This document shows positions 1 through 64,000 of a stretch of 64,000 nucleotides of DNA, one piece after another; the first letter of the stretch is position 1; every line of letters starts with the position of its first letter. Both the position numbers and the translations under genes were made by a program. The notes below the pieces were generated by a model. The model saw only the letters and a list, made by a program, of their open reading frames with translations. It was not told where the DNA came from and ran no database searches. This DNA comes from Apostichopus japonicus (Eukaryota > Echinodermata > Holothuroidea > Aspidochirotida > Stichopodidae): contig NC_092571.1 of assembly GCF_037975245.1 (NCBI RefSeq), forward strand, positions 24,938,564 through 25,002,563. The letters are read 5' to 3'.

Positions 1-830
1 CTCTTTTAAAGAATAATGGAACAATGTTAATTAAAACATAGTTAGTCCAGCGTTTATCGGATATGCGGTACAAAGCCCAAATATTATCATATAGCGAGAC
101 AATATACACAGTTGACATTTTCAAGATAGAAATACCAAATGAAATATTTGCTTCTTAATCTCTTCAAAGAAGACTATAAGTGGATTCAGAGTGAAATTCG
201 ATGCCACCGTTCGCTGTCTGTTAAAAGTACAGGTACAACAGCACAGCCCGTCATCTCTCTTCAATTGTAAGTTCTATAAAGGTATCGCACCACAATTAGA
301 GTAGTGCACGTCCGCCTGAGAGGTTAACCATTGTCGGAAAATAGCCCTAAAGTGCCCGACTGTATTGGGATTTTTGGCATTTTCTGAGTCATCACCATTC
401 TTTTTTATGCTTGGTTGTTTAAGAAGATGATAATAAACTACTGATGGTCTAAACATCTGGAGGATTGAAGGTGATTTAAGGTATTTTAGAAATAATCTTG
501 GGTGAAACAAGTAGATTCCGCAGCGACAGCTGGCAGATGGGAAGGGGAGCACTATGATAAACTTTGAGCTCTTCTAGCTCAAAATCTAAATGGTCATGTC
601 AGTTGAAAACTTCTATCTGTGCTCTATCGGCCTTGGAAAGTGACTAGTTTAACGTGTAAGTCAATGGGAGCAATTAATTGTGGTGCGGTACCTATATGAA
701 TTTAACTTTGTCGCAAACAGGACACTCGCGATTGTGATTCCGTCTTCAGTCTCAGCCGGTCAACTCAGGTTATCCTAACCATGCAGGACCCAATATTTTC
801 GCCAACATGATCATTATATTGTGATTGCAA
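1..830. other. Intergenic sequence, no feature recognised
   Basis: Only short open frames are present and none resembles a known protein. There are no splice-site or repeat patterns I can support. It could hold the 3' end or an intron of a neighbouring gene, but nothing shows this. Confidence 0.4.
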
Positions 831-843
831 TAAACCAAGGGTT

Positions 844-1207
844 GGATATAGCTTAGTTAGTATAGAGCATAGGATATAGCTTAGTTAGTAAAGAGCACAG
901 GATATCGCTTAGTTAGTATAGAGAGCATAGGTTATCTTATTTAGTATAGAGCATAGAATATAGCTTAGTTAGCTTATAGTTAGTATATAGCATAGGATAG
1001 CTTAGTTAGTATAGAGCATAGAATATAGCCTATAGTTAGTATAGAGCATAAGATATATAGCTTAGTTAGTATAGAGCTTGATGCTTAGTTAGTATAGAGC
1101 AGTATAGCTTAGTTAGTAAAGAGCATATGATATAGCTTGGTTAGTATAGAGCATAGGATATAGCTTAGTTAGTATAGAGCATATGATATAGCTTATAGAG
1201 CATAGGA
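844..1207. repeat. Minisatellite, ~28-bp unit
   Basis: About a dozen imperfect tandem units built around TATAGCTTAGTTAGTATAGA followed by GCATAGGA. Units vary by small deletions and by an extra TAGTTAG. It is AT-rich, with no coding potential. The array ends where unique sequence begins near 1208. Confidence 0.9.
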
Positions 1208-2009
1208 ATCTTTGGTCTTTTCTAATTGCCAATTAATGTTCCTTTGCTGTCTTGTACGACATTCGGGGACGCTACGGATCCACATACTATAACAGACTTT
1301 ACAATGTATATGGGGATTAAACGACCCTTCTTTGTACATGCAGCATTGTTCATTGACCTGCGTTTCCACCAAATGCGTCGTCGTCGTCTTTTGTTGGGAA
1401 ACGAACCGAAATATCGAAGGGTATCTATAACCAAATCCTTGAAGGTTCGGTGCTCCCGAAAAATAGATTTGCTAACAACAAACGCACAAAACTGAAACCA
1501 GGCGTGTATCATATCAACGCGTATAGAGGGTAACACTGTAGACAGTTCATAATGTAGGCCTATATGAAACACGGTCGTACGTGTTATCTCAACTAGTAAC
1601 ATACGTACATGGTACGCGGTAACTACGCTATGGGGTTTTGTTATACACTTTATATCAACTTTCAAAGCCAGGGAAAATCGATATTGGAGGAATAACCTGA
1701 TAAAAGGTAAAATACATAGCCTATGTGATACGTTTTAGTTAACTTTAGAGTTAACTTCAGATTAACTTTAGTCGAGGATTTATTTGTAACGGAAATTTGC
1801 TCATCCTATTGGACGCTTTGACAACAACTGTAAATGGATTACCCAAGAATCGTACATATACTGTAACTTACACCACGACGATCCGCGTGAAAACGTGTCT
1901 GACGGCAGCTAATTATGATATTGTTATTTATGCAGGACGTGTTTGGCAGGCTGTCCTAAGCTTCGCCTGAAAGGTTTGATTTTATCCTTGTTGAAGTAAG
2001 TATGCTGCA
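1208..2009. other. Intergenic sequence with one unassigned ORF
   Basis: Mostly unique sequence. The minus strand has a 147-codon open frame (1222-1665) with an Arg-rich stretch. I recognise no domain in it and see no supporting splice or start context, so I do not call it a gene. Around 1735-1775 there is a cluster of GTTAAC-type palindromes. Confidence 0.35.
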
Positions 2010-2017
2010 GTATGAGC

Positions 2018-2397
2018 CAAGGGCGTAGGAACCGGAGGGGGGGGGGGGGCTGGGGGGGCGCCAGCCCCCCCAGTGAAAAATGTGGAGGGGCGGAAGTATC
2101 ATTCCGCCCCCCCGCTTCGCAAGTCAGAAAACCCCTTTTTCATTTCCAAATGAGAAAAAAAAATCTCATTTGGAGCACCAAATTGCATCTAAGGCCTGGT
2201 GAAAATACAAAACTAAGTTTACAAAATGGAGTGGGTGTTGAAGTGTGCTGTATTGCACCAAATTGCATCTGAGGCTACCTGGAAATGCAAAAAAATCCAA
2301 AGGGGAGGGGGACACCCCCTCCCCTTAGACCCCTCCCCCAGGCCGGCCATCAGTCTTCAGCCCCCCCCCCACTCAAAAGTACCTTCCTACGCCACTG
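2018..2397. mobile_element. Non-autonomous hAT-like element (GGCGTAGG family), copy 1
   Basis: 380 bp with short terminal inverted repeats (CAAGGGCGTAGGAA at the left, TTCCTACGCCACTG at the right), flanked by a perfect 8-bp direct repeat GTATGAGC at 2010-2017 and 2398-2405. An 8-bp duplication and CA...TG ends fit the hAT superfamily. The interior has long G and C runs and no transposase. A related reversed copy is at 54780-55133. Confidence 0.85.
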
Positions 2398-2430
2398 GTA
2401 TGAGCATTATAACATTACTGAAGTCATTGA

Positions 2431-2768
2431 AGACTCGCCCCAAACCGCGTGCCGCGCTCTGAAAAAGTTAACTATCCGTTGCTTGCAAATGACGTTTTCT
2501 TCTTGTCGCTACAAAATGCATTCAGTAATGAAACGTGATACCTTGTTATCTTTTATCTAGACCTGAGATGTCCACGCTGCTGTGTACACTGTGTTGTGGG
2601 TATTGACCGTAGCTGTATGTATTGACTGTACACTAGTGTCTAATTACCGACGGTAGCAAGCTGTGTGTGTATTTTCTGGGATCGATGGTGGTGTCTAACA
2701 CTTCTGTTACACCTCATTCTAAACTAGGTCAGATTACCGGCATGAGAAATTTGTTTGTTCGCGAGTCT
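2431..2768 (+). mobile_element. Dispersed ~338-bp MITE-like repeat (AGACTCGC ends), copy 1
   Basis: Begins AGACTCGCCC and ends GCGAGTCT, an 8-bp inverted repeat. The same sequence recurs at 9128-9462 in the same orientation and at 57502-57841 inverted, with scattered substitutions. No protein is encoded. I could not identify a clean target duplication, so the superfamily is unassigned. Confidence 0.75.
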
Positions 2769-3274
2769 GCACACCCTTTAAGGGATCACTTTAGGCACAA
2801 AATTACATTTAATGTGTATAGAGACCGTTAGAAATAAAATGTTAACTATCCTTGTTGTTTTTTCTATATACTATTTTCAATCTTTGAGAAGTGACCCTTT
2901 AAACACGTGAGGCATATTAATGAAAGTGGCTGGACTTCTTGGTCTATGACATATTTAAATTCTGCCTAAACTAACCTTCTGGTGGATCTGAACCCTAGGC
3001 AACAACTCATCAACGACTTAAGCAATATATGGTGTATTAAAATGCAACTAATTCGTTGAAATATGTAGATCGAACAACCAAACCTATGAACACATTTATA
3101 TTCATAGATTTACGCCCATTTTGCGTACGCAGTTCAATGTTTGTACAATTGTTTTGTAAAAAAAATACATGTAAATGATGAATGACTGACTGACTGAATG
3201 AATGAATGACTGACTGAATGAATGAATATATATGAATGCATATATATATACTTTTCTTATTTGCTTACTTACAG
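2769..3274. other. Upstream region and presumed 5' UTR intron of the SLC7 gene
   Basis: AT-rich sequence with a GAAT/GACT microsatellite at 3178-3230. A good 3' splice acceptor (pyrimidine-rich tract then ACAG) ends at 3274, just before the coding exon. This implies a noncoding upstream exon that I could not place. Confidence 0.45.
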
Positions 3275-3299
3275 GTTCAGCGAAATATATATTAAAAGT

Positions 3300-6200
3300 A
3301 TGGATGGCGTGCTCGAGAAAGTCTCTCGTCTCGGTCGTAGAAAGCCTTTCGACTCTTGGGACGTCGATTATAACTTACAAACTCCGCTCAAGCGAAAACT
3401 CTCTACTTTCAGCCTTGTCTTCCTCTGTCTTGGAGAGACACTAGGCTTTGGTATTTTTCTAGTCAATGGTTACGTTTCCAAAGAAGTAGCAGGCCCTGGC
3501 ACTGTCTTGTCCTTCGTTTTGGCTGGATTAATCGCGCTCATTCCTGCAGCGTGTTACGCAGAGTTCGCCGCTAAATTACCTCGTATGGGATCGTCCTACG
3601 ATTATATTTATGTGACAATGGGAGAGTTTATCGCATTTCTAGTTGGATGGAATCTTATCTTGGAGTTTGTTCTGAGAGCCATCTCTATGGCACAGATGTG
3701 TAGTTATACCTTAGATCAACTGACCGACAACGAGATACAAAACTTAACAATCTCTACGTTCCAACAAGGGACGCCGTGGACGTATGATTACATCGTTGAC
3801 TATCCAAACATATTAGGATCAATATGTATCATTGCAGCCATAGCGGTCGTCTATTTTGGCGCCAATTTTACTGCCAAGGTTATTTCGACTTTATTAGTTT
3901 TTAAATTCGCTGTCGTCTGCTTCACGATATATATTGGTATTGTGACCGCAGGTGACACAACCTTTTCTACTCATAAGAGAGGCTTTCTACCCTATGGAAC
4001 CGTTGGGGTAATACGCGGAATTCTTCCGTGTTATTTTGCATTTACGGCGTTCAATACTATCGGTGCGCTTGGAGCGGAAGTTAAAGTTCCTCAAAGACAC
4101 ATTCCGCGTTCCATCACCATTTACATGATTATTAGTGTCATAACGTACGTTTTAAATGCCATTTCGCTTAATTTGGCAGTAAATAGTGAACATATTAAAT
4201 CCGGTCAAGCTTACTTTGAAACATTCAGCATCACAGGGCACAAAAGTCTTGTGTGGGGCAGATATTTTATTGGCTTAGGTTCCGTTTGTACTGTTTTCTC
4301 TTCGGTAATCATCAACATATTTTGTGTTCCAAGGATACTTCTTTCAATGTGTACTGACGGTCTTTTATTCCCGTGCTTAGATGAAGATACATTTGTTGGG
4401 AAACGTCTTAGCTTGAAAGAAACGTTGATATTTGGTTTCATTCTGGTCGTGGTGACCATGTTTATCAAAGTACATGCTTTCGAGCAGTTTCAATCAGCAG
4501 GTATACTTTGTTCTCTGATCCTGGTGAGTGTGGCACTTATAATCCTCCGTTACACTCCTTACCGAGTTGAAGTTATTAAAGTAACTGAAGATGTACCTAC
4601 CAATGAAGACGACATTGAAGATATTTTTGAAGAACCAATCGACAAGGCTGTAGTGACCAAGCAGAGCGATGGTAAAATATCAAATTCACGAGACGCTCTT
4701 TCCAAGCAAGAAACTGATGAGGAAACAAGCACAGCTGAAGAAAATATAGAATTATTTTCTACCGCAGAACCAGACGACCAGCAATTAGGTCTCTTAGAAA
4801 CAGAACTATCGCGTCTATTGCCAAGTAGCGACGACGAAATTGAGGGCAGCAATCCCCTTCAAATGGTGGGAAGGAATTCAAAACTTAACAATAGTAATAT
4901 CGCTTTGAATATTCCAGGGTCGTTAAAGGCAGATTTACATCATGCTTTCGATCCAATTGGACGATTTTCACCGGGAGCTGTTGTTGTGACCTGCTTACTG
5001 TCCACAATCGCGTTCCAAGTTGGATTTGCGGCGGTGGTAACTAGCACAGGGTTTCTCGTCTTATCAAAATCGAAAGTCTGGTCTGTGCTACAGGTGATCC
5101 TATTAGCCCTGTCGCTGGTCTCTGTATTGCCGATATACTTACATTACCAAAGGGAACGACAAAAGGGTATTAGTGAGGTAATCTACAATTTGTATTAAAG
5201 GAATGTTCCAGTGGCTGACAGACATGATTGGTTTACAAAATGGAGGGAAATTTCCCGCATATTTACGTCCGCGAAATCATACTCTAACAACAGAGTGTTA
5301 AAATAATGTGTCTACAAAAAACGAAAAAAAAAACTTTGCATAGAATATTGACAGCTATGCAAACATTCATAATATGTCAAATTCCAAGGATAAATCAATA
5401 AAAAATTTATTGCTATTTTTGTTGTTGTTAACAATTACTATGAACACTCCCGGATACTGGAGTAAGAGGGGTTTATAGCCCTGTCAAAATATGTTACACT
5501 GCAATTAAATATAGTTTGAGTTAGGGAAAAGAATTTGAGAATCGGTTTCGAGTAGCAGTGTGGAATATATTTTTCTTCAAGATGTTAAACTGACTGTCAC
5601 CACTCACTGGAATATCCCTTTAAATATCACAAGATGTAATTAAATAGATCTGCTAACTAATATTAACATTTTGATAAGGAATCGAAAATGACTAGTAAGC
5701 CTAAAAAATATTTCCGTTACTATTTTGGTACTAATATTTGGCAGTAACGTATACGTTTTTGTGATACGGAGAAAGGTAGACGAAAGCTCAAATAAATAAA
5801 AAGAATGAGGGGCGTATATAGATAAATGAGTGAAGGGGAGGCGGGGAGGAGGCTAAGTGTTGGAGCAGGAGGAGGAGGAGGGGACTTCCAGACGCAGACT
5901 CGTGGAAATCAGAAGTAAGTCTACGATCAATACCAACGGGAAAGAAATCAGCCGAAATAGCAATTTTTCCCTTAGAATATTACTTCACAGTAATACCTAC
6001 TTCTGATATGTCATATTGTGTTGAAAATCGCTACGAGAATAAGCCTGTGTGAGAATCATACGAATGCCTTGTGATTTGTACATTAGATCCGACTAGGACT
6101 GTGTGTTAAATCATTTGAAAATCCCTGCTGGAGAACAAGAAGAATCGTAAACGGTTGCAGTTTCTCCCCCGCGCAGAGTATACCTCTCCCAACACTTGCT

Positions 6201-8192
6201 TGTTTTCCCTGTTTGTGAGAAACATACATCGGCTATAATATCTGCTACAGTTGGGTCTCGACTACACCCGCCCCCCCCCCTCCTCCCGAACATTGTGGTA
6301 TGTGGTATATTCTTAATAGCTTGATGATAAGTAATATGACTGAAAATGTAATGTTGGTCTCGCATTTTGACATTTTTCGAAAGCGACGTGTGTGTCTGTA
6401 AGATAACGAGGTTATTAGCAAGTCCACGTACGATGCCACACATGTATCTTGATACTATGGAAAGGAGAAAACCATTGAAATACAATCAATATAATATGTT
6501 CATCACACTGTTGCTAATTCAAAACCTTTCAGGAAGTATAACCATGGTGGTGTATTTCTGCCTTATCCTACTGTAAAACTGCAGACCTGTCTTTTTCTTC
6601 TATCCCGTACCGCACCCCCCCCCCGCCCCAGCATGTCCTCCTAAGTATAGCTGCCCTCCTCCATTTCTGCCATCATATCCACCTGCACCCGGTCTCTTGT
6701 CAGCGCCATTTTGAAAACTGTTCATCTACCATTTAGCTTTCTCTATATATACCTGCCCATCAGATTACTGTCCTCACACAACCACCTCCCTTTGCAGTAC
6801 CCTTCATTGAAGACTGCCTTCCTGATCCTGTCCTTCGCCCATACCCGCTGCCCTACCTCTGCTCCTACCCTCTGACCCTACCCTCTGCTTTTCTGTATCA
6901 CTCCTCTATGGCCCTCCTCCTCGCCTAGCCTCATTGTCAGTATATGCTTATAATAAACACTTTTAACCTAATACTTCACGTGACATCATTTCACCTATGA
7001 CAGGTTCCGTTTGTGCCAACGCTACCCCTAATAAGCATATTCATCGACATATTGTTCCTCTTTCAAATACCGCCAACCACCTGGGTAAGATCTCTACTGT
7101 GGCTGGTAGTCGGTAAGTTCATGAATATTTAGTGCCCGTTTACTCATAATTCCTAACTTGATAACTATATATAGACAATTATTCAAAAATGTGAGAAATT
7201 GAAGATGCAAGTGAAATTTAATTAATAGATCTTGGCTCGACACATCTCAAATCGATCAAATAATCAAATATAGTCTAATGTTAAAGACAAAACAAAGACT
7301 GAAAAACAACCACGTAATATTAGACCAAATCGAGTAAAGGTATGCTATGGTGTCCAAGAACAATTCGCAAAGCTATCACACTATCGATGGTACGGTAGTT
7401 TTAAGGAAACGTCTTTGAATCTTGCTAGGTTGGTTCTATATATGCACATCCTGTCATCTGTTATCAATGTATAAATGTATACTTGAATTTGATAACAGGC
7501 CGATCAATTCTACCTACTCAAAACACCCACCTGACCCCCTTCTAATTTAGAAGGGAATTAGTAACGAGAGTACAGACACCCAAAACGAGCAGAATCAAAA
7601 TCACATGGTTATTGCACTTACCTATCACAATACAAATCTCCCAAATTTTGATTTCTTCTTAACGTTTTCAACAGTTTTTTTTCTGGATTTTCTGACAATC
7701 TCAATTATTACCAGATTTTGAGGTTTGTCCAATAAAATTAGACAATCCAATGTCTCATTGCCCAGGTCAATATTCTTACATACATATTTTGTATAGCAAA
7801 ATGTATTCATGAAGACATGAATATTCATAGCACATGAGTAAAGAACACCCAATAATGATCACAGTTAGGCTGACTATACAGCAAGTGTTATGAAGAAAAG
7901 AACAACACTTATTCAAAACGCATATATCCTTAACAAACAAGAAAATTTACTTATGGCTATTTCCATAGCCAGGATGTCTTATCTTCTTAGATAAATTGAT
8001 GTCCTGTTTTATCTCCTTCTATACACAGGAATGTTGATCTACTTGACCTTTGGATTCTCTCACAGCAGGCAAAATTATAACAGAAATGAGAAGAAAGACA
8101 CAAAATATAATATCTCCTATCATCGAAATGTGCCACCGAAAGAACAATTTGAGACTGTCGAGATATTTCAACAACTTTATAGGAATAATTAA
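3300..8192 (+). CDS. SLC7/CAT-family amino acid transporter, three coding exons
   Basis: Predicted 716-residue multi-pass membrane protein of the cationic amino acid transporter (SLC7A1-4/14) group, expected to carry amino acids across a cell membrane. Exons: 3300-5177 (phase 0), 7004-7112, 8029-8192. Acceptor ACAG at 3271-3274 and the ATG at 3300 (MDGVLEKVSRL) support this start. Seen: first hydrophobic segment with GFGIF near residues 49-53, CYAEFAAKLPRMGSSYDY at 85-102, GWNLILE at 116-122, GAEVKVPQRHIP at 258-269. Ten hydrophobic segments precede an acidic, Ser-rich loop (about 420-555), then four more. The last pair comes from the small exons: VPFVPTLPLISIF, then GMLIYLTFGFSHS, the typical CAT end. 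Reading past the donor at 5178 gives a false stop at 5196. Substrate cannot be read from sequence. No orthologue is assigned, so no gene symbol is given. Confidence 0.88.
5178..7003 (+). other. Intron 1 of the SLC7 gene
   Basis: Bounded by GAG/GTAATC and TATGACAG/GTT. It contains an AATAAA at 5397-5402 that could end a short isoform, a purine-rich stretch at 5815-5885 and a C/T-rich low-complexity stretch at about 6590-6930. No independent gene is seen. Confidence 0.7.
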
Positions 8193-8210
8193 TTTATTCG
8201 AAAACCGCTA

Positions 8211-8216
8211 AATAAA
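8211..8216 (+). terminator. Polyadenylation signal, SLC7 gene
   Basis: AATAAA 19 bases after the TAA stop at 8190-8192. A MITE begins 11 bases further on, so the real 3' end may instead lie in or beyond that element. Confidence 0.45.
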
Positions 8217-8226
8217 TGAACATGTA

Positions 8227-8521
8227 CAGGCGCGTAGTCAGGAATTTGCAAGGGGGGCGGGGGGCGAACCTGTAGGCAAACTATCTGAGCAGTAGATTCT
8301 GCATTGAAAACTATCTAAGCGTATTGCCACCATGAGTTGGCGCGAATCGTACAAGAACATTTTGGCTGAAAATGCCTCCCAGATCGCTGGAAATGGCACT
8401 TCCCAGGCCTTGTTAGTTGCATCTAAGCTTGAAATTACTAGCGATATCATAAAAACATCCAAAAAATATGCTCAGTGGGGTGGGGGCGGTGCCCCCTTCG
8501 CCCCCCCTGGCTACGCGCCTG
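8227..8521. mobile_element. Non-autonomous hAT-like MITE
   Basis: 295 bp with 11-bp inverted ends (CAGGCGCGTAG / CTACGCGCCTG) and a perfect 8-bp target duplication AACATGTA at 8219-8226 and 8522-8529. The interior has G-rich and C-rich runs near both ends, as in the related elements here, and no transposase. Confidence 0.88.
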
Positions 8522-8529
8522 AACATGTA

Positions 8530-9127
8530 GTATGGGAATTGAGCTGAAAAGAACAAATAATTTCCTTTTCTCGTTTATGGTTTCACTGTAACTGATATTA
8601 ACTATACTACCAATGAATTCTGTCTATCGCGAATCAACCTAGCTAATGGCATGTTGTGTAACTTGGATCAAAAGAGGACGCGATGAGTTCAACCAAACTC
8701 TATACTATGACTGCAAATATTCAAATCGTTCACTGGTTTTACCACAAATGATTACATAAATGTACAACAATTTACTGAAATTGACTGATGTTAGTGATTT
8801 TAATTAACTAAACTTAGTGAGATGTGTTTTCTCTAATATTTACGGTTTTATCACCAACTTCTTTTATATTTTTATTTTATGAATACAAAGAACCCTTAAT
8901 CAAAGTAAGCGCGTCGTGAAAAGAAGATACACTTAAGATAAAGATCATTAAGATATTAGCATATATAAAGCATTTTACAAACTCATAATTGAATATTGGA
9001 AAAATCAATAGTTAGGTTCTACTTGATTTTATACTCAACAGCTCAAATAGTATTTGACATATACATCAATGTTTTCATTTCGTTAAATTTCAATTCGTTT
9101 CGTTTCGTTTCATTTCAATGTATTCAT
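8530..9127. other. Intergenic sequence, no feature recognised
   Basis: AT-rich unique sequence with a short TTCGT/TTCAT repeat near 9093-9118. No coding or RNA signal that I can support. Confidence 0.4.
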
Positions 9128-9462
9128 CGCCCAAACCGCGTGCCGCGCTCTGAAAAAGTTAAACTTTCCGTTGCTTGCAAGTGAAGTTTTCTGCTTGTCG
9201 CTACAAAATGCAGACAGTAATGACACGTGATACCTTGTTATCTTTAGCTGGACCTGAGATGTCCAGAGATATCGTTTGCACACTGTACTGTGGGTATTGA
9301 CCGCAGCTGTATGTACTGACTGTACACAAGTGTCTAATTACCGAAGGTAGTAAGTTGTGTGCGTATTATCTGGGATCGATGGTGGTGTCTAACACCTCTG
9401 TTACACCTCATTCGAAACTAGGTCAGATTACCGGCATTAGACGTTTCTTTTTGCGCGAGTCT
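9128..9462 (+). mobile_element. Dispersed ~338-bp MITE-like repeat (AGACTCGC ends), copy 2
   Basis: Aligns end to end with 2431-2768, including the shared block at the start (CCCAAACCGCGTGCCGC) and GCGCGAGTCT at the end. The left terminal bases have decayed to ATCGCCC. Confidence 0.75.
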
Positions 9463-9867
9463 TCACACCTTTCAAGCATGACAAGCTACCGTAATACAAA
9501 ATATAATTAACAACTTAGTTGTGAAAGGACGTGTTATGTATTGCCTCTCTGGACTCAAGAAAACTTGAAGAAGAATAAGAAGAATAAAGAAGAAAAGGAT
9601 ACCGTTTGCCTTGAAAAGCCACGCTTCAAAGGATACCTACTAGGGTGACGGAATCTTCAGCAACACTAATCGACCTTAATCTAACTAATTAACAGGCCAA
9701 TTACTACTGGAATTCTTATTGATGATATGACAGATCGTTTTCCTGTTTATACTCTCATCGACAGTGATATTCCTATTAATAAACCATATTCTCCAAATAG
9801 ATTTTCCGTAAAATCTCAGCTGATAGGCCAGCTGGTTTTAATTATGTCATCCAACATGAATCATGGT

Positions 9868-9918
9868 CATCCATCCATCCGTCCGTCCTTCCGTCCGTCC
9901 GTCCGTCCGTCCATCCAT
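9868..9918. repeat. Microsatellite (TCCG/TCCA)n
   Basis: Tetranucleotide run of ATCC and GTCC units, with no sign of function. Confidence 0.9.
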
Positions 9919-10043
9919 CTACGTACTGTGCCTTTCACATTCTCTCATGCAAAAACTGAATGCCTCAACCAGAAATGTAATATTTGATGTAAAGTAATAC
10001 TTATAATGCTGCAAAGCACTCCCGAAAGCGGAGCGATTAGGGA

Positions 10044-10127
10044 CGAGGGAGCGAGTACCATGGTTACCGAGTACCTTGGTTACCGAGTACCTTGGTAACC
10101 AAGTACCCTGGTTACAGAGTACCGTCC
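10044..10127. repeat. Short tandem repeat GAGTACC(A/T)TGGTTACC
   Basis: About five ~16-bp units rich in GGTTACC/GGTACC palindromes. A diverged counterpart is at 54030-54110, which marks the left edge of the segmental duplication shared with the second eIF4G copy. Confidence 0.75.
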
Positions 10128-10830
10128 CCGTCTACGTCCAGGAATTAAAAAAAAAATTGGAATTATTCTGTGCCTCTTGATTTTGTGATAATTGCTAATT
10201 CTCTCTTCTCCAACCCAGCTTCCTATCAAAATTGAAAATTTCAATCTTATATTCGACTGGAAGTTTGATTGTTCATTGCTTTCAGCGTCATGACTGAATT
10301 TGAGAGATTAACTGCTTGTATACTTTTAAATGATGTGTGCCACATTCTTTTATAAAGCGGTTATTATATGTTTGTTAGACTTAAACGGAACACTGTTAAA
10401 AAAATCCTGAAAAAAATACTACGGGTTCATGCTTTAATCTCTGACACTCAAAAGGAAAACTATCTACGAAATCCTAAAGATATATTACCTTTTCATTACA
10501 CTATTATACCAAACCACTGAAGAACCAGCAAGCAATAATCCCTGGAAACCCAAGCAACTATTCCATACTAGAACATATAGTTAAGAAAATATCTTCTCGT
10601 ACATATCTATTGCCACATATCTTATATTTGAAACCAATCCCTTGATAAACACCCTCATAATCCCTCCAGTACCCCTCTCCTCCCCTTTTAAAAATATTTT
10701 TCATTAATACACCCATGTCATTATAATGTGCAGCAAATTCTTTACGAATTGTAGCCTGAATGGCGTTCAATGGCTCAATAGCCATTACAACACAGTTTGA
10801 AGCTTTCGGTCACAGTAACGCAACACAGTG

Positions 10831-10864
10831 CTATTGTGCAATAAAGGGGATTCCCCTTCTATAT
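10831..10864 (+). promoter_or_regulatory. Candidate promoter of eIF4G copy 1: C/EBP-like and kB-like sites
   Basis: ATTGTGCAAT (10833-10842) fits a C/EBP site, and GGGGATTCCCC (10846-10856) is a perfect kB-type palindrome four bases later. CTATATG (10858-10864) could act as a TATA-like element. The same block is unchanged upstream of copy 2 (55751-55784). It lies about 190 bases before a strong splice donor ending a probable 5' UTR exon. Factor binding is inferred from consensus only. Confidence 0.5.
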
Positions 10865-10899
10865 GTAGCATCCATTTCGACAGTGTTTTTTTTTTTTTT

Positions 10900-11053
10900 T
10901 CGTCAAAGTATATACCCACAATATGATGTCAAAAATACAACGTAGCATTCCGGCACTTGTAGTATTTCTACCACAGTGAACTAGTTCTTGTTAATCCAGA
11001 GATCAGGTACTATATGCCATTGTTTTCATTAACAAGTGAACTTCAAAGTTCAG
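10900..11053 (+). other. Probable 5' UTR exon 1 of eIF4G copy 1
   Basis: Ends at CAG/GTAAGT (exon end 11053), a near-perfect donor that is conserved in copy 2 (55980). The next acceptor is CATAG at 11834-11838. The start is not defined: the transcription start is assumed to follow the TATA-like element. Confidence 0.5.
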
Positions 11054-11847
11054 GTAAGTCAAAATTTAGATTCTTCCATTTGCGGCAGCTCAAACTTATA
11101 CTGCCTGCCTTTGATCCCAGACATGTTTACTGACCTAGGCCTAAGCGTATAGGCCTACCTAGGTATCTTGGTGGGGTAAATTATGTCGCCGTTACCGACT
11201 TTGAACCGCTAACTATTACTCATTATCTATAGATGTTACATGCCTAGCTTTTGCATTACTAGCTAGATTCACATTCATTTTGATAAAAGTAGAAACAATA
11301 GATAAAATACTGGCCAATTTTGGAGGGAGTAACTTCGTCACATGGTGCAGTCTACTGAATAGATTGTATGCATCAATACTTTATAATTATATCAAATTAC
11401 TAACTTGTTATCAACACAATGAGTTTTTACAATACATTAAATTATATGTTCCTATAGACACTTTTTTTAGACCTTTTTTTAGCTGACACTTTTTTTAGCT
11501 GCTAGACCTCAAGTCTTCAAGGTCAACTTTGCTGCAAAATAAGTCCCACAGAGATATTCCCTTGACATTATCACAACTTGACGGCATTGAGGTGTTTACG
11601 TTTATTCAGTGAAATCCTTGTTTTTATTCATTTGGTTTAACCACTATCTATAAAAGTTTGTCTCATACAGAAAATTAAGTTCTCAAGAAACACTAAGTTT
11701 TTACAAGTAATGGTCCAAATTTTCAAGGACTTTACAAAAATGATGTTTATTGATTAGCCTGATGGGTATATCATCCACAGTTCCAAGTGAAATTCAAGAA
11801 ACTCTAAGATATTTAGTATTGATCATTGTCTGCCATAGGTGTTGTAG

Positions 11848-12940
11848 ATGGATTCCTTTGAGGAATTTCTCAGAGAGGTCACTCCTCACAACATCCAGCA
11901 TCAAGTCTCAATACTCAAGATACAGTCCTTGCTCTGGTCAGAGGATACACTGGCTCAGATTGTCAACTGCATTTTTGAAAAGGTAACATCAAAATATATA
12001 TATACCATCTTCTTCCTATATATATGGTGGAGGTGACCTTTTAATTTGTTCAAGGACCTAGAGTGTACCTGCAATCTGTAGGTTGTTATGATCAATGTGA
12101 ACTCAGAGACTTTTGGGAAGTACATGCATCACAAGTAGTTATAAAGGTCCTCAGGTCAGACCTGCTAACCTGTCTCTCAATCTTGTCCTGCAAAGGCATT
12201 TTGCTCCATGTTGCTACTGCTGGTATGAACATACCCAGAAATCAGAATTTACTGGAAGAATTAGCACATCAACATCAAAGAGCATCTATAGGAAATGACC
12301 TTGTAGTAAAGGAATAAATTCAGATGTTGTGCTGCCTCACTTCGTTAAAGAAACGTACTGAAACCTCATCTTATGCGTCAAGCATTCTTCAATGTTAAAC
12401 AATAATTATTTTGTTCATTTGTTTTTTATTTCTTTTTTTCCTTTCTCTCCCGCACCTTGAGCACCCTTCCGGGTGGATATGCACCCCTAATAAATCACCA
12501 TTATTATTATTATCATTTATTAAAAATTCAAGTAAGTGTGACTAGATGATATCCTATTTTCGACTTGCTCAAGTCTTTCCACACAGGTACAGTACATATT
12601 CCATAACCAATAAAGGTGATTGGATTTGCTTCTCCCGTAAACCCTAAGTTATAGTGTTAGATTCAAGTTTTCTGGCCGGACCCGCCAACAAGCACTCTAT
12701 CACAGAAACTAAACTTCATCACAGGGCAATGTCTAGGGTGATACAAAGACCAAAAAAAAAAAAAAAATGATATGACCGGAAGGACCGAATCCCATTTTTC
12801 ACTAAAAAATCCTTTTAAAGCCATATACAGAGGGTTACATACCTTTCTTTTTTTGGATTCACAGGTCTCGGCTGAACCATCGGACCTAATCTATTTGTAT
12901 GTTTATACATGCAAGATGATGCTTGAAGTAAGTCTAGGGC

Positions 12941-12999
<59 letters not shown>

Positions 13000-15900
13000 T
13001 TCCAAATATACTAGCTGGACCAAATAGTTCTCACTCACAGTGGAATATTCAATACCTCATTCATTTAAATAATTTTGATGTAAAATTTTCCAGCAAGCTA
13101 TTAGCTATACATTATACTGTTTACTTTTAGGTGCTATGTGCTGGTGATTTTTTTCATTCCCTTCGTGTTTGCTGTTTATACCTTTTAGCTTATTGCACAG
13201 AATCACACAACAAATAATCCGGAATAAACAACTAGGGTTTGTCCTTTCTGATTTAACCTCTAAAAAATTGTTTTTCCCCCATTCTCTTCATGTTTCCTGT
13301 TTTGACAGTTTGAAGTTAAAAACATTGGTTCCAGCACAGAGGAGACAACTGTGACCTTTGAAGATGTGATGCAATCAAGAGCTGGATTTCATTTAACAGA
13401 GATACTTTAGAAGCAGAAAAAAGGAGAGCAAATGGTAAAAGCACTGCTTGTTGAGTTTACTATTACGTGCACTTATAAGTAGCTAAATTGATAGCAGCAG
13501 CAGGGGTGTTGTGGGGGGGGGGGAGCCAGAAGAGGATTGAATCAACATGAGGAGGGGGAAGACTTTGAGGGGCTGTTTATTATGAAGCTTTATGGGAGCA
13601 AGACAGAAAATCACTTTGAATCTTCCCAACAAAGAGAATTGTGTGGATTCAGCTTCTCAATTAAATTAAGTGTTTAATTATTTTTCAATGAAAGGCCAAC
13701 CTATTAAAATAACAAGAGCAATTTTCATAGAATATACTCACATACACACAACAATTGGGCAATTTGCAATGTTAAAAGTCGCATAAGAGTACTTTTCGGT
13801 AGTTTCAAAAGATTGAATCAAAGGGAGAGAAAGGGTGGGGGGAGGGTGAGAGATGAGGACAAACTCTGCAGGAAAGTGTGTAATAAAATATATTGTCGCA
13901 CCAGGAAACTAAGTAATCACTATTTTCAAAACTGTTTTTGTGGTACTGATAAATATTTCTGTTTTTGGGATATGTAAAGTAAAATAGTTAGACAACACTT
14001 TTATGTGCATCATCACTACATGTGACTGTTTCGGAAACATGAGTGATGGCCACATGTTAACCCCTACCAGCTAAATGGGGAAAGCTGTGTAATGTGGACT
14101 ACATACTAGAAAGTACCAACAGTTAATGTCAATGTACCAATTTCACGATATGGAAAGGGGAGCCGTCTCTCAATTAGACCCCTCCCCTAGGATGAACTGT
14201 CCATCTCTTCAATCAAAGCAAATGTGGTAATCCTATGCTAGGAACCCTTTATACGGTAATAGAAATTCGAACACCAACCTGAGACCTCAGTTCTACTCGT
14301 TCAGCAAAGAGATTAATTAAATCTAATCTTTTTTTCTTTAAACATTTCTCACAGAAGTCGATGGCTGGCAAGGAAGCTGGGAATGGACTGGGTGCTGTTT
14401 GTTCTTTTCTCTCCCAGCTTTTTGTTCAAGATGTCCTGTCCTCGGATACTCTCCTGTTTTGTATCCATGCACTGATGGCGCATAACACAGAGATTACTTG
14501 GCAATGCTTGTCCAAAATACTGAAGAACTCATTCGTACACCTTGAAAGTCTTGGAACGGTATGTAAGACAGAGTGGGTCTAAGATACCCATTAATAAACG
14601 CTATATAAGACAGAAGAGGAAAAAATGTATTAATTGAAAGATAATGTTGACATTCATTTGACATGCAACTATGTATGTTATAGTCCTTAAGCTGATACAC
14701 CAGAGTATGTGGCATTGAGTTGATTCATTGAAAGGAACAATTTGGAAAAAGTAATTATCTGTTTGCAAGTTATATTGTAGCCTAAAAATACATATATTTA
14801 TATAAATGTATGCATATATTCCTTGCTCACATGTCCCTTTTCCCTGTCCAATTTCCTCTCACTCCTCCATTGCCCTATCATGCCACGCCCCCTCCTTTTA
14901 TATTTACTCCTCCATCTCCCATATCACACCCCCCTTATGCTACATTTCTTCCTCCCTTCTCCACTGCCTCACCCCCCTGCTCTAGTTCCTCCTCCCTTCT
15001 TTCTAGCCTCACCACCCCTCTGCTAAAATTCCCTTCTATCTACTCCCCTGCCTCTTCTCCCTTCTGCTGTTTTTCCTCCTCTCTCCTCTCCCTTCCTCGT
15101 CCCTCTTCTGTTCTATTTCCTCAACCTTTTCATATGCCTTCTCTCTGTCCTCATTCTATTTCCGCCGCCTTTTCTCATTCGTTCTCCCCTGCCTTCACCT
15201 CCCCTACTGCTCTTTATCCTCATTGTGCATGACCATCTACAGTATATGCTCTTTTATTTAAGAATTTCCTACAGGTGTGTTTTGTCGAACAATAAAATAT
15301 TCTTTTGACACATCCTTACATTATTTTCCAGTCGCATCTATTTAAACGTGTCTTCCAGAGGATTTATGACAAGATTCAGGGAAAGCATTTCTCTGTTCAA
15401 ACCAGATTCATGCTCTGTGATTTGAATGACCTTGAAGAGGTAAGGATTAATATTTCATACATTAACATGTGGTCATACTGTGTACACTCTGAACAGTTAA
15501 AATTGACCATACCATCCTACGCCCCTCAGTATTAGATTTATAGCAAGTGCGGAGTGTAAATGGATTTTTCATTCCCCTATCACCCTAGTAACTATTTTTG
15601 CACCTTTATCCATAGCCAATTCTTCTTTTCTTAGCTGTATCATCTCCATTGTTCAGTCTATTTTTACTCTGTTCAATGTTCACCAGTCCAATTTAGTTGT
15701 CTGTCTGTCTGTCTCATTTTAAATATGTCCATAATCTGTTTTACGTTCAGTTTGCCCTTGACGAAGATCCTGCTAGGATTGAAACGTCAGGCCTATGCCC
15801 TTTCATTATTTCATATTGCAAGGAGGAGGTTACACAACTGTTCAAGCCAATAATTCCTTTGCCCATTCAAATTTTATTTGACCTTTAACTGTGTACAATA

Positions 15901-18900
15901 GTACGACATTAACAAGGAAATAATAATGAAGTAAGTTACATTATAACTCATGATTAATTTAACTTATCATTCATTAACTGTTGTTACATCATGTACGTGT
16001 AGGGCAGTGTAAAATTAGACGATGTTATCATATAAAAACATTTTCAATCTGTTCTACTCATTTAAATATTATGCTGATTGACTCTGATGATGTTTCTTTT
16101 TGTTTTTATCTTTTTTTTTGGGGGGGGGGGGAGGGAGGGGGAGAGTGGAGACTATCTAAAGAAATGTAGACGCTGGCCGGATTTAAATTGAAGTTAATAT
16201 CAGGGACCTGCCAGTCACACTTGGAAAAACTATAAAGTAAACGAAATAATTTAATAAAGACGACACAGTCCGTGCGTTACTTTAACAAAATATATATCCG
16301 TATGCTCTCGTGGTCTTCACGGAAGTCCTTGCCTCAGTTTACAGAGGCAAGACTTTTACATAGTTCATTGCACATTGTGAATTGGGTATAATTAGTTGGC
16401 AAGCTTTTAAAATAGTTAGTCAAATTAGCTAGTTGCCTTTAACCCAGTCGTTTATAATTGAATGCAGTTTTCAGTCGTTATTTTACTTTCTACAGAAATA
16501 TACAGGTTTGCCCCTTTGGCATTGTTAAATATTGTCACTGAGTATGTAAATTATTGATTTTCTGATATTATTGTATTCATGTAATCAGGTATGTATCTAT
16601 TAAAATAAATACAGTTGATAAGTTTTTTTCACTTGTATATTTTTATTTCATGATGCTGAAATGAAACATTTTAAACATTGAAATCATTTGTGAAAGAAAC
16701 AGTCTTGGATTTTGCTGTGCCTGATGTGCTAGTTTATAGAAGGACTATCATTTTTAATTTCATCACATTTAATTTATCATTTTCATTTCTAAAATTGCAG
16801 AAAAATCAAGAAACCGTGGAGGCTCAGTTTCACACTTTTGACAAGATCAGAAGACAACAACCAATGAGTGTAAATCACCAGCAAGCACTGTTGTACAGAA
16901 TGCAACCTCAAGCAGGACAAATGAATTCAATGGTGAGTAAAAGAAACTGGTCTAGGATATCATGTATGCCAGTAATTACCAGTTATTAATAGATAGAAAC
17001 AGTAATGCTACTTAAGGATTTTAAAATTTGCGACCCTGGGACGCAACACCTCAACAATGTTTGTGTCAGCTCAGAAAACATGCGTCCCTATACAGTCTGC
17101 CGTAAAAACAATAATTGGTTGTAAAGACCCCTGACGGTACATGGGCTTGTGCGCAATGGAAGCGTAAATACCGTGTTAGGTTTCTAATGTGCACAAAAAA
17201 AGTCAAATGATGTAACGTAAGTAATAAACAAAAAACAAAATGATAGTCAGGTTGTGAATTGGAAATATTACTGTAGACCATTTACCATATATGTAGGCCT
17301 GGATGGCATGTGAAGGGTCCTCTAGTATCCCACCAAAGGTTTGTACTTGTTATTTCAAGCTCAACAGACTATTAATCCACCCTCTCCCCTCTCCATATAG
17401 TCAGTAATCAGGTGGCAAGTGAAGGGTCCACCCTCTAGTATACCACCAAAGGTTTGTATTCAAGCTCAACAGACTGTTAATAGTCCACCCTCTCCCTCCT
17501 CATATAGTCAGTTATCAGGTGGCAAGTGTAGGGTCCACCTTCTAGTATCCCACCAAAGGTTTGTACTTGTTATTTCAAGCTCAACAGACCATTAATCCAC
17601 CCTCTCCCTTCTCATATTATGGAAAAGTCTGCATTATTTGAAAAGCGAAAGAACAACCACATCAATCAGCTCCAACTTTTGCAGTAGAGACAAAGTCTGC
17701 ATATTAAACGCATGTTTTCTTTCTTCAAATTCATAACCAGCAAGATCCCTCCTATCCACAGGGCAATAACAGACCGTCTAAAGAGAGAAAGATCATACCG
17801 GGGCCTTCTGCCTCTCAGGAGGAGACGCTTAGGCGTTCAGAGAACGCCTGGAAACCATACTCTAAGAAGAAGAAGGCACCAGAAGGAAAACATGATGATG
17901 AAGTGAGTCTCTTTCTTCATGCCAAAGCTGGTGGTTCAATTTGCAGCCATACTTTTCTCATGCTATCCAATAAGCCTGAACAGAGAATGCCACAATAGCC
18001 TTGAGAAAATATTCTGCTCTGTGAAACAAACATCATCCTACTAGCTTAAACTTTCCACATGTTGTTATCATAGATAATAAACCTATTGTTATTTTTGTAT
18101 TAGTTATGTACTTGGCCTAATTGTATAAGTTATATAATAACATGTAGGATAAGGCTGAAGATGCTAGTCATTTAATTATTAGGCGTGCTACAAGCTAATT
18201 GCACCCTTTGGCGAAATAATGTGTTGACAAATGGAATAAATTTAGTTAGAATGTATTTACGAAAGGTAATTATAAGCAATTTTAGGAAGTTCACAAAACT
18301 GCCTTTTTTGAATTGATTTTGAAGAAAAAAGCTGTAGTTAATTTTTTCTTCGTTTTTCCTCCCCAACAGGAATTATTGAGAAGATTCAAAAGTATCCTCA
18401 ACAAACTCACTCCTCAAAATTTCCAGAAGTTGATGGACCAAACCATGCAGTTACCCATCAACTCAGAGGAAAGATTGACAGGGGTCACTGACCTTGTATT
18501 TAAGAAGGTTGGTCATTTATTTTTCTCTATGTATATAAAATATTGCAAGGAATATCAGACCTTGTAGCCTAAGTTTTGCAATAGAACCTATTTAAGTACA
18601 AGAAGTTTCTTTTGGCAGAGTTATGATGATTTTAATGAGCATATTTAAAGGTAAGATAGTCATCTGAAAGGCAATGTGTTACTTCTGATACTTCTCAAAA
18701 ATTGTACCAGGAACAATAATCCATTAGATGGTTCACTTCCACTATCTGTTGGCCACAACATTGTTTGGATTGTATTATAAGGGTTAAAGTCTTCCTTATT
18801 TGGAGCAGTTGTAACTTAATAGATTTCTAAGTTTTGCTGAGGGCTGCCGCCCATGTCTGTGCAAACATTACGTGGCTCGGTCGGTCGGAATGGTCATCAG

Positions 18901-21900
18901 TTTAATTAGTCACCAATTAGGTTCTTGGTCATTAGAATGCTCATATCTGTAGAGTTTCTATTGTCACAAAGGCTCTCGTCAATTTAACAAAGCAAAAATG
19001 GTGCATTTGCTTCAACTGAAATTTGGCCTTTAAAGGGGACACAAGCCCAACCATCATTTTTATCTTATATGACAGAAGATCTTTGTGAAGATCAACTCCC
19101 CCAAACCAGCTTAGCAAAATGCTGCTATGTTTGATAGATGTCGTAGTTTACAAGTCACATATCCTGGGGCGGACATTTTGTTAATCTGTCATTTCATAGT
19201 GCTACTACTAGGATCTCAAACCTTTCACTTTCTTTATGTTTGTCTTTTTAATTTTTTCCAGGTAAAATGTTATAATTGTAGACACTGAAACCATTGCCAT
19301 CATTTAGGTCATGTTAAGAGCTTCCACTTTTTAGATTTGACATTATTAGAAAACCCATCTTGTTTACATAAAAATATTACTTTTTTAATAAATAAAGAAG
19401 TATATAAGAAGACAAAAAACATGAAGCACACATGGCTCAATGATGCCATATTTTAGACTGTTCTGAAGAAACGTGAACAATTTGTGATTATCTCCCGAAT
19501 GGAATAACATTTTGTTTTCCTTTAGCTGTTTGGGGAAGTTGTTCGTGAAAGTTATCTCTATCACATATACTAAGAATGATGGTTGGGTTGTGTCTCTTGG
19601 CTGTCAAGGGTGGGATGATAAGGGTGCGTGTGGTGGTGGGGGAGTGGGAGAGGTTTATTCATGACTGTTATTTCTGTCACTAATAGTGATAGCTGGAAGT
19701 GTGTTTCCATTAAAAGTTGTAACTATCAATCTTTGAAATATTTCAAAATATGGAAAGAACTGATTTTTTTTTGTTCGCTTAACCATAACTTTTCCTCAGG
19801 ATTGATTGAAATCACCGATCCATGTTTGTTTTCAGGCAATAATGGAACCTGATTTCAGCCAGGCATATGCAAACATGTGCAGAGTCATGCAAAATGTAAG
19901 TTAATTTTGTGAACCATTGAACCTAGTCATAATTCAATAACATCACCATGACAGAAAGGTAGCATGATGAATATACTGCACGACCTCTCTAACCTTTCTG
20001 GGCTCTACTGTTGCACTTTCCCATCTACCTAGCCAATTAAGTGGTAACAGTTTAGCACTGCCCCTCCCCTCCCATTCACCCACCTCCAGGTCTATGCCCC
20101 ATCACCACTCCTTACGACTCTACCTTTTTGTGAGGTGTAGCAGCCTATTCTGGTAGCAATTGCCATTGCAAGGAATCACTCTAGTACAATCATTGCTGTA
20201 CAATCCTTACAGTACATCTTTCCTTGTATGATCATTGCTTGTACAATCGTTTTTACGATCTAGATCTTTTCTTGTGCGAACTCACTGTTTGCTTCAAGGT
20301 ATAGTACCATGTTTGAAAGCCAAATAGACAGAAAGAAGATAAAAAACTTTCATAAAGTCATTTTTACGTTATTCATCAAAACTTACAAAACAAAGACAAA
20401 AGTCTAGTTTTTAATGAAATGAAAGACACCAGTGTTGTGTGTAGTATATCTAGGGAATAAAACTGTCGTCTTGGTGTCAAACTGTTGCTGGAATCAATAA
20501 CTTGCCATCTGCTTCACCGTGAGTTTGTCAGAAACTCTACAAGTTTTCACTCTCCAGCAGCTCATTAAAGATTTTATTGTTTCCCCTTTGTTTTCTCTAG
20601 ATTGAGGTGACTAAGGCGGATGGTGGCACAGTGCAATTCAGAAAACTGATTATAATTAAATGTCAGAAACAGTTTGAGCGACAGAGAAGTAATGAACAAA
20701 TGGAGATGGAGAAGAAGAGGATCGCAGCTCTGTCTGTAAGACATCTCCTACCCACCTGATTTCTTCTGTATGATTTAAAGAAAGGAATTAAGTTACAACC
20801 ATCGTTACAAACTTGTCATTTCATTCACGATTCGGAGTCTTTGATGGAGAAATAGGTCTATGTCATTTCTACGTCTGTGATGGACTAGGTCAAACTGGCC
20901 CCCAAAAATGTAACTCCGTTTTGAAGATACCATTCGAAAGTTTTCTTCTGTACATTTCTTTGCATCTCTCCTTGAAAAAAGTCAAATAATGGATTTTCAT
21001 CTGAACCAGATTTACTTCAAATCTGTTTCTCCCAGACAAAAAGATGTGAAACATTTCCCGACCATTTTGATTATCTCACTCATTCAATGGTTTGTTGGAC
21101 CGCTGTCACTAGACTTGTTGCATTGTTTGAGATGCCAAGAATATCTGTAATTCATCTCTTTTATCCTTCACATTTTTCGCCTTTTCAATTACGTGTTAAA
21201 GGAAAAAGAACAAGAAGAAGCCCTAGCAGAATTTGAGCACCAACAGATGATTGCTAAGAAACAGATTATTGGCAATATCCGATTCATCGGAGAACTCTTC
21301 AAACTATCTCTGCTGACAAAGAAGATTATGCAAGGCTGCATCTTCCTGTTACTAAAGGCTAACGATGAAGAGTCCTTAGAGTGCGTGTCCGTGCTGGTAT
21401 CGACTGTCGGACACTGTCTTGACCATCAAAAGGGCAAGGCAGGTTTTCTGAAAATCTATTATGGGAAAGTGTGGGGAGGACGAGGGGAAGAGGGAGGGGA
21501 AGGGGATGATGTGGCAAGCAGTGTTCAATGAAGGAAGAGAGCAAACTGTTTTGAGAAACTTGAATGATGGTGGGAAGGTGTATTGTGTAGGTTGCTTCAG
21601 TTTGGGGTTATTAGATCAAATGAGGAGGTTGGTTTAGGGTAGAGATGATAACAGTTTGATTAAACTAAGGCGTTAATTTTTTTGGTGTCCAAGTGTGTGC
21701 AGCTTGTTTAAGCAGAAAAGTTTGAGCTGATTTTGTAAACTTTTTCAATGCTATTTCATAGAAGAATGTTGTAGTTAATTTGTTTCGTAGGCTCATCTAG
21801 TGAAAGCTCACTTCAAAAAGTAAGTAGCACAGAAAAACCCCGATGTTTTCCATTTTTCAGTTGGCAAGTGTGAAATTCTGATCTGAATGAAGCTATATAA

Positions 21901-24900
21901 TTATCAGGGTGGGGGAAGTCAGACCAATATGTTTATCCGTATGCAATTTTAATTACACTTGGAAATTATGGACTTGATAATCCACTTATTTACTGTTGGA
22001 AGGGCTAATCAAAGCAATGGTATCGAAATTCCTGTTCTTACCTTCGTGTTGCAGGCATTAATGGATCAGATCCTCAACCAAGTAGACAAAATTATCAAAG
22101 AAAAGAAAGTTTCCTCTGGGATACGATTTATGCTGCAAGATCTTAAGGATCTACGAGAGGTAAGGTGGATATTACTACATTTCATCAACAGGGTTTTGTC
22201 TTGTTTTGATTTGGCAAGCACAAGTTCTGGAATTTAAAATTCTACAGGAAATAACTTATCTGACATGTGTAGTGGGACCAACAAATGACATGAACAGAAA
22301 AGTCCTCTGAACACTTTTATTTGCAACGGTTCGGCAACAGCACACTGGGTATGATTAGCCAGTGAAATGTACAAATCTTACAGTAACACAATAACTTAAA
22401 CAAGAGGCGGTGGAGGAATGCGATGCAACAGAACTTTAGCTGTGAGTCTCACATAGCTGTGGTCTTGAAATCACAAAGGAATAAAGTAAAATTTGCAGGT
22501 AAGTTACAACGGAAATCTTGAGACATAGAGTGTGTTATATGTTCAATGTGCAAATGGAAAGAGAGCGAGACAATGTGCTTTTGGAGATAAAACCTGAAAC
22601 TGCTTGTTATCCTTCCCGAGTGACCCGATAACGCAAAAAGTAAACAAATCGTGGAGCCTGACATCCTGCTTAGTTGCCTAGCAACAAGTTAAAATAGATC
22701 CTATTTCCCCACACATGGCTAGCTATGCAAGCTGAATTTGTAATGATTTATCACAGTGTTTGTATACAGATTCTTAGCATTGGAAACATGGTCCAAACAA
22801 ACATGAACTTATTGCTTGCAAATTGTAAAGCAAAAGGTTGTTCCCATTCTGACCTGTATGTTTTGGTTAACGTTATTTAAACGCAAAAGTTATTTTTAAA
22901 GTTTAACATTTTCTTCATATAAACCGAAGAAAGTACTCAGGACTAAAGCTCCAACCCTCGTGGTATGATTCCCCTTTGTAAGAATCCTATCTAGTAATGG
23001 AGGGCAGAGAAACTCTTAATGTGCAAACTTTGGTTTCCATTTGATAAAAGATTGAGACCTTATGCATGATAAGAGACAAACTCAACTATATACAATCTGC
23101 TTGTACTATTGTTGGATTGTACTGTTTGTTTGTATTTGTTGTACTATTTGTTTATTTGTATTTGTTTGTAGTATTATCTGTTAGGGGCTTGTGCTTGAAG
23201 GACATTGTGTCATGGGAAAATTCTGCATTTGTTTGAAAGCGAAGAAAACGCATCATTTAGCTCCAACTTTTGCAGTAGAGACCCGCCAGAGCTTCAGAGG
23301 TTGCTTGTATTGGTTTATTAACGATGCCTTTAATTTGTAGATCTCTTAGTCTGCATTGTCTCATAGTTCTCCCATGATTACGGCAGTTCCAGGCAAGGCT
23401 TTAGCCACTGAAATATGCAGTACCAAGTGGTCCTATTCATAGCCTAGATGACAAACTTGTGGCCTTGTGGATCGTGTCTATGGCCATGCTCTGGCTGTTT
23501 GTCGCTGGCACAAAGCCTTGGTTACACAGCAGTTGTGCTTTACTTTGAAATTGGGACAATGTAGAAAGAATCCATGAAACTGATCTAAGCAGACACTCAA
23601 ATATGTACATGTAAATTGTACAGATTTATTTGTAAATAAGAAACAATGGTATTGTCGCGGTATGTAAACCAGAAATAAGGACATGAACAAGTAGTAGAAT
23701 TAAACGGTATTTTAGATCTTCAACTGGCTAGATATATCTACTGAGTACAGTGAGTGTGTCAGGGAAAAGTTAGCTTGAGAGAACTGTGCTAAGCACGGCT
23801 CCTACAGGTTGAATCACACTGACTAATATGGGTGAAAGTTACATCTTATATACTCTTGACAATGGATTACAGAGGATGGGACAGTAAGTTCCTCTACCCA
23901 CATATTTAACTTTCACCTGAAACAGAAGTTAAGCTACTAAGAAATGACCCCACTATGACATCAATGGGAATGACATCATACTGAAAGTTATTTTATTGGA
24001 AGACATCAGATATTCGGTGCACAGAAAGGTGTAGGGTTTCTGTTGTAGAGAGTTACTCTGGAGGTTAAAGTGTAAGTGATTTACTGGGACTTAAGAGGTT
24101 TGAAAGTATGTTATTATGTTTATGGTTTGTAAATAGAAACTGTTAGTCATCTTTCTGGGAAGTGTGACATAGGAGGACTTCCTTTCCTGTCTGTGCTACT
24201 AGCTAAGAGTTTGTAAAGGTAAACCTAGGGTAAGAGAATGGGAAGTTAATTGTAAAATGCTCTCTGTTATAGTATTGAACTTGTCACACATGGGTAATAA
24301 AAACAACTTTTATGAGAATAATAAGTGGGCCTTTGACTAACTGATGAAGGTTGAATATAGTTGAATGAACTAAACACTTCATCATTAGTGAAAGCTCACT
24401 TTGACTCAGCTGGTTTCTGACATTAGTGAAACCATACAGCCTTAGGTCTACCGGGTCGAGGCAGTGATTATGCATAATCCCATTTATGCTTCTACCGATG
24501 TGTGTTGGCGACGACATTGTAGAACACACTTGCTTGATGGTACCATTTTGATATATTACAGAACAACTGGAAGCCAAGGCGAAATGAAGCCAAGCCAGTT
24601 ATGATCGACCAGATTAGAAAGGAAGCCGAGATGGAAAAGCAAAGGAGAGAACAGAAGCAACTTACAGCTCGTTTAGCTCCCCAACATTGGTCAAATAGAA
24701 GGCTGGGGTGCATGGAGAAATACCAGGACGATGGATGGAATACTGTCGCAGGAAACAGGAGTACCAAACAAAACGTTATTGACAACCCAGCCAAGCTTAA
24801 TATTACAAGGGTGAGTGTTGATTAAACTTGTTATAATTATGTGGCAAGGTATGCACTTCAGTTATATTTCATAGGCATGAGTGTATTTTGACCCTGCTAA

Positions 24901-27900
24901 ACCTACCCACATATACACAATACACCATATCCTCAAACTGCCATATTCCCTGAGCCCATAAAAAACCATGTGCCATGTACCATTTTGTAAATGAAATGGG
25001 ATCTCCCCCCCCCCCAATCCCACTAGGTGACCCTCTTGTGTTCCACCAGTTGGAAGTTTCTTTATTTCACTGTTGTTTTCACATTTAGTATGTTTGGTGC
25101 ATAATCCTTCTTTGTTACTCTTCAGCAAACCATTGATGATAATGTACAGTTGGGTCCAGGTGGCAGACCGGGCTCCTTAGGGGGCTGGGGCAAAGGCAGA
25201 AGTGGAGGAGGAGGGAAGTCGTCCTCGGGTTCCTCGGAGGCTAAAATTTCTCAGGGTAACAGGTTCATGATGCTCGGAGAGGATAAACAACAATCAAGGT
25301 AATGTATTAAAGAGTGCAGAGTAGAGTAGGAATTTAAAATGTGGATGCCAAAATGCAATATTGAATTACAAAATAAAGAACAAGGGCAAACAGAATAGGT
25401 AATTGTACTGGGTATGTCAACTGGATTTATTGAAACTGAGCTCAAACTGGATATATTGTACCATGGTTTCAATTTTTGCTGCAAGTTAACCCCCCCCCCA
25501 CCCCCAAATGATGCATAGTGGAAAATAGTTAACACTTCATCAATTTAAAGGTATAAAAAAAATGTTAAATATTGAAACAATGCATTTCAGTTAAAGAATA
25601 ATACAGTAGGAATGATCTAAATGAGAATTTTTTTTTTGAAGAATCATTTGTAAAATAAACAAGCAGATCTTAGCAAGGTTCTGTAGATGGACGCTGGATA
25701 CCTACAGCATTCTACAGACAAAGTAGAACTTCCTAAGTTTGTGGGATTGCTCATAAAAGGGCAGCAATCTACATCTTGAGGAAGGACCCAATGGGGTATT
25801 AGGCAGCAAAAAGTTATGGTTCTACAAGACCATATACACACAGCTTTTTCTCAACTCATGTTAACCCTGCTTTTGGCTTCATTATCCAGTGTTCAGATAT
25901 TGATGAGAATCGATGAATAATTGGAGACCCTGTATAATGTTCCTTTACTCTTCCCTATCCCAGTATACCCTCTGTCCTGACCCACCCTAATTTTGCACCA
26001 GTTTAAATGCAGCAATTGAAATATTTTCTTCCTGGTATGCTTGTAGGTCCATGTTACCACCATCAGCGAGGGATAACAAGGGCAGGTCATCTTCCGGCTC
26101 CAAGCGGTCCAGAGAGAGGGAGATTGATCGTTCGAGAGAGAGACAGTCGGCGATAGCGGACACGCAGCGATTCACAGGGTCACTGAAGTCAAGGTCTAAC
26201 GAACTTGACAGAAACCAGGAAAAGAGTAAGTAGATAAAAGGAAAGTAGTAGGAGGGATGAGGGGTGGTTGTCTAGCTAATCCGTGTAAGGGGCGTTTGTC
26301 TAGCTAATCCGTGTGTGATACAGAATATCAAGTTAGCAATTGTCAAGACCATGTTCGAAAGGATCTCAACTGTTAGTGTACAGGAGGTAAAATGACAGTA
26401 AGCATATGCCATATGATAAACTAGGCTTGTTGTTATGACTGCAAAGTGATACTTTCATATTTAAACACAAATATGGTCGACTCTCGCATGGATCCAAGAA
26501 TTGAGCAAAGGTGAGTACATCTCACTGCTCTTTGTTGGTTATGTGATGAGTGATTCCGTCTGGCGAACATCTTAGATTGTGGTCTGGAAATGTTTTGCAC
26601 AAGGTGTAGAGTCGTAAAAAAAAGTTTCCATTCAAATAGACAAGCCTGCAGGAATGATCTTATGAACAGCATGGTTTTGGGAGAAGGAACATCATACATC
26701 AATGGGACTAGAATACCGATGACAAAATTTAAACAGTCCTCCTGTAGTACACAACAAGTAGATATTCTGTTTCATAACACATTTGAATGTGTTTTGGATC
26801 TTAGTTTTTGCATTCGATTATTTTGTCTATTTCTGTTTTCTTTTTCAGGAGTAGAGCCACCTGCTGCTGTAGCCTTATCAGAAGAGGAGTATGAGAAGAG
26901 GTCCAGGTCCACTATAAAGGAATTTGTCAGCATCAAAGATTTCAAGGTGAGAAGAGATCATAAATGTAGGCATTCAATGTCTACTTCCGACCCCACCGCT
27001 CTCCTCAACTCGACAAAAATATTCAGCATAACTTTTTTTCTAATAGGGTTGTGAATGAGTGGAACGGTTTGCCTGAGAAAGTTGTACTTGCAAGTAGTGT
27101 CAATGGGTTTAAGAATGCTTTAGACAAGCACTTTAAGCATTGTAATCGGGTCTGAGTGTTGGGTCTTCAGTTTTTTTCTCTCCTATAGGGTCCTTGATGG
27201 GGACTTATGTGTCCCTCCTGATCCATTTTTTCTACTAGACTAAACTAAAAACAATATTCCGAGCCCACAGTAAAGAAAATCAATGAAGGCTATTTATACT
27301 TGTATGCCAATTGGATTTAAGGATGGCCTGCCATCCCTTTGAATGGTCTTTACTAGATGTGCCTATTCCAAGCTGTTATCACAAACACTTAGTTAGCATC
27401 AGACCCCTTGGCTGGGCTGTAAGTAAATCCCAGGTTGGGTTCAAATGATGCATCAGAGGTGACCATGTGCTTCTGTTTTGTACATGAAAGAAAATGTAAC
27501 AGTCTGCTACCAGAGCCCTCCATTTTTGCAGGTCCTGCCCAAAGTTGTGTGAGAGTGTGATTAGAGAGTTATTCCATTGTATGCATAGTAATGTAGTCTT
27601 TATTATGGATATATATTATGTATGTATGTATATTAGATCCTCCTGCAAGCAGGAACTCGCGAAGAAGCCTCATTGGCTTATCAAGGCCGCAAGCTGACCG
27701 AAGTCAGTCTTTTACATTCATATTTAACGTCCATGATTATGAATTGTTAATTGTCAACAACTCTGTAACTGGACGACATACATTAATCTGTGAGTGACTC
27801 GAACCGGGGACCTTATGATTGAAAGCCTTTATTATAGGCCTTTAAATTTCCATAAGACAGGACATCATCAGAGAAGCAATTTAAAGTCTGCTATTATCGT

Positions 27901-30900
27901 GACAAGGTTTTATTGGTAAATGTATGTAATTGGTATCAAGATCCAATGAGCTGCCCAGCAAAATCCACAATGGTAAAAGTTACAGGGGATTCTATCCTGG
28001 AACATTTTCTATCTTATGTCTGGAAGGTTTCTTTCTTTAGGACATGCTGGATTGAGGTCTTTTGGATACAAGGGGTGGTACAAAACTGTGGCAAGAGCTT
28101 TTGTTGGTGCTGCATATTTCACTGGAGTATAATGTTATCAGGCGTCACACAGCAGAAATGCAAGGGCAATGAAATAAGTTCAAGCATATATAGCATATTT
28201 TGCCCACTGAAACATAAAATATTTTCAGTCTATTATGGGAAATAAAATTCATAGATCTTACAACTGCAACACATTATATCATGTTTCCTTCCTTCATGCT
28301 TTCGCAAATTGTATCCTTGAATCCCGATTGCCCGTATGTGAACACATGCCTTTAGAAAATCATTACTCGAGATAGGAATACACTAGAGAGCTTCCCATAG
28401 CTTTATTTTGCACATAAGACAGCCTGCATCAATAAACAACCTTTTTCCGAGGGGATCACATGGACCTTTTTTTTTTTTTTTGTCTTCAAAGATTTGTTTA
28501 CATTCAAAAAACTGGTCGTTTTGACCTTTTTTTCCAAAAAATCGTGAGAACAGTGAAAACTTTCAAGTCAACTGACCTTATCTCATACAACTAGCTAAGA
28601 CATACAAGGAATCAAATCAGGAGCCTCACAGGCATATGTAGAGAGATGGCTCTATATTTGGGGAAAATATTTCAAAAAATAACGTTTTTCGGTCTATGTT
28701 ACGGCCAAAAAACGGTAAACTTTCCGAAAATATTTCTCCCGAATGCCTCACCCTACAGAAAAATTTTTTAGCTCTCCAGAAGCGCCACACTGAACTTCTA
28801 GTCTACATAGAAACAATTTAGCAATAGCGCCTCCACTTTTTGAGTAATCCCTAGCAATTCAACTCAAGCATTTCTACGGTATAGAATTTCGGTCAACCAC
28901 AACCACAGTTGATATGCTCGCGTAGTATCTGGCTGAAGTTGGCGAACAATAAGAGCGACCAATAGTAGCGAACAATAAGAGCGACCAATAAGGGCGACCA
29001 AAAAATGCTAGAAAGTGCAAATGATACTACGGAGTTGTGTAGTGGCCTTCGTAATGGGCCATGTGGCAAAAATGATGTGTTTAAAGCAAATTGAATGATC
29101 GAATGCTTTCAATCGATTGCAATTAGGAGGGAAAGACAGGCTTTTGGACGTTCCATGCATTAAATAATTTATTATAAGAGATTCAAACCCGACAAACTCG
29201 TAATTATGGAACGGGGTATGAAATATCCCCAAAGTCAGGGTATGGCCTAACTCATTATCGTGGTAAAGCAAAATTATAGCTCTTAAAATATCAGACCTGC
29301 CCCGAATATCAGCGAAAAGCGTAAGTTTGGGGTAAAAGATAACATATTTGGAAACAAAGCTTAATGGGAAACATGCAGAAGGGTGGGGTGAACGTTAAAG
29401 CTGACATTACACTCTACCAAAGTATGCCAACAACCGTGAGGGACGATGTCGGGCAGGGGGTTATTAACAATTAACTCGGCAACTGAAAGTAAAACGTAGC
29501 ATATATATACTGTTGGCTAACAAATCAAATCTGTAACTCAGTATCATTGGGGAGCAAAAACGTAGCTGACGTCACCAGCTATCACCCCATACCAACAAAC
29601 CTCGGGGGACAGTATCATTTAAGGTGTTATTAACACCCAAACTCGACGCAAAGTATCATCTACAGTTTAAATACGCTTTTTCAACACGATTTTTGGCTAA
29701 CAAATCAAATCTGTAACTCAGTATCATTGGGGGCCCCAAAGTAGCTGACATCACAAGCTATCACCCCATACCAACAAACCTCGGGGGACGGTATCATTTA
29801 GGGTGTTATTAACACCCAAACTCGACGCAAAGTCTCATTCACAGTTTATATACGGTTTTTCAACACGATTTTTGGCTAACAAATCAAATCTGTAACTCAG
29901 TATCATTGGGGTCCCCATGGTAGCTGACGTCACCCTCTATCACACCATACCAACAAACCTCGGGGGACGGTATCATTTAGGGTGTTATTAACACCCAAAC
30001 TCGACGCAAAGTCGCATTTACAGTTTATATACGGTTTTTCAACACGATTTTGGCTAACAAATCATATCTGTAACTCAGTATCATTGGGGTCCCCAAGGTA
30101 GCTGACGTCACCAGCTATCACCCCATACCAACAATCCTCGGGGGACGGTATCATTTAGGGTGTTATTAACACCCAAACTCGACGAAAAGTATCATTTACA
30201 GTTTATATACGGTTTTCAACACGATTTTTAGCTAACAAATCAAATCTGTAACTCAGTATCATTGGGGTCCCCAAAGTAGCTGACGTCACCCTCTATCACC
30301 CCATGCCAACAAACATCGGGGACGGTATCATTTAAGGTGTTATTAACACCCAAACTCAACGCAAAGTCCCATTTACAGTTTATATACGGTTTTTCAACAC
30401 GATTTTTGGCTAACAAATCAAATCTGTAACTCAGTATCATTGGGGTCCCCAAGGTAGCTGACGTCACCAGCTATCACCCCATACCAACAAACCTCGGGGG
30501 ACGGTATCATTTAGGGTGTTATTAACACCAAAACTCGACGCAAAGTCTCATTCACAATTTATATACGTTTTTTCAACACGATTTTTGGCTAACAAATCAA
30601 ATCTGTAACTCAGTATCATTGGGGTCCCCATGGTAGCTGACGTCACCCTCTATCACCCCATACCAACAAACCTCGGGGACGGTATCATTTAGGGTGTTAT
30701 TAACACCCAAACTCAACGAAAAGTCCCATTTACAGTTTATATACGGTTTTTCAACACGAATTTTGGCTAACAAATCAAATCTGTAACTCAGTATCATTGG
30801 GGTCCCCAAAGTAGCTGACGTCACCCTCTATCACCCCATACCAACAAACCTCGGGGGACGGTATCATTTAAGGTGTTATTAACACCCAAACTCGGCGAAA

Positions 30901-33900
30901 AGTATCATTTACAGTTTAAATACGGTTTTTCAACACGAATTTTGGCTAACAAATCAAATCTGTAACTCAGTATCATTGGGGTCCCCAAGGTAACTGACGT
31001 CACCAGCTATCACCCCATACCAACAAACCTCGGGGGACGGTATCATTAAGGGTGTTATTAACACCCAAACTCGACGAAAAGTATCATTTACAGTTTATAT
31101 ACGGTTTTCAACACGATTTTTGGCTAACAAATCAAATCTGTAACTCAGTATCATTGGGGTCCCCAAAGTAGCTGACGTCACCCTCTATCACCCCATACCA
31201 ACAAACCTCGGGGGACAGTATCATTTAGGGTGTTATTAACACCCAAACTCGACGAAAAGTATCATCTACAGTTTAAATGAGGTTTTTCAACACGATTTTT
31301 GGCTAACAAATCAAATCTGTAACTCAGTATCATTGGGGTCCCCAAGGTAGCTGACGTCACCAGCTATCACCCCATACCAACAAACCTCGGGGGACGGTAT
31401 CATTTAGGGTGTTATTAACACCAAAACTCGACGCAAAGTCTCATTCACAATTTATATACGTTTTTTCAACACGATTTTTGGCTAACAAATCAAATCTGTA
31501 ACTCAGTATCATTGGGGTCCCCATGGTAGCTGACGTCACCCTCTATCACCCCATACCAACAAACCTCGGGGACGGTATCATTTAGGGTGTTATTAACACC
31601 CAAACTCAACGAAAAGTCCCATTTACAGTTTATATACGGTTTTTCAACACGAATTTTGGCTAACAAATCAAATCTGTAACTCAGTATCATTGGGGTCCCC
31701 AAAGTAGCTGACGTCACCCTCTATCACCCCATACCAACAAACCTCGGGGGACGGTATCATTTAAGGTGTTATTAACACCCAAACTCGGCGAAAAGTATCA
31801 TTTACAGTTTATATACGGTTTTTCAACACGAATTTTGGCTAACAAATCAAATCTGTAACTCAGTATCATTGGGGTCCCCAAAGTAGCTGACGTCACCCTC
31901 TATCACCCCATACCAACAAACCTCGGGGGACGGTATCATTTAAGGTGTTATTAACACCCAAACTCGGCGAAAAGTATCATTTACAGTTTAAATACGGTTT
32001 TTCAACACGAATTTTGGCTAACAAATCAAATCTGTAACTCAGTATCATTGGGGTCCCCAAGGTAACTGACGTCACCAGCTATCACCCCATACCAACAAAC
32101 CTCGGGGGACGGTATCATTAAGGGTGTTATTAACACCCAAACTCGACGAAAAGTATCATTTACAGTTTAAATGAGGTTTTTCAACACGATTTTTGGCTAA
32201 CAAATCAAGTCTGTAACTCAGTATCATTGGGGTCCCCATGGTAGCTGACGTCACCCTCTATCACCCCATACCAACAAACCTCGGGGGACGGTATCATTTA
32301 GGGTGTTATTAACACCCAAACTCGACGAAAAGTATCATCTACAGTTTAAATGAGGTTTTTCAACACGATTTTTGGCTAACAAATCAAGTCTGTAACTCAG
32401 TATCATTGGGGTCCCCATGGTAGCTGACGTCACCCTCTTTCACCCCATACCAACACACCTCGGGGGACGGTATCATTTAGGGTGTTATTAACACCCAAAC
32501 TCGACGAAAAGTATCATCTACAGTTTAAATGAGGTTTTACAACACGATTTTTGGCTAACAAATCAAGTCTGTAACTCAGTATCATTGAGGTCCCCATGGT
32601 AGCTGACGTCACCCTCTTTCACCCCATACCAACACACCTCGGGGGACGGTATCATTTAGGGTGTTATTAACACCCAAACTCGACGAAAAGTATCATCTAC
32701 AGTTTAAATGAGGTTTTTCAACACGATTTTTGGCTAACAAATCAAATCTGTAACTCAGTATCATTAGGGTCCCAAAAGTAGCTGACGTCACCAGCTATCA
32801 CCCCATGCCAACAAACCTCGGGGACGGTATCATTTAGGGTGTTATTAACACCCAAACTCGACACAAAGTCGCATTTACAGTTTATATACGGTTTTTCAAC
32901 ACGATTTTGGCTAACAAATCAAATCTGTAACTCAGTATCATTGGGGTCCCCAAAGTAGCTGACGTCACCAGCTATCACCCCATACCAACAAACCTCGGGG
33001 GACGGTAACATTTAGGGTGTTATTAACACCAAAACTCGACGCAAAGTCTCATTCACAATTTACATACGTTTTTTCAACACGATTTTTGGCTAACAAATCA
33101 AATCTGTAACTCAGTATCATTGGGGTCCCCATGGTAGCTGACGTCACCCTCTATCACCCCATACCAACAAACCACGGGTTACGGTATCATTTAGGGTGTT
33201 ATTAACACCCAAACTCGACGCAAAGTATCATCTACAGTTTAAATACGGTTTTCAACACGAATTTTGGCTAACAAATCAAATCTGTAACTCAGTATCATTG
33301 GGGTCCCCAAGGTAGCTGACGTCACCAGCTATCACCCCATACCAACAAACATCGGGGGACGGTATCATTTAAGGTGTTATTAACACCCAAACTCGACACA
33401 AAGTCGCATTTACAGTTTATATACGTTTTTTCAACACGATTTTTGGCTAACAAATCAAATCTGTAACTCAGTATCATCAGGGAGCAAAAACGTAGCTGAC
33501 GTCACCAGCTATCACCCCATACCAACAAACCTCGGGGACGGTATCATTTAGGGTGTTATTAACACCCAAACTCGGCGAAAAGTCCCATTTACAGTTTATA
33601 TACGGTTTTTCAACACGAATTTTGGCTAACAAATCAAATCTGTAACTCAGTATCATTGGGGTCCCCAAAGTAGCTGACGTCACCCTCTATCACCCCATAC
33701 CAACAAACATCGGGGGACAGTATCATTTAAGGTGTTATTAACACCCAAACTCAACGCAAAGTCCCATTTACAGTTTATATACGGTTTTTCAACACGATAT
33801 TTGGCTAACAAATCAAATCTGTAACTCAGTATCATTGGGGAGCAAAAACGTAGCTGACGTCACCCTCTACCACCCCTTACCAACAAACCTCGGGGTCGGT

Positions 33901-36900
33901 ATCATTTAGGGTGTTATTAAAACCTAAACTCGACGCAAGCTATCCGATTTATATTCAGTGTAGATAGAATGTGTCTCACATTATAGAAAGAAGAGAAGTT
34001 AATTGAGAAAGCCATAAATTAAAATGAAGCTATTAGGAAAGCTATGATTTTTTTACGGAATACCGTTTATTATATACAAAGATACATAAGTAAACTTAAA
34101 ATGACCCTACTCATATAGTATCGTTGAAATGAAATAACAAGAAACTTCCCCGATCAGTATATCCGGACCAATTCGGAATAGATTGTAGTGTCAGTGTACA
34201 GTCACTATTCACCGTATTACAAGAGTTAGACAAAATATAGTTAATATGTCTCCAAACTTCATTCAGAATGTATGTGTAGAAGTTTATCGATATGCAACCG
34301 CAATGGAGAATAGAAGGCTTAGCGATGTTGTATTCCTTTTAAATACCAAAGGAATTAATCGCCGTGAACTAAAGATGGATTTATTTGACAGACAACAAAA
34401 TTATGTCGACAGTATAAGTAAATTGTGAAAGTTCAGGCCCGATTTTCCTAAAATGGGATCCATAGAACCAATTTGAGATAACATGTGATGGGTAGTCGAA
34501 TGACAATGATCCAACTGTAAATTTGGTTTAGACAAAACATATCATATAAATTGGTTAGCGATAAATGTTATCATGGCATTTTTCTCAAATTGTCTTCAAT
34601 CAACCTAATTGCATATAAGCATGTGAATTGTTTTAAGACGTTGGACCACCGAGTTGCAAACACGATGATCAAATCCATGGTTTTTGGTTATTTCTCTCAA
34701 ATACGTTTGCGTTAAAGCATCAATTCCGTCACAGGATATAACGTATCTGACCTCCTTGTTCAAATTGTGCCGAAAAAAACTTATTTTATAAATGACTGGT
34801 TAAAGTGAATAAAAAAGAATTAAACGGCTCATGATTCGAAATACATAAATTAACCTAATATATTGACTCGATATCTGGCATTTAACATTGACAGCACATA
34901 TACAATATGTTTCTTGTATATAATAAGGGGAATGTATATATCAAGTATGGCTTTCAATCAAGGTTTACTTACTGTATAAGTAGTTGAGATATTTTCATAT
35001 TTTCAACAATGTTAAGATGATGATTTGATTGTGTACCAGTTTTTGCAATCAAACGCATAACGGCCAAAACTACGTGAAAAGCAGCTGGGCTGATATCTTT
35101 TCAAGTTATACGTACATTTCATGAAGTTTTAAGTTGCATTGACTTTTTTAGTTACACATACACACAACAAACAAACAACAAACAACAAACAAACAAAGAC
35201 AAACTCCACATGAATCTTCATAGATCTTCCGGCATTCAGCAGTAAGCTGATAAGAACCTAATTCTTCAATAGACATGCAACAAACGACAAGTAATGAAAT
35301 TAATATCTAAGTAGAAGAGAAGAGAAAAGACCATGACTTTTTAAGCAAATTACAGGGTATACTAATTATGGATTACCTTCTTGAATTATAAAAAATTGAA
35401 AGTTTATTGAAAAATTTAGTCATATTTCTTTTGAAAAAACTTTTATTGCTGAAGAAAATCACAGTGTTGTACACAAAATCGCAAATTTGGGCCCCGATGA
35501 CCGTTGGCCCCAAATTCTTACCACTACTGTTCAAGTAACACTATGACCAACATTCTTCATTATCCAATGCAAACTGCACGAAAAGAACTTTCGGTAGTTA
35601 CATACAACTTACTGCAAAAGATAAGTAGATGATCTTTGACATCCATATTTTGAACTCACCATAATTATGCCTCCATATTAAGTGAACACTATGACCCAGC
35701 ATGGTGATCACCAGGGTTGTCACCACGCCGGGCGGCGCCGGGCGGTGCTACCCAGCTCTCAAAATTTCCGCCCGGTACTCAAGGTCAATTTCAGCCTTAC
35801 CGCCCGGCACAAATTAGCCTACAGTACCGCCAATAAGTAACTTGGTAAAGATTAGCGCCATTCACTGCAAAACGCAGCTTATCTGTAATTAACCCCGCTC
35901 CAAATAAAGGAACGCTACTTTCCCCGCACTCCAAATAAAGGAACGCAAATTCCCCTTGCTCGCTATTCACCACCGACACAATGGGAGTGAACCGATCGAT
36001 ACAACGCTATTCATAGCGTGGAGGTAGCGTAAACCGATCGCTTGTAACCAACACACGTTATATGCAATTGTTTATTGTAAACATCCAGAGAAGGCCTACG
36101 AGTACGAAGTTTACGAACTTTGACTGAAAGAAAGTTTTAAACGAGAATAGTTTCATGTTGAAGGGCAAAACCTTTTTATACATGTTTATTTTATTCCCCG
36201 ATATTTCCTGGTTACCAGAAGTAATAAAAAGCAAGAAGGAAATTTCGTGCCTTATCCTTTCGGGGTTACATATCATTTTTAGTAGTAACATTGGGCCTCG
36301 CGTTTTGTGTGGACTTTAGGCACATTAGGCTAGGAAACGTTGCACTGAGTACTGTTCGAAAAACATGTCGAGACAAGACTCGGTGCATTGGATACTGTTC
36401 GCTGCTTTAGCTATGCATGTAGAGACGTTCCACTGCCAATCGTTTCTTGGCGATTTGCCAAGTTTAACTAAGAACAAGTGTTTCACGCACATTGTAAGAA
36501 TGTTGTACAGTACTGTAGCATGCAAATCATCAGACGACAGCCTGCTGTACCAATGATTTCCCGCGTACACTGCCGTACAGGTAAAATGTGAATTCCTTTT
36601 TGGGGGGATTTAATGGTTATGCATACTAAATGAGAACAATGTGCATTTGGAACAATAACACTGGGGTGAGTGATGAGGGGCTCTAAATACAAAAAAATAC
36701 AAAAAAAGATCCCAGGAAAATTCAGTGATCCACATGAAAAAACAAAGGTATCTCAGAAGAATTTTGAGGATCAAAACCCTTTCTAAATGCCACCATTTTG
36801 CATGTAGGCACCATAGGGATTTGAAAATTTTTCAAAAGGGGAGGGGACACCCCCTCCCTTTATACCCCTCCCCCAGGGCGCGGATCACTGTCACAAATTA

Positions 36901-39900
36901 CCCGGCTCTAAAAATGGTCTGGTGACAACCCTGGTGATCACCCATATAGGAGAAGCATTTTGAGTGTGTTCACACAATTAACCCAGATGACCTCTGTATA
37001 ACCTTTGGCATAAACTTACTAAACACCCATATGACCCACTACTCAAGGACACTATGATCAAGTTTGGTCATCTTTCATTGATGTGTACACATGCTCTAAC
37101 TTCACTGGAATGAAAATTTTAAAAATAGCTCTTTCGACTTTTAACTATTGGTGTATCATTTAGAGAGACCTGAATCCAGGTCAACAAAACGTACCTACAC
37201 AAGTCTGTGTAATCAACAACCGATGAAACCTCAAGTTTTTTGTTTCAGTCACTATCGGTTTAATCCGTACTATACCGTTAACCAACTCCTTTAAAGGGCA
37301 TAATCAACAGGCATGCAGTTACCTAAATCTTGTTTTCTATCGTCGGCTAAATTCTTCAATCTCCTTTTATGTTCCAACAAAGGTACCCTCGTGATGTTTC
37401 AGAAGACATATATTGGATATGAAGGGATCAACTTGTATTTTATAAGTTACAAACGTCATATAATGAACAAAGGGTGTATGCGTGTTCCCTTTAAAGTGCA
37501 CTCAACCAATGATAATGTTTCTCTACCACAGATCTAACAACTGCTGAATACAGATCTGATAAGATACACTCACCATCAAAAATACAAAAGCAGGAGCACT
37601 AATTCAATTAGTACATTCGTATCGATGCATGATAAGGTTATTTATCCAAGGTTGTGATGATCACTCTTGTTCCATGTTCTGAAGTTGCCCTTCATGAATT
37701 TTGAATATGTATTAACCAGGTAATAACGCCAGGGTTCTCGCCAGTCCGATTTAACCGGGCGGGGCTCCAGGTTTGAATTTGATTTTGGCTCTCGCCGATC
37801 GGTTCGAAAGTTGTGCGCCCTAGCTGTTTGAAAGTTGGGTGCCTGGTTTTATAGCTGTTATAAATAATCAGCGTTAGCAAGTACTACTGAAACATTTTGA
37901 CATTTTTAATGTGAATAAAACCATCGACTAAATATTCACACTTTTCAGTACTCTTCCTATTCCCAACTGCAACCACGGCAAACACAATCCAGGTATCACG
38001 TAAGCGCTTCAGTATAGTGATATCGCCACACAAACGATCCCTGCTTTTACACAGCAAAAGGTTGCGAACGAAGTTTGTGTTTTCTGGGTACTGAGAGATG
38101 CCAGAATGTTTGTATTTAAACATCGTACATAACCTAAACCAGGGCAGGAAAAAAATGAAGTCACAACTGAATCGCCGTGACACACACACAAAAATAAATA
38201 GTCATTCAGTTTATGTAGCAGTTTATGTAATGTTGACTCTAGTCAATGGTCAGCTGACTATTTTTCTTTATACTGTAGAATATAACTAACAGCAATGTCC
38301 AGGTTATTGCCATACATTTGAAAATTTAAGAAATCATAGCTTTGTAAAGTAGCGCGAATTTCAAGTGGCTTGGCTGCTGGAAAAATCACCAGGACCAGTT
38401 TATTTTGTCTTTATTATTCGGCAGTCATGTATAACTTTAAGTTATTGAAAAATATTTGAGCATTTATAAATCATAGCTCGAAAAAGTCAATTTCCAGCAG
38501 TTTGCCTACTTAGAAAAGACGAAAATCGCGGAGCTTCCGGGGACCCACACAACGAACTTTGCCCCTTGACCACACGCCGAGAGTGCGATCGCTATGGTAC
38601 GCGATCGCGCGGATACCTTTGGCATCCGAATTGATCATCGGCACTTGAGACCACCCGGTTTGACAAAAAAGCGGGCGAGAACCCTGCAGGTTTTAATTTT
38701 AATGACAAATTCAAAAGTAAGATTGATTTGTAAGCCAAAAATCGTGTTGAAAAACTCATTTAAACTGTAGATGATACTTTTCGTCGAGTTTGGGTGTTAA
38801 TAACACCCTAAATGATACCGTCCCCCGAGGTTTGTTGGTATGGGGTGATAGCTGGTGACGTCAGCTACTTTGGGGACCCCAATGATACTGAGTTACAGAT
38901 TTGATTTGTTAGCCAAAAATCGTGTTGAAAAACCTCATTTAAACTGTAGATGATACTTTTCGTCGAGTTTGGGTGTTAATAACACCCTAAATGATACCGT
39001 CCCCCGAGGTTTGTTGGTATGGGGTGATAGCTGGTGACGTCAGCTATTTTTGGGACCCTAATGATACTGAGTTACAGAATTGATTTGCTAGCCAAAAATC
39101 GTGTTGAAAAACCGTATATAAACTGTAAATGAGACTTTGCGTCGAGTTTGGGTGTTAATAACACCTTAAATGATACCGTCCCCCGAGGTTTGTTGGTATG
39201 CAGGTGATAGCTGGTGACGTCAGCTACTTTGGGGACCCCAATGATACTGAGTTACAGATTTGATTTGTTAGCCAAATATCGTGTTGAAAAACCGTATATA
39301 AACTGTAAATGGGACTTTGCGTCGAGTTTGGGTGTTAAGAACACTTTAAATGATACCGTCCCTCGAGGTTTGTTGGTATGGGGTGATAGCTGGTGACGTC
39401 AGCTACCATGGGGACCCCAATAATACTGAGTTACAGATTTGATTTGTTAGCCAAAAATCGTGTTGAAAAACCTCATTTAAACTGTAGATGATACTTTTCG
39501 TCGAGTTTGGGTGTTAATAACACCCTAAATGATACCGTCCCCCGAGGTTTGTTGGTATGGGGTGATAGCTGGTGACGTCAGCTACTTTGGGGACCCCAAT
39601 GATACTGAGTTACAGATTTGATTTGTTAGCCAAAAATCGTGTTGAAAAACCTCATTTAAACTGTAGATGATACTTTTCGTCGAGTTTGGGTGTTAATAAC
39701 ACCCTAAATGATACCGTCCCCCGAGGTTTGTTGGTATGGGGTGATAGCTGGTGACGTCAGCTACTTTTGGGACCCTAATGATACTGAGTTACAGAATTGA
39801 TTTGTTAGCCAAAAATCGTGTTGAAAAACCGTATATAAACTGTAAATGAGACTTTGCGTCGAGTTTGGGTGTTAATAACACCTTAAAAGATACCGTCCCC

Positions 39901-42900
39901 CGAGGTTTGTTGGTATGCAGGTGATAGCTGGTGACGTCAGCTACTTTGGGGACCCCAATGATACTGAGTTACAGATTTGATTTGTTAGCCAAAAATCGTG
40001 TTGAAAACCTCATTTAAACTGTAAATGCGACTTTGCGTCGAGTTTGGGTGTTAATAACACCTTAAATGATACCGTCCCCCGAGGTTTGTTGGTATGGGGT
40101 GATATACCATGGGGACCCCAATGATACTGAGTTACAGATTTGATTTGTTAGCCAAAAATCGTGTTGAAAAACCTCATTTAAACTGTAGATGATACTTTTC
40201 GTCGAGTTTGGGTGTTAATAACTCCCTAAATGATACCGTCCCCCGAGGTTTGTTGGTATGGGGTGATAGAGGGTGACGTCAGCTACTTTGGGGACCCCAA
40301 TGATACTGAGTTACAGATTTGATTTGTTAGCCAAAAATCGTGTTGAAAAACCTCATTTAAACTGTAGATGATACTTTTCGTCGAGTTTGGGTGTTAAAAA
40401 CACCCTAAATGATACCGTCCCCCGAGGTTTGTTGGTATGGGGTGATAGTGGGTAACGTCAGCTACGTTTTTGCTCCGCAATGATACTGAGTTACAGATTT
40501 GATTTGTTAGCCAAAAATCGTGTTGAAAAACCTCATTTAAACTGTAGATGATACTTTGCGTCGAGTTTGGGTGTTAATAACACCTTAAATGATACCGTCC
40601 CCCGAGGTTTGTTGGTATGGGGTGATAGTGGGTAACGTCAGCTACGTTTTTGCTCCGCAATGATACTGAGTTACAGATTTGATTTGTTAGCCAAAAATCG
40701 TGTTGAAAAATCTCATTTAAACTGTAAATGCGACTTAGCGTCGAGTTTGGGTGTTAATAACACCTAAATGATACCGTCCCCCGAGGTTTGTTGGTATGGG
40801 GTGATAGCTGGTGACGTCAGCTACTTTGGGGACCCTAATGATACTGAGTTACAGATTTGATTTGTTAGCCAAAAATCGTGTTGAAAAACCTCATTTAAAC
40901 TGTAGATGATACTTTTCGTCGAGTTTGGGTGTTAATAACACCCTAAATGATACCGTCCCCCGAGGTTTGTTGGTATGGGGTGATAGCTGGGTAACGTCAG
41001 CTGCGTTTTTGCTCCGCAATGATACTGAGTTACAGATTTGATTTGTTAGCCAAAAATCGTGTTGAAAAACCTCATTTAAACTGTAGATGATACTTTGCGT
41101 CGAGTTTGGGTGTTAATAACACCTTAAATGATACCGTCCCCCGAGGTTTGTTGGTATGGGGTGATAGCTGGTGACGTCAGCTACTTTTGGGACCCTAATG
41201 ATACTGAGTTACAGATTTGATTTGTTAGCCAAAAATCGTGTTGAAAAACCGTATATAAACTGTAAATGGGACTTTGCGTCGAGTTTGGTTGTTAATAACA
41301 CCTTAAATGATACCGTCCCCGAGGTTTGTTGGTATGGGGTGATAGCTGGTGACGTCAGCTACTTTGGGGACCTCAATGATACTGAGTTACAGATTTGATT
41401 TGTTAGCCAAAAATCGTGTTGAAAAACCTCATTTAAACTGTAGATGATACTTTTCGTCGAGTTTGGGTGTTAATAACACCCTAAATGATACCGTCCCCCG
41501 AGGTTTGTTGGTATGCAGGTGATAGCTGGTGACGTCAGCTACGTTTTTGCTCCCCGATGATACTGAGTTACAGATTTGATTTGTTAGCCAAAAATCGTGT
41601 TGAAAACCTGTATATAAACTGTAAATGAGACTTTGCGTCGAGTTTGGGTGTTATTAACACCCTAAATGATACCGTCCCCCGAGGTTTGTTGGCAATGGGT
41701 GATAGTGGGTAACGTCAGCTACTTTGGGGACCCCAATGATACTGAGTTACAGATTTGATTTGTTAGCCAAAAATCGTGTTGAAAACCCGTATATAAACGG
41801 TAGATGAGACTTCGCGTCGAGTTTTGGCGTTATTAATGCCCTCTCTGATGAAATCTTTTCTCAAGGTGGTTTTGATGGGGTGATAGAGAGGGTTGCCAGC
41901 TATTACTTGCACAATTTGAAAACTTTTATTGTCTGATAACACACCCATGACTCTGTTGAATAAGTGTGTCAATTAGTTTAGTTTTTAAAACTTTACTTTT
42001 CCCCTCGTAACATTAGAATTGCCCTTAAGCTTCTCCGTAGTATCATTTTCCCCTTAGTGTTCGCTCTTATTGTTCGCTGGTAATGGTCGCTGGTAGTGCT
42101 TAACGTTCGCTGCTATTGGTCGCTGTTATTGTTCGCCAACTTCAGCCCGATTCGCGTAGTTAGGGTTAATGCAATCACTCACGTAATTGAAACGGTAACT
42201 ATATAGCACATATTATCATGGCTAAATACTTCTAAGAGGCGTTAGACCTTCTTTTTATGGGCAATTTGACCATCCAGCCGTTGGAGAAGAAGATTCTGAC
42301 GATGAAATTCTGATATGGTAAGCCGCATAGTTGCACACTGTATGTACTATGTATTGTGTATACATGTACTGTCGTAGCGCAATTGGTATAGCCTATATGA
42401 CTTACCGTTACGCGTGGCTACCATTGTATTACATAATACAGTACTTTGGAGAAAGGGGGGAAAATCAGTCATATTCCTCACATTCAAACATCAAATTATA
42501 TTTTACTTATGAAATAACATGTCTTGAACTCATCATACTATCAAAAGTCCAGCAGATTTCATCAAAATAATTTCAAATGGGCAAAAAAAGTACATTGTTT
42601 GTATCATAACCTCATTTGCATATTTACATATCTAATTAGCTTAATTATAAAAGAAAATTATAAAAATTAAAACCTCATTTCAATACCTATTTGTCAATAC
42701 TTGGGTCCCTATTGACAAAATGAACAGATTTTAAGTAATTACAATGTGTAAATATTTTTCCCCCAGGGGGACAATTATATGATCACAACATGGGAAAGAG
42801 GAGTTAAACAGTCAGATGTTGTTTTTTTATCCGTTACAGGAAGCTATTACTTGTTTAGAGGAACTGAAGTCACCTAAACTTCAACATGTATTTGTCCGCG

Positions 42901-45900
42901 TAGCCATTGAAGATGTTCTAGAAAAATCAAGCGGTATGAGAGAGTCCGTTGGCAGGCTCTTCCACAGGCTATTACAATCATCCACCATCTCAGTTGAACA
43001 ATTTAACTATGGGTAGGTATATTGAGAAATATTTTGGGTACAGTTTTTGCACCTGGAAGAAAGAAAGAATTGATTTAGAAAAGACAAAATTTGCTGTCTT
43101 GGATATTAAGTGCAAGTGACTTGCAGCAATTTCAATAATAACAGCAGATTTTATAACTGGTAGCAAATTCAAATATTGATTCCTTGCTGGAAGGGACAGA
43201 ATGTATGGGATGATGATTGTGTGTGTGTGAGATACCTGCTTGTAAACACGGTAACTCAAGTGTTCATGGTGGGTTAATGTCATGCTGGTATGTGGATCCT
43301 TCCTATGGAGTACTAGCACCCTTTTCTTTTCTGTGAAGGTCAAAGGTCAACAGAGGTCAAAGTCTGAAAACCTTGTAGAGACGATAGCTCTAAAAGTGCA
43401 TCTTTGTTAAAGTTCATACTTTGTATGTAGATACTGCTTGCTGAGTGCAAGAACCCTGTCGAAATTAGTAGAGGTTAAAGATCATCAAATGTCAACAGAG
43501 ATAAAAGTGTGAAAACTCTGTCAGCATAATAAGTCAAAAAGTGCTGCTTGGTTGCAGTTTGTACTGGTAAGTAGCTCTCCCTTGATGTGTGCAAGTATGC
43601 TATGGAGACTGGTAGATGTCAAAGGTTGTTTGAGGTGAACCAAGCTCAAAATCTGAAAACCTCTGCAACATAATTACCCTTAAAGTAAGGGTTAGATGAT
43701 TTTCATACTTGGTACGAATGATCCACCTTATTTGGTACAAAAACAACTTCTTTTCTGGGGAGGTCAAAGGTCATATTAGGTCAGTCTTTTAATTTTGTAA
43801 GCACGCACCTGGTAACTCAAAAGGTTTTACTTTGTTGAAGTTCATTCTAGATTAATATAGATCTGAAAATCACGTAGACATTGTACTGACAAAACTTAAG
43901 CTTGGATGATGACCTTCTTACGTGATAGGCAGGTCTGCATTTGTGCAAGAATCTTGCCGATCACTGATGGTCAACACATAAGAATCTTGTTCAATGTTCT
44001 CATACAAAGTGTATCAAGTTATCACTAAGCCAACTGACTTTCTGGTTAATCTGATCTTTGCAGGGTTGTTTCCTTTGAAACACACCAGGTATAAAATGGT
44101 GGAAAGACAAAAATTACTATTAGAAATGGACATAATTATATTAAAAAAGTAACCCCATTTGAAGCACCAAAGCTTTCTTGGTAACGAAGAGGTGAGATTT
44201 TAAACATTGTGGATGATCTCTGGTCTTCTTCATGATGAAGAAATTAAAATAAATAATTTTTTGCAAAGAAACATACTCCCCATGCAGCCATACTTTGAAG
44301 ACATCTCCTTTCTTTGCTGAATTCTGCAAATTATTCTTTTTCAAAGACTTTCTTCTCTCTGTAACAAATGTTGATCTAAATTTTGTTTACAGTCTTAACG
44401 AAATATTAGAATTTGCAGAGGACATGGAGAGAGAAATTCCACTATATTGGACTTACTTGGGTGAAATCATCGGAGCTATGGCTGCCGAAGGGGCCACCAA
44501 CTTTGCATTCCTCCGAGATGTGGTCCAAAAAATACCCAGGGAAGGGAAATCAGCCGAGTGCATGGCTGAGATCCTGAAGGCTGGTGTTAATTTAACAGTG
44601 AGTATAGACTTTGTAGATTGAAGACTTGGTGGTTTAGGGAATGAATTGAAAGACAAATATTGGTCTGTGGAGAGGAGTGTTTTATAGAGTGCCGTCGTCA
44701 TAGATGTTACAGACTGAGGACTGTGTGATGTGTTTTTACATTGTATTATCAGTAGTTTACAGTGTAGTATCAGATCAGTATGTAGAACATTATACACCTA
44801 AAAACAAGCATGAGCTTTTGCCGCGAATTCGCGGAATTTCCATGATTTATTTTCTACCTCGGGGACAATTTTTTTATCCTAACACACTGTAGCATATGCA
44901 ACTGGAGCCTATACCGCAATTTTTGCAAAATTCTGTGATTTTTTTTTTACCCCAGGCTCATCCCTGTACAAAATAATGTCCTTCTACCCTTCAGATGTTC
45001 CCTGCCATAGCAGTCCCCATCACTATCTCCCCTCTCTCCCTGCCCCTACACACAGCCTCTCCAATGACTGATTGAGCTGACTGTAGAATGTACAGTAAAA
45101 GAAAACAAATTGTATCCTATTGACATTCCAGTACTATTTCAGGACAGTTTAAGGCAAGTGCTTTTGAAAGTTTTGCTGTTTCAGTTTGAGACTTACTACC
45201 AACATGATGTCTCAGTCACTATGAGACGACATTATGAGATATGTTAGGTTGATCTGTGAGAGTTGTGAAAATAGACTTTCTTTATGATATCATATGGGAG
45301 TTACACCAGAAAGCATGGAGATTAATATTAGTGGTTCTTTCCCCCTCAACAGAGTGAGACACATATGGCCAAAATATGGAAAACATCTAATTTCACCTGG
45401 AGTCTATTTTTACCTTCCAGAACGAACATCCAGGAATTTGTCAAAAATAAGGTAAGTACTATTTTGAAATCAAAGAATATACTCCATTGTCATCTCAGGT
45501 CCCCTACTCGCATCCACTATTTCTGCCTTTTGCTCGCCCATGTACCTTTCCCCCACATTTATAAACAATATTTTAATTACCTTGTTTCATCAATTAAATA
45601 AGACAAACAAGTTAGTTTGATATTGATATTCAGTGTGCATGTTAATTGTCGGTCATTCATGTCATTGAATACTTCGCCATATCCATATTAACACCTGTTT
45701 GGTGGCTTTGAAGATCCTTTCAGAGTGAAATTGTGTACATTTATATTTGAAACTATGGTATGGGTAATTGCCTTTTAAAAAAGCCATTCAGAAGTTTGAT
45801 ACAGCCAGGCTGACGTTGGTGTATATTTGATGTCAGTCGATCAATCAATCAATCAAAGAATCAAATAGTAATTCAGGTAGTTTGCATTGTAAACCATTGT

Positions 45901-48357
45901 TTTCACTGCTGGTGGGTAAAAATTCATTGTAGGTTTATTTGTTGGTTTTGTATTTTGTTTACAGAAAGTATCATTCACAGAGCAGCCAGTAGAGAGAGTA
46001 TCACAGAGCACCCCTAAGGAAGAGACGAGGATAGGAAACTTCCAGCGGGATCTAATCCTTCAGTTCCAGAATGAAAGTCTTACTAACGATGAAGTCAAAG
46101 ACTTCATCGAGGTGAGTGAGCTTCAACATTTAGATTGCATTTCAAGTTTTGTGATGTCAGTTAAATGAATAAGATTGTGTAAGAGAAATGGCACAGGAAC
46201 AATTTCCCTTGGCAAAGAAGGTAACCACGATTGTTTGAGGTGTGTTCGTGTTGGTACTGGACGAAGAGGGTCATCTTAGGGAAACTACGCAAATTCATTG
46301 ACACCTGACTGACCTTAGTGAAATGTATGCATATTCATGGAGACATGTCTGACCTTATTGATCACTGTGAACCTTGTATGCAGAGTCTGTAAGTGTGTGT
46401 AGTCAAGTGGAACACCTTATTGCTATTAAGACAATAATAGATCAGAGATATCGCAAGGTTTTAATACAAGTTGTGCGTATTTTTAGAAGCCACTTAATAT
46501 TCAAATTAGGATTAGATTTGCACTTACGACAGTAGTGTTGCAATGAGTGATACAATCCCTGCAACATGGAAAGGCAGGTGTCACATTGGAATTTTCAAGA
46601 TGGGCTTTATCAAAATGAGAAGGAATATCATTTTGATTTTGATTTTAATTTTAATCATTTATTGTCACAGAAACAATATGCTATAAATTTACATTACTTG
46701 GGTTTTCCATTGCCTAGAATTGTACTCGCACTCCCCAGCACTTCCAGCACTTCTAGTCGCAAGAAACTAATCTTTGAGCACTTAGAAATCTCACAACTTT
46801 TAAAGAACTCAATATTATTGTTAAGCAGTGGTACAAACTGGCCAAAAACTCTAATAAACTAAAATTATGCCAAATTCCTTTGTCTTTTTCCAATTATTAA
46901 GCTTTTACTGGCATGAATGTATGGTGTAACTCTCTTGATTATTGAAAACATGTTTGAAAATAAGATTCTTCTAGTAATAGAAACTGGTTTTGCTGTTGTC
47001 TTATACAGAAATCAATTCCACCAGATGTGAGGAAGACCAAGGAATTTATACGTGCCGTAGTGTCAGCTATGTGCTTTGGAGCTGTGAAAGGTTAGTAACC
47101 TTATATGAGGGGAAGGAAAAAGTATTCCCCCTCCCCCCATCTTTGTGTAGAACATTTCAGGTCTGACTATACCCTGCAGCCTAAGTGTAAATTTGTGCAT
47201 ATTCTTGTGGGCTCACCGGAATCCATTCCTTACTTGTTTGAGAAATTACCAGATCTGTCTCGGACTTCCCGATGTTTACCAGGTTAGTCTTGGACAAAAG
47301 GATTGGTTTGCTTTTCATGGAATGGCTGGTTTTAAAACTGGTTGTGAAATTACAGAAAAGAACATTGGCTTTGGAACTTCAACCAACCTCGTTGCCAATT
47401 TACTTCTTTGCTTTTACCTTATAGGGGAAGGCACAAATAGTAGGGGTGACCATGAGTTACTGAAGAAACGATCAGTCTTAATGCAGAGGTACATTGACAG
47501 TGACGCCAAACTAGAATTACAAGCTCTCTTTGCAGTCCAACATTTGAATTACAGTCTAGAAAACCCACCAGGTGAGTTTTAAACAAGTTAAAACTTCAGA
47601 GAAAGTTATTGAAAGTTGTTCCAGCAACTAGCTGCCTTCATTTTGCTCCTGGTGGTAACTGTGTGTTATTGTTACTAACGCCATGTAATATTTGCAAGTG
47701 ATTGATTACCTACTAAATTTACTTAGCAGATCTATAAAGATGAAACTATTTGGCTGTTCCATTAATGAACAGGTGTATGCATCAGTAGTTCATATGTTGT
47801 TGTTTTTAGATTAGGCAACATTCATTGGAAACTTTTATCTCCTGTTTAATCTTGAACTGTTTAGGTTTGATTTTTTGCCTGAGTTTGTTGTATCATTTTT
47901 TGATTTTGGTGAATAAAGTAAAAGGAAATGTCTAAGGGTCCTTTATCGTTCCTTTAATTGTAGAGTATAACACAGTAAGATCGCAGCTTATCCATTGCAA
48001 AGGCAGCTATAGAGGATGTGGTTAAAGATGGTATTCCTTTGGAGCTAGTATCGGTACTATGGTGTTGACCATGTTACCGCTATAGTTGTGGTGAACTTGA
48101 ATTTGTTCCATCAAGTTATAGTTCTTGTAGGATGACAGGTTTTTCTGTGATGTTAACATCATCTTTATCTTTCATTAGGGCTTCTACGCTTGTACTTTGA
48201 TGTGCTATACGACGAAGATGTCATCTCTGAAGAAACATTCTACTCTTGGAAGGACAGCGACGATGCAGCGGAGAAAACGGGGAAAGGTATCGCCTTGAAA
48301 TCAGTAACCAGCTTCTTCACTTGGTTGGAGGAATCAAACCCTCCGAATTACTGGTGA
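11848..48357 (+). CDS. eIF4G-family translation initiation factor, copy 1, with an extra N-terminal MIF4G-like module
   Basis: Scaffold of cap-complex assembly: in this family MIF4G binds eIF4A and RNA, MA3 binds eIF4A and W2 binds Mnk kinase. 23 coding exons: 11848-11982, 12865-12927, 13309-13434, 14355-14558, 15332-15439, 16801-16932, 17741-17902, 18370-18507, 19836-19895, 20601-20735, 21202-21438, 22055-22159, 24562-24810, 25126-25298, 26047-26225, 26849-26946, 42840-43012, 44393-44597, 45353-45451, 45965-46111, 47009-47090, 47425-47571, 48179-48357. Phases agree throughout (3336 nt, 1112 codons). Codons 1-256 form the extra module; 311-535 the canonical MIF4G ([39 protein letters not shown]); about 736-894 MA3; about 895-1111 W2 ending [17 protein letters not shown]. 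Codon 100 is TAG (13408-13410), so the full frame is interrupted unless exon 3 is skipped, which keeps frame. No eIF4E- or PABP-binding segment is visible. Confidence 0.85.
12949..12993. repeat. (TA)n microsatellite in intron 2
   Basis: Pure AT dinucleotide run just downstream of the exon 2 donor. The equivalent intron of copy 2 has a much longer TA/CATA-rich array (58185-58345). Confidence 0.9.
14823..15232. repeat. Polypyrimidine (C/T-rich) intronic tract, copy 1
   Basis: About 400 bases with very few purines on the + strand (runs of CCTCC, CTTCT and the like), between module exons 4 and 5. Long open frames here are composition artefacts (Pro/Ser/Leu-rich). A homologous tract is at 60090-60440 in copy 2. 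Confidence 0.85.
15440..16800 (+). other. Intron between module exons 5 and 6, copy-1-specific segment
   Basis: Sequence from 15440 to about 16588 has no counterpart in copy 2, where homology resumes with AATCAGGTATGTATCTATT. It contains a CTGT microsatellite, the hammerhead-like motif and a G-run at 16120-16142 that could form a quadruplex. No coding exon is seen. Confidence 0.6.
15751..15795 (+). ncRNA. Degenerate hammerhead-ribozyme-like motif, possible Penelope-element relic
   Basis: TTGACGA at 15758-15764 is followed by a perfect 5-bp stem (ATCCT, loop GCT, AGGAT) and then GAAACGTC. This is the order of a hammerhead core: CUGANGA, helix II, GAAA, helix III and cleavage triplet GUC. Flanking GCC (15754-15756 region) and GGC after GTC could form a short helix I. 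The first core base is U instead of C, which should abolish cleavage. Similar motifs are known at Penelope-like element ends. It lies in a segment absent from copy 2. Confidence 0.35.
17296..17618 (+). repeat. Three decayed tandem copies of the PABP-motif exon end
   Basis: Three ~105-115-bp units (about 17296-17409, 17410-17517, 17518-17618). Each resembles the 3' end of the copy 2 PABP-motif exon plus the start of its following intron (63515-63625): GGTGGCAAGTG, AGGGTCC, TCTAGTATCCCACCAAAGG, then ATTTCAAGCTCAACAGAC. In-frame stops are present and the coding part for the RIQDP motif is absent. I read these as an amplified relic inside the intron of copy 1. Confidence 0.65.
18370..24810 (+). 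other. Canonical eIF4G MIF4G (HEAT-1) domain exons
   Basis: Six exons (18370-18507, 19836-19895, 20601-20735, 21202-21438, 22055-22159, 24562-24810) encode the middle domain and following linker. The preceding exon (17741-17902) carries RKIIPGP and [13 protein letters not shown], matching the conserved stretch just before MIF4G in animal eIF4G1/3. The linker ends with [11 protein letters not shown], matching human DDGGWNTVP. The intron after 21438 appears to use a GC donor (AAG/GCAGGT), because a GT donor there breaks the frame. Confidence 0.88.
22160..24561 (+). other. Intron with no recognised element except a short repeat
   Basis: 2.4 kb. A ~65-bp block at 23216-23282 (TCTGCATT then CTCCAACTTTTGCAGTAGAG) is also present at 17629-17693. 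Otherwise no gene, RNA or transposon signature is seen. Confidence 0.5.
25299..26046 (+). other. Intron, no feature recognised
   Basis: Phase-2 intron between the Gly/Ser-rich linker exon and the Arg/Ser-rich ([16 protein letters not shown]) exon. Unique AT-rich sequence. Confidence 0.5.
26960..27245 (+). mobile_element. 3' end of a non-LTR retrotransposon (LINE relic)
   Basis: The frame near 27035-27155 reads [18 protein letters not shown] and ends [10 protein letters not shown]-stop, the typical C-terminus of CR1/RTE-like LINE ORF2 proteins. The upstream portion ([13 protein letters not shown]) is in another frame, shifted at a T-run. Only the 3' end remains, just after the donor of exon 16. 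Confidence 0.6.
27640..27860 (-). mobile_element. Possible tRNA-derived SINE relic
   Basis: The minus strand reads CTTTCAATCATAAGGTCCCC then GGTTCGAGTCA, which resembles a tRNA anticodon arm plus T-arm/B box. The acceptor stem and A box are not convincing, so this is not called a tRNA gene. CCTGCAAGCAGG at 27643-27654 is a perfect palindrome-like block. Confidence 0.3.
27861..28917 (+). other. Intronic sequence left of the foldback element
   Basis: AT-rich, with T-runs at 28469-28482 and scattered short repeats. No feature I can support. Confidence 0.4.
29515..33950 (+). repeat. Satellite array, left arm (~25 monomers of ~179 bp)
   Basis: Direct tandem monomers of 178-180 bp. Each has GGCTAACAAATCAAATCTGT, then the palindromes TTGGGGTCCCCAA, TGACGTCA and GGGTGTTATTAACACCC. 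Blocks about 893 bp apart (for example 30597-30824 and 31490-31717) are identical, showing a five-monomer higher-order repeat. Recurrent ~75-codon open frames on the minus strand are monomer artefacts. Confidence 0.95.
33951..35703. other. Central region of the foldback element, left part
   Basis: Unique AT-rich sequence with a CAAA-rich simple stretch at 35162-35195. The longest sense frame is 60 codons (34246-34428) and matches nothing I know. No transposase motif is seen. Confidence 0.5.
35712..36933. mobile_element. hAT-like element nested in the foldback centre
   Basis: 1222 bp with 14-bp inverted ends CAGGGTTGTCACCA / TGGTGACAACCCTG and a perfect 8-bp duplication GTGATCAC (35704-35711, 36934-36941). 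It includes a GGGGAGGGGACACCCCCTCC block near its right end that is shared with the 2018-2397 element. No intact transposase. It inserted after the foldback element formed. Confidence 0.88.
36942..37729. other. Central region of the foldback element, right part
   Basis: Continuation of the interrupted unique centre: the flanks of the nested hAT element join cleanly across the duplicated 8 bp. No gene recognised. Confidence 0.5.
37730..38686. mobile_element. Second hAT-like element beside the right satellite arm
   Basis: 957 bp with 13-bp inverted ends CAGGGTTCTCGCC / GGCGAGAACCCTG, close to those of the neighbouring nested element. I could not find a matching 8-bp duplication (AATAACGC on the left, CAGGTTTT on the right), so the ends or the mechanism are less certain. 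Confidence 0.65.
38690..41840 (-). repeat. Satellite array, right arm (~17 monomers, inverted)
   Basis: Same ~179-bp monomer as the left arm, in reverse orientation. Blocks repeat at about 714 bp (for example 39047 and 39760), suggesting a four-monomer higher-order unit. Some monomers have TAACGTCA in place of TGACGTCA, or lack the segment (near 40103). Confidence 0.95.
42161..42839 (+). other. Intronic sequence right of the foldback element
   Basis: Unique AT-rich sequence leading to the acceptor CCGTTACAG at 42831-42839. No feature seen. Confidence 0.4.
43320..44060. repeat. Degenerate ~120-bp repeat family with AGGTCAAAGGTCA motifs
   Basis: Several imperfect units with the order GGTCAAAGGTCA, (A)GTCTGAAAACC, TAACTC or similar, then TTCATACTTGGTA. 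Related units flank the hAT element at 50080-50319 and 51964-52080. There are no coding frames. The motif is a direct repeat of AGGTCA spaced by one base. Confidence 0.6.
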
Positions 48358-48775
48358 CCGCGCGGAGCTTCAGTTGAAAGATGTCATCGTATGTTAGTCT
48401 AAAAGCCTTCTTTTGCAATTGAGGTACGAAGCAACCACCAAGCCTTCCTTGTTTGCTGAACATTTTTATTTGGCTGCGGCGATTACGCAGTATTCGAGTA
48501 TTTTCTACAAATTCTCCAATTGCCTACATAACCGCTTGTTTACCTCGAAGTAACTAAGGGCTTATGATTGTGAGGCAAAGAAGAATGTACCTCCACAAAA
48601 AATAGTTTAAAAAAAACCGAAGAAAAGAAAGAGAGAAAAATTGAAGCAAAACTTTTCCTCTCAATGTATGGTTGTTATGGAGGGATAAATGTTGGTACAG
48701 CATACAGTTTTTTGGTACACAACAGGCAATGATAGACACCGCAAAGTGGAGACAAATATAAAACAGGTGATAGGA

Positions 48776-48781
48776 AATAAA
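48776..48781 (+). terminator. Candidate polyadenylation signal, eIF4G copy 1
   Basis: AATAAA about 420 bases after the TGA stop, followed by an (AT)n run at 48798-48820. A second AATAAA at 49769-49774 could serve a longer 3' UTR. Confidence 0.4.
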
Positions 48782-50311
48782 AAACAATTGAAAGATATAT
48801 ATATATATATATATATATATTAAGAACTTTTTCTATGAATACGGTTTTATTTTAAGGAAACAATTTCATTTCTATTTGTTTATTAAAAATGTGTCAGCAT
48901 TAACTCAAATATTGCTGAAGGAATATAGTCAGATGCTTAAGTTCCTATTAATGAAGAAACAGGAAGAAAAAGAAGCATGTATTTAAAAATAACCATAAAA
49001 AGTTCTGAGGGAATGTTAGCATTTCAGATTCATTAGTGCTGTACAAGTGGGTCCAGGTGATCCCCCACTTCATTAATAAGTATGTTAGTTGTTGGTAAAA
49101 AGAAAAAAAGGAACATGTTATGGAGAATATGAGAAGAATGTTTAGGCCTACTTCTTTCAGTAAGGTGTCTACCCTTGGGAGGTAGCAAGTTTGTGGAAGT
49201 AATATATGCTATGTAGTGAGTGATTTTCTAAGTTTCAGTAGGTGATCCTCCTTGCATGTCTCAATTGAGCAAAGTTTACAAGATGGTAGGAATAAGAAAG
49301 AAGCCACTTTGTTTTAAATTGTGCATCTGAAAAAATGTGTTTAGGTTCGTATCAAATGCTCTTAAAATGATTAAAACATGGTCGAAATGTATCATTGTCT
49401 TTGGGAAACTGTCTTCAGATGTAGTATACAGAACAATCTGTTAGTAGGAGCTCGTCATTGAGTAAGATAGTCAAATAGAAATATTTGTATGCCATACAAG
49501 TTTAATTTACAACACCTTGTGTGGTTGTTAACAATATGTGGTTTTAAGATGAGACTTTGGGTGTTAAACGTAACAGCTGTTATGATGTGTGAAGGGACTA
49601 TTGGTGCCAACTTTTGACAATAACACAAACATGTCAGTCGCTGTTTGGGATAGGTTTTAGTTAATAAGAGTGGCAATGTTGATCTCTTGTTGTAGAGCCC
49701 AAAAGAAGGTTAAATTTAAAGGGAAATATTAAGTAATTGATGAAGAAGTGAATTCAATATTTAGCAACAATAAAAAGAAGAAGAAAAAAATAAATATATG
49801 ATATGAAGGCTTAAGTCAGCAATACTCAGAAGTTTGTGAAAGATACAAAGTTACAAATGTCCTGATTTGTCCCTACGTAATCTCTGACGGATAAGTCATG
49901 TGCTACTTCTGCAATACATTCTCCAGGTCGTGTCCAACCTGTATGGATTTAAAACAAGCGGTATAATCACACACAGATGTATTCATTTGTGTACTGCTTA
50001 CAATTTGGAGTATAACCATTTATTTAAAACATAATTAGTGTTTATAAATAATTATAAAAAAAGTCGAATTGTTTTTGTCATCTTGTATTGATGTATTTTG
50101 TTATAATTATGTGTGCATATGTAAATGCAGACACAATATCTCAAGAAAGGAAACTTAGATTAATCTCATATTTAGTATGGGATGCCCATGCATATTGATT
50201 AGATGAACCCTAGTTTGTAGAAGTGGGCAAAGGTCAAAGTCTTAAAACATTTAAAACAGGAGATCCCAGGAATAGAAACTTGGATGAATCTGATTTATTA
50301 TGTCAATGCCT
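48782..50311. other. Possible 3' UTR extension and intergenic sequence
   Basis: AT-rich, no gene recognised. From about 50080 it contains degenerate AAAGGTCAAAG-type repeat units related to 43320-44060. Confidence 0.4.
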
Positions 50312-50369
50312 CATGTTGACATAGGCGTACGAGGCGGGGGGGGGGGCAGACTGCCCCCCCCCCAAATTT

Positions 50370-50523
50370 CCAGAGGACAAGAAATTCGGGCAAAAGTCCT
50401 GAAAAATTCGGACAGCCTAAGAGGAGAAAAAAAAAATATATATATATATATATATTTTTTTTTTTTCTCCTCTTAGGCTGCCCGAATTTTTCAGGACTTT
50501 TGCCCGAATTTCTTGTCCTCTGG
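50370..50523. repeat. 154-bp near-perfect palindrome with an AT core
   Basis: Left arm starts CCAGAGGACAAGAAATTCGG and runs to an A-run and (TA)n core near 50430-50465. The right arm is its reverse complement, ending TTCTTGTCCTCTGG. Arms are about 65-70 bp with one or two mismatches (GGACAGCC against GGCTGCCC). Confidence 0.9.
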
Positions 50524-50730
50524 AAATATATATATATATATATATATAAATATGCAGTAGCTTGCCCGAATCTTTTTCAAATTTTTGCCCGACAATTCCA
50601 TGATTTTCTTTATTTAGCATCATGATGCCCGAATATTTCCGTGTAACACCACCGTAAGCGCAGTTCATCTGGGCTACCACGCTTTTTGCACGATCAATTT
50701 TTTTCTAACTAGTCAATTGTATACCTGGAC

Positions 50731-51377
50731 CAAGGGCGTTGGAACCGGGGGGCACATGGGCACGTGCCCCCCACTTTTCCTCAGGTTAAAAATGTGCCTT
50801 TTTTCTAGATAAAAAATGAGGTGCCTCAAGTTAGCAAGAGGCCAGGGAACCAGAATGAACACTCGGGGACGGCCGTTTCCGGCCATCTGAGGGGTTTGTA
50901 AAACCAAAAATTTTCTAGTACGCTCCGCGCCAACCGATGGTGGCGCTCCGCTCAGATAGTCGTGCATACAACTTTGCAAATCCTGGCTAAGCCCGTGATT
51001 TTTAATAAATTTCTGTGGGTCAAACTCAAAGCTATTTCGAATGGAAAAAAAATTGTTAAGATATTAACAAGAAAAAAATCTCTAATTCGGAAGATTCCTA
51101 CATTAGCAACTAGCATGATTTCACCTCATTTTGTCTCAAAAGAAAACTTGTTCCTTGTTTCCCAACTTGCGCATTGGATATTGCAGTGCTAGTATACATA
51201 TTTTCTTTGAGGGGGGGGGGGTGTTGATGGAGTGATGTGTATACGCAAATAAGATAATACAATAAGAGTTATAAAGGGTACTAAATATAAGGCTGCATCA
51301 GTCCAATCGAATTTCTGCAAAGTGCCCTTTGATGTCGGTGCCCCCCCCCCCAGATTAAAGTGCTTCCGCCGCCCTTG
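50731..51377. mobile_element. Nested hAT-like element (CAAGGGCGTTGG end)
   Basis: 647 bp, left end CAAGGGCGTTGGAACC, right end GCCGCCCTTG, flanked by a perfect 8-bp duplication ACCTGGAC at 50723-50730 and 51378-51385. It sits inside the 50320-51955 element. It shares the block with GTACGCTCCGCGCCAACC and GGTGGCGCTCC with its host (51848-51880), so the two are related. Confidence 0.85.
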
Positions 51378-52149
51378 ACCTGGACATCCCCGACATGAGT
51401 GTATATAAGAAATATATTCTTTTCCATGGATGGTGGGGGGGGGGGAGTGCCTATAAGCCTAGAAGTACAGGTTTATCATATTCTTTGTTATATTTTATAC
51501 ATTTTTGTGAGACCAATTGCAGTCTCACCCGACACAGCGACATTATCCCGCCTACGTGTCGTTGAACAATGTATGTTTTTTTTCTGGAGGTAGCTGAGTA
51601 CTGTGTTAAAATAATAAATAAGGTAACTAAATAGGAGCTTAAAAAATATACTGTCCCATTTTTCCCCATCAATTTTTTTCAAAGTGATGTTACCATTTTT
51701 TCTTCTTCTAATTTACCAAATTTTTGGGGAAGTGTAAATTTTTAAAACGTGAGATTATAAAATAAAGAATGTTAGATGCAACTTGCAAGGCCTCAGAAGT
51801 GCCGTTTCCGGCAATCTGAGAGGCATTGTTTGCCAAAACTTTTCTTGTACGCTACGCGCCAACCGATGGTGGCGCTCCACTTAGATAGTGTCACGGGAAC
51901 TTTCGGGCACAAAAAGTTCTGCCCCCCCAAACTGAAATGGTCCCGTACGCCTATGCATGTTGATCCATGTTATTTTCATTAAAGGTCAAAGGTCTGTAAT
52001 CAAAGTTTGAGAAAGCTTGTAAACCATTCCCCAAGAAGGGAATGCTAGATGAATCACAAATTATGTCATATGTGGATTTGAATCGGTGGACCCTGTTGGG
52101 TTTTTCTAATTAGAGTCTGCCATACAAAATCTGGCTTTTCTTCTCTGAA

Positions 52150-53465
52150 AAGATTACACATCACACTGGTGATAGGGGCCGTCCCAGACTACTGAAGCAT
52201 AATCGAGTACTGGCCTGACAAGCGTTTTGTATGCTGTTATTTTAACATCTTTGGGACAGCTTGAGAAGTTATGTTTTAGAAGGCCAAGAACATGGTTTGC
52301 TTTAATGGTTATGTTATTGATATGTTTATCCCGTGTAAGATTGTTATCAATTTCAACACCTAGGTAAAGGTGAGAGTCAACCGATTTTAGGGGTTCTTTG
52401 CATAGGATGTAGACGGGTGTTTTGTAAGATTTCTTAAATGAAATTGAGAGGATGTAGCATTTAGAGTGGTTAAAATTAAATTGCCATTTATTTTGCCATT
52501 CCAGTTTATTTAGGTCATCTTGAAGGATTTGCTGGTCAGTTGGGTTATCAAGTTTTCTATACACAAGGCAATCGTCAGCAAACAGTCTAACAATGCTACT
52601 GATATTAACAGGGATGTCGTTTACATTTAAAAGGAAAAGTAAAGGACCCAAAACAGTGCTTTGGGGTACCCCAGATAAAATTGTTAAAATTTGATATTTC
52701 ACCGTCACAGACAACATGCTGAGTGCGGTTGCTGGGGAAAGATGCAAACCAAGCCAGAAGATTTCCATTAATAGCCATAGGCAGATAGCTTCTAGCTAAA
52801 ACTTAAAGGAGTTGGTGTGGAACCTTGTCAAAAGCTTTAGAGAAATCAAGTAAAGCCATGGAGACAGTACTGTTTTGTTCAGTTTGTTTAGAGATATCAT
52901 CTATTGTTAGGAGAAGCTGGGTTTCAGTAAATCTTTTAGCACGAAAGCCATGTTGGGAATCAGTTAGGATAATATGCAAATCAAGGAATTTCATCACAAG
53001 TGAGTGGATTATGTGCTCAGGGATTTTATGCAAATTATCAGCATGTGCTTTTAACGTAAGAACCATGGTGCATGGTATTTGGTCAGGGCCTGTGGCTTTA
53101 TTTAGGTTTAGGGTTGGTAGTTGCTAGTAAACACCCTTCAGAGTGAATATAAGTTGGTTTATGTTGCTGTTTATAATTGGTTTGGTTACTGGGATTTGGG
53201 AAGTATCTTCTTTAGTAAATACACTGAAAAACTTATCAGTTAGGAGATTTGCTTCGGTTTTGCTGTCACTTTGGAGTTTGCAATTGCTTGAGAGGTCAGA
53301 CACTCCCACAGAGTTATTGTTTAGTCATTTATGTAGGACCAAAAAGCCATGCATGGGGTTTTGTTAGCGAGTTTTTAAGGGTATTAGAAATGTAGTCGTT
53401 TCTGGCTTCTTTGGGATTTTTACGGACAGTTTTCCTGAAAGTTCTAATAGCTACTAGATGCAGGA
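52150..53465 (-). pseudogene. Decayed LINE reverse transcriptase fragment
   Basis: Minus-strand frames give, in order, ARNDYISNTLKNSLTKPHAW (about 53430-53330), LLTDKFFSVFTKED, LTDSQHGFRAKRFTETQLLL, LLDFSKAFDKVPHQLL (RT motif A), GVPQSTVLGPLLFLL (motif B, Gly replaced by Ser) and RLFADDCLVYR (catalytic ADD motif), then LVRPVLDYASVVWDGPY. Frameshifts and stops separate these blocks. The endonuclease and the 3' end are missing; the fragment stops abruptly near 52150. It fits the CR1/Jockey-like non-LTR group; the clade is uncertain. Confidence 0.85.
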
Positions 53466-54029
53466 GGTTCATCTGAAGGTTCTATGGTTCTGAAGGTTCC
53501 AAGCTACTAGATGCAGCTTTAGAAGAGCAGAGGTAGCTCCACGCATGCAGACTGTCTGATTTGTCAATCAACGTTATTTTAGAATTGTAACATTTGCCAA
53601 AATGTGTAACGTGTTTATAATAGTAGTATAGTAGTTTGTAGTAGTAAGTTATTATGTTTTGTGCTTCATGATATCTGAGAGATGTCACGTGACAGTAAAT
53701 GCTGTACATGTTTACCCCGCTTGAAGGATGCAGCGACCCGTATTAGTGTATTGTGATGACTTAAACTTAGAAAAGAACCAACCATGCAACAGCAATCGTT
53801 GTGTATGAGCTAAACATATTTGATGCCGGATAATTTATAATGTGTGAACGTATATTTATCGTAAATGTGGTGATTAAACCTTCGTAAGTAGTCAAAGTAA
53901 CCTTCTTAATAAAAGATTTTTCTTATAGTAAGCTATTTTTGTGGTACAACTTACTGTAATTTGTTACGTAACAATAGTAGGCTGGATCAAAGTACTGATA
54001 GGTCATGATTTCTTCTCTCTCTGGTACGA
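53466..54029. other. Intergenic sequence, no feature recognised
   Basis: Unique AT-rich sequence between the LINE fragment and the left edge of the duplicated eIF4G block. Confidence 0.4.
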
Positions 54030-54384
54030 GTACTTTAGTTACGGAGTAACTTGGTTAACGAGCACCAATTGGTTACCGAGCACCTCGGTAACACCCTATC
54101 CCCCCCTACCGTCCCCGACCAGAAATTAAACATTTTGTGGAATTATTCTGTGCATCTATATAACTCTACCTTTAAGTCTTACATTCTACTTGAAAGTTGA
54201 ATTTTCTTTCCTTCCAACCAAACGTCATGACTGAATTCTAAAGATGAACTGCTTGGTTACATTTAGATAATGTGTGCCACGTTCTTTTATAAAGCGGTTA
54301 TTACATGTTTGTTATCGAAGCTGTGATACTCAAACGGAAGACTGCTTAAAAAATCCTGCAAAAAATTACTACGTGTTCATGTTT

Positions 54385-55590
54385 TAATCTGTGACACTCA
54401 ACGGAACACTATCTACGAAATCCTAAAGATATATTACCTTCTCATTACAACATTATACCAAACCACTGAAGGACCAGCAAGCAATAATCCATGGAAACCC
54501 AAGCAACTATTCCATACTAGAACAAATAGTAAGGAAAATATCTTCTAGTAAATTTCTATTGTTACATATCACGTATTTGAAACCAATCCCTTGATAAACA
54601 CTCAAATGGAACACCATCTGAAAAAAATCGTAAAGATATCTTACCTTCTCATTACAACATCATACCAAACCACTGAAGAACCAGCAAGCAATAATCCATG
54701 GAAACCCAAGCAACTATTACATACTAGAACAAATAGTAAAGAAAATATCTTCTAGTACATTTCTATTGTCACATATCACCAGTGTGGCGTAGGAAGGTAC
54801 TTTTGAGTGGGGGGGGGGGGTGCTGCAGACCGATGTCCGGCCTGGGGGAGGGGTCTAAGGGGAGGGACCTCCCTGCATTCCAGGTGGCCTCAGATGCAAT
54901 TTGGTGCAATATATCACACTTCAACCCACCCACTCCTTTTTGTGTATAATTTTGCATTTTTACCTGGCCGTAGATGCAATTTGGTGCTCCAAATGAGATT
55001 TTTTTCCCATTTGGAAATGAAAAAGGGGTTTTCTGACTTGCGAAGCGGGGGGGGGGGGCGGAATGATACTTCCGCCCTCCATATTTTTCACTGGGGGGCT
55101 GGCGCCCCCAGCCCCCCGGTTCCTACGCCCTTGCATATCACGTATTTGAAACCAATCCCTTGATAAACACTCAAACAGAACACCATCTGAAAAAAATCGT
55201 AAAGATATCTTACCTTCTCATGACAACATCATACCAAACCACTGAGAAACCAGCAAGCAATAATCCATGGAAACCCAAGCAACTAATCCATACTAGAACA
55301 AATAGTTAAGAAAATGTCTTCTAGTACATTTCTATTGTCACATATCACGTATTTGAAACCAATCCCTTGATAAACACTCAAACGAAACACCTTCTGAAAA
55401 AAATCGTAAAGATATCTTACCTTCTCATTTCAACATCATACCAAACCACTAAAGAACCAGCAAGCAATAATCCATGGAAACCCAAGCAACTATTACATAC
55501 TAGAACGAATAGTAAAAAAAATATCTTCTAGTACATTTCTATTGTCACATATCACGTATTTGAAACCAATCCCTTGATAAACACCCTCCT
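54385..55590. repeat. Four ~210-bp tandem units upstream of eIF4G copy 2
   Basis: Units start near 54397, 54599, 55168 and 55377 and each contains ACCAAACCACTGAAGAACCA and TGAAACCAATCCCTTGATAA-type blocks. Copy 1 has a single unit (about 10442-10650). The second unit is split by the MITE at 54780-55133. Confidence 0.8.
54780..55133. mobile_element. Non-autonomous hAT-like element (GGCGTAGG family), copy 2
   Basis: 354 bp, a reversed relative of 2018-2397. Ends CAGTGTGGCGTAGG / CCTACGCCCTTG, and a perfect 8-bp duplication CATATCAC at 54772-54779 and 55134-55141. It inserted into a tandem unit after the unit array expanded. Confidence 0.88.
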
Positions 55591-55750
55591 CATCCCTTCT
55601 GCCCCTTTTTTATATATTTTTTTTTATCAATACACCCACATGATAATGTGGAGAAAATTCTCGACGAATTGTGGCCTGAATGGCGTTCAATGGCTCAATA
55701 GCCATTACAACACAGTTTGAAGCTTTCAGTCACAGGAATGCAACACAGTG

Positions 55751-55784
55751 CTATTGTGCAATAAAGGGGATTCCCCTTCTATAT
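55751..55784 (+). promoter_or_regulatory. Candidate promoter of eIF4G copy 2: C/EBP-like and kB-like sites
   Basis: Identical to the copy 1 block: ATTGTGCAAT at 55753-55762 and GGGGATTCCCC at 55766-55776, then CTATATG. The probable 5' UTR exon ends at 55980 (CAG/GTAAGT), and the next acceptor is CCTTAG at 55976+600, that is 56571-56576. Confidence 0.5.
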
Positions 55785-56585
55785 GTAACATCCATTTCGA
55801 CAGTGTTTGTTTTGTTTTTTCAACTTACGTCAAAATATATACCCACAATATGATGTCAAAAATACAACGTAGCATTCCGGCATTTCTAGTATTTCTACAA
55901 CAGTGAACTAGTTCTTGTTAATCCAGAGATCAGGTACTATATGCCATTGTTTTCATTAACAAGTGAACTTCAAAGTTCAGGTAAGTCAAAATTTAGATTC
56001 TTCCATTTGCGGCAGCTCAAACTTATAGGCCTACTGACTACCATGCATTCATCCCAGACATGTTTCCTGACCTAGGCCTAAGCGTATCTGCCTACCTCAG
56101 TATCTTGGTGGGGTAAATTATGTCGCAGTTACCTTCTTTGAACCGCTAACTATTACTGATTATCTATAGATGTTACATGCCTAGCTTTTACATTACTAGC
56201 TAGATTCACTATGCATTTTGATAATTAGAAACAATAGAAAAAAATACTCACCAATTTTGGTGGAAGTTTCTTCGTCACATGCAATAATGGTGTTTTAATG
56301 TATATGTACTATGCAGTCCACTGAATAGATTGAAAAGAAATCAATATTTTTTTTTTTAAATTATATCAAACCACCAAATTAATTGTTAGCAACACAATGT
56401 GTTTTAACAATACATTAAAGTATGTCCATATATTTCTAGCTGCTAGACCTCAAGTTGTCAAGGTCAACTTATTATCTAATTTTCATGTACTTAACAAAAA
56501 TTTATGTTTATTATTGCACAGCCTGATGGGTATATTATCCACAATTCCAAGCGCTAGTTATCATTGTCTGCCTTAGGTGTTGTAG

Positions 56586-58245
56586 ATGGATTCCTTTGAG
56601 GAATTTCTCAGAGAGGTCACTCCTCACAACATCCAGCATCAAGTCTCAATACTCAAGAAACAGGCCGTGCTCTGGTCAGAGGATACACTGGTTCAGATTG
56701 TCAACTGCATTTTTGAAAAGGTAACCAAGCAAATATATTTACATATATATATATATATATATATATACAAACTTCTTCCTATATACATATGATAATGTTG
56801 GAGGTGACCTTATTATAATCTGTTCAAGGACCTAGAGTGTACCTGCCATCTGTACGTTGTTATTATCAATGTGAACTCAGAGACTTTTGAGGAGTACATG
56901 CATCGCAAGTAGTTATAAAGGTCCTCAGGTCAGACCTGCTAACCTGTCTTTCACTAAAATGGACAAACTTTTTCCTGCAAATGAATTTTGCCCTTCATTC
57001 CTATTGCTGGTATAAACATACCAAGAAATCAGAGAACTCAGGACCTTCAATAAACCAGTGAAAGTGATCGGGTGTACTTCTCCTGTAAAACCGCATGACT
57101 TAGAGAAAGTATAGAAACATGACGTCAAACTGGCTATAGATATGCTAAAATGGTAGCTATATATGTGTGTAATAATGACATCAACATTTGTATTGTCACT
57201 GCCATAGGTTGACCAATGGAATCTGCTGCTTAATTTTAATGGATAGCAATAAAAAGCAACTCTCTGCTGCTTTACTGTACATATTAATGGCCCCCATGGT
57301 ATATATACATTTATGTTATTGTAGTACTGTAAAAGTTTCTTTTCCTGTTTCATGCAAATGACATTCAAATTAAGTTTACATTGGCTGGTGATTATGATTA
57401 TGCAATCGTGTGTTTCTTTAGTAGATGCTTGTTATTCTCATTGGTCCATATAAAAGCAGGGAGTCATTATGTTTAAAGTACTGTATGTGTAAAGGGAATG
57501 AAAACTCGCGCACAAAGAAACGTCTAATGCCGGTAATCTGACCTAGTTTCAAATGAGTTGTAACAGCAGTGTTAGACACCACCATCGATCCCAGAAAATA
57601 CACACACAGCTTGCTACCGTCGGTAATTAGACACTTGTGTACAGTCAATACATGCAGCTACGGTCAATACCCACAACACAGTGTACATAGCAGCGATGGA
57701 CATCTCAGGTCTAGATAAAAGATTACAAGGTGTCACATTTCATTACTGTCTGCATTTTGTAGCGACAAGAAAAAAACTTCACCTGCAAGCAAAGGAAAGT
57801 TAACTTTTTTCAGAGGGCGGCACACGGTTTTGGGCGAGTCTTCAATGTCCTTAACCCTCTTCTTGTCTATATATAGGTCTAGCGTTATGCAGACCTATTT
57901 TTGTTGCCTCCGTTTTATTTCATGGCCGGCCACACCTTGCCTCATTCGTTACCAAAATAAAGGGGTACATAATTATAAGTCTAGGGAAAAACAACATTTT
58001 GAGAGGTGTTCTTATCTTATTCAACTTGTTTGTTTCAATGGTAGATTAATTTAAAGCCATGTACAGAGCTTTAATACATGAGTTACTTTTTTTTTGCATT
58101 CACAGGTCTCAGCCGAACCACCGGACCTAATCTATTTGTATGTTTATTCGTGCAAGATGATGCTTGAGGTAAGTCTAGGGCCTATGTATATATATACATA
58201 TTACCATATATATATGCATATATACATATACACATATATACATAT

Positions 58246-58294
<49 letters not shown>

Positions 58295-61200
58295 ATATTA
58301 CATATTACATATATATAAACAATATATATATATATATAGATACATATATATAGATTTTATTTCATTCTCTTCATGTTTCCTGTTTTGACAGTTTGAAGTT
58401 GGTTCCAACACAAAGGAGACAACTGTGACCTTTCAAGATGTGATGCAAACAAGAGCTGGATTTCATTTAACAGAGATACTAAAGGAGCAGGAAAAGGGAG
58501 AGCAACTTGTAATAGCACTGCTTGTTGAGTTTACTAAATTACGTGCACTTATAAGTAGCTAAATTGATAGCAGCAGCAGGGGTGGGGGGAGGGAAGCCAG
58601 GAGAGGATTGAATCAACATGAGGAGGGGGAAGACTTTAAGGGGCTGTTTATTATGTAGCTTTAAGGGAGCAAGACAGAAAATCACTTTGAATCTTCCCAA
58701 CAAAGAGAATTGTGTGGATTCAGCTTCTCAATTAAATTAAGTGTTTGATTATTTTCCGATAAAATTTCACCCTATTAAAATTACAAGAGCCTTTTTTCTT
58801 TGAGAATACTCACATACACACAACAATTGGGCAATTTGTATTATAAAAAGTTGAATAAGGGTACTTTTCAGTAGTGTCAAAGGAATGTTACAAAGGGAGA
58901 GGGGGAGAGGGGAGGAGGGGTGAGAGAGGGGGACAAACTCTGCAGGGCAGTGTGTAATAAAATATATGGTCCCACCAGGAAACTCAGTTATCAATATATT
59001 TTCAAAATGATTTTGTGGCACTGAAACACATTACTGTTTTTTGGGATATGTAAAGTAAAATAGTTAGACAACACTTTTATGTGCATCATCACTACATGTT
59101 ACTGTTTCAGAAACATGAGTGATGCCCACATATAAGCCCTAGCTTACCAGCTAAATGGTGGAAAGCTGTGTAATGTGGACTACATACTAGAAAGTACCAG
59201 CAGTTAATGTCAATGTACATATTTCACGATAGACCCCTCCCTTAGGATGCCCTGTCCATCTCTTCAATCAAAGCAAATGTGGTGATCCTATGCTACGCAC
59301 CCATCATACGGTAAAAGACATTCTAACAACAACTTGAGACCTCAATTCTACTCACCAAAGAAATGGAAAGAAATTTCAACAAGACATAAATTATTCTAAC
59401 CTATATTTTTTAAACATTTTCCACAGAAGTCGATGGCTGGCAAGTGTGCTGGGAATGGACTGGGTGCTGTTTGTTCTTTTCTCTCCCAGCTTTTTGTTCA
59501 AGATGTCCTGTCCTCGGATACTCTCCTGTCTTGTATCAATTCACTGATGGCTCAAAACACAGAGATTACTTGGCAATGCTTGTCCAAAATACTGAAGAAC
59601 TCATTCGTACACCTTGAAAGTCTTGGAACGGTATGTAAGAAACTGTGTAAGGATATCTCTTAAATATGCTATATATGACAAAAAAAGGATTTTTTTCTAT
59701 GATTTTGACATTTATTTGACATGCTACTATGTATATTGAAAGTCCTTAAGCTGATACACCAGAGTATGTGCCATTGTGTTGATTCATTGAAATGAACAAT
59801 TTTCTCTAATACTTTGACCTGTTTCATGAGCAAATACATGATTATCGTGCAAAATTAATTTTGTTTTACCAAATTTGTTAACTGATAGAAAGACATTGTC
59901 ATTCCTTTTGGAATTTCCATATTAAAGGAATGAAGCATCTTGATGACCAATAACAACAAACATCAAATTGAACATGATGCAAAATGAGTATCATATGATA
60001 TTCTCTGTTTGGGAAAAGTAATTATCTGTTTGCAAATTATATTGTAGCCTATACATATATATTTATGTATGCAACTACTCTGTTGCTCACCATGTCCCTT
60101 TTCCCTGTCCAATCTCCTCTCCTTCCTCCATATCCCCTCCTGCCTAACCCCCTTCTGCTATATATTTACTCCTCCTTCTCCCCTATCCCACCAACCTTCT
60201 TCTACATTTCCTCCTATCTCCTCCCCTGCCTCTCCCCCCTTCTGCTGTTTTTCCTCCTCTCTCCTTCCCTTCCTTGTCCCTCTTGTGTTCCATTTCCTCC
60301 TCCTTTCATATGCCTTCTCTCTGTCCTTGTGGCCGTTCCATTCTATTTCCGCTGCCTTTTCCCATGCGTTCTCCCCTTCCTTTACCCCGTTCTGCCATAT
60401 TACCCCCTCCCCTATACCCTGCATCACCTCACCTACTGCTAAATGTTCTTTAATTTCATAATTTTGCTACAGGTGTTGTTCTGTCAAGCAATAAAATATT
60501 CTTTTTTTTTCCAGTTGCATCTATTTAAATGTGTCTTCCATAAGATTTATGAGAAGATCCAGGGAAAACAATTCTCTGTTCAAACCCGATTCATGCTCTG
60601 TGATTTGAATGACCTTGAACATAAGCATGTGAATCAGGTATGTATCTATTCAAATAAATACAGTTGATCAGTTTTTCTCACTTGTGTACTTTTAATTCAT
60701 GATGCTGAAATGAAACATTTTAAACATTGAAATCGCTTTGTTAAAGAAACAATCTTGGATTATGCTGTGCCCGATGTGCTAGTTTAGTAAAATAGGTGTA
60801 TCATTTTAATTTGGTCTTATTTGATTTAACAGTTACATTTCTAAATTGCAGAAAAATCAAGAAACCGTCGAGGCTCAGTTTCACACTTTTGACAAGATCA
60901 GAAGAGATGCCAATATCAAAGATGAAATAGGCCATCATACTGAACAAAAGGTAAAAATTAATCTTGTAGAAACTAGCTGTATATATATATATATATTAAC
61001 TATGCCAAATTTTTTATCATAAACATTTATAAGTTTGTGATTGATATTTCATATTTTTTTCAAATTTGATTTTTTTTTTTTTAATGCTCAAATTTTGTTG
61101 ATATTACATTACTTTTGAGAATATTTGAGAATATTTTTAACTTAATGCCACAGAGTTTTGGAATCCCTTCAGCTGAAATGCCGAGAGGAACACCCATGCA

Positions 61201-63555
61201 ACCTGTGAGTGCCCCTACCTTTGCCCCACGCCCTACCATGAAGCAGCCAGCAATGGTAAGAAACAGCAACATATTTTAGAAAGATACATGATTGAAATAT
61301 TTCATTGCTAAAAGTAAAGGGCTTAGTCTTTGTAGTCAGCCATACAGTGGAGCAATGCAAGCATGATTCTATTTTATAAATTGCCAAACTGAAACATGGA
61401 TCATTGGTTTTAACCAAGCATATCTTTACTCTTTAAAACTTATTCCAAAAATAAAAAAAAATAAAAAAAGCCTTCCCCAGATAACAACTAAAATTGACAT
61501 TCAGAAAAAAGATCAAAGATATTCAAGTATTGTAGCTCTTCTGTCCAAATTTTTACAATAGTTTAACAAACCCTGAAAATTGTATTTTCCCTTTTCTGGT
61601 TGTCTAATGTCACAATGGGACCACAGGAGTCCTCAAACAGGAACCTAACTTAGCATTCCAGTGAAAACAATAACAAACACACAAGACATGGAGAAGATAG
61701 AAAACCAGTATATGATTTATGTGATATACCTTGGCACAGCAGGAACTTTTAAACTTTGGATGGAAATGTAATGTCATAGGTCAGTGAATATACAGGATGG
61801 GTCAATGAACTAGCAGATTTTCTGTATTGCAGATTAAGCATTGGATGGAAAATAAAGTAGTGTTGCGCCAATAATCATTTGAAAAATCGGTATCAAAGAA
61901 AATATTTTTGTTGAGGTTCTGGTAAAGATGAGGTAGTAAATGTTCTTTGCCAGGATATGCTAATTTCTTTCTACATGAAATCAGTTTTATCCATCGCACG
62001 ATAACATCTTTGCATATGTTTGTTATGAAATTTGTGGCTCTATTTGACGACAGTTTGTATAATACTTGCAGGCCTATGTGTTGAACATAGTTGGTCAAAT
62101 AGAGTAACGAATCATACAACATAAGTAACAGGAAGGATAGACTTAATCAGTGAATAAACATGTTTTTTTTGCATTCATAATAAATTGGACTGGATTTAAC
62201 ATTGACTATTATTTGTTATGATAATTGTCTGAATCTCCCGAGTATTATTCACTTCAGTTGACTCATATTGTTACTGCCAAACCATCAACATGTCTTGCAA
62301 TAAAGTGAAGAAGCTGGAGTTGTGCCCTTCAGTTTTGCTTACGTCGTCCTTTCCCACCACACCCCTTCTCCAAAACTGGTATTGTCTATTGATGATTGAC
62401 AAAAGAATAACTTAGCGAAAGAATAGGTTTCACACTAAGTTCACACTTGTCTTGCTCCTCATCTCTCCCCCCCCCCCCCCCATAACAAAAAAACGAAAAT
62501 CTAGGCTGCTGGTCTAGTAAATGAACGTTATTTTGCTGTGCTGTTTGCACATTTATGTTTTAAATGTTGAAACCAATGTGTATTTCTTTTCTCTTTTTGT
62601 TTTTTTTTCTGCTAAAGTTTACTTCCAGGACATCCAACCAGTATCCTCAGGCTGCTCCACCCTTTTCTTTCCCTTACATTCCAGCAACTCAGTCTGTCCA
62701 GCAAAATCAAGGTCAATATAAGCATTGATTTATTATTCTTTTGTGTCTTCAGAGTAGCAGGTTATATAATTAACTTATTAAATTTACTTGAATTTATTTC
62801 CACATTGGAGATATTAACTTGAGTGACCAATGTAATCTTCTGTAAGAAAGCCAGAAAAGCATGTTTTCTTGCCCAAAGAGAAACTGAAAATTCACTTAAC
62901 TTGTGAATGACAAAAGCTGCTTCCCATAAGGAAATAAGGCTAGGCTGAGTATCTATATACCACTAGTCACTAGAGCATTGACATATTTTGACTAGATTCT
63001 CACATTTAGCTAAACAGAAAAAAAAAACTGGTAGGCTTACCTTAAGTCTTATGAGTCCACTTATGTGAATAATTTAGTATTTAAGTTTTGAAGGCTCTGA
63101 ACTATTTTCTCTTATAAAAAGTCTGTTTTCTACGTAGAAAACTTCTTATACATCTTTTACATTTAGATAGCAATTTGCCCATTTTGAGTATCATTTTGTG
63201 ATGCAATAATGGATAAATTATTCCTTGGTAATAAGTTTGATAGTTTGACTAATCAAGCTTCAAATAATGTAGTCTCCATTGCCTTGAAACTCTCATTTTG
63301 GCTCTTAAAGCAATTTTTTAGTATACTGTCATTCAAAAGTTACCGGGCGACGAGGATTGTATCAAATTAGTTTGCTGGATGCTTACCACCATCTTATAAA
63401 GGATTGTATTTATTTTAGAAAGAAAGAAAAAGATCCTGAGGATACAGGATCCTACTAGTGGCGAAGATCTCACAGAATCGATCTTGCGAGATGGTGTTGT
63501 CATCCCAGCCAGCAGCCAGGTGGCAGGTGCAGGGCCCTCTAGTTCTCCACCTCAG
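56586..63555 (+). CDS. eIF4G-family gene, copy 2, N-terminal part (continues beyond window)
   Basis: Nine coding exons: 56586-56720, 58106-58168, 58392-58508, 59427-59630, 60515-60637, 60852-60950, 61154-61255, 62618-62711, 63419-63555 (1074 nt, 358 codons, phases consistent, no internal stop). Codons 1-247 form the extra MIF4G-like module, closely matching copy 1 (exon 4 differs at only a few of 68 residues). An in-frame TAG lies just before the ATG. Then come Pro/Gln-rich exons (MPRGTPMQPVSAPTF; QYPQAAPPFSFPYIP). The last exon reads ERKKKILRIQDPTSGEDLTE, matching the PABP-binding segment of human eIF4G1 ([20 protein letters not shown]). The core MIF4G, MA3 and W2 domains are expected downstream but are not in view. 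The fifth exon ends five codons later than in copy 1. Confidence 0.82.
57502..57841 (-). mobile_element. Dispersed ~338-bp MITE-like repeat (AGACTCGC ends), copy 3
   Basis: Reverse-complement relative of 2431-2768 and 9128-9462, lying in the first coding intron of copy 2. It is absent from the matching intron of copy 1, so it inserted after the duplication (or was lost from copy 1). Confidence 0.75.
58185..58345. repeat. (TA)n / (CATA)n microsatellite in copy 2 intron 2
   Basis: Long AT-dinucleotide and CATATA-rich array just after the exon 2 donor, expanded relative to copy 1. Confidence 0.9.
60090..60440. repeat. Polypyrimidine (C/T-rich) intronic tract, copy 2
   Basis: Counterpart of 14823-15232, between module exons 4 and 5 of copy 2. 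Open frames on both strands are low-complexity artefacts. Confidence 0.85.
61256..62617 (+). other. Intron in copy 2, no feature recognised
   Basis: Between the two Pro-rich exons. Contains a C-run at 62467-62482. No repeats or genes that I can support. Confidence 0.5.
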
Positions 63556-64000
63556 GTTGGTACCTGCTATTTCAAGATCAGTAGACCCATCAGCTCTCCC
63601 TTCTCACAGTCCTATCGTCCATTCTAAGCCTTTCCCGACCTCCACTTCCACATCCCATCCCTTGGTCTGTTTCAGAACCCGGCAACTTTTAAGAGTCGTC
63701 CCATCATCGCCAGAGACTTTCAGATTTGTGTTTGAGCAACCAACATCAGCGTAGGGTGTTGTCTGGCTGACAAGCTGTTGTTTATATCAAATTCTAATTG
63801 AAAGCTGGATACACCAAAATTTCAATTTGAAATTTATTGGTGTCATCATTCATCACTTTGGAGATAATGAATATGAATTAAAACTAGCGATGCTGTACAC
63901 CTCTTTCCACCCTATAGGGGTGGGGGAAAGGGTTTACTAGTCCAAAGCTGGTGTTTTATGGATAAAACCTATTCTGTCCAAATCACTCCTATATTGTACA
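63556..64000 (+). other. Start of the intron after the PABP-motif exon
   Basis: Follows donor CAG/GTTGGT. The first ~70 bases (ATTTCAAGATCAGTAGACCC, then TCTCCCTTCTCACAG) are the source-like sequence for the triplicated relic at 17296-17618. No further exon is recognisable before the window ends. Confidence 0.5.

Follow-up and report, generated by a model that had tools for sequence, protein, structure and literature searches.

A probably chimeric, eIF4E-free eIF4G paralog in a three-gene eIF4G cluster of an echinoderm

The window (the whole stretch of DNA that was analysed, 64,000 nucleotides) and the DNA that follows it were found to hold three eIF4G-type genes, G', P and G, within ~123 kb. 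In our preferred reading, G' is probably a chimeric eIF4G paralog that is free of the eIF4E-binding exon and has a layout like that of DAP5, and an extra MIF4G domain at its 5' end is probably not made as a whole domain. This extra domain, which is encoded by six exons (module A) with a counterpart at the 5' end of P (module B), was probably lost recently. The coordinates of all features are given in Table 1; coordinates marked reg are window coordinates that run on past 64000 through the flanking DNA, which was read to C11:25080000.

Organization of the three genes

The third gene of the cluster, G, is a canonical eIF4G with N-terminal exons, an eIF4E-binding exon (QYDRTFLLQF), MIF4G, MA3 and W2. 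The module was not found in G, nor in the 6.5 kb read upstream of it. The exon plan of G' follows that of G, and all 16 of the G' exons with counterparts in G (x1-x16) were open. The domains of G' along the window were in canonical eIF4G order, namely MIF4G (2.5e-44), MA3 (1.2e-24) and W2 (2.2e-15), where the MA3 and W2 profile scores were computed without the 47009 exon. The gene continues to 48357 and does not end at 24810, as the earlier note had it. Two 179-bp satellite arrays, of 24.8 and 17.5 copies and mutually inverted, were present in the intron between x10 and x11 (29513-33935 and 38723-41836).

The six exons upstream of this core, which had been described in the earlier note, proved to be real and to lie where it had placed them; their borders are AG/GT and every one is in phase 0. 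Exon 6 had been assigned wholly to the module; we found that only its first 18 codons (16801-16854) belong there, and that the remainder (16855-16932) corresponds to the second half of N1, an N-terminal exon of G, with 96% identity over 26 residues. Exons N2-N8 of G are missing from G'. A canonical eIF4G has an eIF4E-binding motif (YxxxxL-hydrophobic) upstream of its MIF4G; G' gave no match to exon N8. The eIF4E-binding exon occurred at four places, one in G, three in P and none in G'. Decayed pieces of the missing exons persist in the intron between exon 6 and x1. In particular, three pieces of 16855-17740, lying in a 107-bp repeat, matched the end of exon N4 and the first part of its intron by blastn (450-515, 555-604 and 662-760 of this query; E 5e-12, 2e-4 and 5e-12), which points to the loss of exons that were formerly there.

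Table 1. Features of the locus (window coordinates unless prefixed by C11)
Feature	Coordinates	Strand	Remarks
Window	C11:24938564-25002563		within 671.6 Mb genome
G' (chimeric eIF4G paralog)	11848-48357	+	inside window
Module A exon 1	11848-11982	+	ends CIFEK; phase 0; ATG immediately 3' of an AG
Module A exon 2	12865-12927	+	phase 0
Module A exon 3	13309-13434	+	126 nt, phase 0; in-frame TAG at own codon 34
Module A exon 4	14355-14558	+	KSMAGKEAG...LESLGT; phase 0
Module A exon 5	15332-15439	+	SHLFKRVFQ...LNDLEE; phase 0
Fusion exon 6	16801-16932	+	phase 0; module part and eIF4G N-terminal part, in frame
Tandem repeat in exon 6-x1 intron	17354-17608	+	period 107 bp
G' x1	17741-17902	+	acceptor 6 nt away from that in G
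G' x2	18370-18507	+	canonical MIF4G exon, open
G' x3	19836-19895	+	canonical MIF4G exon, open
G' x4	20601-20735	+	canonical MIF4G exon, open
G' x5	21202-21438	+	canonical MIF4G exon, open; GC donor
G' x6	22055-22159	+	canonical MIF4G exon, open
G' x7	24562-24810	+	IDQI linker
G' x8	25126-25298	+	
G' x9	26047-26225	+	
G' x10	26849-26946	+	
G' x11	42840-43012	+	MA3 and W2 exons (x11-x14)
G' x12	44393-44597	+	
G' x13	45353-45451	+	
G' x14	45965-46111	+	
G' further MA3/W2 exon	47009-47090	+	by eye
G' further MA3/W2 exon	47425-47571	+	by eye
G' further MA3/W2 exon	48179-48357	+	by eye; TGA stop at 48357
P (divergent eIF4G-like gene)	56586-64000, then C11:25002564-25023309	+	mostly outside window
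Module B exon 1	56586-56720	+	5' end of P
Module B exon 2	58106-58168	+	5' end of P
Module B exon 3	58392-58508	+	5' end of P
Module B exon 4	59427-59630	+	5' end of P
Module B exon 5	60515-60637	+	5' end of P
Module B exon 6	60852-60950	+	5' end of P
P N2	61154-61255	+	eIF4G-like N-terminal exon; borders by eye
P N3	62618-62711	+	eIF4G-like N-terminal exon; borders by eye
P N4	63419-63555	+	eIF4G-like N-terminal exon; borders by eye
G (canonical eIF4G)	C11:25046920-25073510	-	44-71 kb past window end, orientation opposite to G'

In gene P, module B (56586-60950) contained no stop. The old donor of its exon 5 was deleted; the possibility that module B is a dead copy for this reason was rejected, as a new donor 18 nt on preserves the frame. 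Exon 6 of module B continues in frame, phase 0 to phase 0, into N2, the first of a series of exons copied from G (N2-N4 and a portion of N5). Compared with G, N2 of P shows a net loss from 61 to 34 codons that keeps the frame, and N4 has lost its old acceptor and has a possible new in-frame one. No in-frame donor was seen by eye in the N5 copy; thus, the exon chain of P is not closed. Further downstream, P contained three pairs of a leader exon and an eIF4E-binding exon (YDRVFLL, YSRDFLL and YSRDFLL at reg 66419, 69089 and 73372), each pair forming, by eye, a unit that begins and ends in phase 0. The three joined eIF4E-binding exons matched PF21140 (3.1e-11), and the first one alone matched eIF4G1 (5t46, 5.1e-7). 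The MA3 and W2 exons of P reach reg 84746, with the gene end at C11:25.023 Mb, and this part matched eIF4G1 (1ug3) at 2.7e-23 versus 0.28 for DAP5. No MIF4G other than module B was found in P by exon-wise searches, which can miss weak matches. We tentatively consider that P might be a working rearranged eIF4G with an N-terminal MIF4G, three eIF4E-binding exons and MA3-W2, beside the eIF4E-free G'; one scaffold would then have split into multi-eIF4E, eIF4E-free and canonical forms in an echinoderm.

Several other features of the locus and genome were recorded. An ORF of 658 aa on the plus strand at 3222-5195, upstream of module A, matched an amino acid permease (PF13520, 3.6e-31), and ORFs on the minus strand at 52157-53123, between G' and module B, resembled by eye a remnant of a LINE-type reverse transcriptase. 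Mitochondrial COX1 translated sensibly under the echinoderm code (for example, AAA as N in LLTDRNINTTFF), so the host is taken to be an echinoderm. In addition to contig C35, of 16,099 bp, a second contig carried pieces of COX1 in five distinct matches (C29:14745-31219).

The module as a MIF4G domain and the origin of G'

The module exons were joined by hand for the profile search, with X at the TAG of module A. The view that they encode a MIF4G domain held when compared with PF02854, for which the curated cut-off is 30.8 bits: module A scored 52.1 bits (E 8.9e-14, positions 6-202 of 203) and module B 43.8 bits (E 3.1e-11, positions 6-202). Local alignment of module B with the locus's own MIF4G gave a score of 148, which was 20 standard deviations above shuffles (best of 1000 shuffles, 64), and hhalign of the module with the canonical domain gave a probability of 97 and E 8.5e-11. 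The proposed match between the intron positions was also borne out, as the module introns fell at columns 47, 68, 136 and 211 and the canonical ones at columns 47, 68, 123 and 212. Introns 1, 2 and 4 were thus no more than one column from their canonical counterparts, while the third differed by 13 columns and fell within a gapped linker; intron 5 comes after NDLEE / KDLRE. The chance of such shared sites was modelled as ~3e-4 by position and 4e-6 when phase was added.

The preference expressed earlier for eIF4G over Paip1 as the relative of the module agrees with the PDB matches, since module B matched four distinct PDB sequences (E <= 10), all of which were eIF4G1 or eIF4GII. From the profile, the alignments, these matches and the shared intron plan, the module is best described as a diverged eIF4G-type MIF4G that is closest to eIF4G1/eIF4GII. 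Two other origins were considered and rejected. With module B as the query, no Paip1 match was found among PDB sequences up to E 10, and the identity of the module to DAP5 was only 19-20%, with the PDB matches all to eIF4G1/eIF4GII. In a tree of seven MIF4G rows, the module branch had 3.43 changes per column, for which long-branch joins are flagged. Other MIF4G matches in the same genome, on C20 and C13, were UPF2-like and NCBP1-like by eye and were left out.

The module had been attributed to a duplication within the eIF4G gene itself. We reject a local intragenic duplication because the module is shared with P and because its identity to either local MIF4G is just 24-26%, when the two local MIF4Gs are 88% identical to each other. 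A self-comparison of 141 kb instead revealed segmental duplication: 10239-16854 matched 54171-60905 (modules A and B, flank included), and 16855-17140, 17691-28314 and 42804-50181 matched G on the minus strand. A genome-wide exon search with the module (E <= 10) gave 13 matches, 12 of which were A or B and the remaining one the N1 half-exon in G. By these comparisons, G' is a chimera composed of a P-type 5' end, half of the N1 exon of G, and then the MIF4G-MA3-W2 part of G. Noncoding substitutions amounted to 11.5% between A and B, 5.5-11.1% between G' and G by region, and 8.4% between the N exon region of P and G, which suggests exchanges of similar age. Judged by its low identity to either MIF4G, the module is far older than the exchanges among G', P and G, and it is likely to have come long ago from some eIF4G MIF4G. 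As for the order of events, a segmental duplication may have brought the P-type 5' end (module A) to the front of a G duplicate. Subsequent deletions would have joined module exon 6 to half of N1 and removed N2-N8 of this duplicate, including the eIF4E-binding site.

An assembly artefact, in which allelic or misjoined haplotypes have been set side by side, would agree with copies that are 5-11% diverged in noncoding DNA and with satellite arrays inside G' that are hard to assemble. We regard this as very improbable: the copies occur in both orientations and differ from one another in gene content, the MA3-W2 part of P was found once, and some exons of G are absent from G'. Additionally, the divergence of the copies appears greater than would be expected of alleles.

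Constraint, decay and the possible product of G'

When the six upstream exons and x1-x14 were joined, the resulting chain of 20 exons contained a single stop, the TAG in exon 3, which is codon 100 of the chain; module B has AAG at the same site. A plain transcript would therefore end after 99 codons. The claim that the module joins the eIF4G core thus stands in part: the two are in frame, with the core exons running from 17741, and the TAG, which had gone unmentioned, interrupts them. As a consequence, the two MIF4G domains of the proposed tandem protein do not share one uninterrupted frame, and the TAG blocks such a protein unless exon 3 is skipped; a true double-domain protein from the G' copy as read here is unlikely.

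A working tandem-MIF4G eIF4G could arise from G' by skipping of exon 3, phase 0 to 0, or from a TAG-free allele. The frame is continuous on either side of this symmetric exon, and the module frame is intact despite ~11.5% noncoding divergence. Skipping, however, would take 42 codons out of the interior of the domain, the nonsense codon is present in the one sequence analysed, and the module is also the one MIF4G that the searches revealed in P, so that the tandem layout is not its sole use. We consider a working tandem protein improbable.

The gapped alignments contained four exon indels (9, 3, 3 and 3 bases), all of which kept the frame, while 49 of 318 noncoding indels were multiples of three. 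Frame-breaking exon indels numbered 0 in each of A/B, x1-x7 and x8-x16, against an expectation of ~8-10 for a pair with one neutral member (~10 for x1-x7 alone); the contrast was weak for N2-N5 of P and G (P 0.04), and the indel counts omit the alignment-breaking deletions at the module B exon-5 donor, the P N4 acceptor and N2-N8 of G'. Nonsynonymous changes per site were fewer than noncoding ones in A/B (26/533 sites vs 272/2362; p 1e-6) and in x8-x16 (14/1090 sites vs 546/7671; p 8e-18). Nonetheless, the counts for A/B (26, with 33.8 expected) and x1-x7 (58, with 51.7 expected) fit one neutral and one constrained copy, so that simple decay of the 5' half of G' may be under way; the counts for N2-N5 of P and G also fit one neutral copy. 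For A/B alone, nonsynonymous versus synonymous change was not significant (p 0.10).

The latter counts bear on the possibility that G' is a decaying pseudogene, with module A dead, the core unused and only G (and P) at work. The TAG in exon 3, the GC donor of x5, the loss of the original x1 acceptor and the relaxation of nonsynonymous change in x1-x7 (w 0.57) agree with decay, and 10 of the 13 replacements polarised by human sequences fell on G', with 14 more left unpolarised. The 16 open exons and the lack of frame-breaking indels in x1-x7 argue against it, as does the finding that x11-x16 carried 13 nonsynonymous changes versus 33 expected with one neutral copy (P 7e-5), although a portion of this pattern could equally be produced by gene conversion between G' and G. 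In x8-x10, synonymous sites were also low in change (1 change at ~103 sites), which suggests that gene conversion may help to keep the 3' part of G' alike. We regard the pseudogene reading as possible, if doubtful. On a fair reading of these counts, module A and the 5' half of G' remained coding once duplicated and have since become relaxed or newly broken, whereas the 3' half continues to be constrained or converted.

Under the preferred reading of G' as a chimeric, eIF4E-free paralog, its putative translation would either begin 3' of exon 3 or use an exon-3-skipped mRNA. If functional at all, G' would most likely act as a scaffold free of eIF4E that is translated from the first of these starts, and this product might hold eIF4A together with eIF3 in the absence of the cap-binding protein.

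Relation to known MIF4G proteins and significance

The MIF4G and IDQI linker of G' matched human eIF4G1 (6zmw, E 7.3e-85), and MA3 and W2 follow as in eIF4G1/eIF4G3. G' differs from a canonical eIF4G in that it lacks the N-terminal region and the eIF4E-binding exon, and in the extra, diverged, stop-bearing MIF4G in front. DAP5 (eIF4G2, NAT1 or p97) has the layout MIF4G-MA3-W2, which G' shares, without an eIF4E site; the likeness is in layout and not in sequence. The G' MIF4G was 52% identical to eIF4G1 versus 39% to DAP5, and its match to DAP5 (4iul, E 1.1e-36) was weaker than that to eIF4G1, so it is not nearer to DAP5. DAP5 cannot bind eIF4E or PABP, according to the extract of PMC6387300. 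The loss of the eIF4E site in G', with remnants in its intron, looks lineage-specific, unlike the case of DAP5.

Paip1, like the module, has a MIF4G outside canonical eIF4G; in contrast to module B, the canonical domain of G' did match Paip1, at 1.7e-6. More than one MIF4G per polypeptide is also found in UPF2, which carries three in tandem according to the abstract of PMC3936715. UPF2 belongs to another family, whereas both domains of G' are of the eIF4G type and one is interrupted. No eIF4G with two MIF4G domains and no duplicated eIF4G appeared among the literature matches listed, as judged from titles and abstract beginnings drawn mostly from outside the subscription literature. According to the extract of PMC6387300, the known translation factors of the sea urchin have one unique gene each; set against that statement, a three-gene echinoderm cluster looks new.

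In the echinoderm described here, the parts of eIF4G are reshuffled among three eIF4G-type genes. If these genes are expressed, they would offer a direct test of what is needed in vivo (the eIF4E site, or the number of MIF4G domains and where they lie), and would show that an eIF4E site was lost independently of DAP5. If they are not expressed, the locus is still a clear case of a core translation gene that was duplicated, fused and decayed.
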